A stretch of DNA of 64,000 bases from Desmodesmus armatus. Lineage: Eukaryota > Chlorophyta > Chlorophyceae > Sphaeropleales > Scenedesmaceae. The number at the start of each line of letters is the position of its first letter. Position 1 is the stretch's first letter. Below are positions 1 to 64,000 of the stretch, piece by piece. The stretch covers positions 62,001-126,000 of the forward strand of contig VIIQ02000686.1 in the NCBI GenBank assembly GCA_007449985.2, written 5' to 3'. A program made the translations under genes and the position numbers. The notes below the pieces were generated by a model. The model saw nothing but the letters and a program-made list of their open reading frames with translations, was not told where the DNA came from and did not search any database.

Positions 1-535
1 GCAACTTGCAAGGAATAGTAGCTGTCTTCGCTGCCAGGCTTTCGGGATTACAGTAATCACGATGTATACCACGCACGTCATTTAGTTGAAGCCTGAAGAA
101 ACCGCGTCAATCACTCTCCGTCCCGGAAAACCAGCGTATGTGACCGATATATGACTTGGCAATCACCTCGTCGAAACTGGCAGTTTGCTTGTATCAGTCC
201 CAAACAGGCTCTATCTCATAACACTTTCTCCCATGGCGTTATTTCAATGCTTTTTTGTGCTGTTTCCTATAGGTGAGCCTTTCCCCACCCCGATGTGGGG
301 ATGCATCCCTGCATCACAGGCCCTGGCTCGTGCAGTACCATATGCATTTGTCCTCTGGAGGGCCCAGCCGATATGGCCATAGGCCATTTATTGCATAACA
401 TGTCAAAATCCCAATGTTGCACAACATGTCATTATGCCAATGTCTTGTTGATTTTCAGAAGCTCAGACTGGAGCCCTCTTGGATTCATCCCGATGGCACA
501 GGGCCAGCAGCGAAACCGTCCAACACAACCCGGAC
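1..535. other. Intergenic, 3' side of RBR-A
   Basis: No supportable gene. Short open frames here have no recognisable domain, no convincing splice pattern and no paralogue elsewhere in the window. The stretch lies just beyond the stop codon of the minus-strand RBR-A gene, so part of it is probably that gene's 3' untranslated region. Confidence 0.6.
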
Positions 536-3526
536 CTAATCGCTATCTAGATCCAGATCCACTTCTGCAAGCTCGCCATCCTCCACGTGCCAGAACCAGC
601 AGCGCTCGGGGCCATGGGGGCAGCCATAGATGGAGCGTGCATGCCGACAGGGTGTGCGTGACACAAGGCGGCCGTTGCGCCAGGGTCTCGGGCGGCCCTG
701 TGCAGTTTGAGACAAAGGCACCACGTGAAACACTGCAGCATGGGTAGTGCTTAGCCAGCGAAACAGCACTGCTTTCACAAATGGAAGGGACTGGCCCAGT
801 CGGCATGTCACCGCTGCTGGACACACAGGTAATGACATAACCTGTCAGCTCCCATCAAAGGCCCACTGCCTTGAAGGCTTGCATTAGTTCAAATGCCTGA
901 GTGCTGACTGAAACATACGTACATTTGGGTACAGCATTCTAGGCTATTTTTGAGATGCTTGCACACTGTACGTGCAACGTCAGGATTCACCTGCAGGTTG
1001 CTATTAGCAGGAAACCCACTATGCCATACAGAAAGGCCTACCTATACATGCAGATTGGAGGGCCCACCCACCTGCCCACCCCTCAGCACAACTGGCCTAG
1101 CTGCAGGTGCCTGCTGGCGAGGTGGATCATCAGGTACTTGGAACAGGTCGCAGTCACAGCCCTGTGTGCCATGTGCATTGTTGGCTGATGGCTGCTTGCT
1201 GGTGTACTTGGTGCCGCAAGCGTAGCAGAAGTCACAGCCACAGCGGCACACCATGTGGTTGCAGCCAGCAGTGCGCTCAACGACGTGTCCGCAGTTGGGG
1301 CAGCGCTTCCACTGCTTCTCCTTGGCGATGTGCAGCATGGCAGCGTCTTCAGCTGACCTGAGCTCAGGGGGCAGCGCCTGGTACTCACGGCAGCTGAAGC
1401 CCTGCATGCACAAACACACCGGCGGTTCAAGCTGCAGCTTTCATGGGCACTGCAACTGTAGTCACTGGCAAGTGGCAGAGCCCAACATTTGGCCAAATGT
1501 TATGGAGCGGCTCCATATGCCATCAGTCGCTGGCGGCCAGTGCTTTGCCTTAGATGCCATAGAAGTTCAGAGACTCGCAGATATGCGGCACGGCTGCAGT
1601 GCCATGCGGCAATAACGATGTCGTCATGACGTCATGACGTCATGACACCCTGTAGCAGACTTGTGCAAGTGACTTGCAGGCATCATGGCGCTGCAACCGA
1701 TGCATATGCATGGCACCGGCGGTGCCAACAGCGTTTCACGCCCGGAATGAAAACAAGCATCATAACAACTTATGTGGCCTAGTTGCACTTAGTGCAGCCT
1801 ACAGTCTGCATGACTTGCAAGACTTACCGTATGCCAGCCTGTGATGCCACAAACAGCGCAGAAGCTGCGGTTGCAGTCAGGACACTCGAACGGAGCCTCC
1901 TGCCCACCATCTCCATCGGCAGGTCCATCCTCAGGGCGCTCCAGCATTGCTGAGCAGTCTTTGTAGGGGCAGTAGACACGCCGCTCAAGAGCAATCAGCT
2001 GCTCAGCCTCTAGGACACGGTACACCTGCAGAAACAGAGCAGCAGCTAATCTCAACAAGCAAAAGAGACTACAGTACCTCCTTAACACTGTTGAAAGCTT
2101 GCTGCACCTGGCAGAGGCCCTAGAAACGGAGATAAAAGCCTCCAAAGTACCCCCTGTGTTTACCTATGTGCACAGTCCCTGGTGGGTATTGCCGATTGTC
2201 ATTTGACTGTTACAGCAGGGGGACTATCTGGCCACCGGACATACAAATTGGGCGACCTGACTCCTGCAGGACCTGGTTGTGTTGCCCAAACTTTAGGCAA
2301 CAGGTTATTGCCGCACACCTGCAGCAGGGGTGCATGTTCTGCCAACAGGCGTGTCACATCAGCAGCTGCCACCTCCTCTTCACATCCAGGGTGAGGGCAG
2401 GACAGTGGGTACTTCCGTGCCTGCAGTGCATGACATACCACACACGGCGTGATGGGCTTTGGTGCAAGGTGACACCTGTACAGTTGCCTTCCCTTCTAGG
2501 ACAAGAACATCACGGGTGCGCAGTCCCTTGCTGCTTCTAGCCGACAGTGCTGCCAAGTGCAGGCTTTTTCCAGCTGAAGTTCAGCCATATGGTGCAGTGC
2601 AGTCTTGTTGTCCAGGATGCATTGCCGCTGCAACACCTGTGAAACGAGTATATACTACGTAGCGCAACTTGCATGTCAACTGCAGATCACTTGCGGTGGC
2701 GTGAAGGGATGTCAAGCCTTACCTGCAGCTCGCATGCAATGTACTGCCCCATGCAGCCTGTGCAGTAGGTGTGGCCACACAGACCAGCAGCGCGTGAAGA
2801 GGAAGCCATTTCAGCCGGCAACCTAGCTGACACCATCTGGTCAGTTGCGAAGGACTCAAAGCAGATGCCGCAGTTGAGGCGCCCCTGCTGCCCAGAGCGG
2901 AAGCAACTACCTCCCCCATCAGCTTGAGAAGGAGTGGTGAGGCTGCTGCTGCTGCAGCCGCTGCTTCTGTAGGCATGTGCTGGTGGTGGGTCGTCGCGGC
3001 AGGCTGTTGCAGACTTGGGGCCCACTGGCGCTGAGGATGAAGCCCCAATGCAGTGCTGCACACTGTCTGCCATGGCAGTGGCCACTGCTGGCTGGTCTGT
3101 CAGGTCAAGTGGCCGCTCCAGCAGCAGCCCACGCTCACTCCAAACCTTGGCACTGCACCCCGCAATAGAGCGGGCCAGTGCTGCATCGTGAGGCCTCAGC
3201 ACCGTAGCCTCCCACTGTTCCCGCGCCTCAAGGGCAGTTGCCAGCTGCAGTGATGCTGCCTGTGCTGCCTCCTCGGCTGTGATGCTGTCCAGGGCAAATT
3301 GCTGGTCATCTGCAACAGCAACTAGGCTCTGCAGGATGGCAACCTGCTCTTGCAGCTGCTGCTCTTCAAAGCAGTCAAAATCACTGTCTTCTGGGTGCTG
3401 GTCATCAAGCCCTGCAACGCTGAAGTGCAGCTGCAATGCCACCCTGCTGTCTTGCAGCACCTGCAGGCTCGACTGCAGCTCCGCAAGCTGCAGACGCGCC
3501 ACTGTGCGATCAATCTCAGCTGCCAT
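536..3526 (-). CDS. RBR-type E3 ubiquitin ligase with C-terminal CCCH finger (copy A)
   Basis: Five exons on the minus strand: 3526-2723, 2420-2319, 2025-1828, 1401-1072 and 697-536, all GT-AG and all in phase 0, giving about 531 residues. The start is an ATG at 3526. RING1 spans about residues 219-258 (C219, C222, C250, H252, C255, C258). The IBR is in exon 3 (residues 303-368). RING2 is in exon 4, with C402/C405 and the expected catalytic Cys at 415 in the motif AGCNHMVC. The family transfers ubiquitin through a RING2 thioester. The RING2 and LPPELR region resemble plant RSL1-like RBR proteins. The last exon adds a C-x8-C-x6-C-x3-H finger (C495, C504, C511, H515), which is unusual for this class. 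The N-terminal 200 residues are helical and rich in Ala, Gln and Glu. All reading frames are intact, so this is the best candidate for a functional copy of the three. Confidence 0.88.
1627..1642. repeat. Tandem TGACGTCA palindromes in RBR-A intron 3
   Basis: Two adjoining exact copies of the 8-bp palindrome TGACGTCA at 1627-1634 and 1635-1642, inside a longer run of alternating TCATGACG. The octamer is the classical bZIP/CRE recognition sequence. Here it sits in an intron, so it may simply be a short tandem repeat. Confidence 0.6.
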
Positions 3527-3738
3527 TCAGCAAGTTGATCTGCAGCTACCGTGAAGGGGGACTCAAGTGGTGGATGGCTTCTATCCGTGCTGTGGAGGAT
3601 CTGCGTCTGCACGAGCGCATTCCACCCGTGACTGCGGCTATTGATTTTCTCGCAGACGTTACAAGTTTTTCAGTGTAATCTATGGGCGCTTGCACGTTGA
3701 ACCATCGGATGCGCTGATTCGTCAACTGTCCAATACAA

Positions 3739-3763
3739 GGCCGGTACTTGTCAAGTACCGGCC
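3739..3763. promoter_or_regulatory. 25-bp palindrome upstream of RBR-A
   Basis: Perfect 12-bp arms (GGCCGGTACTTG and its complement) around a single T, about 210 bp upstream of the RBR-A start codon. The symmetry is far beyond chance for such a length. It could bind a dimeric regulator or form a cruciform. Function is inference. Confidence 0.5.
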
Positions 3764-3931
3764 GGCGACGGTTGAAAGAAACTATTTCAGCCTCTTGAAA
3801 TGGAATTGCATTTGAACACTTTTGGCATAAGCAAACTTGAAACAGAATGCATAATTTGGAACAGGTCACTTGCACCATGCTTTCCAACAAAAAAGCGTTA
3901 GACACAGCCATGAGAACATTGTACAAAAATC

Positions 3932-3995
3932 AGTCCCTTGAGCGCCTACTGTCCAACTACAGCAGCCATGCGGTAACGTTTGCAACCTTGTCCGA
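3932..3995. repeat. Dispersed repeat, copy 1 (partner 17161-17224)
   Basis: About 64 bp resembling 17161-17224 at roughly three quarters of positions, both beginning GTCCCTTGA and both containing CAGCAGCCATGC. Copy 1 lies about 410 bp upstream of the RBR-A start and copy 2 about 530 bp upstream of the MYND-gene start, both minus-strand genes. It may be a shared upstream element or a remnant of an old mobile element. Confidence 0.45.
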
Positions 3996-4115
3996 CTGGC
4001 AAGGATGGAAAACGACCAAACGACAATATAAGGAGCACACGGTATCATTGCCCAACTCTGTTCCTCCGGGGCGCATCCTAGTGTGCCTGCAACTTGTTAA
4101 GCGGCACCAAACCTC

Positions 4116-5863
4116 ATGTCACTGCCTTCAGGATGCAGATCCAACCCAAACAGTGTACTGGTGATGACGGCAAAGGCGATGATACGGCCGCAATCTGTGA
4201 ACATGCAGTGCAGTGATGGCTCGCTTCCCCACACTGTGAACAATCCGACCAATAATGTGGGGTATTGGACAGCCTGGCAACATTGCCCTGCTGGAACAGC
4301 CGCATGTGGATTCAAGGTCAGTGCATGCTCGGGTTTCATTCCGGGTCAAAGTAGCATGTCATGTTACATGGCATAGTACCCGGGCCAACACTTGGCTCGG
4401 GGGTGTCATTACTGATGAATTGTTCAAAATTGTGACAGCGCAGCATCAGGCAACCCAGACTCCAGACACCACCATCGCATGCAGCAACATGTGTGTCGAT
4501 TGAAAGGCTCACACAACCACAACACCATAGGACAGCAGGCCAACTGAGACTGTGACTGTATCCTGTTGCTGTACAGATCCGTCTGGAACCTAAGCAGCGT
4601 AGTGTTGTGGATGGCACAGCTATGAACGGACTCAAGCTCCACTGCTGCAAGGAGCCGCCCAAGCCCAGCCCCTCACCCTCACCTTCGCCCAAGCCCAGCC
4701 CATCACCTTCACCCTCGCCCAAGCCCAGCCCATCACCCTCACCTTTGCCCAAGCCCAGCCCATCACCCTCACCTTCGCCCAAGCCCAGCCCATCACCTTC
4801 ACCTTCGCCCAAGCCCAGCCCATCACCCTCACCTTCGCCCAAGCCCAGCCCATCACCCTCACCTTTGCCCAAGCCCAGCCCATCACCCTCACCTTCGCCC
4901 AAGCCCAGCCCATCACCTTCACCTTCGCCCAAACCCAGCCCCTCACCCTCACCCAGCCCAAACCTTAGCACCAGAAATGTCACTTCGTTGACCAGCGGCC
5001 ATACTCACACGTGCGCCTTGCGGGGTGATGCCCTGACCTGCTGGGGTATATCTGCCCAACAAACTCCTGCTGGCAAAGCTTGGAAGGCAGTGAGTGCGGT
5101 TTTATCTGTGCCGGGAGCAGCCTGCAGAATCGAGGCAAGCAACAAGGTGACCTGCTGGTCGGTGCTCAACTCAAATGACCATCGGTTTATCAGCCCGACG
5201 GTGCTGAATCAGGCAGCAGGTGGATCTTTGCCCACTGGTGTGGACTTCACATCCTTTGCCGCCTCAGAGGGTGGAAGCTGCGCCATCCAGGCTAACACTG
5301 GCACCATGACCTGCAAAGGCCAACCGGGCTACCCTCCAAACATTGCAACCACAGCCAAGTGGAGCATGGTATCACTTGGCTACACCTACGGTTGCGGTGT
5401 GTTGTCCACTGGCGACGCCACGTGCTGGAGGGGCAAAGACTGGTACTTTGATCAAGGCCAAGACATTGTACCCGTCAAGGGTCCATGGAAGCTGATAGCT
5501 GCAGGATATCATCATACATGCGGCATCTTGGCTGACTCCACCATGCGCTGCTGGGGCCAATACTATGGTGGTGCCACAGTTGTGCCTGGCGGCTCTACAA
5601 CGAAGTGGATCGCAGTCTCGGCTGGCTACTTGGCAACGTGCGGCATCCAGGTTGGAGGTGCCTTGCAGTGTTGGGGTGATAGTGACGGAGCCAATGGAGG
5701 AGGTATCACGAATGTGCCAAAAGATGTGACCTCGTGGTCAGCTGTGTCTGTTGGCGGTTTCCATGCCTGCGGTATCACGGCTAAGCCCGTGGCTGGCAAG
5801 GTCAGATGCTGGGGCTGTGCAAGGTTTAATGACGGACAATGCAATGTGCCAGCAGGGCTGTGA
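4116..5863 (+). CDS. VMO-I-like domain + Ser-Pro rod + seven-repeat RCC1-like propeller
   Basis: Two recognisable exons: 4116-4316 (ATG at 4116, donor AAG|GTCAGT) and 4577-5863 (acceptor GTACAG), both phase 0. The splice joins CGFK to IRLEPKQ and completes a repeat resembling vitelline membrane outer layer protein I, including [12 protein letters not shown]. Then come ten 10-residue [10 protein letters not shown] units (4657-4955), an extensin/pherophorin-like rod. Seven repeats of the form C-G/A-I...C-W follow to the C-terminus, as in RCC1-like domains of plant CRINKLY4-type receptors; seven matches a seven-bladed propeller. The paired Cys pattern suggests disulphides and an extracellular, wall-associated protein. 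No signal peptide is visible, so a 5' exon is probably missing. A second VMO-like half-repeat ([11 protein letters not shown], about 4140-4187) lies in another frame, so the VMO region seems frame-shifted here. Confidence 0.68.
4657..4956 (+). repeat. 30-bp minisatellite encoding ([10 protein letters not shown])10
   Basis: Ten 30-bp units encode the Ser-Pro rod. A Leu variant (LP in place of SP) occurs in units 3 and 7 with the same synonymous pattern around it, so units 2-5 and 6-9 look like a 120-bp block duplication. Such rods are typical of algal hydroxyproline-rich wall proteins. Confidence 0.85.
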
Positions 5864-7317
5864 GCAAGTCAGCCACCCAGGCCTTACTGTCATGGACTGA
5901 ACACAATTGTTGATTGTGTTGGAATAAACTCAGTCGGAGATTCAATGCGTGGTTGTCAGCTGGCCTTGTATTGGCATTGTCTCTTTGATCACTGATCTGG
6001 GCACTTGGCAAGCTCTCTTGTCTGAAGGACCGTCCTTGCTGTGAGGACTTCCTCGTGAACTGCCACCCCTTGCAGTGGAGTGCACAGCGTGATCACCAAC
6101 CGCTGTGCATGCAGATCTGTCCAACATGGCACACTGCATGGCATGCTTGTGCATGAGGTCTTGCTCTATCCTCATTCTTGATCTCAATTTCTCAAGGGAA
6201 TCATCCCTCAGCATCGCCTTGTTTGGATTCTCTTTTGTGTTTTTTCTCCCTAGAATCATAGCTTGTACTCTTTTGCTTGCATCTGGTTTTGTGGCCTGCT
6301 AGTGCAGCTTCATCTGCAATGCAGTGTAGTTAGTTCATGTGTTCATCTGTGATCTGTTCTTCAAGAACAGGCTGTGATCTGTTCTTCTGTGATGTTCTTC
6401 TGTGTTGTGTCCTTGTAGTTCTGTGTTCTGTTTCTGTGTTGTATCCTGGGGTCTGCACACCCAAGTTCGTCAATATGGCAGACTTGCATGTGCTCCCTCT
6501 GCAAGACACCAATCACAGCGCCAGTCGAAGCATGCTACAATGTTATTTTTGCCATCCAGCACGCATGGACTGCCGGGCAGTGCGCGCAGTTGGCAGGGCA
6601 TTTGCCATTGATGTGTGTCTGGGTGTAAACAATTTCTCCCAAAAAGCTGATGGCTTGCAGTCAACGAAGCTTTCTGTGAGAGCAGCTTGCTGCCAATGTC
6701 AGTCGGCACAAAAGGATCGTTGTGCCTTGCTATCACGGCAGCAAGCTGGCTTACTTGTGTGCTGCCTACAAGCAGCCACCACATGACACTGGCGTGAACA
6801 CGCCCCAAAGTGGGGCATGTGGACACACACCAAGTTCACCAGTATGACAACATTGCTGTCAACCATGTGAACGCCAGCAGGGTCATTTTAGCAAAGATCA
6901 ACAGATCAACCCATTTACTTCAATCACGCACCACAAGCTGAGAGCATTGCAGAGCCATCCAGAGCCTGGGTTGGTTGTGGCCGCATTGTGGCTTTGTGTG
7001 ACAAAAGTACTAACATAGCACAACACCATTGCAAACTCAATGGTGCCTGCCGGACATGATGCTTGAGCAGGGCTTCAACAGAAAACAGCCTCCACTGGTC
7101 TTTTGCAACCAAGGGAACAAGCTTGTACGGCAGTTCAACCGTTGAACGGGATGCTCTCACAAGTGCTTTCACAAGGTGGTGCCAGAGAGACATGTAGCTG
7201 TCAACAGTGCCCTGTCCCACACCGCTACACATGCCAGTTTACCAACATCAACCCCTACTCAGTGCTGCTAGAACCCCTACAACCTTGTCCTCCTCCTTTT
7301 GCCAGAACCAGCAGTGA
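5864..7317. other. Intergenic; no supportable gene
   Basis: Contains a repeated CTGTGATCTGTTCTT motif (about 6350-6386) with a 17-bp near-palindrome between the copies. Several open frames exist on both strands. None shows a convincing domain, and they are interrupted without plausible splice sites. One minus-strand frame (6826-6470) vaguely recalls transposase-related text but is not strong enough to call. Confidence 0.5.
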
Positions 7318-7378
7318 TCAGGCAATGTTATCATGGAAGTAGATGAAGCTTGCATGCCGACAGGGTGTGCTGGATACC
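7318..7378 (-). pseudogene. Degenerate terminal exon of RBR-B
   Basis: The text around the VS.TPCRHA motif matches the last exon of RBR-A and RBR-C in nucleotide and amino-acid sequence. After CRHA it diverges and meets a TGA at 7320-7318, and the rest of the CCCH finger homology continues out of frame to about 7300. An acceptor CCCTGCAG|G lies at 7379. Splicing from the donor CGCAG|GTGGGG at 8837/8836 would keep phase (two bases plus one) and append about 19 residues before the stop. The exon may therefore still be used, but the CCCH finger is lost. Confidence 0.6.
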
Positions 7379-8742
7379 CTGCAGGGAGCTGCACTTCCCT
7401 TTTTTTTAAGGGGGGTTATTGAGAGACACAATTAATTAATTATTTGCGGAAAATTTTTTCCCCTGCAATTGCTAGCAGAGACACCATCTACATCATTCTG
7501 GCATGCAGACAAGACTGGCACACTACTGTGATGGTGGTCGACCTCAGTGACCGGCTGCCTGATCTGCAACAGCAGCCTGCCTGCAGCAACAGCTGGCTCT
7601 TGCAGGCAAGGGGTGCACTGCAGCAAATGCAGCATGATCCCTAATACTATATGAACAAAGGCAGTGTCCAGCTATTTCAAACGCACACTGGCGCCAGCTG
7701 CTGTTCCTTGGCACTTTCCTACTGCTGCATCCCTGTTCTGCTGCTTTCGGGCAATCCAGCCATCGTGCACGGAGTGACCTCCGCCCTAAAACAAGCTTTA
7801 CTGCAACACGGAATCGATCTTCTGCAGCAATCTGGACGTTGCTGCGCGGCTATTGGCTGTCAGACATCGCACAAGGCGTTGCGGTGTCTTCTGAAAGCAC
7901 AAGGCTAATGAGCATTGCGCATGCATTGATGCAAGTCTCAACCAGTGAAAGGTCTTGCGTGCTCACTCTCAACGGCGCAGATATGCAGGGAGCGCACTGC
8001 AAATGTGGTAGGTGAATCACCCCAGGTGATGATGTTAGAGTTGTAGGGTTCTGTTAGTGCAGCGCTGGTCACGATTCTGCGCTAAAAAAGTACAAGAAAC
8101 ATTACTAAGGTTTCTATGATGTTGTGATGCAACTGGCTGACAGCGTGGGTGGGACTGCTGTTGACTGGACAGGGTGAGTCAACAGTGCAGCATGCATATT
8201 GAGCAATGCAACCAGCACTGTGCTCCCTCAGCTCCAGCGTTTCCCTTGAACTGCTAAGCCATACACTTGTGTTGCAGAAAGCACATCAACAATCAAGCTC
8301 TTGAGCAGCCGATCTGGTGCTGACATGCCAACCAGGGTTCAGTTTACATGTGCCGACGGAGCAGCTGCAGGTCACTTTGTTTATTAAACTCTTATTGGCC
8401 TAGAAGCAGTGCACCGAGCAGCCTCGCGAAGCGCGTGCCAGCGGGGCGGGGCGGGGGCTAGGCTTGCCAAAATTAATTAATTGTTGTCATCGCCTGCGTG
8501 CTTATTGGGCGGCCCTGTACATAGTACACACAAACAGCAAGGCTCACATGGTCATGGGTATAGCATCACTGCTATTCATTGTGCAGCAGACTTGCAAAGC
8601 AGTGCTAACAGCTTGAACTTCAAGCCTCGGCGGCTTGCAATGCATTATATTGGTCCCAAGGACTGATACATTGCTGCTGTCTGTACTGTCTCACATACAC
8701 AGTACAGTACATGCTGTACTGCATTGCATCAACACCACTGCA
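7379..8742. other. Distal intron or 3' flank of RBR-B
   Basis: Between the main body of RBR-B and its decayed last exon. It includes an AT-rich patch near 7385-7460 with repeated TTAA and poly-T. If the distal exon is used, this is most of a 1.46-kb intron; if not, it is 3' flank. No independent gene was found. Confidence 0.5.
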
Positions 8743-11408
8743 TCAGGCATGTTCAATACATTGCCGACAACCCGTTGCGGGTACCAGCCACCGGTGGCAA
8801 GTAAAGTCACTAGACTCTACAAGATGTTCCCCCCACCTGCGCCGTGCAGCGGGGGCCCTCGGCACCACTGGCCTAGCTGCCCGTGCCCGCCGACGAGCTG
8901 GCTCATCAGGCACCGGGAACAGTGCGCAGCGGCAGCCCTGTGTGCCGTGTACATTGTTGGCTGCAGGCCGGTTGCTGGTGTACTTGGCACCGCAGGCGTA
9001 GCAGAAGTTGCAGCCACAGCGGCACACCATGTGGTTGCAGCCAGCTGTGCGCTCAACGACGTGTCCACAGTTGGGGCAGCGCTTCCACTGCTTCTCCTTG
9101 GCAATGTGCAGCACGGCAGCGTCTTCAGCAGTCCTGAGCTCAGGTGGCAGCGCCTGGTAATCACGGCAGCTTAGGCCCTGCATGCGCGATAGGCAGAAGG
9201 TGGTTGAAAACTTTACTTGGCATTTGCGTGTGCACACTGCCAGTGTGCTGGGCAAGTGCCATGGCACAGCTGCATTGAATGTGATTTATGTAGTAGTGGC
9301 GATGGCATATAATTTGTGTTTGTTGTGACACAACTGGTAGGACTTGCATTATCTTCCCTTGACTACAAGATACTTCCAAGTAGAAAGTATCTTATCAGCT
9401 AAGCGGTGATGTTGGCCCACTAAGACAGCTGAAAAGAGGAATGGGACATTCGCCACCTCAAGCCACCACCACGTGCCCTGCTGCCACAAAGTCTGCGAGA
9501 CTCTCCCCTCCCTAAACCTTCTGAGTACAACACCGTCCGCTGCGGTCAATAACAATATGTACAGCTGTGAATACACCACTGCGGTGAGCGGGGCTTGACT
9601 GGCATAACTTACTGTATGCCAGCCAGTGATGCCACAAGCAGCGCAGAAGCCGCGGTTGCAGTTGGGGCACTCGTAGGGGGCATCCTGTCCACCACCACCG
9701 TCTGCAGGATCAGCCTCGGGGCGTTCAAGCAGTGCAGAGCAGTCCTTGAAGGGGCAGAAAACACGCTGCTCCAGGGCAACCACCTGCTCAGCTTCCAGGG
9801 TTTGGTACACCTGCATTGACACACACGCCCTGATGGCACTTGGCAACTGCAGTCACTTCAAAGCAATCCATAGACATGCCATGTCAGCAGTGCTGATTTA
9901 TATCGCTCAACTGGTGCGCCCGTTAATAATTGTCACAGTACTGACATCCATTACTGTGCAGTCATTGCTACTATCCAGGCTGGGCGAAGTCTGTCGCATG
10001 TGCCATGTCTGTGCAATCAACCTGCACCCCTGACCTGTCTACACTGTAGCACATGTACTGGCTGTACAGCCTGTGATGTACAGGAGTGTGGCTGTTTCAC
10101 GAAGTTGTAGTGCATTGACATGAGACAATTGCAAGCCATTGCTGCGTACCTGCAGCAGGGGTGCTTGTTCTGCCAGGAGGCGTGTCACATCAGCAGCTGC
10201 CACCACCTCCCCACATCCAGGGTGAGGGTAGGACAGTGGGTACTTCCGTGCCTGCAGCACACACAGGTGTGGGAATTGCACCGTACTGAATGCTGTTAGG
10301 AGGTACATGCTATGGCGGAGTTGCATAACTTCAAGCTTCTGTACCACGGGAGGTGCAAGCCGGGTATGCTGCATGCCCCCACTGGGGCCACTGGCGGCAG
10401 CAGCCAGCCAGTATCAGCTTACTACACTGGCAACTTCAAGACATGCCGGCAGCCATGCGGTATGCACAGCAACAGCAGCTGAGATCGGTTGGATGCAGCC
10501 ATGGTGCAGCCTGGCCCCTTGCCTGCCTGTTACAACCGTTACACAGCTATGACGTCACTCAACTCACTAGGTGCAGATGAGCAGGCCTACAAGCCTGCGC
10601 ATTCAGGCCATACCTGCAGCTCGCCCGTGATGTACTGCCTCATACAACCAGTGCAGTAGGTGTGACTGCAGCGCCCAGCAGCACGTGAAGACGAAGCCAT
10701 CGCAGCCGGCAGCATAGCCGAGACCATGCGGTCAGCCGGGAAGGACTCAAAGCAAATGCCACAGTCCAGCCGCCGGCCGGAGCTGCCTGCCGAGCTGCCG
10801 CTGCCTACAGGGTGATGGTGGGATGTGCTGGTGCAGCAGCTGCTGCTGTTGGATGCAGGTGATGCTGCTGCTACTGGGTTGCTTGTGCGTGCTGCGACAG
10901 GCCTGGCACCCATTGACACTGGTGGTGCAGCCCCAGCAATGCGTTGCGCATTCTCTGCTGCTGCCAGCAGGCCTGTCAAGTCCAAGGGCTGCTCAAGCAG
11001 CGACCTGCCCTCACCCCACACCTCGGCTCTGCGCCCAGCTACTGCCTGGGCCAGTGCTGCATCCTGTGGCCTCAGCACAGCAGCCTCCCACTGCTCCTCA
11101 GCCTCAAGGGCAGTTGCCAGCAGCAGTGATGCTGAATGCGCTGCCTCCTCAGCGGCGATGCTTTCTAGGGCGTACTGCTGGTCATCTGCAACATCCACCA
11201 GGCTCTGCAGTATGGCGACCTGCTCCTGCAGCTGCTGCTCTTCCGACGCGTCAGGGTCGCTGCCATCTATGTGCTCCACGTGAATATCTATGTTCGCTGC
11301 GCTGAAGTGCAGCTGCATCGCAACCCTGCTGTCTTGCAGGACCTCCAGGCTGGACTGCAGCTCAGCGAGCTGCAGACGCGCGATTGTAATATCAAGGTCA
11401 CCGGCCAT
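8743..11408 (-). CDS. RBR-type E3 ubiquitin ligase (copy B), CCCH finger lost
   Basis: Exons 11408-10614, 10251-10150, 9810-9613 and 9177 onward follow the exon plan of copy A exactly, including 34- and 66-codon exons 2 and 3. The ATG at 11408 is chosen by alignment with copy A; an upstream in-frame extension is not supported by the paralogue. RING1 (CGICFESF ... CSHTYCTGC), IBR (FCPFKDC ... CPNCNRGFCAACG) and RING2 (CPNCGHVVERTAGCNHMVC) are complete with the catalytic Cys. Read straight on, exon 4 ends at a stop at 8743, for about 509 residues. Alternatively it splices at 8837/8836 to the degenerate exon at 7378-7318, for about 498 residues. Either way the CCCH finger of copies A and C is absent, so partner or RNA binding may differ while E3 chemistry remains possible. 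Confidence 0.82.
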
Positions 11409-12344
11409 GTGGATGTTTTTTGGATAGGGAGGGCAGGCTCTTACATACACTGAGAGGAAGCCAAAGCGCTGTCTCCAATGGGCAGATCAGCGAGGCGAAA
11501 GCGTGACTACCCCTCGATGCGCAGGAACCATCAAAACCAAGACGCAAACTGCGACCAAAGGCTTGTGAGCGAGCGATCAAGCGCTGCGGTTGACTTTCCA
11601 ACGCCAACCGTCGGCCGAGGTTTGTCAGGTACACCTGACATGTCATACCTCGTATGTAGCTATCATGGCTTCATGTTTGCTGCATTGATTTGCACACTTC
11701 ACTGTACATCAGATTGTTTACTGTATTTTTCCATGTACTGCACAAGGTCCCTACAAGGTGTGCATGCACCATGTTGTACAGCTCTCAAGATTCTGCAGGA
11801 TCCAAAATGTGCCTCTCGACGACCTAGCACAACGTTGTTGTTTCTGAGAATGATCTTGCGGTATTCTTGCCCAACCAAACGCATTGCAGCCAAGAGAGCA
11901 AGGTCACAGTACTGCACTGTGCTGTGCTGTGGGCCACAGTACTGCACTGTGCTGTGCTGTGGGCCACAGTGTACGTTACCGCAGTCCACACAACAGCCAC
12001 TCCAGCTGTTTCAACACCACAAACGCTCAGACGCACAACATAATTTCATGATCTGTGGTACTGACACGGTTCAACAAAGCAATACAGCCTGAGGGGCCTG
12101 CAGAAGACCTGACAACACAAGCAAAGCAACTGCAGTGCAATGCTCCACCGCTCAATCTTGCCAAGTGGGATTCTGCTGCAAATGGACAAGCAAGACCCCT
12201 GAGCGCTTGAGGGGCACCACCAGCAGTGCATTCACCTACTGCTGCACCTGTACCTGGCGCTGACTAGTGGACAATGATACGGCCGCACTTCTGCACAGCG
12301 ACACATACTCAAGGCCATGGCAAGCACAATGACAAGCACCAAAA
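11409..12344. other. Intergenic between RBR-B start and MYND-gene stop
   Basis: Should contain the RBR-B promoter and the MYND-gene 3' end. It includes two tandem copies of a 30-bp unit (CACAGTACTGCACTGTGCTG and on) at about 11905-11964. Open frames across the repeat have no recognisable product. Confidence 0.5.
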
Positions 12345-14502
12345 TCAAGAGCTGCCCTCTCCTTCTCTCTTAGCTGCCTTCCCCAGCGCCTTGCAGGCTG
12401 CCTTGTGCTCAGGCCAATGACGCACATGGGACATGCAGGGATGGGGACAGGAATGCAGCATAGTTAGGCATTTGTGATAATCGGCCGCATTGAGTTGTAG
12501 GATGTTGCACGCCAAGCAGAGATCAGAATGCATGTGCAGTTACATCTTCAGCAGTGTAACATGAGAATGGCCGCCGCTTGGAGCATTTGTGCTCAAGGGG
12601 ACAGGTGGTCCAGACGTGTCCAGCAACTTCTTCCAGGATCAGCAAAACATAGTGAAGTGATCAGAAACAACCTGATTTGGCTGCAACCCATCACTAGATG
12701 TGCTTCCCTGTGTCTGTCAGCGGACGCTCCCTTAAATGACACACCTGGTGCGCGCGACAGCAGTATCTAGCCATCTTGCAGCTCCCACATGCCGTGCCCT
12801 TGCCTGACACCAGCTGCTGCTCAGATGCCTTGCTGAGGGCACCACAGTCTGGGTCGTTGCAGAACAGCTTGCTGGGCAGCGCACCACAGAGGGCGCTGCC
12901 CAAGCTCACATACTCCCCTGCCAGCTGCACCCCCACCCTGCAAGCCGCCTGAGCAGCTGGGCTGAGTGCTCGCCTCGGCTGCGCCAGGTCAGCAACTGAC
13001 ATGGTTGTGCTGAGGGCTGCCGAGTGCCTCTGGTGCAGCTCCTGCAACTGTGCTGAGGTCCAACCAGGGTGGCAGGAGGGCGGCAGCTGCTGCAGCACTG
13101 CGCCCAAGTCCCTGCTTTCAGACACTAAGTCCCAGTCTTGATCCTGCAGGCCCACCACCAGCATCACAACATCGGTCAGCAGGACCTCATGCTGCTGCGT
13201 GCTGCTGTTGCGCAACAGCTCTGGTACAGCAGCTGAGGCCGAGGGCAGCCGCTGCCAGCGGATCCCTAGAAAGAGGGAGTCACTGCTAGTGGCAGTGGCC
13301 CCTATTGTGCGCAATGCCACATGCCATGCCTTCCCTGCGCCGTGAAGTGCCTTGCCAGCCAGTGCCAGGCCACTGCACATCACCCGCTGCCGCCAGTCAC
13401 CGCGGCTGGCTGCATCCGCAGCAGCTGAAGAGGACGCACTGTGCTGCTCGCCTGCAGGGGCTGCATCGCTGCATGATACTGCCTTGCACAAGCACACTGC
13501 AGCATCACAAACCACGCTGGCGTTACTGAAGGCGGGGATAGCGTCCATAAACCTTGGACCTGCTGCGCTGCCGAATGCTGATGCGACTACAAGCTGGCCG
13601 CGCCCTGCAGGCTCCAGTGGCTGCACCTCAGGCATCCCTGCACTGTAGAACTTGAGGCAAGAGGCCAGCAGGGACAGCACTGCAGCAGCCTGGCTAGGCC
13701 CAGCCGCTACGAACGCAGACAGTGCACTGCCCTGCCGCTTCAGATCTGCGGTCACGACTGATAGGATGCGCTGTATTGCTGGGCGCCTTGCGTCAGGGCC
13801 ATTGCTGGCGACAGCTGGGCGTCGGCCCGGCTGGGCTGATGATTGTCGGGCGTTGTCATACCTCACAGCTGCCTCGAGAGCTGCAAGGGTTACCATGGGC
13901 TGCTGCTGGAAGGTCCTGCTCTCAAAGGTTGCGGCGGATATGTCCTCCGGCTCTGCATGCAAGCGCAGGGCAGGGACAGAAGGGTGCGAGGTAACAGCAG
14001 AGACAGGACACACAGCAATCTGTGGGACCCCGTTGCAGGCCCAGTGTCAAACATCCGATGCGTGGCACGCAACACAAACCCAGCACCACATGGGGGCCCC
14101 ATGCCATGTCATGTCATCTACTGGACCTGGCAGGCCCCACCGTGGGCTTGGGCCAAGCCGCTTGGCTGCTATCAGAGTGATGCCAAGCTTTCGCCGAATT
14201 TCGGCTGCATTGCGTTGGGGCACTCCCAACATGAATCTTCCAACATCAACGGCGTCGATGTAAGGCACCCTGGACGTACCTTCAGCCATCGCACACCTCA
14301 TCAAGATGTGCACACTGCCCGTGATGAACTCCTCCTGATTGACTGGAGGATGTGTGTTGGCACCACCCTGCCGCTGTGGCCTGGCCCCGGGTCCGCTGAG
14401 GGGCCCCTCAGTGGCCACCGCCACCTGCACTGCTGGCAGCAGCAGCTGCACCACCAAGCTGAGCAGGGAGCACTCGAGGTCGCCTGTCTGCGTGCTTGAT
14501 GA

Positions 14503-14538
<36 letters not shown>

Positions 14539-15064
14539 TGTTGTGGTGTTGTTGGTGCTGGCTGCACCCCTAGCAAGTGCCGCCATCCTTGCTGCTGTAG
14601 GTATGGGCTCGCTTTCCAGTGTCATGAGTGCGGTGAAGGCGTGGGTCAGCACTGCTGAAGTAGGCATGAGCGCTGCCAGCTCCGCAACCATGGCACTCAC
14701 CAGCCACATCTGCCCTGCCATGAGGGCATCCAGCTTGCTGCCGCTGTTGCTGCTGCCACGGCTGTGACTGCTGCCCATGTAGCTGCTGCTGCTGCTGCTG
14801 CTCCTGCTGCTGAACTGGGGGGAAAAGCCTCCATGCAGGCCAGTGTCAGCAACCTGCTGCAGTAGCAGCCCCATGGACACACCCCTGCTTGGTCCAACTT
14901 CAGTTGCGATGTTGAGTCGATACATGGGCTGCAGGGAGCTGAGGGTCACTGAGCCTAGGCCACAGCTGTTGAGGAAGGCGTGGTGGTATGCAGGGACGGG
15001 CATGCTGCCTGCTGTGTTGGCGCTGCCACATGTGTCGGCTCCCGCAGGAGGCTCCGCTGCAGCC

Positions 15065-15108
<44 letters not shown>

Positions 15109-16632
15109 TTTCTTATGGCTGCCGCCACCTTTGCGGCCCCTGCCGGCCTGCGTGGTGTCAGCCGCAACGCCAGCCCTACTGCTGCTGCTGCTGCTGCCAG
15201 CCTTGCTTTTCCTGCTGTTGCTGCTGCTGCTGCTACTGGGCCCATGTGAGGGCATCCTGCCGCCAACCTCATCATGCAACACCCAGGTGGAAAAAGCCAG
15301 GTGCACTGCCAAGAGGTAGGGCTGCTGAGGGATAGCTGCCAGGATGCTGCCACCCGTTGCGGTAATCTCTTTCAACTGAAGGCAGAGAATCATCATCGGC
15401 AGGTTGCCAGCTACAGAGCTGACAGACTCCTGTATGCAGTTCTCTGGGTCACTGTTGAGTGCCTGCAGGCCAAGGGACTGCAGCTTGCCTGCCTTGCAGG
15501 CAGCAGCAACTGCCTGCAGTGGCTGCACGTGGCCCAGCAGGGTGGCATAGAGAGCAGTGATGGTGTGCAGGTCCCGACTGGCGTAAGCCTGCTGATGTGG
15601 GGACTGCTGGCGTGGCTTGGCAGGCGCAGGGTGGAGTGGGGGTGCCTCAAAATGCAGCCACAGCCGAAGCAGCTCGCTGGCAAGCCTTGTGGTCAGGCAG
15701 AGGCGCTCGTGCGGCTGCAGGGGGAGCGCTCCTGCAGCAATGGGTGCGCCTACGTCTGGCTGTGGGTGTGGCTGTGCCTGTGGTCGTGACTGCGGCTGAA
15801 GCAGCTGGGCGCTGGCTTGCTGCACCTGTAGGGGCAGCTGCTTGTTGAAGTGTGCGCAGGCGCTGGGCATGATTGACACAAAGTCTGCCGGCATGAAATG
15901 TAGGGCAGGCAGCAGTGGAAGTGAGTGCAGCAGTCGGCAGCGTGGGGTTGCATCTTGGGTGACGGCCCCTTGCTAGCTTGAACATACGCCTGGTACAGTT
16001 TGTCCACCATCATTTTGGACCTATCATTCCATTGCGCAAGGTGACATGCCGGCCACCCCTCAAAGTCTTGACAGCCACAGCGTCCCGCATGCATTCACCA
16101 CAAGCTGTACTTAGTTATGAGCTGCATTTACATCTCCTTTCCCCCCTGCTCATGTTTGCAGATGCAGGGGGCGTAGAGTTCCATATGTGCAAGCATATGC
16201 CATCACCCCATCCACCCGCCTTTGCCAACCTCTCCCCACTGACCTACCCACATGCCACCAACCCATCCACCCACCTGCACAGCCCTTCATGCCTGCTATG
16301 AAGTCACGCTGTGGGATGCCTTTTCTTTCCAGGTAGTTCCACACCTCAAACAGCGGGAGCAGTACCTGATGGGTAGCACCCAGGAATGCATCATAGGTGC
16401 GTTGCTGTGCTGCCTGACTGTTGACAGCACTACTGCACTCCAGCAGCAGCGACAGGCCCCGGCCAAGGGCCGTTGCCAGCACTTTGGCAATGCCCTGCTG
16501 TATCAGCTGCTGCTGCCAGACGTGGCCCGGGGTGTGTTTTGTGGCTGCCAGCGCTGCACTAACAGCACTGCAGAACTGGTCTGCATCAGCAGCTGCTGCA
16601 GCCCTCCATCGGGAGATGATGGCTGCTGACAT
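12345..16632 (-). CDS. Large MYND zinc-finger protein
   Basis: Five exons fit by phase: 16632-16275, 16066-15988, 15862-14280, 13952-12745 and 12425-12345, about 1102 residues. The ATG at 16632 opens MSAAIISRWRAAAAADADQF. Ends of exons 2 and 3 are the least certain. The body is helical with low-complexity Ser, Ala and Gln tracts from CTG/AGC runs (near 14509-14535 and 15068-15106). The C-terminus is a MYND finger split by the last intron: CNDPDCGALS, CGSCKMARYCCRAHQ, then HWPEHKAAC. MYND domains bind short proline-containing peptides, often in chromatin or assembly factors; the rest matches no family I recognise. The last exon is clear by homology, but the base pair before GTGCGTCATTGG is AT rather than AG, so the acceptor looks mutated or non-canonical. 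Confidence 0.72.
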
Positions 16633-17574
16633 GGAATTGGTGGGTGTGTGCTATATTAACAGACGATGACAGGCGCACAGGGACGAGAGAGAGAGACCAG
16701 AGCTCAGCGCATTGCAGATCGGATCCTTGGAAGGATCAACCTTGGCGTGGTTGCCAGAAAAGTAATGGTGCCCAAAAACGTTGCTTAAAACATAACTTAT
16801 TGAAATTTGGCTCAAGCTTGGCGTCCAAGGTTCGACGCAATCAGGTCTGACATACGGATCTGTGGGCGATAAGAGTCGGGTTGGTGTCGGTTGTCCACCA
16901 ATGCCAACTGACCTCATGTGCAAGCTCACAATATAATACAAGTGTTTAGGAAACACTGAATGTAGGTATGGTTTCACCCGTTGAACATAGTGCCAGCACC
17001 AATTGGTTGACACAAGGGCTGGCCGGATGTGTGACATATCATATGTTGCATTGCAGATGATCTTGCACTCATACACTTCAGTTTATGCATGAATTTATAT
17101 CAAATAGAAGGCAGGAAACATGCTATCCCAACCGGAAAGTGAAACCATACGTCAAATTAAGTCCCTTGATCGCCTACGTTGCAACTTCAGCAGCCATGCC
17201 GCAATACCGTTCGCAACCTTGGCACATGCACACAAAAAACACCATTATCAGCAGCATACAGCCTGAGGTTCTTTGCTAAACTCTCCTGCATTACAAACAC
17301 CTGCAGACAGCAACATGCTCAAAGCACCCTGGCGGCTGCCTGGCTGCTTGATCCTCTCCATATGTACATGCATGTACATGCAATCACCAAGTGACAGCAT
17401 ACCGTAACAATACGCTATAATGATACATTGACACACATCCGCAATTAGCTGCCAAGTACCCTCTTCGCAACACTAGCCACACTACTGAATGTGTGCACGT
17501 CAGACCAACCCCCCTGCTTGGTGAAAGACAAGGGCCTGGCGCAGTCCAGCCAAGCACCGTGTGACCCCCTCATT
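16633..17574. other. Intergenic between MYND-gene start and RBR-C stop
   Basis: Holds the presumed MYND-gene promoter. The dispersed repeat partner (17161-17224) lies here. No gene is supportable. Confidence 0.5.
17161..17224. repeat. Dispersed repeat, copy 2 (partner 3932-3995)
   Basis: See the partner block at 3932-3995. The shared core is GTCCCTTGA.CGCCTAC, then CAGCAGCCATGC, then GCAACCTTG, with matching spacing. Outside these 64 bp the similarity fades. Confidence 0.45.
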
Positions 17575-20500
17575 TCACACATCCACGGCCTCATCATCCT
17601 CATCGTGCCAGAACCAGCACCTGGCCGGGCCTCTAGGGCAGTCATAGATTGAGTCGGAGTGCCGGCAGCGCGTCCGCGACACAAAGCGCCCGTTGCGCCA
17701 GGGTTTAGGCCGCCTGTTCGCCTGGTGCAGCACCACTGGAGGCGGCTGCTGCTGCTGCTGCTGCTCCTCTTCCTCCTCTTCAGGTACAGTGAACAGTGAG
17801 CAGCCGCAGCCCGGAGTGCCATGAATGTTGTCTGCTGTTGCGGTTTTGTCTTTGTAGGGCACCCCGCAGGCATAGCAGAAGGAGCAGCCACACAGGCAAA
17901 GCATGTGGTTGCAGCCGTCACTGCGCTCTACCAGGTGGCCACAGCCCTGGGCGGGGCAGCGCTTCCAGGCCTTGCTGCGGGCGATGTGGTGCACGGCTGC
18001 GTCTTCAGCTGACCGCTGCTCTGGCGGCAGCGCCTGGAAGTCTTTGCATGTCAAGCCCTGCACAGAACCAGCAGCAGGATAAAGTTCGGCCATGACTCTC
18101 CTGCAGCCTGATGGGGTGAGCCAATCAACAATGTAGATGGAGGGAGACACAGCATCCCCCCAAGCAGCTCTAGTGCACAAAGACAAGCAACTTGCTGAAG
18201 GCACCCAGCTTTGAGAGCAACACAGTAGCAGCAGCGGTATGTTCGTGTGCAGCATGGTGACTGATGGGTGGCAATGTGGTGATGGTGCTGCTTGCATCAG
18301 AATCTGCAGTGAAACCAAAAACATACCAGTGTCCACCACCCCACCCTACCGTTCCCACTCACCACGTGCCAGCCAGTAACCCCACAGCTGAGGCAGAACT
18401 GCCTGTGGCATGAGGGGCACTCGTATGGTGCTTCCTGGTTGCCTGCAGCGTCCACCATCTCCTCCTCAGGCTCAGGTCGCTCCAGCAGCACTGAGCAGTC
18501 CTTGTAGGGGCAGTACACACGCCGCGACGTGTCGATGAGGTGCTCGGCAACCAGGAACTCAAACACCTGGGGGAGACCAGTGGGGATGTGACGGCGTCCA
18601 AGGGAAGAGGGGGGGGGGCAGCAAGACAGGAGCAGCACACTAGCCGTGTCAGAAGTGCAGTTGTTGCTTGCCAACAGCAGCAGCAGCAGCTAAGGCATGA
18701 ATGGAACAGGAAGCTGAATGCGTTGAACACAGGGCAGTGCAGGAGATGCCAATGTGGAAAAGTAAAAGCTGCGCACGTGTGATGCACTTCCAATTGTTGG
18801 GAAAAATAGGACCTGTCGTTTGCTGGCAGCCAAATAGACAAGCACACCACCTGCGGCATACTGGCACCTTGCACAAGTCACCCAACCCAGTATATCTTCA
18901 CAGATCACGAGGCATGGCTGCCTACCTGCAGGATGCTTGGCTCCTCTTTCAGCAGTGTCATGATGTCACCAACCCCTAGCTCCAGGTGGCAGCCAGGGTC
19001 TGGGCAGAGGATGGGGTACTTGCGGGACTGCAGGCAGCAGACACCCAGCAACACACAGCACAGCACAGCACAGCACGCAGCTGTTAACCATACAGGTTGC
19101 AAAATGTGCCACGCTGTTGATTTCAGCTCGCCAAGACATGGCGGCGTGCGCAGCACTGTATGAATGAAGCAATCTGGCATGTGGGATGCAACACAGCAGC
19201 TTGCCTGGCGGGTTGAGGTGACAATCACTGCAATGCTGGCTCAGGGCAGTGTGCTGAGGTGGTGCGGCAACCCACTGATGAGTGGCCCTACTCTGCAGCC
19301 CCAGCAGGCCAGTGCAAGTCTCGAAGGGCTGAGATAGGGGCATACACCCGGTTGCTGACGCCTTGCTGTGTCAGTGAGGCTGTGTTGGCTGCCACCTTGA
19401 TGCCCGTGCCACGCAGCATGGGTCGCACCTGAGGCTGAGCAGCTTATAAACTCTCAGGCCCCTTCTTGTCTGCAATGAATCTCACACGTCCTGGTGGTGT
19501 GCACATGTCGACCAGGAACACCCTCAGTCACCCCAAAACCAAGTTCGCCGCACCCACTCACCTGCACCTTCTCCTGCACGTAGCCCTGCATACACCCGAG
19601 CAGTACAGGTGGCTGCAGCAGCCTGTACTGCTGGAGGAGCTAGCAGCCTCTGGGGGCTGATACGCAGCAACCATGTCCAATGCAGCATACGAATCAAAGC
19701 AGATGCCACACTGCACAGAGGGCCCCGCCCTGCTGTACCCTGCGCTGCTGCTTGCACCTGCATGCATATGGTCCCTACAGCTATCTGCATAGCCGCTGCT
19801 GCTGGCGCCGGCATGGCCCCAGCCACTGCTGCTGCTGGGCCCTGCGGGGTCATGAAACGTCCTGCTGCTGCTGGGCCCTGCCGGGTGGTCATCCCTGCTG
19901 TTGTTGGAGGAGAAGTGCACCGGATATGGCCGCATGTTGAAGATGTAGTTGAGATTCTGCAGGATTTGTGGCGACAAGTAGGCCTCCTCTTCCTGTTGCT
20001 GCTGGAGGTGCTGGTGCGGGTGTTGCTGCCGCTGCTGCTGCTGCTGCTGGTGTGGGTGTGGGTGCTGGTGGCAGCGATGCAGCTGCTGCGGCTCCACATT
20101 TGCAGCACCGGTTGCGCCCTGCTGGTGCACAGATGGCCCAGGAGATGGGGTGACTGCAAGGGCAATGTGATCAGAGCAGGGGTAGCAGCATGCATGTTGG
20201 TGTGGGCAAGGGCTGGCTGCATCTGAGAGCCGCTTTGTTGCTGCTGTGCGAGTGTGAGCAAAGGAGTCCAGCTCTGCTTTCAGCGCCAGCGTCCACGCAG
20301 CCATGACCTTTGCAACCAGACAGTGTACTTTGCCTGTGAGCCAGCTGCTGCAGCAAGCACCAGCTGCCCACCCTCAGCTTGTACACTGCAGCACATGGCG
20401 ATCTCCCCTCTCCTGCCCACAACCCTTGTGCTTGAGGTGGTTTCTGGGAGCGACACCACCATAACGACACCACAACCACCACATTGCCACAAACGCTTGA

Positions 20501-21109
20501 TACCACCTACCTGCTATGACAGGCTCTGCTGGCCTATCAGAGATGTCCAGGGGCTCCTCGATCCAGTTGCCCCTCTCCTGCCACTCCCATTCATCACAGG
20601 CAGCGATGGCCCGTGCCAGTGCACCATCATGGGGGCGCAGGACGCTTGCATCGTACTGCTCCTGTGCTGACAGCGCACCAGCAAGCTGCAGGGATGCTGC
20701 CTGTGCTGCTTCCTCCGCATCTACTAGCCTGAGTGCAGCCTGCAAGGTACAGACATGAACAGACAGCAACGTCAGAGACAGGTAACACTGAGCATCTGTC
20801 AGTAGCAGCCTGCAGTATGTTTAACAGGGTAGAGACTGCGTGAAGTTGTGCCCACACCTGCTCGTCTTCTGCTGCTGTGATGAGGGCAGCCAGGTTGTTC
20901 ATCTGGGTCTGCAGCACCTCCAGCTCCTCAGCTTCGGGAGTAGACAAGGAGTCGAGAACAGCATCGTCGCCGTCTAGGTCTTCCAGCATCAGCTGCAGAG
21001 CCAGCTGCTGGTCCCTCAGGCCCTGTGCCTTGCTGTGCAGCTCCCCCAGTTGGATCTTGGCTGCAAGCAGATCCACGCCTTCTCGGGAGGGGCTGTCAGT
21101 AATGTTCAT
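17575..21109 (-). pseudogene. RBR-type E3 ligase (copy C) with one-base frameshift in RING1
   Basis: Six exons: 21109-20858, 20739-20511, 20153-19562, 19027-18926, 18566-18363 and 18057-17575. The start is the ATG at 21109, since the longer frame begins with TTG. Copies A and B have one first exon where C has three, and C adds a His/Gln-rich stretch. IBR (VYCPYKDCSVLLERP), RING2 (CPAQGCGHLVERSDGCNHML, with catalytic Cys) and the C-terminal C-x8-C-x6-C-x3-H finger are intact. In RING1 the frame breaks after HLYCSG: relative to A and B one base is missing near 19593-19597, so the next Cys pair is read out of frame and a stop follows. Exon 3 is 592 bp where phase requires 593, which supports a true one-base loss relative to the ancestral frame. 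Either a recent pseudogene or a sequence error in an otherwise well-kept gene. Confidence 0.72.
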
Positions 21110-21654
21110 GTTGATAGACACGGGGAAAGACAAGCCCAAGCCTCAAGCTCTTTCCAGCGGGTGGATGATCAAGGAGCGATCACGAGCGCAACTGGCTGAC
21201 TGAGCCAAGGGCGGCCTTGTGTTTGTCTGATGGATCGCACACCGTAGCAGGTTCTTGAGTCTGACGGGAGTTGACAATTCAGGGACCAGCAGTTACATCT
21301 TGACTTTCTTGCAGGTGGCCCTAGGGGCCTCACTGGCCAGCACCGCTTGAGCAGGCCGGCAGAGCTTTTTTGCACCTTCTCTGGCACTTCTCTGACACCC
21401 AGCATCTCACAGTTCTTCACAATACAAATTCAGCTGCGTTCTCCAGCAGTCTGACCCAATTGCTTCACCCCAGGCTCCATTCACACCCACATGGCCACAC
21501 ACATTGACCAGATATGCAGCCAGGCCTGGCTTACCCTTCATCCTCGCTGAATAGACGTCTTCACGCATCCCACAGCACACACAACACACAAGGGGTGCAT
21601 TGGCTGGATGCACTCCCTGTGTCTACAACACCCAGTCTGACCACCGCTGTGGTG
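21110..21654. other. Intergenic between RBR-C start and phosphatase stop
   Basis: Contains the RBR-C promoter and the 3' flank of the minus-strand bisphosphatase gene. No gene or repeat was recognised. Confidence 0.5.
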
Positions 21655-24295
21655 TCACTGCCCACCAGCCTGTAGGGCAGCAACGCAGTCCTGCACCTGA
21701 GACTGCGAGCCGACTGCAATGATGGAGCGCACCCCAGTGTCTTCAATCTTCAGGTCGAGCATCGACCCATGCCCGTTGTGTGACACACCGCCAGCAGCCT
21801 GTGGACAGACGCATAGCCACAAAGCAGGGATGACAAGGTGACCAGGCATGCAACACGTTTACGTGGCAGCACAGATGACGCTTGTCCAGAATGTGCAAAA
21901 CAAGGGAATATGTACACCCATCACCTCCCTCCTGGATACCCTCGCGATGCACCACTGAAACTCAGCCAGACAGCCATGAAATTGATCAAACAGGAGTGTC
22001 AGTGCAGCAGATCCTTCCTTGCTGCCGCAGCTCACCTCTACAATGAGTGACAGCGGGGCACACTCGTACAGCAGCCGCAGCTTAGCTGGCGCTGAAGGGG
22101 ACTTGGGGTTGCAGAACACGCCGCCACCCTGCAACCAAAGGATGACGGCACAACACAGTCAGCAACCGCCAACAACAGGCTGCTATCAATGCTATTGGCA
22201 CCTCAGTGGGGCTGTGTGTACCTCCATTTGACAGAATAACAAGTGGTGTTTGTACCCCGCATGGTCACAACGAATGTACGCATCAACACTCGATAGCGCT
22301 GACAGGAACACACTCAAATAAAGGGTGTGTCAGACAAGTGCTTGGTGTGCAGTGCATTTGACTGCTAGGGCGGTTGTGCAATAATACACCCAACTTCACC
22401 TTGCTACAAGTGGCTGTCTGGTTAATGTGAATGAGTCAATGCCCAAAGCCAAGTCACATGCACCCCCTGCACGCTTCCTTCAAACCCCACCCCCACCAGC
22501 CTAACCTACCTTGGCCATGATGTGGTGTATGTCAGGCACCATCCCCCCCGAGTAGCGCAGCTTGCAGCCGTTGCTGATCCACTGGAGCACCAGCTGCTCA
22601 TACACCGCATTGTCCTTTGCTGCCTTGATGTTGGCTGGAGCAATATTCTTGCTGTTGCCTAGCTTGCTGTACACCTGCCGCAACTTCCAGCCCTTCCCCT
22701 CCGACAGAGCAAACTCCAAGACGTCAAACAGCTGCGACGGCCGCTGCTGCTGGTCCTGCCCCGAGGTTGTCGCACACTGCTGCTGCTGCTGCTGCTGGAC
22801 ATCATGCTGCCCGTTACAGGTGCTGACAGCAGCGCCTGCTGCTGCTTGTGTTGGCACTGCCACAACCAGCAGCGTACGCGGGCCGTATATGGAGTAGGCC
22901 GCTGCTACCTGATCCCTGCCTGTCTGCCCGACAGGGCTGCTGCCTTTCCAGATGCCAAAGATGCTGCCCACAGCAAAGTTGGCACTGAAGATGCTGCTGC
23001 CGTCTAGGGGGTCGAAGGCAACCTGCACGCAGCAGCAAACAAACAGGGTAGCAGCAGTTGGTTGTGGTCTGGGATCACAACCACCACCAGCAATCTCTGC
23101 TGCATGCAAATGTGGGTGCTGAGCCATAGCGGTCAGTACCAGCAGCACAGTGCTGCATGAGATCCTGAGATGCGTGTAGAGTCTGCTGGTACCAAGTAGG
23201 GACTGCACAGCGTCCATTGCCCAGCACTTGGCGGCTCTAACTGGATTGGGCAACCTCTCCTAGCAAGGTTGAAGCTCTGCTGCCAATCAGACAAGGATGA
23301 AATTGGGGCTGCTGCCTGAGTAAGCTGACTCATCTCAGCAGTTCTGGGGGCACAACTAGGAACCAGGCAACTGCAGTGCCATCCCACTGGCCCCCCCTGC
23401 TGCTGAGCGAGTATGGCTGGCCTCAGCTGCTGGCCTCACCGTGTAGCCCTGGCCCCCCATGGGCAGTATGTCTGAGCGCTCTTCACTGCTGGCTGTCTCC
23501 ACTGCTGGGCAGCTGCGCAGGTGGTTGAAGATGACGTCATCTGCCACAATGTCTGCCTGCACGTGCAGGACCGTACACAGTTGGTGACCATCACAGTTGG
23601 TGACCATCACAAGCCAGGTGAGGGCAGGGAGACACACAGTGCCGCACGACTGCACGAGGGTAAGGGTGCTGGCCCTGCTGTTGGTAGGTCATCCCAGCCG
23701 TCAGCAGCTGACCAGCTGCCTGTGTGCACACACTTGCTGCTGTGTCGCTCACTTTGGGGAACATGCTGCTGATGGGTGCTGCTGCTGCATTAGTCCATAA
23801 CTATGTGAAGCTGCGCAGACTCTGGACTGGGGAGGCCCAGGAGCGCTCTGCTGCATAGAGAATGTAGCTGCTGCTGCTGCAGTCAGAGACAGGGTGGGGA
23901 CCGAGGCTCACCTGCAACTGATCATCGCCAAAACTGTTGGTGCTGCCAGCTGCTGACACGTCCGTGTTGCGAAGCACCACAGAGATCTCAGCTACTGCGT
24001 CTGCAACACTTTGAAGGACGCTGGCCTGCACAACATTGGCCAGGGTTGCGTGTCAACTATCAGCTCCAGCTGCCTAGGCAAGCATGTCTGTACGTGTGTA
24101 CTGCAGCAGCATCCACAGTGACTGAGGAGACCCCGGTTAGAGACTCACTAGGTCGGGTTCAACTGCCCTCAGGGCGTGATCCAATGGCGCTCCTATGGCT
24201 ATGGGAGCGGCTGTTGCGCAATTGACTGCCATCACCGTCAGGGCGAGCAGCAGCAGCAGATGCAATTGTTTACTGCCCGATGGCAGCAGTGGCAT
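21655..24295 (-). CDS. FBPase/SBPase-family sugar bisphosphatase with signal-peptide-like N-terminus
   Basis: Six exons, all phase 0: 24295-24149, 24025-23912, 23556-23440, 23022-22510, 22128-22036 and 21798-21655, giving about 375 residues. The family removes the C1 phosphate from fructose-1,6- or sedoheptulose-1,7-bisphosphate using bound divalent metals. The metal site FDPLDGSS, GPRTLLVVAV, the LRYSGGMVPD motif and KLRLLYECAPLS are all present; SBPase-like spacing is closer than cytosolic FBPase. A Gln-rich insert (about residues 165-190, with a Q7 run) interrupts the catalytic domain. The CGGTAC-type redox pair of plastid SBPase is replaced by AAGST before NSFGDDQ, so thioredoxin control as in the plastid enzyme is unlikely. 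Residues 10-30 (QLHLLLLLALTVMAVNCATA, then AP) look like a secretory signal peptide rather than a transit peptide. The first ATG in this frame is at 24295. Confidence 0.83.
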
Positions 24296-24703
24296 GCACG
24301 TGCACGTGCTGAAGCGGCAAAGCGTGAGGGAAGACGATAGAGTATTGCGCGCCAGGTGCTGTCAAGACCTGTGCGATGGGAGCTGGGCGCTGACCCGAGG
24401 AACTGAACTGTCGAGTCTTAAGATGCAGCTGCCTCGTCAGGCCACAGTAAAGGTCAAGTGAATGACACACTGATGCTGTTTGCTTGAGCTGACTGTGATC
24501 GCACAACTGCCCACCCGCAACTGACAAGTATGTCAGTCCTCAACTGTATTGAACTTGCTCACTTTCTCCTTTGCGTAACATTACCAGAGGTAATTGATGT
24601 CGTGTCTGTTCAATAACAGGTGCCAGGACAGAGGAAACGCGCATTGCCAGATATCAAACAGATCATCCACTGCACCACCTGACTTCTCCCACATACAGTT
24701 CAG
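24296..24703. promoter_or_regulatory. Divergent promoter region, bisphosphatase / Q-rich zinc gene
   Basis: A 408-bp gap separates the start codons of the minus-strand bisphosphatase and the plus-strand Q-rich gene, so both promoters should lie here and may share elements. No clear TATA box or known motif was identified. Confidence 0.5.
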
Positions 24704-25903
24704 ATGCAGCAACAGGCAGACGAAACCGTTAGGCAGCTTCTCAACGAGGCTAGGCATGCGCTGGAGTCATCCAACGCGCAGCAGGCTCTGGAGGTGGGCA
24801 TGCCTTGTTGTTGCCGCAGCTTGTGCTCCATAGCATCTGCTGAAAGCGGTGCCGATTGCCGTGCAGTGTGTTGCGAAAGCCCTGAAGTTTTTGCATGGCG
24901 ACAACGCAGTCCTGCCTGCACTCAGGGCAGCAGCTGAGCGGTACCATGCCCAGAGAGCAGCACCCTTTGACGAGCTGGCCCAGCTGCTGGCTCAAGTGTC
25001 AATAGCAGCACAGGCGCAGGTCGGTGTAAAAATGTCCCAGCTTTGTGAAGCACTATGTCCTACATCGGATGCATGAGCCAGCCCCCTCATGGATGGAGAG
25101 GCTTTCTGCACCAAGCACAGGCATCAACACCGCTGTGTCCAGCACACATCAGCAGTCGCCTCAGCAGCATCACCCCTTCATGCACCTTTTGGCTGCAAGA
25201 GTGTTTGTAGAATGCACACTGTGGGCGCTGTCAGCTGGCTTGTCACCAAGCGACAGTGCTGCCAGCACCGGCTGATCATCAGGGGTGCTGAGCTGCCTGC
25301 GCTCCATTTGCATTGTTGATGTGTTCCTTACCCAACAACAGGGCGCAGGTGCTGGGCAACAGCAACAGCAGTACATGCAGCCCTTCCAAGCCCAGCACCC
25401 GCAGCATGAGCCACAGCAGCAGCAGGCTGACATGCAGTGGCAGGCCGGCCAAGGCCTGCAGCAGCAGGCACAGCAGATGCAGTGGCACGGGCAGCAGCAG
25501 CCACAGGCAGTGTTACAGCAGCAGCTACTCCAGGACCCATTGCCTGCACCTGGCGGGGAGAGGCCCATACTTGAGGTGCGTGACTGCAGTGAGCTGAAGA
25601 GGGGCACTGAGATGACTGAGAAAGGCGATCACTGCACATGAAGCCAGCACACAAGACAGCAGCATATGTTATATAAATATGCATGAGATGGTGAATGCCC
25701 ATCCATCTCATTGGAGGGACACATGACAGGTGTAATGGAGCATGTGCCTTGTTTGCATGCAGGAAACTGGGAGAGGCAGCTTCACAGAAGCAGCTCTGGC
25801 AGATGGGTCCAGCTGGCTCTGCCCCCACTGTTCAGGAGTGGTGCCAACGGAGCGACAGGCAGCACACTTGGCTTTCTGGTGTCCGGCCGTGGGAAGCAGC
25901 TGA
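24704..25903 (+). CDS. Small Gln-rich protein with C-terminal C2HC zinc finger
   Basis: Four exons, all phase 0 with good splice sites: 24704-24793, 24867-25019, 25342-25575 and 25763-25903, giving about 205 residues. Residues 1-81 are helical (TVRQLLNEARHALESSNAQQ and on, ending in AQLLAQVSIAAQAQ) and TPR-like in feel. Residues 82-159 are very rich in Gln, Pro and His. The last exon contains WLCPHCSGVVPTERQAAH followed by LAFWC, a C-x2-C-x11-H-x4-C arrangement resembling UBZ/C2HC fingers. I do not recognise the family. The finger may bind ubiquitin or nucleic acid, but that is inference. Confidence 0.65.
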
Positions 25904-26244
25904 CAACATGTCGTGTTGAAGGCAGTTTCTGGGCCGCGGCAGGCATGCATCCGGAGTCTCTGTGCAGGTGCTGACTCATGTGCTACAGCCAGTACACAAC
26001 AGGCGACGATTGGCATCGCCCTGAGAGTTTTGCACGTTTTCATCTGGTGCGTGGAAGGCTTGATCAGGACACATGCTACGCATTGTTGTACATTCCAGTC
26101 GTTTGAACGTGAACGTCACAGCTCTCGAGAAGCATTGTGCAACGTCGTCCACTCCAAGCGCAGCTGAAGCACGCAAAATGTTTTGCATATAATCAATAGC
26201 CCGTGCTGCTACGCAGCACGGGGCTGAGCTTGCGTGCTACAAGA
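25904..26244. other. Intergenic / 5' UTR of CEP164-like gene
   Basis: Short gap between two same-strand genes. It carries a strong hairpin at 26198-26225 just ahead of the CEP164-like start codon. Otherwise nothing is recognised. Confidence 0.5.
26198..26225 (+). promoter_or_regulatory. Hairpin just upstream of CEP164-like ATG
   Basis: AGCCCGTGCTGC and its near-perfect complement are separated by TAC, with one bulged G. The hairpin ends 19 nt before the ATG at 26245. If transcribed it would form a stable leader stem that could slow scanning; this role is inference. Confidence 0.4.
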
Positions 26245-29200
26245 ATGGCGCCCCCAACAGGACAGGAGGAGACACTAGCAGCAGCAGAGGAGTTTGGGCC
26301 CGAGAAGCTCGCAGCAATACAGCAACTGAGCGTTGATCCTGTGAGTTGTGCTGCTGGGGAAGGTGGTAGCATGCATGTGTCAAAACTGCCCAGATCTGCT
26401 CAGGTGCTGTTGCGCTGGCTCCTGTCACAGCAGGCAACCAGGACATGCTTTACAGCTGTTGGCACACATATCAGTGCTGATTTACAGCCAGACAAACCTG
26501 TCAGACTCAATTGTGCCTGCTGCCGTGCTTGCTGCCAGTCCAATGCCCGGTTCATGCTGTTGGTGGATGACTTGCTGCGCCCTGAGTCCCTACCCAGGGG
26601 CTGGAGCTCTGAGTTCAAGGCAGCTGAAAATAAGTGGTAAGTTCTGGCGGCCTGGCACCTGTTGGTTGCCGCTGTTGCTGTGATTAGGTCACAGGTGCTG
26701 CCTACAAGGGGGTTATGAGTCGCAGCAGCTGTCTGATTTTGCTGCTCAGCCAGAAGATACTTTCCAGGGCAGTGTTGCAAATGGCTTGCTTGCTGTTCGT
26801 AAGCCCTGGACATGGTGTGGCCATGTCAACACTGCATGTAAAAATATTGATGGATTGTTATCCATGTGTAGTTGTGATGCAGCAGGCTTTCTAGCTTCAG
26901 CAGCACCACCCCCAAGGTGCCCCTAACCTGCCACTCGCATGTCTATCACTCAACTCACAATACCGCGTTTGCTTACAAGCACTGCAACAAGTTGAGCTGC
27001 CACACTTGGCCCTCTATACTTGGTACTCACAGTGGTTGTGTCCGGCTGCCTTTGTAGGGTGTACACGGACAAGGCTGGCCAGCAGCATGACAAGCACCCT
27101 GTGTACGACTACTACATTGGAGCTATGTTCATGGACTTGGGAGGCTATGCACAGCTTAAGGCCATTGCAGCACAGCGGCCATCCACAGCAGAGGAGGTGA
27201 GGCAATGGCGTGAATGTCTGCTGCTGTGGTGCGTGAAGTGGTGATGCAGCCAGTTAGCTCAAGGGGGGCCTGGTGGGGACTGTATGATGAGCCAAGGGTA
27301 ACACCTTTGGGATGCACCAATCCCCTGTGGGCATATCCAGACCGCAAGGTTCAACAACTTGGTGTTGTATTGTGTTGTGGTTTTGTCTGTGGTCATAGCT
27401 GCACCCCTGACCAAGTTCGCCCCATACCTTTTGTTTGTGTGCCTGCAGTCTGCCTTGTCTTCGGTCATGGCTGACAGTAGCTGCTGTACTCAGAACATTC
27501 CAGAACTGACGATTGTGTGTGGTCAACCAGCACTTTCTCAAGGCCCTGCTTGGTTGTAGCCGCACCCAAAGACTGTGTAGGTGACAGTATTGAAGGGCAT
27601 CATCGATGAATCGCCTTGTACAGCTTAGGAGCAACCAAGCAGTATTGACAGCCTTGCCGCGCCTCGTCCTGTGTGTACACCTGCCGCCCTGCCCACCCCA
27701 CAGGTCCAGCAGATGGGTCAGTACTTTGGCATCAAGCCTGATGAGGACAAGTACATCTGGGAGGTGGCAGAGATGGGCCTCTGCGCACCACTGCCCCCAG
27801 GCTGGCAGGAGCACATCACAGAGGTGGCAGGGCAACCACCAGGCATTGCCTTCAGGTGGGCTGTGCATGTTGGCTTGCACAGCTTGTCATTCACATGGCT
27901 GCAGTCAAATGTGAGGCAGGTCATGCATGCTGACACCAGCTGGCAGGCAGATCCTGCTCCTATTCATGCAACCAGGCTGTGTATGTTGACTTGCACAGCT
28001 TGTCATTCATAGTCTTGCACAGTTTTGCAGGCCATGCGTGCTGACACCAGCAGGCAGGCAGATCTTGCTCCTATTCATGCAACCAGCCTTGCAGTTTGTA
28101 CACAGCGTCAATCCAAGTTCGCGTGCTGCTGCTACTACAGCAACCCAAATTTTCATATGCATTGCCTGCCTTCAGAACTACTGCCTGCCTTCAGATCGCA
28201 GTGCAACGGCGGTGTAGCAACCTGTGCTGTGTGATGTGTGTGATGCATGTGCAGGCAAGAGGAGACCGGCAAGGTGCAGCAAGAGCATCCACTCGACAAC
28301 TACTTCCGCGAGCTCATTCGCAGACGTCGTCGGGAGCTGCTGCGACGCAAGAAGGCCGCACTGAAGTCGCTGCAAGTGCGTAACACCGTGCGGTCGGTCG
28401 CTACGCTGTGCTGCGGGCAATTGCCGGGGGAACCTTTGGATGTGTGTGATTGAGTGGGGTGTCAGGGCGCTTGTGTGTGCATGTATGTGTGTTGGGTGAA
28501 TGAGAACGCGGTGATGCTGCTCTTTCTGCCGCGCTGGCATTGCTGCGTGCGTGTGCATCCTCTTGTGGCGCCTCGTTGTATGAACACAGCGTATTGCTGT
28601 CATTCCTTGCTAGAGCCTTGCTTGCCATGCCTGCTAGAGCCTGTCTCCATGCGGGCGGAGCAGCTTAGTGCCCTTGTCACCGTGCTGCTGCAACTTGTGT
28701 GCACTACCATGTCAGTGTATGCACATTCGTCCGGGGTGAATAGTTTGATGTTGTCGGTGTGCAACAAGAACGAGCCAGAGAGCGTGGGTTCACAGGACTG
28801 CTGCCTTCCCAGCACCCCGGGGTGCCGGGTGTTTGGCTTTTTCGGCCCTGTGGTCAGCACAGCAGGCAACTGTGCTCTGCTGTTGTAAACTTTCCCTGAT
28901 GTTTGTAGTGACGTGAGTGTGTTCCTTCTCTTGCATCTCTTGGCTGTGTGTATCAATTTGACAGGCAGCCCTGTGTGATATCTGAGTGTTGGTGCCTTAT
29001 GGCATGGACGGGTTCGCTGGACAGCCAGCGATAACACATGTCACTTGGCCATGTTCATGCACCAAGGCAGTCCCGTTGGCCATGGGTTGTGTGATGCACC
29101 GGTGATTGTGGTGGGGCCAGCTCCTGCCGTGATTGAGCTGTTCCAGAAGGTGCATTGTCTCAGCAGCACACGCGAACGTGGCTGTATGTTCTGTATTGTG

Positions 29201-32200
29201 TAGCAGTTAGCGCCCATTGGATGCCATGCAGGCTGTAGGGGGGTTCGTTGTTGCCGCAGGCCATTTGGGCCTTCCTGCAAGTGGCTTTTGGCATGCTCTC
29301 AGAGCAGCATGCTTCTGTGCTGCGCTGTGCCACGCTTGCTGCGTGGGGTGCAGCCTTGCGCCTGTGGCTGGCGAGGGAACCCTGTTTGTCTTGTACTCAC
29401 TAACAGAATTGATCTAGAATTGATGGGCACAAGTAACTGTCGACTTTGCGCCACCATGCACACACCTGCACGTCCACTCAGCAACACGGCCAGCTAGTAA
29501 CAAGCTTGCCACAAACCAGCTGTCACAACCCAGCAACACTCTGAGTCGTTTCGTTGCTTTGCTGCTGCTGCTCCTGCAGGCCCTTGTAAAGATGGGCATG
29601 GGCCGCAGGAGCCTCCTGGCAGCCGCAGCAGCAGCAGGCAGCTCACAACAGCAGCATGAAGAGGAAGAGGAGGAGGTGGAATTCAGTCCTGAAACAGAGG
29701 CTGCCTTGCAGGCAGCATGGCAAAGTTTGCTGGGCTCAGCCAGCCAGCTTGTGCAAAGCATGCAGGCAGCCGCATGGGACGGCACCACAGGCCTCTCAGC
29801 TGCTTCGGTTAGCCCCACATCAAGCAGCAGCAACTCCACAGCCACAGCCACCCAGGATAGTGAGTCCACAGCAGAGGCCGCTGTCACTGTGCGGCACAGT
29901 GAGGCTGAGCCTGCTGCACCTCTAGCTGGAGACTCCGGACGGCAGCAACGGCTGGCCCAGCTTGCAGAGGTCTTCTCCACAGCCCTAGGGCCGGCAGCTG
30001 ACCCAGCAGAAGCAGTGGGTGACGCCCTGGCTGACATACAGCGCCTGGCAGCAGCCACGGCGGCTGCTGGCACCAATGCAGATGCACTGGCAGCACTGCT
30101 TGCCGGCGAGGGCATCACCCTGCCTGATCACACCCCACTGCCAGACCTTGACGAGCAAGATGACGAGTCAACACTGTTGGGGCAGGGGTCCAGTCCGGCT
30201 AGGCCTGGTGCTCCGCCCGCAGGCAGCAGCATCAGCAGCCCGAGGGTATCAGGGGCAGGCCAGCACAGCATCTTAGAAGGTTCCGGGACCTCAGGTCCTC
30301 AGACAGGGGCAGATGGTGAGCCCAGCAGCCTCAGCAACAGACGGCCTAGCAGGGAGCTCCAGCGGCCGGAGCCAACGCTGCAAAAGCGGCCCAGCTTGCT
30401 GCGCGAAGCGCTGCCGTTTGTGGGTGCCACTGGGGGCACTGCCAGCACAGCGGGTGCTGTGAGCACCTCAGGTGCTGGCAACGAGCCTTGGAGTCTTGCA
30501 GGCGGGAAGCCAGATGCAGCTGGGCAGGCCGCCGCTGCTGCAGCACGTGGGACAGCTGCGGCGAGGGCTGCGGTTGCAGAGGGCGGGGCCGCGACAAGGG
30601 CTGCGGCTGCAGAGGCAGGGCCGGCGACAAGGGCTGCGGCTGCAGAGGGCGGGGCCGCTGCACATGCACCACGCGACAGCATTGCCACGCTGTTTGGCAA
30701 GGCGTTTGATGCGGCCACCAGGAAAGAAAAGAAGGTGGCCTTCACAGACAGCCACCCGACAGCCCAAGCAGCACCTGCAGACAGCAGTCCTGGGCCAGCC
30801 GCAGCTTCAGCAGCCAGCAGTGTCAGCTCAGCACAGCGCCCAGGAGAGCCTGAGGTCGCTGGGGGTGCTGCTGCCAATCCTGCAGCAGCCGCAGTGGGTG
30901 CAGATGCTGGCAAGCTGAGCCTGGTGTGCGGGATTGAGTTCCCTCCTGCTGCTGAGGCTGCCCTGCAACACCTGTCATCCCTTCAAGCAGTGATCCAAGA
31001 GGCACTCAGCCTGATCAAGTCCTGGCAGCAGCAGCGGGTTATCATCGCGCTCCTGCAGCAACGGCTGCAAGAAGCCGCAAGCCGCACCAGCAGCAGCCAG
31101 CGCAACCTGGCAGCTGCCCGGCGCGAGCTGAAGCAGATGCAGGCGCAGAGGGAGGGCAGCCTAGCAGAGGCGGCAGCTGTGTCACAGCAGTGCGGGCAGT
31201 TGGCGGAGCAGCTGCTGCAGGCACAGCAGGATCTGGCGACAGCAGTGGGTGACAAGCAGGCACTGCAGCTACGGTTGGATGAAGCGCTGGCTGAGCTGGC
31301 GAGCAGCAAGGACGCCCTTGGAAAGCTGCAGGTGAGGGGACAGGTTGAAGGCAGCTGCAGCCCTGGCATGCTTGGCTGCTTACAGGTTTTGCACAACATG
31401 TATACCTGTATGAAACAAGCATAGACAGTGCAGAACATATGTGTGTTCGAACACTCACATGCACACCACGTCCCAATGCCTAGTGTGCCAGTGGTTTCAA
31501 TGGGATGTTCTTCATGTGCGGCGCGTGTAACCTTGGCGGCCACCTCAAGGTGCACGTGACCTGTCGCTCACTGAGTATGTGACGAACTGAGCATCCTGTT
31601 TGTTCTATTGTTGTGTGACCGCAGGCTGAAACAGGGTCGGGCGCTGCAGCTGCTGAGGCGCACACCTCTGCTTTGGCAGCAGCACACAAAGAGCTGGAAG
31701 ACACCACCCAGCAGCTTCGGGCAGACCTCCAAGCAGCAACAGCAGCCCTGGCTGCAAGCCAGGAGCGATGCCAGCAGCTGGATGAGCGGCTTGCAGCAGT
31801 TTTGGCAGAGCTACAGCAGGAGCAGGCAGACAAGCAGGCACTGCTGCTGCAGCTCCAGCAGGGCAAGGAAGAGTTGGCAGCTCTGCAGGCTCAGCACGAC
31901 CAGCTGCTCAACAGTAGTGGCTCTGAAGCTGCTGCAGCAAGTGCCGAGCTGCAGAAACTGCGGAGCTCCATGCAACAGCTGCAAGCTGCACACACGGTTC
32001 TGCAGGAAGAGCACGCTGCGGCGGCATCGGCTGCAGCGGCTGCACAGGAGCAGCAAAAGCTGCTGCAGCAACAGCTGGGTGACGCGCAGCAGCAGCTCTC
32101 CGAGCTGCAGGCCTCGCATGCTGCCCTGCATGCAGAGCACGCACTGCAGGGGCAGCAGCTGCAGGAAGCTCAGCAGGCACTGAAGGCCCTGCAGGACAGT

Positions 32201-35102
32201 CACGCGCAGCAAGCTGCGGAGCTCAGCACAGCACAGCAGCAGCTGGCAGCCCTGCAGGACACGCATGCAGCAGCTCTCAAGCAGCAGCAAGAGCTGGAGA
32301 GCGAGCGTCAGCAGCTCAGTGCGCAGCAGCAGTCTCTGCAGGCTAACTTGTCCAGCTCCCAGGCGGAGCTCGCTGCCATGCAGGCAGCAGCCAAGGCTGC
32401 CGAAGAGAAGCGATTGTCCCAGCCGCACAAAAGCACCCAGGTTTCAGCCACCGACCATGCAGACGCACACTGGGTGTCTGGCAAGGGGGTACAGACTGGT
32501 GCCGAGCTGGACCCGAAGGCCACCCGGGATGTGGGCACCCCTGCTGACCTGGCGTTGCTGTCATACTTCTTCCGTGAGATCAAGCAGAAGCAGCGGGGAG
32601 GGGGTGGCGCCATCCTGGGCTACGACCCTGCAGACGCAGCCAAGGCTGCAGAAGGTATGGTATATCATGCTGCCTGGTCTATTCAGCTTCCAGAAAGTCT
32701 ACAGGACAGATAGTTGACAGCAGCACTATCACCCCATGCTTCAGGAGAGCAAGCCTGCAGTCTTTACAATCATGCATGCATTTGCAGCTGCTGCAACAGG
32801 CCTTACTCAGGCTGTCTCATACACTTGTCACTCACATTCATCCCCGCCCAGGCACTGTACCAGCAGGCGCAGGGTTCCTGCCAGGAACGCTATGCCTGCA
32901 CATGCCGTGATAATACTCACAGTGACTGTGCCTGCCCGTGCCGCAGGCCCCCCTTGTCAGTCAGCCAAGTCATGGTCCGGCTCCGCAGGCCTCCCGCCCA
33001 TCTCTGCCAGCTCACCAGGCGGCAGGGAGAGCAAGAGCGCCGCAGCTAGGTCACCATCCCCCACCCTTATGAAGCGCCCTGCAACCATGCCAGGCAGCTT
33101 GGGTGGCAGGAAGAGGGAGGAAGAGGACGAGTGAGTGCTGCGCTGGTGTGCATGAGCAGCTAGCTGCCTGCATGGTGCTGGCATGGTGTTTTCACAATCA
33201 CCTGTCCAGCTGGTGGGAGGACATTGCAGCGTTGATGTACTTTCCCTGCGCAGCCTTGGTGTTGATACACGGACAGGTTGCGTGAGTGTGCCACCAAGCT
33301 GCATGTGCTATTGCTGGCTTGGCACAGCCGCCTGTGGGGTATGCGGGGCTTTATACAGCAGGCTGCCTCACGTTGGAACCCCACCTGCGACCTTCAACCG
33401 CACCCAGCTAACACACTGTGACTTCCACAACGGACAGCTAACTGCAGCCTTGTCATGTTGTTGTGGCGCCATCCTATGTGGTGCTTGCTGCATGCCCTGT
33501 GTGGTGCCTGCAGGGAGGAGGGTGGCTTCAACACGCGCCCGCCGCCCTGGGAGGTGCGGCAGAGGGTTGACAGGCGGCGTGACAGGGCGATCAAGCTGGA
33601 GGGAGGCAGGGCAACACCTGATGGTGACAAGTACGTGCAGGCATGGGGCTGCGATTGCGATGGTTGTCAACTTTGCATCATAGCATTGCTGATTGTCACT
33701 GGAACCAAGCTAGCACAACATGCCTCCATGGGCCAGTGCAAGGGGCTTTGCTGACCTCAAGACCCACAGGGCTGGGGGTGGAAGCTGACCTGTTGCGCCA
33801 CAGTGGCCTAGCAGACAAGCGGCCATCAGGCACGCCCAGTAGCATTGGGTGCGAATTTGTTGAATCCATGTTGTTCATCAAGTGTTGCTGGGGGTGGAAG
33901 CTGACATGCTGCGCCACAGTGGCCTAGCAGGACGAGCGGCAATCAGGCACGCCCAGTAGCATTGGGTGCAAATTTGTTGAATCCATGTTGTTCATCAAGT
34001 GTTGCAATCTGCCTCCTCACTACGTCCTTTCGTTTGACTTTTTGTTTGACTTTTTAGCAACTTGATTATCTGCTGTGTTGTCTTGTGTAGGTGGGACTAC
34101 GCCCTTGAGGAGCGTGACACTGAGATTGCTGACCTCAAGCGGCGGCTGGTGGAGGCTGAGCACAAAGCCAGGGAGGCGGCCAGCAAGGCAGCAGAGGAGC
34201 TGCGAGCCCTCAACAGCGAGCTGCAGGTGGGTGGTTTGCAGGCCTGGAGAGTTACTTATGGCTTGCCAAGCCTTAAAACCAGTTTAATGTCTTTACCAGC
34301 TGGGCCCAGCAGTACGGCGGAACCTTGAAGCACTGCTTTGCATGATGCGAATGAGCATGTTGGCAGCACAAAGAGGTCATGCAGGTCGCTCACAGCAGTG
34401 AGGCGTAGTTGTGATTGGTTGTGGTGTTTCTCCATGGTGGTATATTGTTGGTATGAGGGGTCGCATGTGTCGCAAGGCAATGCAGCAATTGTGCATTTCC
34501 TGTCCTGTGCAGTCCCTGTCTTGACCACTGTTTCGGCCCTGCCGTGTGTGTGTGCGCAGGGCTGCAAGCGAAGCCTGGAGCAGTCTCAAGCAGACAACTT
34601 CACTCTGAACAAGGACCTGGTCAACCTCAAGCTAGCCATGCAAGCAGTACAGCTGGCAGACAGCAGCGCATCTCCAGGCGGCCTTGGCGGTGCGGAGTAC
34701 GCTCCGCTAGGCCCCCGCATGAGCTTGGCACCAAGATCCAGCATTGCTGTCTCTGCAGGAGCACCCCTCCCAGGGCTGAAGTCAGCAGGTGCCAGGGTCA
34801 GCACTGCCCCCGGGGCCTATGGAGAGGCCGGGCTTGGGCTGACTGGTACAGCACCGCGTGGATCGATCGCACCCTATGTGGGTGGTGTAGGGCAGGGGGC
34901 TGGGGTTTTGAGTGGCAGCGGTGCACGCATGTCAGCAGCACCTGGTGCCTATGGGGTGGGCAGGCTCAGTGCTCTGCCGATGGGCCTGGGGGCAACTGCT
35001 CACTTGGGTGTGCCAGGTCCTGCAGGGCAAGGTGTCAGCCCTTATGCTGCGGCAGCAGGGGCTGCTAGGAAGTCTATGGCTAGCCCACCTCACGGCTCCT
35101 GA
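26245..35102 (+). CDS. CEP164: CEP164-like basal-body protein, two WW modules and coiled coils
   Basis: Eleven phase-consistent exons: 26245-26340, 26539-26636, 27058-27196, 27704-27855, 28255-28375, 29580-31331, 31625-32654, 32947-33130, 33514-33630, 34091-34226 and 34560-35102, about 1455 residues, similar to animal CEP164. The N-terminus has two copies of the CEP164-type unit, an acidic helix followed by a WW domain: LLRPESLPRGW ... VYTDKAGQQHDKHP (WW about 50-79) and GIKPDEDKYIWEVAEMGLCA plus PLPPGW ... QEHPLDNYF (WW about 140-178). CEP164 sits on distal appendages of basal bodies and supports ciliogenesis. Residues about 200-650 are low-complexity Ala/Ser/Gly; 690-1060 are Gln/Ala/Leu heptad coiled coil; an RRRRRELLRRKK basic patch follows WW2. 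The C-terminal 180 residues are Gly/Ala/Ser-rich. The match rests on domain order and spacing, so orthology is likely but not proven. Confidence 0.75.
27856..28254 (+). repeat. Imperfect direct repeat inside CEP164-like intron 4
   Basis: Within this intron a segment containing CACAGCTTGTCATTCA, a GCTGACACCAGC motif and CTCCTATTCATGCAACCAG occurs twice with a spacing of roughly 115-120 bp. It looks like a local tandem duplication with no coding role. Confidence 0.55.
33771..34002 (+). repeat. 116-bp tandem duplication in CEP164-like intron 9
   Basis: Two head-to-tail copies, 33771-33886 and 33887-34002, differ at a few positions (for example GCGAATTTG against GCAAATTTG). The repeat is intronic and does not change the reading frame. 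Confidence 0.8.
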
Positions 35103-35844
35103 CGGGTGTCTGTGCTGGTCAGGCAGGGCCCAGATAGTGATTGTGGTACTGTACACGCTGCTTGACTTGAAGCTCTGATAGCTTGTTGGGAGGCATGTGG
35201 CTGCTGCTGCAAGGCCCCTTGCATGATGAGGGAATCTGCGCTGCTATTGACGGTGCCTGGTGCATGTCTGCAAGCCAGGCACGCATTCATGCTGCTTGGA
35301 TTGCAGTGACTGCATGGACAGCTGCATGCTGGCGGAACCGATGACTGCATGTATAATTTGTAGGGTAGCCAGTGCGTGCCCTGACTGCGTTGAAACTACT
35401 GTTTCTCTGCGCAGCTATGTGCCTCGGGCATGCCGTTGCAGGCACGGGCTGCACTTGCTGCTCAAGTGCCAGTGGGTATGATGCCACAACCTGGTGAGGC
35501 TTACTGGTGATGCGCCAGTTGATGCTTATTGGTAGTGTGCCAGTTGACAAGGGATAGCGAGGGACCCTTCCCCTGCAGTTGACATGTACTGTGCAGGTGT
35601 TAGGGTGCACACGTGACACACATGACATGTGTGTGATGTAACGGCCTGTGATCCATGCTGCTTTCCCATTACGGGGTTTGGTGTTGATCTTTTAAGCTGC
35701 TTTATGGCACTCACGCTCTCCACACGTCTAATCAGCTATCCAGCAGCACAGAGAGCACAAACACAGCACACCCAAGTCTAGTGGTACTCCATTTTCGAAA
35801 GGCCGTAGTAGAGCTCAAGCAAACATCAGGCAACGTACGGCAAA
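35103..35844. other. Intergenic between CEP164-like gene and ARL8
   Basis: Contains the 3' end of the CEP164-like transcript and the ARL8 promoter, both plus strand. No repeats or further coding sequence were recognised. Confidence 0.5.
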
Positions 35845-37455
35845 ATGATGGCCTGGTGGAATGGCCTGCTGGAGTGGCTGCGCAGGTACTTTTGACAGGG
35901 CAGGCCACAGGCACCAGCAGCAGGTCTGATCTGTCAGCACATGCCAGGGCACGGCAATTCGATCGACAACCCGGGATGTCTTATCTGATGCTGTATGCCA
36001 TGCTCGTTCCTCAATCGTGTCCCGGTGCCTGCGCAGCCTGTTCTTCAAGCGGGAGATGGAGCTGTCCTTGATAGGGTTGCAGAATGCAGGCAAGAGCTCT
36101 CTGGTCAATGTGCTCACAACAGGGTCTTTCCATGAAGACATGATACCAACGGTAAGCACTCACGCTGGACGCTGGTGCTCTGCAGTTGCCCTACATGCCC
36201 CCCTCCCTGGACCCCACTAGGGCTGACCTGGCCCGCTTCATGTGCTGCAGGTCGGGTTCAACATGCGCAAGGTTACTAAGGGTGGTGTCACGATAAAGAT
36301 GTGGGATCTTGGAGGGCAGGTGAGAACATACATGCACTTGGCGCCTGACACACATGTCCCTGCTCAACAGGCTGGCGCACCTTGGCTGTTGTCAGGTTGC
36401 TGCCCTTTGCTGGGGACGGTTATCACCATTGTGAAGTTATGCCACTCTCAAGCGCTGGTCAAGACGTGTTGATGCCAGAGTCTGGCAACTGTACCTGATG
36501 TTTGCTCCTTGACTGGCTTCTTGACTGCCTCCTGCTTTACCTGCCTTGCCCATGCAGCCACGTTTCCGCAGCCTATGGGAGCGATACTGCAGAGGCGTGC
36601 AGGCAATTGTGTATGTGGTGGATGCAGCAGACCATGAAGCAGTCAAGGTGCGCGGGTGGCTTCATGTGTGCCGCCAGGAGTCCTACCAGGACTATAGTAT
36701 AGCAGTGCACCTACCATAAGTTCCCACACATGCCGCCGCATCAGCACAACATCACGTGCTTACTGTGCTGGTGCAGCAGTTGCTTTACAGCCCCAGACAA
36801 AATGGGGTTGACTGAGTCCAGCACAGGCGCCAGGCGCTGCTGCATGGTGTGACCCTGCACCCTGCTGTCACCCAGGTTGCTGCCAAGGAGCTGCATGCGC
36901 TGCTTGCCAAGCCCAGCTTGGACGGCATCGCGCTGCTGGTGCTGGGCAACAAGAATGACCTGCCAGGGGCGCTAGGCACGCAGCAGCTGATCCAGCAGCT
37001 GGAGCTGCAGGTGGGTGGCAAAGGAGACCCCCTGGGCGCCAGCAGCCTCAAGTTGCAAGCATTGATGACAATGGCAGTGGCTGCGGGGTGTTGCGTGCCA
37101 GCTGTGATGTTGATGGCAGCAGTAGGCACCAGCTGGCTTTGAATGGTGATGTAGCAGCAGGTCCATCTGCCAAAGTCAGTGACCAGTGTTGTGTGAAGTA
37201 CTTTGCCTAGATGCAAGCCCCTGCACACAGCCAGTGCGCTTGCCAGGCGCCTCGCCGCGAATCAAGTGGGGCTGTGCTGACGGTGCTTCTGAGCTCTTGG
37301 CAATTCCTGCATCACTGATTTGCCTGCGACTGCTGCTGCTTGTTGGTGTGCAGCGGCTGACTGGGCGGGAGGTGTGCTGCTACAGCATATCGTGCAAGCA
37401 GCAGAACAACATCGACATCACGTTGGAGTGGCTGAGCAAGCATGCTAAATCTTGA
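35845..37455 (+). CDS. ARL8: ARL8-type small GTPase
   Basis: Six exons: 35845-35885, 36037-36151, 36251-36319, 36558-36647, 36876-37010 and 37354-37455, with consistent phases, giving about 183 residues, normal for ARL8. Two adjacent ATGs (35845, 35848) open the frame; the second gives the family-like [20 protein letters not shown] amphipathic helix. G1 is GLQNAGKSS, switch [18 protein letters not shown]3 WDLGGQ, G4 NKND and G5 [23 protein letters not shown] and NIDITLEWL are ARL8 signatures. ARL8 lacks the N-myristoylated Gly of ARFs and drives lysosome or vacuole membrane traffic in other eukaryotes. All key residues are present, so the gene should be active. Confidence 0.93.
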
Positions 37456-38413
37456 AGCAGCAGCACAGCACCTGTGATGCAGGCGACGGTGTGCATGACG
37501 GGGGCTGCCAGGTGCAGGCTGCTGCTTCCTGCAGGTTTGGCTGCAGCGTGGCACCTGCCATTGTACAATCTTGTATACTCAGAATACCCTACCCAACAGC
37601 TGGGCGAGCAGTCATGGACCCCAAGCTTGTTGGTTCGGGGGCCTTGGTTCAGGGGCCGATGCGTTTGCAGTTGTAGGCAGCACAATAGGGTGTCGCATCA
37701 CCCCCCTCCCACCAGCAGTGGGAGCGACCTAGCACCAGCACGTCGTGCATTCGTGTCGGGGTAGTTGACATGGCACGTGCAGGCATGCGCACTTTGAACG
37801 AGCTTGTGCACGTGCTGGTGTCACAGGCAGGGCACTTGGTTGGGCTACAAACCCACCAGCCAATCCTTTTATTGCCTCATTGACAATTGATATATTGTTT
37901 GTGAATGTCAGCGCACTCAGCACAGTACTGCCTGGGTGGACTGCAAGTGGTGAAGTATGTGTGTTTGGCGCATTCACAGATGATGCACATGCTGACTAGC
38001 GCCCTGGCAGCGCTAGAGTCTGTGTTGCAGCTGGATGTTGAGATGTTGGTTCAGCGTCAAGCTTAACAACACGACTCTCATGGCTGTGCAGCTTGGTCCG
38101 ACCAAGGCAGATGCGGTGATTGGCCTCAAAACCCTGACAGGCTGCCAGCATTCCACCCAGCACAGCTCAGAGGCGAGATGTGTCATGTCTGCTTTTTGAG
38201 CGTGTGGGCACGCCGCTCTGCCTCAAAATAGCGGTTGGTGGCACCGCAAGCTCTAGAGGAAGTCGCCATGGTTGCACTGTTCACCACCCTGCTGCTGCTC
38301 ACCAAGCATGGGTGCATCACTTCTATCTGGTGCTCATTGTTGAAGGGCCCCGCAATGAGTCCCCTCATCACCCCAAGGAGCAGAAAGGGATGTTCAATCT
38401 GACACATTGCAGT
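37456..38413. other. Intergenic, left flank of the retroelement
   Basis: ARL8 3' flank running to the retroelement insertion point. No gene is supportable. The last four bases (38414-38417, CCAA) are the left copy of the presumed target duplication. Confidence 0.55.
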
Positions 38414-38417
38414 CCAA
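38414..38417. repeat. Left target-site duplication CCAA
   Basis: CCAA immediately precedes the element's TGAC terminus and recurs at 52363-52366 immediately after its GTCA terminus. Four bp is within the usual 4-6 bp for DDE-integrase LTR elements. A match this short has about a 1 in 256 chance of occurring randomly. Confidence 0.6.
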
Positions 38418-39005
38418 TGACACGAGCAGCAGCTACACTGACCGATTCCTGCTGAGTGAGCAGTAATCCTCACAGGAAGGTTATGCTGTGTACAAGGCTA
38501 TACAACACATGCCTTAGCAGAATCAGTGTGATAGTTGACTAATCATGTTGAGTCAACAAGGACTCTGGGTGATATCAGATCATGCCAGATACTGCTGCGT
38601 GGCAGTGCTATTATTGGTGGTTAAGTGCTTGGGAGTTGTATGCGATGAGTTTGGTGCTGCGATGCACAGGATCACTGGCGGGTTCAGGGTTTACCGCCTG
38701 CAGTGCCGATTCCTTTGTGCCGCTGTGGTGCTCTGTGCGTCGCACTCGGCTTTGACAGTGCTTGGTGTAAACTTCTGGCAGTGTTTCCCGAGTACTCGCT
38801 CATTTGAATCCCCAATTCAGAGCGCACAGGTGCAGCAACCAGCCCCAGCAGCGACCTGTGGTCGAACCGGGTGCCTGAACATCACTCATACATTCATACA
38901 GCGCATCAACACTTTGCAAAGGACTACAAGTGAGTATCTGCTACCCTCAGAGCAGCCAGCTGGCTGCGAAGCATCATTGCTGCAAGCTTTAGGCAGCAAA
39001 CCACA
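38418..39005 (+). repeat. Terminal repeat A1 (left, 588 bp)
   Basis: Begins TGACACGAGC and ends AAACCACA. It is identical by inspection to A2 at 51726-52313. It should contain the element's promoter and transcript start. A 168-codon open frame inside it (from 38545) ends just beyond the repeat and has no recognisable domain. Unlike A2, A1 is not followed by the 50-bp B block; it runs directly into AGCCGAGTGCC. Confidence 0.92.
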
Positions 39006-39178
39006 AGCCGAGTGCCACATTTGCATTTATACACTTGTAGTAGCTCGCTAGTGCTCAACTGCGGGCGCTAGTGAAAGGGCCACTAGTGGGTGGTGGGCGC
39101 TGCCACGTGCCTGGCTACTGGGGGCATCGCGGCGCGTCTAGTAAGCATTAAGGTGTTTTAAATACTATTATAGTTTAC
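39006..39178 (+). other. Leader between A1 and ORF1
   Basis: Short leader where a tRNA primer-binding site is expected. No canonical site directly abuts A1. A TGGTGGGCGCTGCCACG stretch near 39088 begins with TGG and could pair with a tRNA 3' end, but it is about 80 bp away, so the priming site is unresolved. Confidence 0.4.
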
Positions 39179-42100
39179 TTGCGTGGGTTTTTGGGAAGAT
39201 CCACTGGTGCATTTCAGAGCTGGCCCATTTCCAGGCTGGCTTCTTCAGCGGGCAGGCGTGGACAGCAGCCATTTCCAACGTCTGGATCGCTTTCGGAGCA
39301 GTTCCAATCGGTGGTTCGGCAAGCTGTTGGTCAAGTGCGTGCGTCGGAGGAAGCAGGTGGCGCTGACAACCAGGAGAATTTGGGCTCTGGACTGATCAGC
39401 TACTCTGGTGACCAGGATCAGCACATTGGCGAGCAGCAGGAGGACAGCACTCTTGTTTTCACCAATCCACTCTTCGAGCAGGCCACCAGCAGCATGGCTG
39501 GCCTTGGCAGTCTGTCTTTTGGGGGCAAGCTGGACTCTGGAAGCAGCAGCAGCAACTCCATGATACCAAAGCTATGGTCTGGACAGCCTGGAGTGGATTC
39601 CTTCGGAGAATGGCAGCGTGCTGTCAGGTGGAACCAGGGCCAAAAGCGCAATGCAGCCATGGACAAGAAGCTGGACAAGCACTCTGGTGAAGAGATTGCC
39701 GAGATTGCCCAGTTGACTGTCATACGCTCCGATGGTGCCAAAGCAGTGGAGCAGGCTGGGCAGGTCTTGGAGAAACATGTCAGGGCTGCTGACCAGGGCT
39801 GGTATCCTCCACAGGAGCTGGAAGCAGCTGCTCTGGAGTTTGTGCGCAAGCGTCACCCCAACAGTGACTTGGCAGAGCAGACGCTGGCAGCATTGATCAA
39901 GGAGAGGTATGAGAAAGTACACATTGCTGCGGTTGCCAAGGGCTGGGCACTTGAGGACAGTGTTGGGCTGGAGCAGGCGCTGACAGCAAACTCTTCGCCA
40001 CTTGTGCAGCAGCAGGACTCAACTGGCAACAGCAGCGGCGGTGGCGGCGGCGGCCTGCCTCCTGCAACAACAGATCCTATGCAAACTGCTATGCTGGGCT
40101 TCTTCAAAACGCTCAGTGACAGGCTGGTCAAGAGCACGCAGGACAATAAATACTTCATGACTGTGGGGATGAGGAAGTGGAGCCCTCACAGCTGTGTCAT
40201 GGAGCTTTTCTGGTGTATGATGGACGCAGCATACGGAGTGGCCAGCAGCAAGGAGCAGGCTGAGTTCTACCAGCTGCAGAGTGAGGGTTCCCAGGGCAGC
40301 AGGCAGGTGCAGGAGTTTGCGCAGCGCGTGGCAGTGCTGTATGAGAGTGTCAAGACACTGGGCATTGTGCCAGCAGGTGCAGACATTACCACCTTCTGCA
40401 AGGGTCTCAGCAATGCCAGCAGCAGGCAGTTTGCACGGCAGCGCAAGGAGGAGTACTATGCGTCCAACAGAACTCACATTGCGCTGGAATCACTAGCTGA
40501 CCAAGTTCAGCAATTCGAGAAGAACCTCCACCAGGATGGCGTGCTGGCGCAGCAGGCATTGATTATGGTGGGCAACAGCAGTGTGGGAGCTGGAAGCAGC
40601 AAGAACGCCCGGCGCGCAGGTGAGGAGAGTACACTGGTGCAGACGCTGCTGCGTTCTCGCCGGGAGAATGAGGCTACACAGCAGTACCTCAGCAAGATGG
40701 GTGCGCGTGAGAAGCTGCTCATCACCAAGGGCTTTGACATGGCGGAGATCGACCCCAAGGACCCCTCTGCTGTCTGCCTGGACTGTCCTGCAACAAAGCG
40801 GCCACACCTGAACCAAGACTGCAAGGGCAGGCGCATGGCGGGGCTGGCTATGGCAGCAGCGCAGGAGGGCAGCACTGCCAACAAAAGCAGCAGCAGCATT
40901 GGCAGCAGCGCTGGAACCTTGGACGTCAACACGCTGGCAATCATGGTGCAGCAGGCAGTGGCTATGGCAGCAGCAGGAGCAGGCGCAGCACCGGCAGGAC
41001 TGGGGCAAGGGCTGCCAAGGGCTTACAACAAGCCAGAAAACAGCAGGGGTAACAGGGGCTATGGTGGCAGCAACGGCAGGCAGCAGCAGTACGCAGGGCC
41101 ACCTGGCTTGGGTGTTGGGTCAGCAGTTATGGCGTGTGTCATCTGTGGCTTTGCCAAGGGCCACTCAGATGGTGTCTGCTATATGGACAAGCCAGAGCTG
41201 GCTCCAGAGAAGTGGGAGGGCCCCACGGAGCGTGCACCTGAGCAGGGGATGGTGCACTACATCTCCCGCTGCATGCAGCAGAAGCTGAAGCCACGGCTGG
41301 GGCGTTGCAAGGAGCTGCTGCGGAGGATGATGCAGAGCAACAAGCTGCCGCCAGCTATGCAGCAGTTCATTGGACAGCACACACAGCAGCAGCGGTACAT
41401 GAACATGGCTTATGGCGCAGCAGCAGAGCCGTATGGGGCTTATGCAGCTTACATGACAGGCATGGGGTCTGCTGGTTCCAGCTACTGGCCCATGGGCGGC
41501 TCGGCAATGCAGCAGCCAATGGCAGGGCTGCCACCCTCTCACACACCGCTGGCTATCACTGGTGCAGTTGGCGACAGCACCGGTGAACAAGCAGCAATGA
41601 TGGTGCTGCCGGATGCAGGCGGGTATGTGAGTGAGGAGCAGCAGCAGGAAACAATGCACTTTGGGCCCTCTTTCTGTTATGTGGGCTTAGCAGACTGGCA
41701 GCAGGATCTGGCAGGTGGGCTCTTTGACTCAACGGGACATGAGTATGCACTGGTTGGGACACGTGCACAGGCAGGAGCTGGTGCAGTGCAGCAGGGCAGG
41801 GTTGTCAGGCAGCCTGTGCCCAAGGGCTTCCTACCACCCTCAGCTCTTCCTACAGACCTGAATGCCATGCGTTCCATGCCACGCATCACCAATGCACTGG
41901 TTGCTGGCTTAGGAGAGCTGGACGGCACCAGCAGGGGGCTACTGCACACGCTGCTTGACATTCAGCGGTTTGTGGCGAGCAGGGTATCTGCTTTTGGAGA
42001 CCTTCTGGGTGTGCAGGAGGCTGGTGGAGCACATGGTAGCAGCAGTGCACAGCAGGGAGGGCAGCAGGCTCTGCAGGAGGCAACAGCAGCAAAGGGTACT

Positions 42101-43921
42101 GCCAGCATGGTGTCCAGCAGCAGTTCTGGGCGCTGTGGCCCTGTTGCAGCAGCGGCGGCAAGCAGCCGCAGCCTCCTGGAGTCAGTCATGCTGCAGTATG
42201 GCTTCAAGCCAGTGGCAATCGATTACACCCTACGCCAGTCAATGCCTGTGACGCTGGACTTCCTGGTGGGCACGAACAAACAGGAAGGATTGACACTAAC
42301 AACCCCGGATGGGCGTGATGTGCTAGTAGATATGGCGTTCCAGGACTCAGGTGCCACACTGCTGCTGTTCACTGAGGTGGCTTGTGGCGAGTGGGGTACT
42401 TACATCTTCAGAACAAATCAGGTGCCGTCTGTCAAGGGCATTGATGGGCTGCCGTCCAAGAAGATTATCGGCAGGACAGGACCGCTGGTTCTCACACTTG
42501 CCAAGGGACACCCACTGGCAGCAGTCCTGCCCGTTCCGTGTGCTTGGGTGCTGGAGGGAGACGCGGGTGGCATGTTTAAGGTGTGCTTGGACAAGAAGAC
42601 ACTGCTGCCGGTGTTTGGGTATGTGGATCCAGCCCTCAACATGCTATGCTTCCGTCCCAAGGCAGCACAGGGCAGGCTTGACATTATACACGGCATTCCC
42701 GTGCGTGGCTATGTCAAGAACGGCAACAGCAGCATCAGCAGTGGCAACATGGCGGCTGCCACCATCTGGGAGGAGGACAGCAGGGACACAGAGGAGCTTG
42801 AGGGCTCAGCAGCAGCAGTGCCGGGCATCAACTACAGGCCGTTTACTGCAGAGGAGAACACTCTAGCCAATGCAGAGCTCGAACGGCTGCTTCAGGCAGG
42901 AGTTATCACAGAACTGGATGCTGGGCCATTTGAAGTGAACGATCGCTGGTACTTGGACCACCTGGGCCTGAATGGTGGTGTGCCACAGCAGGTGCAAGAG
43001 GACTTGGACAGCAGCAGCTCCACTGGGTCAACCGCTATGCCTGAGCTGTGCACAGGCAGTGACAGCGACAGTCTCCCAGAGCTGGTGGATGCTTACAACC
43101 CAGTGACTGCTGACATCGAGTATTTCAGCCCTCATGGCAGTGCAGCAGATGCTTGGCTGCAACAACAAACTGGGGGTGAGCACAACAAGCGCAGGCGCCG
43201 GCGTGGGCGCGGCCGCAAGGGCAGGGGGCGGCAGCAGCAGCAGCAACAGCAGGAGCAGGAGCAGGAGCAGGCAGAAGCACAGCAGCCACTGGAGGAGCCA
43301 GCAGGCAAGCTATGGGGCTTTGACTGGTCCAAGGCTGCTGGTCAGCTGCTGCCGGGCATCAGCTGGATCACGACACACATGGTGCTGCTGCTGCTAGGCA
43401 TGTTCCACTTCTTTGTGGACTTGCCGCTGAGGAAGTACCCCTCAAAGATCATGCGTGGATTGGTCAGCATGGCGGGAGCAGCAGTGCGCCCAGGCAACCC
43501 CATGCGCGCAAGGGAGTATAATGTGGCAGAACCTGTGCCCACTAACAACCTTGGCGACACACGGCGCGCACGCAAGCGTCGGCACAACAGAGGGCCCAGG
43601 CCAGGCCCTGGCTTGCAACCGACGGCAGAGCAGGACGCACCGCAAACAAAGGTCTCTGTGGTCGCCACAGTGCGTCACTCTGGCAAGGTCATCACTGCGC
43701 GCACAGTGCTGATGTGCCTACTCTGTTTCTTCTCAGTGCTGTGCTCCACAGCAGCAATGCAGGTTACCAACAGCATTGGGGCAGCAGCCACTGGATCAGC
43801 ACTGCAAGCTGGCTACTTTCCCCTGCCACATGGCGTCCCACCACACCTCAACATGCACTTGCTGCAGCAGGAGCTTGCCAACCTGCATTGCAGTAGGTTT
43901 CGCTGCTACAGCAGAGCATGA
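39179..43921 (+). CDS. Retroelement ORF1: Gag-like, retropepsin, and a long insert
   Basis: Open for 1580 codons. The 5' limit is a TTG; the first in-frame ATG is at 39494, so an upstream spliced or non-AUG start is possible. The N-terminal 500 residues are helical Gag-like. Two zinc-knuckle-like Cys/His clusters follow: CLDCPATKRPHLNQDC and CVICGFAKGHSDGVC. The aspartic protease active site is DSGATLLL, with Asp at 42344-42346 (residue 1056). Past the protease a short piece, AELERLLQAGVITEL (about 42870-42915), echoes the start of reverse transcriptase. Then comes an Arg-rich stretch (about 43180-43230), a Gln/Glu tract and two hydrophobic segments (about 43367-43430 and 43699-43760) long enough to span a membrane. 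ORF2 lies in the +1 frame and overlaps the last 146 bp, so frameshifting or splicing must join them. Confidence 0.8.
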   Translation: MRGFLGRSTGAFQSWPISRLASSAGRRGQQPFPTSGSLSEQFQSVVRQAVGQVRASEEAGGADNQENLGSGLISYSGDQDQHIGEQQEDSTLVFTNPLFEQATSSMAGLGSLSFGGKLDSGSSSSNSMIPKLWSGQPGVDSFGEWQRAVRWNQGQKRNAAMDKKLDKHSGEEIAEIAQLTVIRSDGAKAVEQAGQVLEKHVRAADQGWYPPQELEAAALEFVRKRHPNSDLAEQTLAALIKERYEKVHIAAVAKGWALEDSVGLEQALTANSSPLVQQQDSTGNSSGGGGGGLPPATTDPMQTAMLGFFKTLSDRLVKSTQDNKYFMTVGMRKWSPHSCVMELFWCMMDAAYGVASSKEQAEFYQLQSEGSQGSRQVQEFAQRVAVLYESVKTLGIVPAGADITTFCKGLSNASSRQFARQRKEEYYASNRTHIALESLADQVQQFEKNLHQDGVLAQQALIMVGNSSVGAGSSKNARRAGEESTLVQTLLRSRRENEATQQYLSKMGAREKLLITKGFDMAEIDPKDPSAVCLDCPATKRPHLNQDCKGRRMAGLAMAAAQEGSTANKSSSSIGSSAGTLDVNTLAIMVQQAVAMAAAGAGAAPAGLGQGLPRAYNKPENSRGNRGYGGSNGRQQQYAGPPGLGVGSAVMACVICGFAKGHSDGVCYMDKPELAPEKWEGPTERAPEQGMVHYISRCMQQKLKPRLGRCKELLRRMMQSNKLPPAMQQFIGQHTQQQRYMNMAYGAAAEPYGAYAAYMTGMGSAGSSYWPMGGSAMQQPMAGLPPSHTPLAITGAVGDSTGEQAAMMVLPDAGGYVSEEQQQETMHFGPSFCYVGLADWQQDLAGGLFDSTGHEYALVGTRAQAGAGAVQQGRVVRQPVPKGFLPPSALPTDLNAMRSMPRITNALVAGLGELDGTSRGLLHTLLDIQRFVASRVSAFGDLLGVQEAGGAHGSSSAQQGGQQALQEATAAKGTASMVSSSSSGRCGPVAAAAASSRSLLESVMLQYGFKPVAIDYTLRQSMPVTLDFLVGTNKQEGLTLTTPDGRDVLVDMAFQDSGATLLLFTEVACGEWGTYIFRTNQVPSVKGIDGLPSKKIIGRTGPLVLTLAKGHPLAAVLPVPCAWVLEGDAGGMFKVCLDKKTLLPVFGYVDPALNMLCFRPKAAQGRLDIIHGIPVRGYVKNGNSSISSGNMAAATIWEEDSRDTEELEGSAAAVPGINYRPFTAEENTLANAELERLLQAGVITELDAGPFEVNDRWYLDHLGLNGGVPQQVQEDLDSSSSTGSTAMPELCTGSDSDSLPELVDAYNPVTADIEYFSPHGSAADAWLQQQTGGEHNKRRRRRGRGRKGRGRQQQQQQQEQEQEQAEAQQPLEEPAGKLWGFDWSKAAGQLLPGISWITTHMVLLLLGMFHFFVDLPLRKYPSKIMRGLVSMAGAAVRPGNPMRAREYNVAEPVPTNNLGDTRRARKRRHNRGPRPGPGLQPTAEQDAPQTKVSVVATVRHSGKVITARTVLMCLLCFFSVLCSTAAMQVTNSIGAAATGSALQAGYFPLPHGVPPHLNMHLLQQELANLHCSRFRCYSRA

Positions 43922-46900
43922 TTCTGGCCAAGTGAAGTGGTACCAGGCCGACCCAGCAGCTCTGGACCAACTTGGGCCCGATGGCGCAACAGAAGATGTG
44001 CATGACGCCAGATGGACAGTGCACGATGAGGGCAAATGGATCTTGGGCAACCACCCAGATGCATCGCCTGCACAAATGGACCAGCTGGTGCAGATGCTGT
44101 TGGAGGAGCGAGGGGCATTTGCTTACAGTCTGCAGGACTTGCCTGGCTACACAGGGGACGTAGCTGACTTCAAACTGATCGATCCCTCCAAACGTATGTG
44201 GAGCGCACCCAGACGCTACACAGAAGAGGAGGTGAAGTTTGCCAAGGAGAAGGTGCAGGAGATGCTGGATGCGGGCATCGTAAAAGAAATTCCAACGACC
44301 TGTCCGCATGCTTCAGCTATCACGTTGCCTATGAAGCGAGCACCCGACGGTAGCTGGACCGACAAGCGGTTCTGCATCGACCTGCGCAACGTCAACGGCA
44401 ACACAGTGGTGGACAGTTACGGCCTGCCACTACCGGAAGAACTGTTTAGGCGAATTAGGGGGCACAAATTCTTGGTCAAGGCGGACTTTAGAGCGGGCTT
44501 TTGGCAGCTCAACCTGAGCGAAGAGGCGCAGCAGCACGTGGCCTTCCACGCACCCGACAGTGGCAAGCGACTGACCTACACGCGGCTGTGTTTTGGTCAC
44601 GTGAACGCCACGGCAATTTTCCAGCGGGTTATGGAGAAGGAGCTGGCAGCAGCTGGTTTGTCTCACTGTGCGGCGCCGTTCGTCGATGACGTTATCATGT
44701 GGTGCGACACCTGGGAGGACATGGTGACCAACTTCAGAACACTTCTACAGCATCTCAAGACAGTGGGCTTGCGCCTGCACCCTGCCAAGACAATCGTGGG
44801 TGCAGACTGCTTGCCTTACCTGGGTCACCTGGTATCAGCCAAGGAGTGCAAGCCGGAGCCAGCCAAGATTGCAGGCATCAAGGCACTGCAGCCACCCACC
44901 AGCCTCAAGCGCCTGCAGGCCCACCTTGGCCTGTTTAATTACTACAGGTGCTATGTGCCCAACTTTGCCATCATTGCCAGGCCGCTTTACAAGCTTATGG
45001 AGAAGGGTGCGCAGTACATCTGGAGTGATGACTGTAACCAGGCGTATGAGGGGCTTCGAACGGCGCTGTGCAAGAAGGGTTTGGGGCTCAGGCAGCCTGT
45101 GGATGGGCGCAGTTTTCATCTGTATGTCGACTGGAGCAACACGGGCATTGCAGCTGTGCTGAATCAGGAGGCGGAGGATGGGACGGAGTACATGGTGGCC
45201 TGTGCCAGCAGGTCCCTCAATGCAGCTGAGCAGAACTATCCCGCCTGGAAAGGCGAGATGATGGCAGCAGTGTGGGGCGTCAAAATGTACAGGCCGTACT
45301 TGCACTCCAGGGAGTTCTATCTCCACAGCGACCACCGGGCGCTGTTATGGCTGCTGACACAGAAGACACCAGTGGGGCAGCAGATGCGTTGGATTCTGGC
45401 ACTTCAGGAGTACCGCTTCTCACTGGTGCACAGGGCAGGCAAGTCAAACCCAGCTGATGTGCCTAGCAGGGAAGCCAGTAGCTGTGTGGCAGACACCACT
45501 GGAGCCAGGTTGGACACGGAGCTGCATGACTGGGTGCCCACTGTGCTTCTGCCAGACTGCAAAACAACGGACCCACTGGTCTACACACATGACAGTCTGG
45601 CACTGGAGCTGGGCATTGGCAGCAAATCAACAGCAGCAGCTGGAGTGGCAGCAATGGCTTATGAGGAAACACCTGGTGACTGCCCAATCCTTCACAGCCC
45701 AGCAGCAGCGCTGGCGGCAGAACCAGCAGACAGCTACAGTCATGAACAGCTGGAGCACGAGGCGTTGTGTTGTCTACTGTGCAGCAACGAGTCTGCAGTG
45801 GACACATTCGCCCCAACCGCCGACTCATTGCTGGGGGGGGAGACAGCAGGACAACTTTTTGCTGACGATGGCTGCTGCGTGGACACACAACACCCAGCAG
45901 TAGCTTGGCGGCAGCATGACCTACAGCAGGCAGCATCGGCGTGGGTCACATTGGCAGGGCTACAACAGCCCCAACCGGACAGCTTCCAGCCAGGAGTGTA
46001 CACAGGTGCATTGGACCCCTGGGGCGTAAGGGAGACACAAGGGCTGTGCACGGCTACTGTGGCAGACACGTTCTTCCCGGCAGCGCTGCAGCAGGGCATC
46101 GTGCTTTATGAGCCGTTTGGTGGCATCTGCGCAGGGCTGGAGATGGTGCTCAGGAGTGGCATCACAGTCAAACAGTACCTGTACAGCGACATCAACCCCA
46201 TGGCACAGCGGGCGGCGTTACACAGGATCAGGGTGCTGCAAAGCATGTATCCCAAGCAGCTACCGGAGGATGCTTTGGCTGGCAGTTTCAGCATTCTTCC
46301 CATGGATGTGAGGCACATCACCACACAGCAGCTCAGCAAGGCTGTCAGCGAGGCACCAGTCAAGCAATGGCTGGTAGTAGGAGGCTGGCCCTGTCAAGAC
46401 TTCTCTGCAGCAGGCAAGTCACAGGGGCTTCGGGGTGATCGGGCTCAACTGCTGTTTGACCTGGTCAGGGTAGTGGGAGCGTTGCAACAGCTACTCCCAC
46501 ACCAGCCCCCAGCCTACCTGGTGGAGAATGTGCTCTTGCAGCAGCACAGGCTGAGCAGCATCAGTCAGCATGACTTCAATAAAATCAAGGCGTGCCTAGG
46601 GTTACCTGTGGTGCTGGACGCAGCACAGTTTGGCAGCCTTGCACATCGGGCGCGCAACTTCTGGTCCAACCTGGTTGGGCCCAGTCAACTGCGAGCAGCT
46701 TTGGCATTTGTCAAGAGGCCACCCGCACGCAGCGTACAGCTTGCCTTGGGACCTGGCAGGACCGCGCAACCTGTCAACCGACCAGACGCTGCTCCTCTCT
46801 ACCCCTGCAACGCACCAGGGCAGCCTCGCGCAGCCTGGCCTACCTTGGTCAGCAGCGCACGCTCCTACGCCTTCAGGCCTGGCCAGCCTGGCAGTGTTTT

Positions 46901-49526
46901 GGACACAACGGTGCCTGCTGTAGTCAAGTGGGGCGAGCCAACAGCAGAGGAGAGAGAGGTAGCTCTGGGCTATCTTCCAGGCAGCACAGCAGCAGCAGGC
47001 CTCACACAAGCGCAGCGGTGTGCGTTGCTCGGTGAAAGCATGGATGCCAACACTTTGCAGGTGCTCATGGCCATCGCCAAGGCTTGGTTCCTGCGGGGCC
47101 TGCCTACCTCTACTGACTTGGCGACACGTGCATTCAGCGCACACGAAGGGGAACTGGCGCAGGAGTGGCCTGGCAGAGAGGCAACTGCAACCCCACATGG
47201 CTATCAGCAGCAGCTAGCCATGACAGCTGGCTACCAGGAGAACACTACGGCTACGAGCCAAGGTGACATCTGGGCCGACGATAAGACCCTGGAGTACATC
47301 AGAACAGGGCAACTCCCACAAGACCTGGCAGCCAGCCAGGCAGCACGTATCAAGCGACGTGCACGCTCATACTACTTCAAGGACCAGCAGCTGATCAGGA
47401 GGATGCCAGATGGCACCGACAGGCTGGTACCTCCACCACAGGCGCGTGCTGGTCTCATACGGCAGCAACACGAGATGTGTGGGCACTTTGGCAGGCGGCG
47501 CACCTCAGCCATGCTACTCAGTAAGCACTGGTGGTATGGGTTACTGGCGGACGTTGCAACAGTGCTGTCACGCTGCGAGCACTGCAGCAGGGTGCATGCC
47601 AGCTTCACCGCCAAGCCGGAGGAGCTGCGCCCCATTCCAATCAGCAGCATGGGTTTCAGGTGGCACGTGGACACAGCTGGGCCACTACCCAAGAGTGCAA
47701 AGGGCAACAAGTATGTGCTGGTGTGTGTTGAGGCATTCAGCAAGTACCTGGTGGTGGTGCCGATGGAAAACGACAAGGCGGAGACCACTGCATACCACTT
47801 CTTGCACGGTGTATTGGCACACTTTGCAGCACCAGGGCAGGTGGTGACAGACTCAGGGACAGAGTTTGAGGGCGAGTTTGCCAAGCTCCTGGAGGATGCG
47901 CTCATCGATCATGCCATCATCAGTGCAGACCACCCTCAGGCCAATGGTCAGGCAGAGAAGGCTGTGCACATCGTCAAGCGGGCGCTTACCAAAATGGCAG
48001 TGGCAAGGCACAGTGTCAAGCAGTGGGATGAGGACTTGGCATGGCTGGCACTGGGCTACCGCTGCTCTCCACAGGCCAGCACAGGCCACAGCCCGTACGA
48101 ACTCATGTATGCACGTCCACCGGTCATTCCACCTGCAGTGAAGGAGCTTGTCAGCACACCCCTGGACATCAGTGCTGAGGCGGCTGTCAAGGACCTACTG
48201 CAGCGTAAGGAGCGGCTAAAGCAGCAGGTGCCCATTGCGCTGGAGAACCTGGCGATTGCACAGCACAGGGATCAGCGCCGTTACCTGCAGCTGCGTGCGC
48301 CTGACTACAAGCCACGCGTTCACAGGTTTATGGTGGGTGACTACGTCTACACTCAGCAGCTTAACCGGGCAAGCAAGCTACAGCCCAGGGCCAAACCCCT
48401 CATTCTGCGAGTTCTGGAGGTGCGGGACTCTGGGGTACTGCACCTGCAGGGGCGCTGTGGCCGGACCATTGAGGTGCACATGTCTCACTGTGCACCCTGC
48501 CACTTGCCTGATATCGACGGCGGCATCGACCCACTGCTGGTGGACAACACAGATGATGTGGTCTGTGAGGTATGCAGCACCAGCGACAACGGGGCCGAGC
48601 TCATGCTGTGTGACGTGTGCAACAGCGGATACCATACCTACTGCTTGCAACCACCACTCAGCAGTGTGCCTGACGGTGTGTGGCTGTGCCCGGAGTGTGT
48701 GGACGCTGGCTACACAGAACAGGATGCTGCTGGCAGGGAGCAGCAGCGGCAGCAGCTACAGGAGCGGGAGGCCAGGCCAAACATATTCCCCGGCGCGCAA
48801 ATGAAGCGCAGGGACGAAGCAGCACATGCGCTGCATGGCCGACTGGTGCTGAAGGCGTTCACGGATCCAGCCACCGGGAAAGGCAGGAAGTACTGGGGCA
48901 GGATCTACTTCAAGGATGCTGAGTCACGCCCATACTACTTCCGAGTGGTGTACGAAGATGGGGACTCTCACCACGCCACCATGGCAGGCATCAAGCGCTA
49001 CCTGCAGCCGGAGGATGCAGTGCTGCCACCTGGGGCCAGCATTCCTACACCAGAGTCACTGGCAGCAGCAGTGGCGTACGCACGACAGCTGGTCAGCAGG
49101 GTTGCTGGCGGTTCAGTAGCTGTTCCTTCCACAAGGGTCTCACCGGCAGATGTGCAGTTGCTGCAGCTTACAGTGCAGATGTCCCTGGTTCAAGCCCTGG
49201 TGGACCCACTAACACTCAACACCCAGTGGCAGCAGGTTTTTGCTGGGCGACCGTTCACTGTGGGCTGCGGGCCTGTACAGCACGGCGCTACAGCCATCAT
49301 CATTACACCTACAGCACCCTTTGTGCTTCATGCAGTTTTCACAGCACTGCAAATGAGGCCATTGGTGGTGCTCTGTTACGTGCCTTCACTGGCGTTTCCA
49401 GCTGACATCCACCCTCTGTTCAGTGCACTCAAGCAGCAACGGCGAGCAGCAGCATTCAGGGGCAAGAATGGCTGCTGGCTGGTGCTCAGTAGGCAAGGCA
49501 TAGACATCGACAACTGGCTGCATTGA
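43776..49526 (+). CDS. Retroelement pol: RT, RNase H, C5 DNA methyltransferase, integrase, PHD, Tudor-like
   Basis: Open for 1916 codons and without an early ATG, so probably made as an extension of ORF1 by +1 shift or splicing. Reverse transcriptase spans residues 140-395 (active site FVDD, 302-305). RNase H spans 445-566 (D452, E494, D519, D561). A cytosine-5 methyltransferase spans 770-1105: motif I YEPFGGICAGLE, motif IV GGWPCQDFS with catalytic Cys 873, motif VI YLVENV, motif VIII RARNF, motif X LLGESMD. The HHCC finger uses H1232, H1237, C1267 and C1270; the integrase triad is D1299, D1359, E1394; an integrase C-terminal fold covers about 1510-1575. A C4HC3 PHD finger spans 1597-1641, then a Tudor-like module to about 1745 with VVYEDGD. 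The last 150 residues are unrecognised. All expected catalytic residues are present. Confidence 0.93.
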   Translation: MGQQPLDQHCKLATFPCHMASHHTSTCTCCSRSLPTCIAVGFAATAEHDSGQVKWYQADPAALDQLGPDGATEDVHDARWTVHDEGKWILGNHPDASPAQMDQLVQMLLEERGAFAYSLQDLPGYTGDVADFKLIDPSKRMWSAPRRYTEEEVKFAKEKVQEMLDAGIVKEIPTTCPHASAITLPMKRAPDGSWTDKRFCIDLRNVNGNTVVDSYGLPLPEELFRRIRGHKFLVKADFRAGFWQLNLSEEAQQHVAFHAPDSGKRLTYTRLCFGHVNATAIFQRVMEKELAAAGLSHCAAPFVDDVIMWCDTWEDMVTNFRTLLQHLKTVGLRLHPAKTIVGADCLPYLGHLVSAKECKPEPAKIAGIKALQPPTSLKRLQAHLGLFNYYRCYVPNFAIIARPLYKLMEKGAQYIWSDDCNQAYEGLRTALCKKGLGLRQPVDGRSFHLYVDWSNTGIAAVLNQEAEDGTEYMVACASRSLNAAEQNYPAWKGEMMAAVWGVKMYRPYLHSREFYLHSDHRALLWLLTQKTPVGQQMRWILALQEYRFSLVHRAGKSNPADVPSREASSCVADTTGARLDTELHDWVPTVLLPDCKTTDPLVYTHDSLALELGIGSKSTAAAGVAAMAYEETPGDCPILHSPAAALAAEPADSYSHEQLEHEALCCLLCSNESAVDTFAPTADSLLGGETAGQLFADDGCCVDTQHPAVAWRQHDLQQAASAWVTLAGLQQPQPDSFQPGVYTGALDPWGVRETQGLCTATVADTFFPAALQQGIVLYEPFGGICAGLEMVLRSGITVKQYLYSDINPMAQRAALHRIRVLQSMYPKQLPEDALAGSFSILPMDVRHITTQQLSKAVSEAPVKQWLVVGGWPCQDFSAAGKSQGLRGDRAQLLFDLVRVVGALQQLLPHQPPAYLVENVLLQQHRLSSISQHDFNKIKACLGLPVVLDAAQFGSLAHRARNFWSNLVGPSQLRAALAFVKRPPARSVQLALGPGRTAQPVNRPDAAPLYPCNAPGQPRAAWPTLVSSARSYAFRPGQPGSVLDTTVPAVVKWGEPTAEEREVALGYLPGSTAAAGLTQAQRCALLGESMDANTLQVLMAIAKAWFLRGLPTSTDLATRAFSAHEGELAQEWPGREATATPHGYQQQLAMTAGYQENTTATSQGDIWADDKTLEYIRTGQLPQDLAASQAARIKRRARSYYFKDQQLIRRMPDGTDRLVPPPQARAGLIRQQHEMCGHFGRRRTSAMLLSKHWWYGLLADVATVLSRCEHCSRVHASFTAKPEELRPIPISSMGFRWHVDTAGPLPKSAKGNKYVLVCVEAFSKYLVVVPMENDKAETTAYHFLHGVLAHFAAPGQVVTDSGTEFEGEFAKLLEDALIDHAIISADHPQANGQAEKAVHIVKRALTKMAVARHSVKQWDEDLAWLALGYRCSPQASTGHSPYELMYARPPVIPPAVKELVSTPLDISAEAAVKDLLQRKERLKQQVPIALENLAIAQHRDQRRYLQLRAPDYKPRVHRFMVGDYVYTQQLNRASKLQPRAKPLILRVLEVRDSGVLHLQGRCGRTIEVHMSHCAPCHLPDIDGGIDPLLVDNTDDVVCEVCSTSDNGAELMLCDVCNSGYHTYCLQPPLSSVPDGVWLCPECVDAGYTEQDAAGREQQRQQLQEREARPNIFPGAQMKRRDEAAHALHGRLVLKAFTDPATGKGRKYWGRIYFKDAESRPYYFRVVYEDGDSHHATMAGIKRYLQPEDAVLPPGASIPTPESLAAAVAYARQLVSRVAGGSVAVPSTRVSPADVQLLQLTVQMSLVQALVDPLTLNTQWQQVFAGRPFTVGCGPVQHGATAIIITPTAPFVLHAVFTALQMRPLVVLCYVPSLAFPADIHPLFSALKQQRRAAAFRGKNGCWLVLSRQGIDIDNWLH
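46083..47090 (+). other. Cytosine-5 DNA methyltransferase domain inside pol
   Basis: About 336 residues between RNase H and the integrase zinc finger. Motifs are in linear order: SAM-binding YEPFGGICAG, YSDIN, catalytic PCQ, ENV, RARNF and terminal GESMD. The target-recognition region (about residues 965-1050) is Pro/Ala-rich. The stretch GLRGDRAQLLFDLVRVV after the PCQ motif most resembles DRM/DNMT3-type de novo enzymes, which is a judgement by eye. It should transfer methyl from SAM to cytosine C5 if folded. Confidence 0.88.
48564..49010 (+). other. PHD finger and Tudor-like reader region
   Basis: PHD: C1597-x2-C1600-x11-C1612-x2-C1615-x4-H1620-x2-C1623-x14-C1638-x2-C1641, with GVWLCPEC typical of histone-H3-tail binders. 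After a Gln/Arg linker the region 48840-49010 reads LVLKAF ... YWGRIYFKD ... YYFRVVYEDGDSHH, like Tudor/Agenet-type modules of plant chromatin proteins. It takes the place occupied by a chromodomain in chromoviruses, so integration targeting is the likely role. Confidence 0.82.
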
Positions 49527-49722
49527 GCACTGGATGCTCGGTTCATTATCTCGGTCCGGTTTCGCTAAGACGGCGCAGTAGTAGCTTAGCACCAAGGGGC
49601 TTCAAGGAAGGGGGGGCATGATAGTGCATACTGCAGGCTGACTAAGCAGGTGATTAGCTGACACGCTCAACCTTCTGTCCTGCACTGCTAACCTCTCCAC
49701 TGTGCAGGGCGTGTTCTCATTT
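49527..49722 (+). other. pol-ORF3 spacer with 3' splice site
   Basis: Contains CTAAC (49688-49692), a pyrimidine-rich run and CTGTGCAG|G ending at 49707, which together make a good branch point and 3' splice site 15 nt before the ORF3 ATG. This suggests ORF3 is translated from a spliced RNA. Confidence 0.55.
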
Positions 49723-50937
49723 ATGCCCGACACAGCACCTGGTGCCAGCAGTGTAATAGAGGAGCAGCTGGACTACGGGGAGGACTCCTGGGAGGAGTTG
49801 CAGGAGCAGCCAGTCAGTGAGGAAGTGGCACTGCTAGGATCTGGAGAGGAGGAGTTGCCTCAGCAGCCAGACAGTGAGGGTGCAGAGCAGCCGGACTTTG
49901 GGGGCGAGGGCTTGCCTGAGGAGCCCATGCAGCAGGACATAGCAGCTCACATGGACCTGCCTGCAGCAGTAGCGGAGGACCCAGCCGGCCAACTGGTCAC
50001 GAGGGTACGCGCAATCTACCATGGGCTTCGGCGGGACAGGGATGAGCTGAGGGGTATTGACAGGAGCTTGTGGCAGCTTACACTAGAGCAGCAGCGATGG
50101 GTGGAGCGCGAAGCAGCAATGGACGTGCTTGGCATCACCCGTGTTGCATGTCACCTTGGCGGCTATGCCAACGGGATGTCAGAGGACCTCACAGTTGCGG
50201 CAAGGCGGGCAAAGGAGGCAGACCAGCACATGCTGCAGAATGCAGATACAGACTTGGAGGCAGAAGCAGCACGGGCAGCTGCAGCAAGGGAGGCTGCAGC
50301 AAGGGAGGCTGCAGCAAGGGAGGCTGCAGCAGCTGAAGCACTTGCAAAGGAGGCAGCAGCGAAGGCAAGGGCTGCAGAAGGGAACCGCGCAGTAGAGCCG
50401 GCAGCAAACCAGGAGGCACCTGCAGCAGTAGGCTTTGATTGGAGTCGCGTGAAACTACCCTTAGAGTTTGTGCCTCCGCAGCGCGGAAGCAGCAGCAGCG
50501 GCAAGGGTAATGATGGGGAGCATACGCAGGAGCGCAGCGGGAGCCGCGGCCGCAGCCCCAATGCCGACAACAGGGAGCGCAAGCCCAAACGCAGCAGGAG
50601 CCGCAGCAAGGGCCGCGGCAAGGACGACAACCAGGACCGTGGTGGTCGCAGCAGCAGCAAGTACGACATGGACGGGCCTCCCAAACCCGCAGACGTACCT
50701 GAGTACGAGCTCCCTCCTTTGGGCTTTACCCGCAACAACTGCAGGGTGGGCAAGGACGGTTATGGATTAGCAGGAGTTATGGATTACCAGGGCACGTGGT
50801 TCCCAGTGGCAGCACACGACCCAGCGCACAACCCGGAGAAGAACCCAAAACTTAACGACACATGCCCAATCTGCTTCCTGCGAACAGCATACAAGCAGGA
50901 TCGCCTGGCATACCGTTCCAACACCCGGCGCAGGTAA
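49723..50937 (+). CDS. Retroelement ORF3: acidic / Ala-rich coiled coil / SR-rich protein
   Basis: 404 residues from the ATG at 49723. The first 90 residues are strongly acidic (runs of Glu, Asp, Gln). A helical middle contains perfect repeats of REAAA (about 50270-50340), predicted coiled coil or single alpha helix. An Arg/Ser-rich tract (RKPKRSRSRSKGRGKDD, about 50580-50630) looks like a nuclear or RNA-binding SR segment. A conserved-looking C-terminal block contains PPLGFTRNNCRVGKDGYGLA and CPIC. No signal peptide or membrane segment is present, so despite its env-like position it is not an envelope protein by appearance. Gag-like, nucleocapsid-like or silencing-related roles are all possible. 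No family recognised. Confidence 0.7.
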   Translation: MPDTAPGASSVIEEQLDYGEDSWEELQEQPVSEEVALLGSGEEELPQQPDSEGAEQPDFGGEGLPEEPMQQDIAAHMDLPAAVAEDPAGQLVTRVRAIYHGLRRDRDELRGIDRSLWQLTLEQQRWVEREAAMDVLGITRVACHLGGYANGMSEDLTVAARRAKEADQHMLQNADTDLEAEAARAAAAREAAAREAAAREAAAAEALAKEAAAKARAAEGNRAVEPAANQEAPAAVGFDWSRVKLPLEFVPPQRGSSSSGKGNDGEHTQERSGSRGRSPNADNRERKPKRSRSRSKGRGKDDNQDRGGRSSSKYDMDGPPKPADVPEYELPPLGFTRNNCRVGKDGYGLAGVMDYQGTWFPVAAHDPAHNPEKNPKLNDTCPICFLRTAYKQDRLAYRSNTRRR

Positions 50938-51673
50938 TGATATGGCAGAGACAGCAGGTGCTGCCGCAGCAATTAGCAGCAGCAGCAGCAATTGCTGGGC
51001 CGTCTGGATTGGCCTTTGGTAGCGACAACAGCTTTTGGCAGCAGTGGTTTAAGGCCGTCTGGAGTGGCCTCTGCTGGAGCGATGGTTTGTGCCAGCTGGG
51101 GGTGCCCAGACTGGCAAGCAGCTTTGCAGGAGGTTGGGAGCAGCAGTTGATTTATTGGACATTGTGGATAGTAGCTTTGCCTTTCACATGCGAACGATGT
51201 GGGGGCATCTGTCCTGCTTGCATGTTGGTTGGGATTTAGCAGCAGTGAGCGCAAAGGGCCACTGTTTGTGCTTGTCAAGCTCAGTGAAATATGCTTCCTG
51301 AGTAGTTAAGTGAGTGCTGCATGACTCACTTGTGTGCAGCAGATCCAGCAGTGGCTGGGTTTGTTTGTCAATTATGTGTGTGTGTTTTATTGACTGTGCA
51401 ATGCACAAACATCACATGCGTTGTAGTGTGTGTGCCCAGCGTCTGGATGTGCCTAGATGCCGTGGTGAGAAAAGACAAAAAACAAAAATGTCTGTTGACT
51501 TGTGTTGTGTGGTCACAGCAGCATTCTCTGCAAGCAATGTGCAGTTTTCCCCGTGCGTTGCGCATCAGCTGTGTGCTATCAGCTGTTGCATGTTGCTTTT
51601 GGATTGGGTTGTTTGTAGCTGCTCAATGTGAGTACTGCTGCTGTGTAGTGTTACCCCAGCAGCAGTGGGGGGG
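50938..51673 (+). other. Element 3' internal region
   Basis: Non-coding stretch between ORF3 and the terminal blocks. It ends in a G-rich purine tract (GTGGGGGGGAG, about 51665-51675) that has the look of a polypurine tract, but it abuts B1 rather than A2. Confidence 0.5.
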
Positions 51674-51723
51674 AGTGTACACCCCTAGCAGCAATCTGAG
51701 CAGGTCAGTGTTCTACTGCGTCA
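51674..51723 (+). repeat. Terminal block B1 (50 bp)
   Basis: Begins AGTGTACACCCCTAGCAGCA and ends CTGCGTCA. It is identical to B2 at 52313-52362. It lies directly before A2 with two extra bases (GC) between, and directly after the purine tract. No copy follows A1. Confidence 0.93.
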
Positions 51724-51725
51724 GC

Positions 51726-52313
51726 TGACACGAGCAGCAGCTACACTGACCGATTCCTGCTGAGTGAGCAGTAATCCTCACAGGAAGGTTATGCTGTGTA
51801 CAAGGCTATACAACACATGCCTTAGCAGAATCAGTGTGATAGTTGACTAATCATGTTGAGTCAACAAGGACTCTGGGTGATATCAGATCATGCCAGATAC
51901 TGCTGCGTGGCAGTGCTATTATTGGTGGTTAAGTGCTTGGGAGTTGTATGCGATGAGTTTGGTGCTGCGATGCACAGGATCACTGGCGGGTTCAGGGTTT
52001 ACCGCCTGCAGTGCCGATTCCTTTGTGCCGCTGTGGTGCTCTGTGCGTCGCACTCGGCTTTGACAGTGCTTGGTGTAAACTTCTGGCAGTGTTTCCCGAG
52101 TACTCGCTCATTTGAATCCCCAATTCAGAGCGCACAGGTGCAGCAACCAGCCCCAGCAGCGACCTGTGGTCGAACCGGGTGCCTGAACATCACTCATACA
52201 TTCATACAGCGCATCAACACTTTGCAAAGGACTACAAGTGAGTATCTGCTACCCTCAGAGCAGCCAGCTGGCTGCGAAGCATCATTGCTGCAAGCTTTAG
52301 GCAGCAAACCACA
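51726..52313 (+). repeat. Terminal repeat A2 (right, 588 bp)
   Basis: Identical by inspection to A1. Its last base is also the first base of B2. A2+B2 (637 bp, TGAC...GTCA) would be a standard-looking 3' LTR, except that the 5' end has only A. Confidence 0.92.
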
Positions 52314-52362
52314 GTGTACACCCCTAGCAGCAATCTGAGCAGGTCAGTGTTCTACTGCGTCA
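52313..52362 (+). repeat. Terminal block B2 (50 bp), right end of element
   Basis: Second copy of the 50-bp block. It ends GCGTCA immediately before CCAA (52363-52366), the right copy of the presumed 4-bp target duplication. Confidence 0.9.
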
Positions 52363-52783
52363 CCAAGGCCACCTAGGCCTATGGAGACGACCCACGGCAG
52401 CTTCAGCCTCTGCGATCTTATTACAACGACCCTCAGAAGCTCATACAAGGCTGAAACATCACAAGCCCTGCCACTGCCTCCAACTTCAAGCAATGCACAA
52501 AATGGCATTTTCGTTTTTTGAATTGGATTGAAAAGTGATCCAAGGCGCGAAAGCAGGCTCCCTCAGTCTCAAGCTTCCTAAGATACGCTGCTTTGCTACG
52601 TCTTTGAAAATGTCTGCACGTCACATCTGATCAGCAACACAACCTGAGCCACCAAACCAACCTCCACTGAAGTTTGCCAATCCTTTCCGTGGCGATCTGA
52701 ACCGTGCGTGTGTGTCATAGTTGTGTGAAATATCAGGTCTGGATCTGCAACGACTGAACCACCAGCTGCTCTGCGTGCTCTGA
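52363..52783. other. Right flank of retroelement / F-box copy 1 promoter
   Basis: Starts with the CCAA duplication (52363-52366) and runs to the first ATG of F-box copy 1. The promoter of that gene should be here. Nothing else was recognised. Confidence 0.5.
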
Positions 52784-55700
52784 ATGGCTGATCATAAGGT
52801 AGGTATCTGCTGGTTGGCAACTGCTCTTTTCAGCACAAGCGCTTTGCTGATTTTAAGCTTATTGCAAATCAAGGTCGCTACACACATATGCTGTGCATGC
52901 CACACTTGCAGGGTCCACTGGGCTGCAACACACTGCCCCCACATGTTTTGGCTCACATCCTGTCCTACGTGCCCTTGGAGGTGCGCATGCGAGACTGCGC
53001 ATGCGTAAACAGCAAATGGCACACAGCAGCACTGCAGGCCTCACACAGCATGGCTGTGAAGGGCCTCACCACTGTGCAAGCCGCAGGACTGGCAGCATGG
53101 CTGCAGACGTACAGCACAGCAGCACATGTGTCCCGCCTTGACTTGCACGCCAGCAACACCAGCACCACCGATGACAGTGCCTCAGCAGCAGTAGGGCACG
53201 CCCTGCCAGCAGTGAAGCAATTGCAGTCCCTGCGCCTGCAAGGAGGCTGGCGGGCAGCTGCTGTCACGCAGCTCAGCAGCATGTGCAAGCTTCAGGAGCT
53301 TGACCTGAACTGCCACAGCAGCGTGCTGCGCGCTGCCATTGCAGCGCTCCCAACTGGGCTCACGAGCCTGGGCTTTGGCAGCAGCGATAACTTGTGGTAC
53401 TTGCAGCTCGCGGGGGAGTTACATCCCGACAACAGGGACGCAACTGCAGAGCTTACAGCCCAGACCTGCATGCCCAAGCTGCAGAAGCTTGAGCTGCGAG
53501 ACCCCTCTGTCTGCATCAGCTTCCGTACACTTGGGGGCTGCCAGAGCTGCGCACGTGCATCGTCAGTTTTGCCAGCATAGCAGCACAAGGCAAGGACCCC
53601 ACACGGCTGTCAGCGCTGAGTGCACTCAGCTCCCTGCAGCACCTGGACCTGGCAGGGTGGCTTGCCCCTACGTGTGATGGCAAGCTGCCTGTGCTGGACA
53701 CATCAGACTGCGCCGCACTCACAGCCTCCACCCAGCTCACCTTCCTCAGCCTTCACAAGTGGCAGCTGCAGCCAGAGCTGTGCAGTGTGGTGTTCCCGCC
53801 AAAACGGCAGCTGCCGCTGCTGCGGGAGCTGCACCTGGGGCCATGTTTCCTGCAGACACCTGCAGCAACAGCCAGGGTGGTCAGCGCAGCACCAAGTCTG
53901 ACCGTGCTGAAGGTTGGGTGCAGCGACAGCGCAGACTTCTATTCAGAAGAGCACTATCTGCAGGAGGTGAGTGTGTTGAGGGTTCCTGTTCAACATCCAA
54001 ACCCAGCGTCCTGCATGACTGCATGATTGCCTCTCAGTTTGGCCTGATGTGTGACAAGCTGCATATGGCTGTGTGTATTCAGATGTACAACACGACTGGT
54101 TTTTGTCCAATTAGGGTTGTGAGGCTGCAGAGGTAGGCACCCCATGCCATGGTGGCTCATTTGTTCTGGCTGTAAATGCATGCTGTTGCCGGCTGCCTGG
54201 CTGTTTGCAGGTTTCACACAGTGTGAGTTTGGATGGCGTGCAGCAGCTGCAGGGACTGGAGCGTGTTGCGCTGGAGGGTGTGAGGGTGGAGGACAGCTGC
54301 ATATGGGATGTGCTAGCGCGCATGACACAGCTAACAGGCAAGTCACACTTGTCGTCTCGCCACCAATAATTCATTGGGCTGGGCAGACAGGGGCTTATGC
54401 AGGCTGTCAGCATTGCAAGGGGTAGGCTGCAGCTATCTCGAGGTAATGGATCGTACAGGTATAATGTCCTGCAGCACACCAGCACGCCGTGTATCCGGCA
54501 GCTGCAGGCTTGCCCAACGTCCTGTGCAAGACATGCAGTCTAGGATAATGCTACTGTACAATCAAGCATGTGCAATGCACACCGCGGAGACGGCTGTTTG
54601 CCCACGAACATGCATGGGTCTGTTTGTGTATGTTGCCATGTGTGCTGCCTACAGAGCTGCTCATCCAGCAGGTCAGCATTCCCTGCCTGCCTGGCCTCCT
54701 GCAACTGACAACCCTCAAGAATCTGAGCTCACTTTCCGTCGATGTCGTTTTCAATGATGAAGACGAAGGATTTTGTGACTCATCATGTCGCTTGGTGAGT
54801 GGTGTACCCAGAAGGTGCCCAGAAGGAAGGAGTGATGTATTCTTCAGCTGTGAGCTTCAAATGCAGGCCAAGCTTGAGCCTTGTACAGCATTTGGGGGGA
54901 GGGGACAGGGGATTTGCCTCATTTCATCACGTTGCCAGTGTACTCGCCATGCCAAAACTTGCCAGCAACAGCCTCTGCAGGTTTTGTTTACTCCTCGGTC
55001 GGCCGTGAACCATTGCGCTGATTCTTGGTACAGCTACGCTGTGATTTTCACGATGTGTGGACGTACAACAGCCGGGCCGGCAACACAGCTATTGGTGTTG
55101 CGCCATCCTCAAAAGCCTCCTCGCACTGCAGCGACGAGTGTCACCTGACTGCGTAGCTGACATTGCTGTGCGACTGTGTGTGTGCTGCCTGACCGCTGTC
55201 TGCCATGCAACAGAGCGGGACAGACACACCCGTATTCCTGCAGCTGCCTGCAGCGGTGGTCAAGTGCGCGGCGGAGGTGTTTCGCATGGCTACAAATGAA
55301 GACGTGCGTGCAGCCATGCCCCTGCTGCTGGAGGCAGCACAGGCGCTGTGCCCGGCAGCCCTTGAGCTGTACTGGTCGTCTGAGCAGCAGTGGCAAGGTG
55401 TGCAGGATTCCAGCGAAGAGCAGAGGTTGTCCCAGTTGGAATTCGTTGTCTCAACCCAGCCTTTGCTTGATCAGCTGGAGCAGTCACATGTGCGGGGGCT
55501 GCAGCTGGTGAACACCAACCTGGCTGCAGCAGTGGCAGCAGGGTGTGACCTGCACAAGCCGCTGCATCAGCAGCAGCAATCGCAGGTGGAGGCGTGGTTG
55601 GGTAGTACGCCTCTTGCCGTTGCGGAGGGGGCCAGTGACCCCTTGATGCAGCCATGGGATGAAGTCTGGGCGGCGATAAGGGGTGAAGCGCAGCAGCTGG

Positions 55701-55903
55701 GTGAGCTCGGGTCAGGGTGGGAGGTGCTCAGGTTGCAAATAGCTGAAGGGTTGGGCGCTCCCAGCACCCCCTTTGCCAGGGAGGGCCAGCGGCTGTTGGC
55801 AGCAGTGCAGGATCTCAAGGCAGAGACCAGGAGGATGTGTGACCATTGTGAAGAGCAAGACAGAGAGCTAGACGCAAGATTGCTCCGTTGGGGTGTGTTG
55901 TGA
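52784..55903 (+). pseudogene. F-box/LRR protein, tandem copy 1, frame-shifted
   Basis: Exons by comparison with copy 2: 52784-52798 (MADHK), 52912-53966, 54211-54337, 54655-54794 and 55214-55903. The F-box is at the start of exon 2 (NTLPPHVLAHILSYVPLEVR); leucine-rich repeats follow (LQELDLN, LQKLELRD, LRELHLG). F-box proteins recruit substrates to SCF ubiquitin ligases through SKP1. The frame breaks after DPSVCISF near 53523-53545: copy 1 has one base fewer than copy 2, and exon 2 is 1055 bp where 1056 would keep phase. Downstream the correct frame resumes and the remaining exons are intact, so the break is recent or an error. The last exon encodes about 229 helical residues (AAMPLLLEAAQALCPAALEL, QDLKAETRRMC) shared with copy 2. 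Exons between 54794 and 55214 cannot be excluded. Confidence 0.72.
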
Positions 55904-57218
55904 GTCTGTTGCTTAAGCCTGGCAAGCTGTCAAGGGTGTATATGTTTGTAGGGTGTTCGGCTGTGTGATTGCGCGGCAGCTGTTGTGGTAACCTGACGGC
56001 AGGTTCTGTTGAATGTTGGCAAGCTCTATTTACCAGCTTTTGTGGAGCAACTCGCTGACCAAAGGTCCAGAGCTTTTTAGAGCTTTTGCCTATTGGGTTA
56101 GGTTGGACACTTGCTAATCAGCATGTGTGGGGCGGTCATGCCATGATGGAAGCCACTGAGCTGCAGCCTTGATGTTGTGAGCTGTGGCCACAATTGGCCC
56201 AGTCTCTGGCAGGCTGCCATGCTATCCCACTTCTGCCTGGAGAAGCTGTTGTGGCGCCTTGGCAGAATCGTTATCCATAGTGCTACTTGATGACAGCTGA
56301 AGAAGGTGGCACAGTAGCAGGCGCATCAACCTTCATGTGCTGCACCCGCTGAACACACCATCTTGGGCAGTCATTTTGGCCAATGTAGTTGTGTTGCTTG
56401 GTGTGCTATTGCAGCCCCGTCCCTTGTGGAATTCCTTGTGGATGAGTTGAGCTGTGTGTGCTTGTTGGAGTGCTTTCTTGTGCTGCACTCTATATGCACA
56501 ATTTTACTGTGTATGACTGTATTGTGTTGTATATATACAATCGCCTATGGATGTATTTGTACGGCTGCCATAGCTTGATTGATGCGTTGATGGTTGCAGC
56601 GTGATCACAGACGAAGTTATCAGACAGATGGTCTGCATGCGGGTGACAAGGCAAGGTATATGACTGCCATGTAGCTGCTGAAGATATTCAGCTCCCCTCA
56701 CTGAGCCGGGCTGTAACAACAGCACATGAGGAAAGCAGGCTGTGCTTCGGACACAGCAGTGCTGATCCCGCCGTGCCCTGTCAGAGTCTGTGCGGTAGTG
56801 CCAGTTAGGGTGGGAAACCCTAGTCCAGCTACCATCTGGCCATCTGTGAGCCGTATTCGAGAGCCATTGCGCGTGAAAAGATCATTCAGTGTAGTTTGCC
56901 TGGGTAGCGTGCATTCCCTGAGCCCTTGATGTAGTGCCACCGTGCTGGTCAAGGTGACTCACCGCAACTGCAGGGCTTGACCATACTGCCAACATGCTCG
57001 TGCGTCCTTTTATTGCCCACGTTTTTGTGACCCCAAAGTCCCATCGGCCTTGTGGAACGCGACCGGCAGGAACCAGAACAACCTGCCACAGATCTCAACC
57101 AACTTCTGCAACTGGCCCCCTGCCGCAACGTAGATCGGACTGCCTAGTCGCCCTCAACGGTTGACGTATTTCTACCAAACACGCGCCTGCACCAGCAACC
57201 GCCCAACTACCCTACACA
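55904..57218. other. Intergenic between F-box copies
   Basis: 3' flank of copy 1 and promoter of copy 2. AT-rich around 56520-56570. Small open frames have no recognisable features. Confidence 0.5.
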
Positions 57219-60200
57219 ATGGCAGAGGTAAGTACCCACCACTGGTGACCAGTAGTTGCAGCCGCAGCTGCAGCCCATCATCTACTGCAGGGGTTGGCGT
57301 CAACTTTCAGCATTCATCCGCTATTCTCAGAGGTCCTACAGGCTTTGACGGTCACGACACATGTATGCTGTGCTTGCCACGCAACTTGCAGGTGACTCTG
57401 CCAGGCTGCAACACACTTCCCCCACATGTGTTGGCTCACATCCTGTCCTACGTGCCCTTGGAGATACGCATGCGTGACTGCGCATGCGTCAACAGCACAT
57501 GGCACACAGCAGCAGTGCAGGGCTCACACAGCTTTGCTGTGAAGGGACTCACTACCACGCGAGCCGCAGGACTGGCAGCATGGCTGCAGACGTACAGCAC
57601 AGCAGCACAAGTGTGCCGGCTTGACCTGCAGACCAGCAACACCAGCACCATCGACCACAGCGCCTCAGCAGCAGTAGGGCAGGTCCTGCCAGCAATGGAG
57701 CAACTGCACTCCGTTCGCCTGCAAAAAGGGTGGCGGGCAGCTGCTGTTGCGCAGCTCAGCAGCCTGCACAAGTTGCAGGAGCTTGACCTGAGCTGCCACA
57801 GCAGCGTGCTGCATGCTGCCATCACAACAGCGCCGACTGGACTGACAAGCCTGGTCCTGTGCAGATGCGTATACCAGTGCTCTGCGCAGCTGCAGGAAGA
57901 AGGAAACCCTGAAGGCGCCACCTTGGGGCAGACAGCCTGGCCGAGCCTGCCCAACCTGCAGAAGCTCGAGCTGCGAGACCCCTCTGTCTGCATCAGCTTT
58001 CCTGCAGTTGCGCGGCTGCCAGAGCTGCGCACCTGCATCATCAGCGCCAACAGCATAGCAGCACAGGCCCCGCCGGGCGAGGGCCCCACAGGGCTGTCAG
58101 CGCTGAGTGCACTCACCTCCATGCAGCACCTGGACCTGTCAGGGTGGCTTGCACCTACGTGTGATGGCAGGCTGCCTGCGCTGGACGCAGCAGACTGCGC
58201 CGCACTCACAGCCTCCACCCAGCTCACCTTCCTCAGCCTTCACAAGTGGCAGCTGCAGCCGGAGCTGTGCGGTGCAGTTTTCCCGCCAAAACGGCAGCTG
58301 CCGCTGCTGCGGGAGCTGCACCTGGGGCCGTGCTTCCTGCAGACGCCTGCAGCAACAGCCAGGGTGGTCAGCGCAGCACCTGGTCTGACCGTGCTGAAGG
58401 TCGGGTGCAGCACCGACCAGTTCTATTCAGAAGACCACTATCTGGAGGAGGTGAGTGTGTGTGTGGGTTCCCTGTTTGACAACAACACCCCGCAACACAA
58501 TACTTTGCAAGAGAGCGCTCAATTGGGCCTGGTGGGTAACCGCTTGCATACGACTCACAGGATATGAATATGTGGTATGAGGCGTACAACACGGTGATTG
58601 GTGTATGTCCAAGACATGATGACTGCAGAGATACTCATCCCATGCCACGGTTGCGCCCTATGTTCGTGTTGTAAACGCAAGCTGCTGCTGGCTGCCTGGC
58701 TGTTCGTAGGTTGCACACAGTGTGAGTTTGGATGGCGTGCAGCAGCTTCAGGGACTGGAGTGTTTGGACCTGAAAGGCGTAAGGGTGGAGGACAACAGCA
58801 TATGGGATGTGCTGGCACGCATGACACAGCTGACAGGCAAGTCATGACGGTGCCGTATTGCCACCGCTGGTTCAATATGCAGGGGGTCATGCAGGCTGTC
58901 AGCATGCAAAGCAACGGTTCACAGCGCTAGGCTGTCGCTCTTGTGTATTTGAGGGATTCAGGCTGTCCTGCAGCGCACTAGCACGCTTCGTGCCGGGCAG
59001 CGGCAGGCTTGCCAATGTTCTAAGGGCAATATGCAATAGTGCTTTGATACAGCATGTGCATGCTAAGCTGAGACGGCTGTTCGCCAGCAAACATGTGTGT
59101 GTCTATTTGCGTATGTTGCTCTGGCTGCTGCCTGCAGAGCTGCGCATCCAGCAAGTCAGCATTCCCTGCCTGCCTGGCCTCCTGCAACTGACAACCCTCA
59201 CAAACCTGAGCTCGCTCGAGGTCTCTGTTGTGTTTATTGAGGAAGACGAAGGATACTGTGAATCAGTTTGTTGCTTGGTGAGTACACACCCATTGCTGTA
59301 TTTATCTACTAGCTAGCTCAGGCTCAGCTTCATGTTGCAGCCAAGTGGATGGGCCTTGCAAGGCTGTCTGAGCTGGTGGGAAGACGATTTTTTTCTGCAG
59401 AGGGGGAGAGGGGTTCACCTCACTCCATCACCTTTCTGGTGTACTTGCTCTACCATCAGGTCTCACATGCCAAGATTTGCCAGCGTCAGCATCTGCAAGA
59501 TTTCTCACTCTCGGCCAACCTCCATCGATTGCTTCGCCATGTTGCAGCTCCGCTATGATGTTCACGCATAGACGCAAGGCGGGCACCACGGCTGTCGGTG
59601 CTGCGCCATTTCCAGAGGCCCCACTCCAGCGGCACCTTTCACCTGACAGCCTAGTTGACAATGCTGTGCGACTGCGTGTGTGCTCGCTGCCCACTGTTTT
59701 GCACTGCGACAGACTCAGAATCCTCGGATGGGGCCAACCACACCCGTGTTCCTGCGGCTGCCGGCACAGGTGGTAAAGTGTGCAGCACAGCTCTGCAGTA
59801 TGGCTACCGACCATGAAGTCAATGCAGCCATGCCCCTGCTGCTGGATGCAGCACAGGCATTGTTTCCAGCAGCCCTTGAGCTGTTCTGGTCATCTGAGCA
59901 GCACTGGCAAGGTGTGCAGGACACCGACAAACAGCTGGAGTTGTCCCTGGTTGAATACGTTGATACAATGCAGCCATTAGTTGAGAAGCTCGAGCAGTCT
60001 CATGTGCGGATGCTGGAGCTGGTGAACACCAAGCTGGCTGCAGCATTGGCAGCAGGGTGTGACCTGCAAGTGCCGCAGCCTCACCAGCAGCAGCAGCAGT
60101 CGCAGTCCCAGGCGCTGCTCAGCGGGTCACCTATTTCCATTGCGGAGGGGGCCAGTGACACTTTGGTGTCGTCTTGGGATGAGCTGTGGGCGGCAACGAG

Positions 60201-60408
60201 GGTTGGATCGCAGGAGTTGGGTGCGCTCAGGTCAGGGTTTGAGATATTCAGGTCTTGCATGTCTGAAGTTATTGAAATTAGTGAAAGGTTGGGCACTTCC
60301 AGCCACCCCTTTGCCATGGAGGGCCGGCGGCTGCTGGCAGCGGTGCAGGATCTCAAGGCAGAGACCAGGAGGATGTGTGAGCAGCTTAGGGAGGAAGACA
60401 GCGATTAG
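57219..60408 (+). CDS. F-box/LRR protein, tandem copy 2, intact
   Basis: Exons 57219-57227 (MAE), 57392-58450, 58710-58836, 59138-59277 and 59713-60408, phases consistent, about 676 residues if no further exon lies in the 435-bp gap before the last one. F-box NTLPPHVLAHILSYVPLEIR near the N-terminus; LRR-like segments through residues 60-440; the C-terminal 231 residues are helical and unrecognised. Likely an SCF substrate receptor. The third intron begins GC (ACAG|GCAAGT) and ends AG in both copies, a conserved GC-AG intron. Copy 2 is very similar to copy 1 through exon 2, so the pair arose by tandem duplication. All frames are open, so this copy is probably the working gene. Confidence 0.8.
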
Positions 60409-60757
60409 TTTCCGAAAGCTGCCATATTGGCAGAAGACTGTATCGACAAGCCACAGAAGTTGTCTATTTGGGCAGGGAGGTGTGTGGGTGTTGTCTGTTG
60501 CATGGACTTGACAAGCCTACAAGGGTGGCATGTGTTGGTAGTGTGTATGACGGAGGCACAACAGCGAGTGCATCATGCCACATGTGCCGCACCTGCTGCA
60601 AACGTGTACTGCACTTGATTGTGATGAGATCATGTATGTTGCTTGGCTGTGCCTTTCGGCGCTGCCCCCAGCTCACACAGTTCGTGTTGAGTGCTGCTGG
60701 GCTGATTTCTTGTACTACACTGTTATGCATTTGGCAATGGGTGGCATGTTACTTTGG
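60409..60757. other. Intergenic, left flank of foldback element
   Basis: 3' flank of F-box copy 2. Its last 8 bp (60750-60757, TACTTTGG) are repeated at 62542-62549 as a target-site duplication. Confidence 0.55.
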
Positions 60758-60893
60758 GAGATACCTATTACAGATTGTGTCAGCAGTCCGTTCTTACCGT
60801 AAAGACTTTAATGTCAGCATGGTGGCCCTACCTTTAAAGTCTTTAACGATCAGAATCAAACCTGCACGGGCACCACCAGCTCCAGACGCGCTG
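60758..60893 (+). repeat. Foldback element, left inverted arm
   Basis: Pairs with 62406-62541. It contains the inner inverted pair around 60801-60812 and 60832-60846. Confidence 0.85.
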
Positions 60894-61358
60894 TAAGGGG
60901 GAGAATAACGGACTGACACATACATAATAGCTATCTAAGAGACTCAGAGCTTGTCAGGCACTGTCAATGTCCAGCCCCGAGCTTCACCTCCACCACTGGT
61001 CACCTGCTGGGTCCGGCTGAGCCATGCAATCTGGTGTCTCCTCCCTGATTCTTGTGAACATACCGCAATTGGCATTGTTGACACGTGTGCTTTCACCTTG
61101 GAGCCCAACTGTACTTGCTGTCAACTCAATGTGTTGTTGTTAACAACACAGTCAAACTAGGGCCCCCCAAGGTAGATAGACAACAAGCAGGGGGCTTGTT
61201 TCACATAAATTGCACACTGTCAGTATAGTGTACTGCGTAGTTTTTACTCAAGGAAGACGCTGCTGCAAATACGTCGCAGTTTGGGTTTATGAGTCCTCCA
61301 GATCTGTGGTCAGTTTGTTGGCTTGCCCTGTTTCTGTCCTGATGGACATTTGCTATCA

Positions 61359-61793
61359 CTACTGCAATTTACTGCAGTCAGTTGTCGGTTGATGCGTTGT
61401 CAGCAACTTGGCAGCCTCCCCACCACATGCTGCTAGAAAGGCTGCAGCTGCAACAGCACCACCTGCTCCAACATGCTGCTGCTGCTGCTGCTGGTCCTGC
61501 CTTGCTCCTGCTGCAGCTGGTGCACGTGGGCAGGTGGAGGCTGCGGAGCCATATGGTGCTGCTGCTGCTGACGCAGGGTTGGCAGGCTGATCCTGCTGTT
61601 GCTGCTGTGATCTCCTGTAGTTGTCCAGCCCTTCCTGGCACAACCGCGTGACACCCTGTGCCGTACTGCTGGGATCCAAAAGTTTTCCTAGTTCCGAGGT
61701 AACATCATCAGGTGCCTGGTGCTGCTGCATGCTGCTGGTGCCTGCATCAGAAGGTGGTTGACACTGCTGTACAGCACCTACAAGGCTGCGTTG
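61359..61793 (-). other. Gln-rich frame inside foldback element
   Basis: Minus-strand open frame preceded by a plausible 3' splice site (TTTCGTAG, about 61793-61800). It reads SLVGAVQQCQPPSDAGTSSM, then SELGKLLDPSSTAQGV, then Gln/Ala runs. The first part has balanced composition, like a genuine exon, so it may be a captured host exon. No family recognised, and no start codon or complete gene could be assembled. Confidence 0.3.
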
Positions 61794-62405
61794 CCTACGA
61801 AATGTGGGAAGTGAGAGTAAGAGTATGAAGCACAACTGCACCGCGTGCACAGCGGATTATGCCAGCGTTCACGAAGCCAAGCAACATCAATCAACACTAC
61901 CGAAACGAGAGATCAGAGACCCGTCACCCCCAACGTGATCTATGAGAACAGGTTCCTGTCAGCGTTGACGCAGGCTGTGTTGCCATGCCCGGCATTGCCG
62001 CTTTCATTTGAACAGACGGTTGGAGGGTCAACGTTGTTGACAGACGGAAACGCCCCCAAATGACGCATCAGTCCCAAAGGTTTCAGCAACATTCTGTACA
62101 TGACCTCCACAATAAGCTCTAGAGACATGGCTCCTGCGCATGGCAGGGTGGCTTCAACTACCAAGGTGAACAGTGCTAAGCACAGATGCATGAATGTGCC
62201 TCAACTCCTGCTGCAGGGTGACCTCGTGACCAATGAAACCATGAAAACATAGTTCTCTTTCATCCACGGCTTTCCGTATCATCAGACCAGGCTGCTGCTG
62301 GAGCAGGCGGCCAATGTATCACATGTACATCTGATGGGGCACAACTAGTAGCCGGCGTTGAAAGAAGTCACCTATATATGCTGTGGGTAGTGTTTATGCT
62401 GTCGA

Positions 62406-62541
62406 CAGAGCGTCTGGTGCTGGTGGTGCTTGTGCAGGTTTGATTCTGATCGTTAAAGACTTTAAAGGTAACACCACCGTGGTGACATTAAAGTCTTTAC
62501 GGTAAGAACGGACTGCTGACACAATCTGTAATAGGTATCTC
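62406..62541 (-). repeat. Foldback element, right inverted arm
   Basis: Inverted partner of 60758-60893, followed at once by the second TACTTTGG (62542-62549). Confidence 0.85.
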
Positions 62542-63099
62542 TACTTTGGTAATCTGGTGCGGTTTGGATTGTGAGGCGTGCATGTCTGCTGTTGGTGACT
62601 ACATGGTCAGCTCCCATGGTGCTGTAAAAATGAAGCAAGCTGTGCTCTCAGATCTGTTTCAGCGTTGGAGGATAATCAACAGGGTGGCGCGCAAGGGCAC
62701 TTTGACCATTCGTATGGGAGCTGTGTGCATGATGTGCCCCCAAGGCTAGGTCTGTGGGTGCAGATGAACTCAAAGTCACCAAACCGGCAAAGCAATCGCA
62801 GTTGACCGGGTTGCTATGCGTTGTTGCACTCTGTTGGTTGGAGCCATCCATGCATGTCACATGGCTCCATGTCACTCCTTTCCTTGCATGTTTTTCGTTG
62901 TAGTGGAGTCCAAAGCATCAATAGTGAAAGGCGTCTTTGTTGTGATTCAGTCCGCACAAGCCGGTTCAGTGGCCCCTGTCCTACGCGGCAGTACATTGTA
63001 CTTCTGCTGGCTTCGACGGAGGGTAACGCGAGTTGTTTGCATAGTGTATTGTGCCGCTTTCAACCCAACTATCGTTGCGCCAAGCCAGTTGCAGGCACA
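62542..63099. other. Intergenic, promoter side of glycerol-dehydrogenase-like gene
   Basis: Right flank of the foldback element up to the ATG at 63100. An open frame from 62821 runs into the gene, but the family-like N-terminus starts at 63100, so the stretch is read as 5' flank and untranslated leader. Confidence 0.5.
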
Positions 63100-64000
63100 A
63101 TGTCGACAGCAGCAGCAGTGGCATTTCAATCGCCCAAGTACATCCAGCAAGCCGGTGCCCTGAAGCGTGTTGGGGAGTTTGCAAAAGAGTCATTCCCACA
63201 TGCTGAAAAAGCAGGGGTTCTTACATCTGCTCGCCTGCGCTCGCGCTACATGGAAAACATGTGCCAGTCAGTGGCAAACCCTGTGATAGCAGAGTTCAGT
63301 GGCGAGTGCTCCCGCAGCAATCTGCACAGCATACTGCAGAAGATGCAGGGGCAGCAGCTGGATTACGTCATCGGCTTTGGTGGTGGCAAGCTGCTGGACA
63401 TGGCAAAGCTGGTAAGTGGCACCTATGCATTGCATTTGCACGGTGCGCCCCTCCCGATCATGATGTGTGGATGCAAACATGCAATGTGTGCATCTACTTC
63501 CTGTCATCCCATTGCATATCCTTCCTGTCATCCCACGATCATCTTCTTGTCAGTTGACTGCAGGCAGCCGCACAAACCCCTCTTGCAGACCCAGCTTCAT
63601 TCCTAGCAGCAGCATGTCTGCACACAAATCCGCTGCCCTTCTTCATGCAAACCCACGATGCCCAACCTTGTACCAACAATCACCCAGGTGGCACATGAGC
63701 TGCACCTGCCAGTGGTGGTGGTTCCCTCCCTGGCCTCCACAGACGCCCCCTGCACAGCCCTGAGCGTGGTATACAGTGATGCGGGGGTGGTCGAGGAGGT
63801 GGTGTACTTCCCCACCTCCCCAGCCATGGTGGTGGTTGACACCACAGTCATTGCAGAGGCGCCTCCAGTGTACCTGGTGGCTGGGATGGGAGACGCCATG
63901 GCTACTTGGTGGGTGGCAAGGCCTCTCAAAAGTGACACTAGCAGCAGGAGCAAAGCAGGAGCAACGTGATGCACAGATGATTGGCTGCTTATAATGCCTT
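63100..64000 (+). CDS. Glycerol-dehydrogenase-like, iron-type alcohol dehydrogenase family (5' part)
   Basis: Exon 1 is 63100-63411 (ATG at 63100 opens MSTAAAVAFQSPKYIQQAGA, 104 residues, donor CTG|GTAAGT). Exon 2 is 63688-63908 (acceptor CACCCAG, donor TTG|GTGGGT, phase 2). The gene runs off the window, so about half the protein is seen. The nucleotide-binding motif VIGFGGGKLLDMAK and the stretches PSLASTDAPCTALSVVY and VAGMGDAMATW are strongly GldA-like. The family oxidises glycerol to dihydroxyacetone with NAD+ and a bound divalent metal; the first Asp metal ligand (STDAP) is present. No obvious targeting peptide precedes SPKYIQ. Similar to bacterial GldA but with spliceosomal introns, so if transferred it has long been resident. 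Confidence 0.88.

Follow-up and report, generated by a model that had tools for sequence, protein, structure and literature searches.

Methylation is usually a weapon of the host against transposons, and the locus described here raises the question of why an invader should methylate DNA itself, as a clade of transposons is found to keep an apparently intact DNMT3-like enzyme across lineages. Here, we analysed a stretch of 64,000 nucleotides from the green alga Desmodesmus armatus (the window, meaning this whole stretch), which includes a full-length gypsy-type element with such an enzyme, and we lean towards the reading that the enzyme's target is the cDNA of the element itself or its new insertions. 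The question becomes testable in this host because the genome holds both DNMT-bearing and DNMT-free gypsy elements, and relatives in which the domain has moved or the active site is altered bear on it too.

The preliminary description of this locus had placed a C5-cytosine methyltransferase in the pol of a Ty3/gypsy element, after RNase H and before integrase, and both the order of the Pfam domains and a structure model agree with this (Table 1). The domain is a stop-free translation of 336 residues (pol residues 770-1105), and the five C5-methyltransferase motifs that had been named were all recovered in the same stretch and order and in frame within the 1916-codon ORF, namely PFGGICAG (46113-46136), GGWPCQDFS (46380-46406), YLVENV (46515-46532), RARNFW (46647-46664) and GESMD (47031-47045). 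The match to Pfam DNA_methylase (PF00145), which had been proposed as a check, was significant at 44.4 bits (E 1.9e-11) for the domain alone and 40.9 bits for the whole pol, the cut-off being 22, and RVT_1, RNase H, Integrase_H2C2, rve and PHD in that frame also exceed their cut-offs. Profile comparison placed DNMT3 (E 9e-15) nearer to the domain than DNMT1/CMT, bacterial enzymes or the tRNA enzyme DNMT2 (0.02), and with the AlphaFold2 model of the domain (mean pLDDT 94.8) all 50 matches listed by Foldseek against the PDB were DNMT3. A DNMT3-like identity is thus supported by profile and structure comparisons, both of which place DNMT3 closest; all catalytic residues are in place in the window's domain, and its predicted fold is closest to DNMT3. 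Of the earlier suggestion that the domain leans toward DRM/DNMT3, the DNMT3 part stands and the DRM part does not, because the motifs run unpermuted (I-IV-VI-VIII-X) and the rearranged order of plant DRM is absent.

Table 1 Features of the element, with positions counted from the first letter of the window.
Feature	Position	Strand	Remark
Target-site duplication CCAA, left copy (4 bp)	38414..38417	.	matches 52363-52366
Terminal repeat A, left copy (588 bp, TGACAC at start)	38418..39005	+	100% identity to 51726-52313
Putative self-primer segment in A, predicted RNA 5' end region	38739..38752	+	13/14 complementary to 39005-39018
Putative primer-binding site, A/internal boundary	39005..39018	+	13/14 complementary to 38739-38752
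Gag-like ORF1 (frame opens 39152, first ATG 39494)	39179..43921	+	overlaps pol
pol ORF, 1916 codons from TTG (frame opens 43713, first ATG 43830)	43776..49526	+	
Reverse transcriptase RVT_1	44379..44828	+	Pfam E 4.9e-16
RNase H	45024..45413	+	Pfam RT_RNaseH 3.4e-30
DNMT3-like C5-cytosine methyltransferase domain	46083..47090	+	Pfam DNA_methylase 2.2e-10 in whole pol
Catalytic cysteine codon, pol residue 873 (Cys873)	46392..46394	+	Cys in 143/143 related domains
Integrase zinc-binding domain H2C2	47430..47597	+	Pfam Integrase_H2C2 1e-10
Integrase core rve	47658..47927	+	Pfam 3.8e-9
PHD finger	48564..48698	+	Pfam 9.8e-12
ORF3, 411 codons	49702..50937	+	open frame
Purine tract GTGGGGGGGAG, putative plus-strand primer site	51665..51675	+	GTGGGGGGG at equivalent place in C78 and C589 families
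Repeat B, internal copy (50 bp)	51674..51723	+	100% identity to 52313-52362
10-bp palindrome GTCAGCTGAC at B|GC|A junction	51720..51729	.	counterparts GTCAGCTGTC (C78), GACAGCTGTC (C589)
Terminal repeat A, right copy	51726..52313	+	100% identity to 38418-39005
Repeat B, right-end copy (GCGTCA at its end)	52313..52362	+	100% identity to 51674-51723
Target-site duplication CCAA, right copy	52363..52366	.	matches 38414-38417

The element spans 38418-52362 (13,945 bp), reads TGAC...GTCA from end to end with CCAA on either side, and contains three reading frames. The name gag-like for ORF1 follows from its position, because the frame has no Pfam match above cut-off, and ORF3 has none at E<=1. The open frames of gag and pol share 209 nt (43713-43921), pol being in the +1 frame, an arrangement suggestive of frameshifting; in one related protein (P0043) the gag-like and pol parts lie in a single frame. 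Behind the PHD finger (model pLDDT 88.9), Tudor (PF21743) gives a weak match that stays below cut-off (0.0015). The neighbours of the finger in the PDB, by sequence and model, include CHD4, CHD5, KMT2C/D, KDM5, BAZ2A/B, BHC80, ATXR5 and UHRF1, among others, several of them solved with unmodified H3, and these names suggest that the finger may read H3K4me0, as does the ADD domain of DNMT3, a reader of unmodified H3K4. To the right of the element, the window also holds a tandem direct duplication (52921-55485 and 57404-59999, about 4.5 kb apart), whose matching blocks are 77-94% identical and whose ORFs look F-box/leucine-rich by eye.

The ends of the element are split repeats in the layout A-coding-B-GC-A-B at full length, and we regard this anatomy as practically certain. 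Reverse transcriptase, RNase H and DDE integrase in one frame, together with a short target duplication of the integrase type, make it a Ty3/gypsy element, and the direct repeats are split as in DIRS elements (A-coding-B-A-B). It cannot be filed as a canonical LTR retrotransposon, because it is not bounded by two identical simple LTRs: the left end is A, the right end is A-B, and B also precedes the right A. A DIRS element is ruled out as well, given the rve integrase, the target duplications, which DIRS elements are not known to have, and the finding of no Pfam match to a tyrosine recombinase at E<=1 across the three ORFs. Exact 4-bp target duplications flank four of the five copies that were read at both ends (CCAA in the window; CTGT, GGAC and TCCT among C13, C559 and C589), while the fifth (C645) is without one.

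Two further families share this plan. In the C78 family, whose DNMT is 61% identical, the repeats are of other lengths (A 527 bp, B 194 bp) with an identical GC spacer, a duplication TTGT and the G-rich tract GTGGGGGGG immediately before B. The family at C589 has the order GTGGGGGGG, B, GC, A, its left end and second B not being found within the stretches read there. A genome search with its B-GC-A segment gave 52 rows (40 of 111 candidates scored), with 31 rows starting at query positions 49-51, where the predicted start of A is 51, and eight places at which a match to A is followed on the same strand by a match to B within 13 nt, one of them being B-A-B. At the junction, each of the three families has a palindrome, perfect or nearly so (GTCAGCTGAC, GTCAGCTGTC and GACAGCTGTC), and their A repeats have no mutual BLAST similarity at E 0.01. 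The end architecture is hence conserved across three families with dissimilar A repeats, the third of them partly read.

Searching the host assembly with the methyltransferase domain returned 94 rows, including 36 full-length copies at 99-100% identity, the window's own counted, and 16 of these 36 (again with the window's) lie in a 1937-aa open frame like that of the window. The preliminary description had conceded that its claim would fall if the domain were a chimera absent from other copies of the element, and these copies dispose of that concern. Further domain families occur in the assembly at about 83, 61, 57, 50 and 45% identity (44-62% among the diverged families), several of them in open frames of 1702-2629 aa. 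A comparison of 2.3-3.4 kb around the domain at 26 loci resolved 20 distinct copies, of which 19 were 99.5-100% identical to the window, a likeness that polishing of the assembly could inflate among repeats, and one (L040) was 80% identical. The window's copy family thus appears to have expanded recently.

Within the host genome, this clade of reverse transcriptases and the DNMT go together: of the matches with at least 41% identity, 66 of 68 have a DNMT within 5 kb downstream, the two misses being fragments, compared with none of 22 at 40% or less, where the 41% line was drawn post hoc, 11 of 101 rows were omitted as secondary pieces and 99 of 248 candidates were scored. The 22 DNMT-free places (29-40% identical; for example C251, C712, C9, C18 and C654:16231-17430) are a natural control and, because they are without a DNMT nearby, imply that gypsy elements can multiply in this host without the enzyme. 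Among 64 PF00145 matches no standalone host DNMT3 was noticed, and since the search went exon by exon its absence cannot be concluded. Intron-split host exons (L088 on C146 and L089 on C11) look DNMT1-type by eye.

The element has many relatives elsewhere. A protein search that used the domain in its Pol context as query matched at least 133 proteins, with 120 listed at 39-66% identity, and two overlapping profile searches found at least 73 and at least 80 proteins, about 8,000 candidates being scored in each search. Labelled sources include Scenedesmus sp. PABB004, Scenedesmus sp. NREL 46B-D3, Chromochloris zofingiensis (label Chrzof1), Chlamydomonas eustigma and Cymbomonas tetramitiformis, and one weak match, to a gypsy integrase from a fish, falls outside the DNMT clade. 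No protein labelled Klebsormidium nitens was among the matches listed in the three protein searches, in which few matches were labelled, and among viral contigs of IMG/VR 31 stretches fitted a pattern and none was a relative. The order RT-RH-DNMT-INT-PHD was present in 76 of 222 proteins (window included), most of the others being shorter pieces or fragments compatible with that order, and five of the 222, retrieved through integrase or RT, had no DNMT match. Judged from these sequences and their labels, the clade is broad, diverse and chlorophyte-linked, and new here.

Conservation was assessed on 143 domains, each covering more than 90% of the profile, that form 139 clusters at 95% identity and come from 217 proteins with any DNMT match. 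Without exception, these 143 have the catalytic Cys, Glu and Asn in motif VI, and the second Arg in motif VIII. In 52 of the 143 domains, the Pro of the PCQ in motif IV is replaced by Glu, with linked changes in motif VI and at one more site, and substrate or context may differ there; the window copy keeps the canonical PCQ. Motif I is altered in some relatives (P0109, P0210). In three unsaturated comparisons, dN/dS of the DNMT was 0.10, 0.10 and 0.18, and neighbouring linkers (0.19-0.34) lay above the DNMT in every pair with a value, among the six pairs in which other parts were read. The domain is not specially constrained within Pol, because in some pairs RNase H exceeds it and integrase lies below it.

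The slot occupied in the window is not the only one. In three of the 222 proteins (P0116, P0210 and P0211) the DNMT precedes RT, and in P0049, P0118 and P0218 it closes an ORF without RT, two of these carrying a Pfam domain that we take to be an aspartic protease. A tree of 81 Pols, rooted with four gypsy proteins free of DNMT, has the three DNMT-before-RT proteins as its three earliest branches (supports 0.778, 0.903 and 0.99) and the arrangement between RNase H and integrase nested. The midpoint-rooted tree of 161 DNMT domains agrees in part, joining P0210 with P0211 (0.98) and P0116 with P0118 and P0218 (0.8); contrary to a simple story, P0049 falls within the derived clade. Across 74 Pols, DNMT and pol tree distances correlate with r 0.80 (best of 999 permutations 0.23), and the two trees have 22 strong splits in common (of 32 and 45), while six strong DNMT splits conflict with strong pol splits. 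The simplest reading of these weakly rooted trees would be that a single capture took place upstream of RT and that the domain afterwards moved to the slot between RNase H and integrase, with the slot before RT apparently the second and older one.

Two pieces of the element suggest how it replicates. The putative primer-binding site and the self-primer segment within A are complementary at 13 of 14 positions, a level that none of 2000 base shuffles and none of 164 other pieces of the window reached, for a pair that was spotted before the test and whose length of 14 nt was thus chosen afterwards; at the same boundary, the C78 family has 12 of 12 complementary nucleotides (0 of 1000 shuffles, two offsets). 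Tf1-type elements prime themselves through such a self-complementary site. By analogy, the RNA would fold back and prime its own reverse transcription, and plus-strand synthesis would begin at the G-rich tract, so that the reverse-transcribed repeat unit would be B-GC-A. In circular or end-joined cDNA, the integrase would cut the palindromic B|GC|A and leave CA-3' ends, yielding A-coding-B-GC-A-B with a 4-bp target duplication. Taken jointly, self-priming and integrase cutting at B|GC|A seem to us rather probable, and the conserved ends, with their split repeats and palindromic junction, suggest how an element with a DDE integrase may integrate from circles.

For the enzyme itself, we propose that, within the same Pol polyprotein, it would act at CpG on the element's cDNA or fresh insertion, and that the newcomer would thereby come to resemble the CpG-poor, presumably methylated host genome, while the PHD finger, which follows the integrase, would recognise unmodified H3K4 and direct insertion or methylation to silent chromatin. 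We hold the chances of CpG self-methylation and PHD steering, as a pair, to be evenly balanced. The whole window is CpG-poor (observed/expected 0.35-0.57 per 2 kb), so the host looks CpG-methylated, and a footprint of additional self-methylation was not found, the ratio of the element (0.47) being like that of its flanks (0.44 and 0.48). Between the window and an old copy, C->T changes are commoner at CpG (34/217) than elsewhere (102/1525), and in the reverse direction they are equally frequent (33/223 and 99/1520). CpG depletion therefore lends self-methylation no support, and nothing singles out the element. In yeast, SymbioDIRS-Dnmt3 domains methylate CpG, and the DNMT of KnitGypsy gave no methylation, a result that its authors call inconclusive in the main text (PMC5890265).

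The same CpG-poor window fits an enzyme that works in trans on the host genome, spreading CpG methylation broadly and blurring the silencing marks of the host. Dosage from 36 near-identical copies would make this possible, and such an effect is discussed for Symbiodinium in the main text of PMC5890265. The DNMT1-type host exons could nevertheless account for a genome-wide loss of CpG, and K. nitens has such elements yet, according to the same text, a land-plant-like methylome, and we find action in trans unlikely. The changes in motif IV (Pro to Glu in 52/143) and in motif I (P0109, P0210) are what would be expected if the domain were a non-catalytic part of Pol that binds nucleic acid or has a structural role; however, four residues invariant in 143/143 are beyond what binding alone requires, and the window copy has the canonical PCQ, which makes a non-catalytic role decidedly unlikely. 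RNA, either genomic or in the self-primed RNA-DNA hybrid, might instead be the substrate, with methylation of DNA incidental, and the place of the domain close to the hybrid, flanked by RNase H and integrase, would suit this, as would yeast DNA left unmethylated by the SymbioLINE and KnitGypsy DNMTs (PMC5890265, main text); we consider it an improbable explanation, the profile being far nearer to the DNA enzyme DNMT3 than to DNMT2 (9e-15 vs 0.02). Individual copies could be mis-assembled, because they are long, nearly identical and often near contig ends, and one of the five two-ended copies has no target duplication, but dozens of copies in several diverged families, with target duplications in different flanks, and the same domain order in Pol proteins from elsewhere (76/222, window included) lead us to reject an assembly chimera or single chance insertion as next to impossible. 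Self-methylation of cDNA or new insertions accordingly stays our preferred reading of the enzyme.

Some relatives (P0210, P0054, P0060 and others) end their Pol in a second methyltransferase-like tail with the motifs DPFAGSG ... ND ... TSPPF/TSPW. A profile of this tail matches 38 of 222 proteins, 20 of which built the profile, and six of seven tail members scanned match MethyltransfD12 weakly (best 1.6e-4, just under the cut-off). In PDB searches with the relatives' tail, one sequence gave nothing at E<=10 and the profile reached a best E of 0.037. The tail of the window's Pol as a decayed second methyltransferase found no backing, with no match to the profile and an hhalign probability of 1%. 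Dam-like enzymes are reported in DIRS elements in the main text of PMC5890265.

Combining these strands gives a tentative picture that we would sooner doubt than accept, in which an old, active green-algal gypsy clade would act as a mobile writer of the epigenome. Its members would prime themselves, form circular cDNA with the ends abutted across a palindromic site with a 2-nt spacer, be cut there by the integrase and be guided by the PHD finger to silent chromatin, where their own DNMT3 would write CpG methylation; the DNMT would have been captured once before RT and then moved, and part of the clade would have gained another methyltransferase, of the amino type, at the C-terminus of Pol. Some bacterial insertion sequences form circles with ends abutted across a short-spacer site.

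Several known systems share parts of this design. Tf1/sushi elements are self-priming gypsy elements in which the primer site adjoins the 5' repeat and is complementary to the element's own upstream transcript. The element in the window likewise has a putative primer site by the 5' repeat, with complementarity to an earlier stretch of its own predicted transcript; here this stretch lies within A, about 250 nt upstream, and the end repeats are split. As in chromoviruses, the gypsy elements with a chromodomain, a chromatin-reader module sits on Pol, but here a PHD finger, followed by the weak Tudor match, takes the place of the chromodomain, and a DNA methyltransferase is added. REM1 of Chlamydomonas is also a green-algal gypsy element and is said to have a PHD finger, in a separate reversed ORF, and it is not known to have a DNMT, whereas the element described here carries one and has its PHD finger inside Pol.

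Captured C5-methyltransferases are described in the main text of PMC5890265 for the retrotransposons SymbioDIRS-Dnmt3 and SymbioLINE-Dnmt, the former also combining a DNMT3 in Pol with split repeats. SymbioDIRS, however, relies on a tyrosine recombinase, and SymbioLINE belongs to the LINEs, while the present element combines a DDE integrase with target duplications of 4 bp. A more recent paper (PMC12344493, 2025) treats ChloroDNMTs and embedded DNMT3s, with no chlorophyte retrotransposon case in the part of its text used here, and puts DNMT3 in 'LTR Copia and DIRS' elements, citing PMC5890265, which says Gypsy. We found no report of a DNMT-bearing retrotransposon in a chlorophyte in the open PMC literature, subscription papers and preprints being outside this scope. 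The charophyte precedent mentioned in the preliminary description proved real, and closer than had been thought: KnitGypsy-Dnmt3 of Klebsormidium nitens (de Mendoza et al. 2018, PMC5890265) has, according to the main text, a DNMT3-related domain in the Pol ORF of a gypsy element, DIRS-like repeats, conserved key residues and purifying selection. It differs, compared by description, in its charophyte host and in that a PHD finger goes without mention in that main text, and its description there names no slot inside Pol, no self-priming and no palindrome. Because both odd features, DNMT3 in a gypsy Pol and DIRS-like repeats, are common to the two, the element is of the KnitGypsy-Dnmt3 kind, and common descent with the K. 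nitens element is an attractive possibility. The kind is thus already known, with KnitGypsy-Dnmt3 as the nearest precedent, and what is new is the chlorophyte-linked clade, the second slot before RT, the conserved end architecture and the second methyltransferase-like tail in some relatives.
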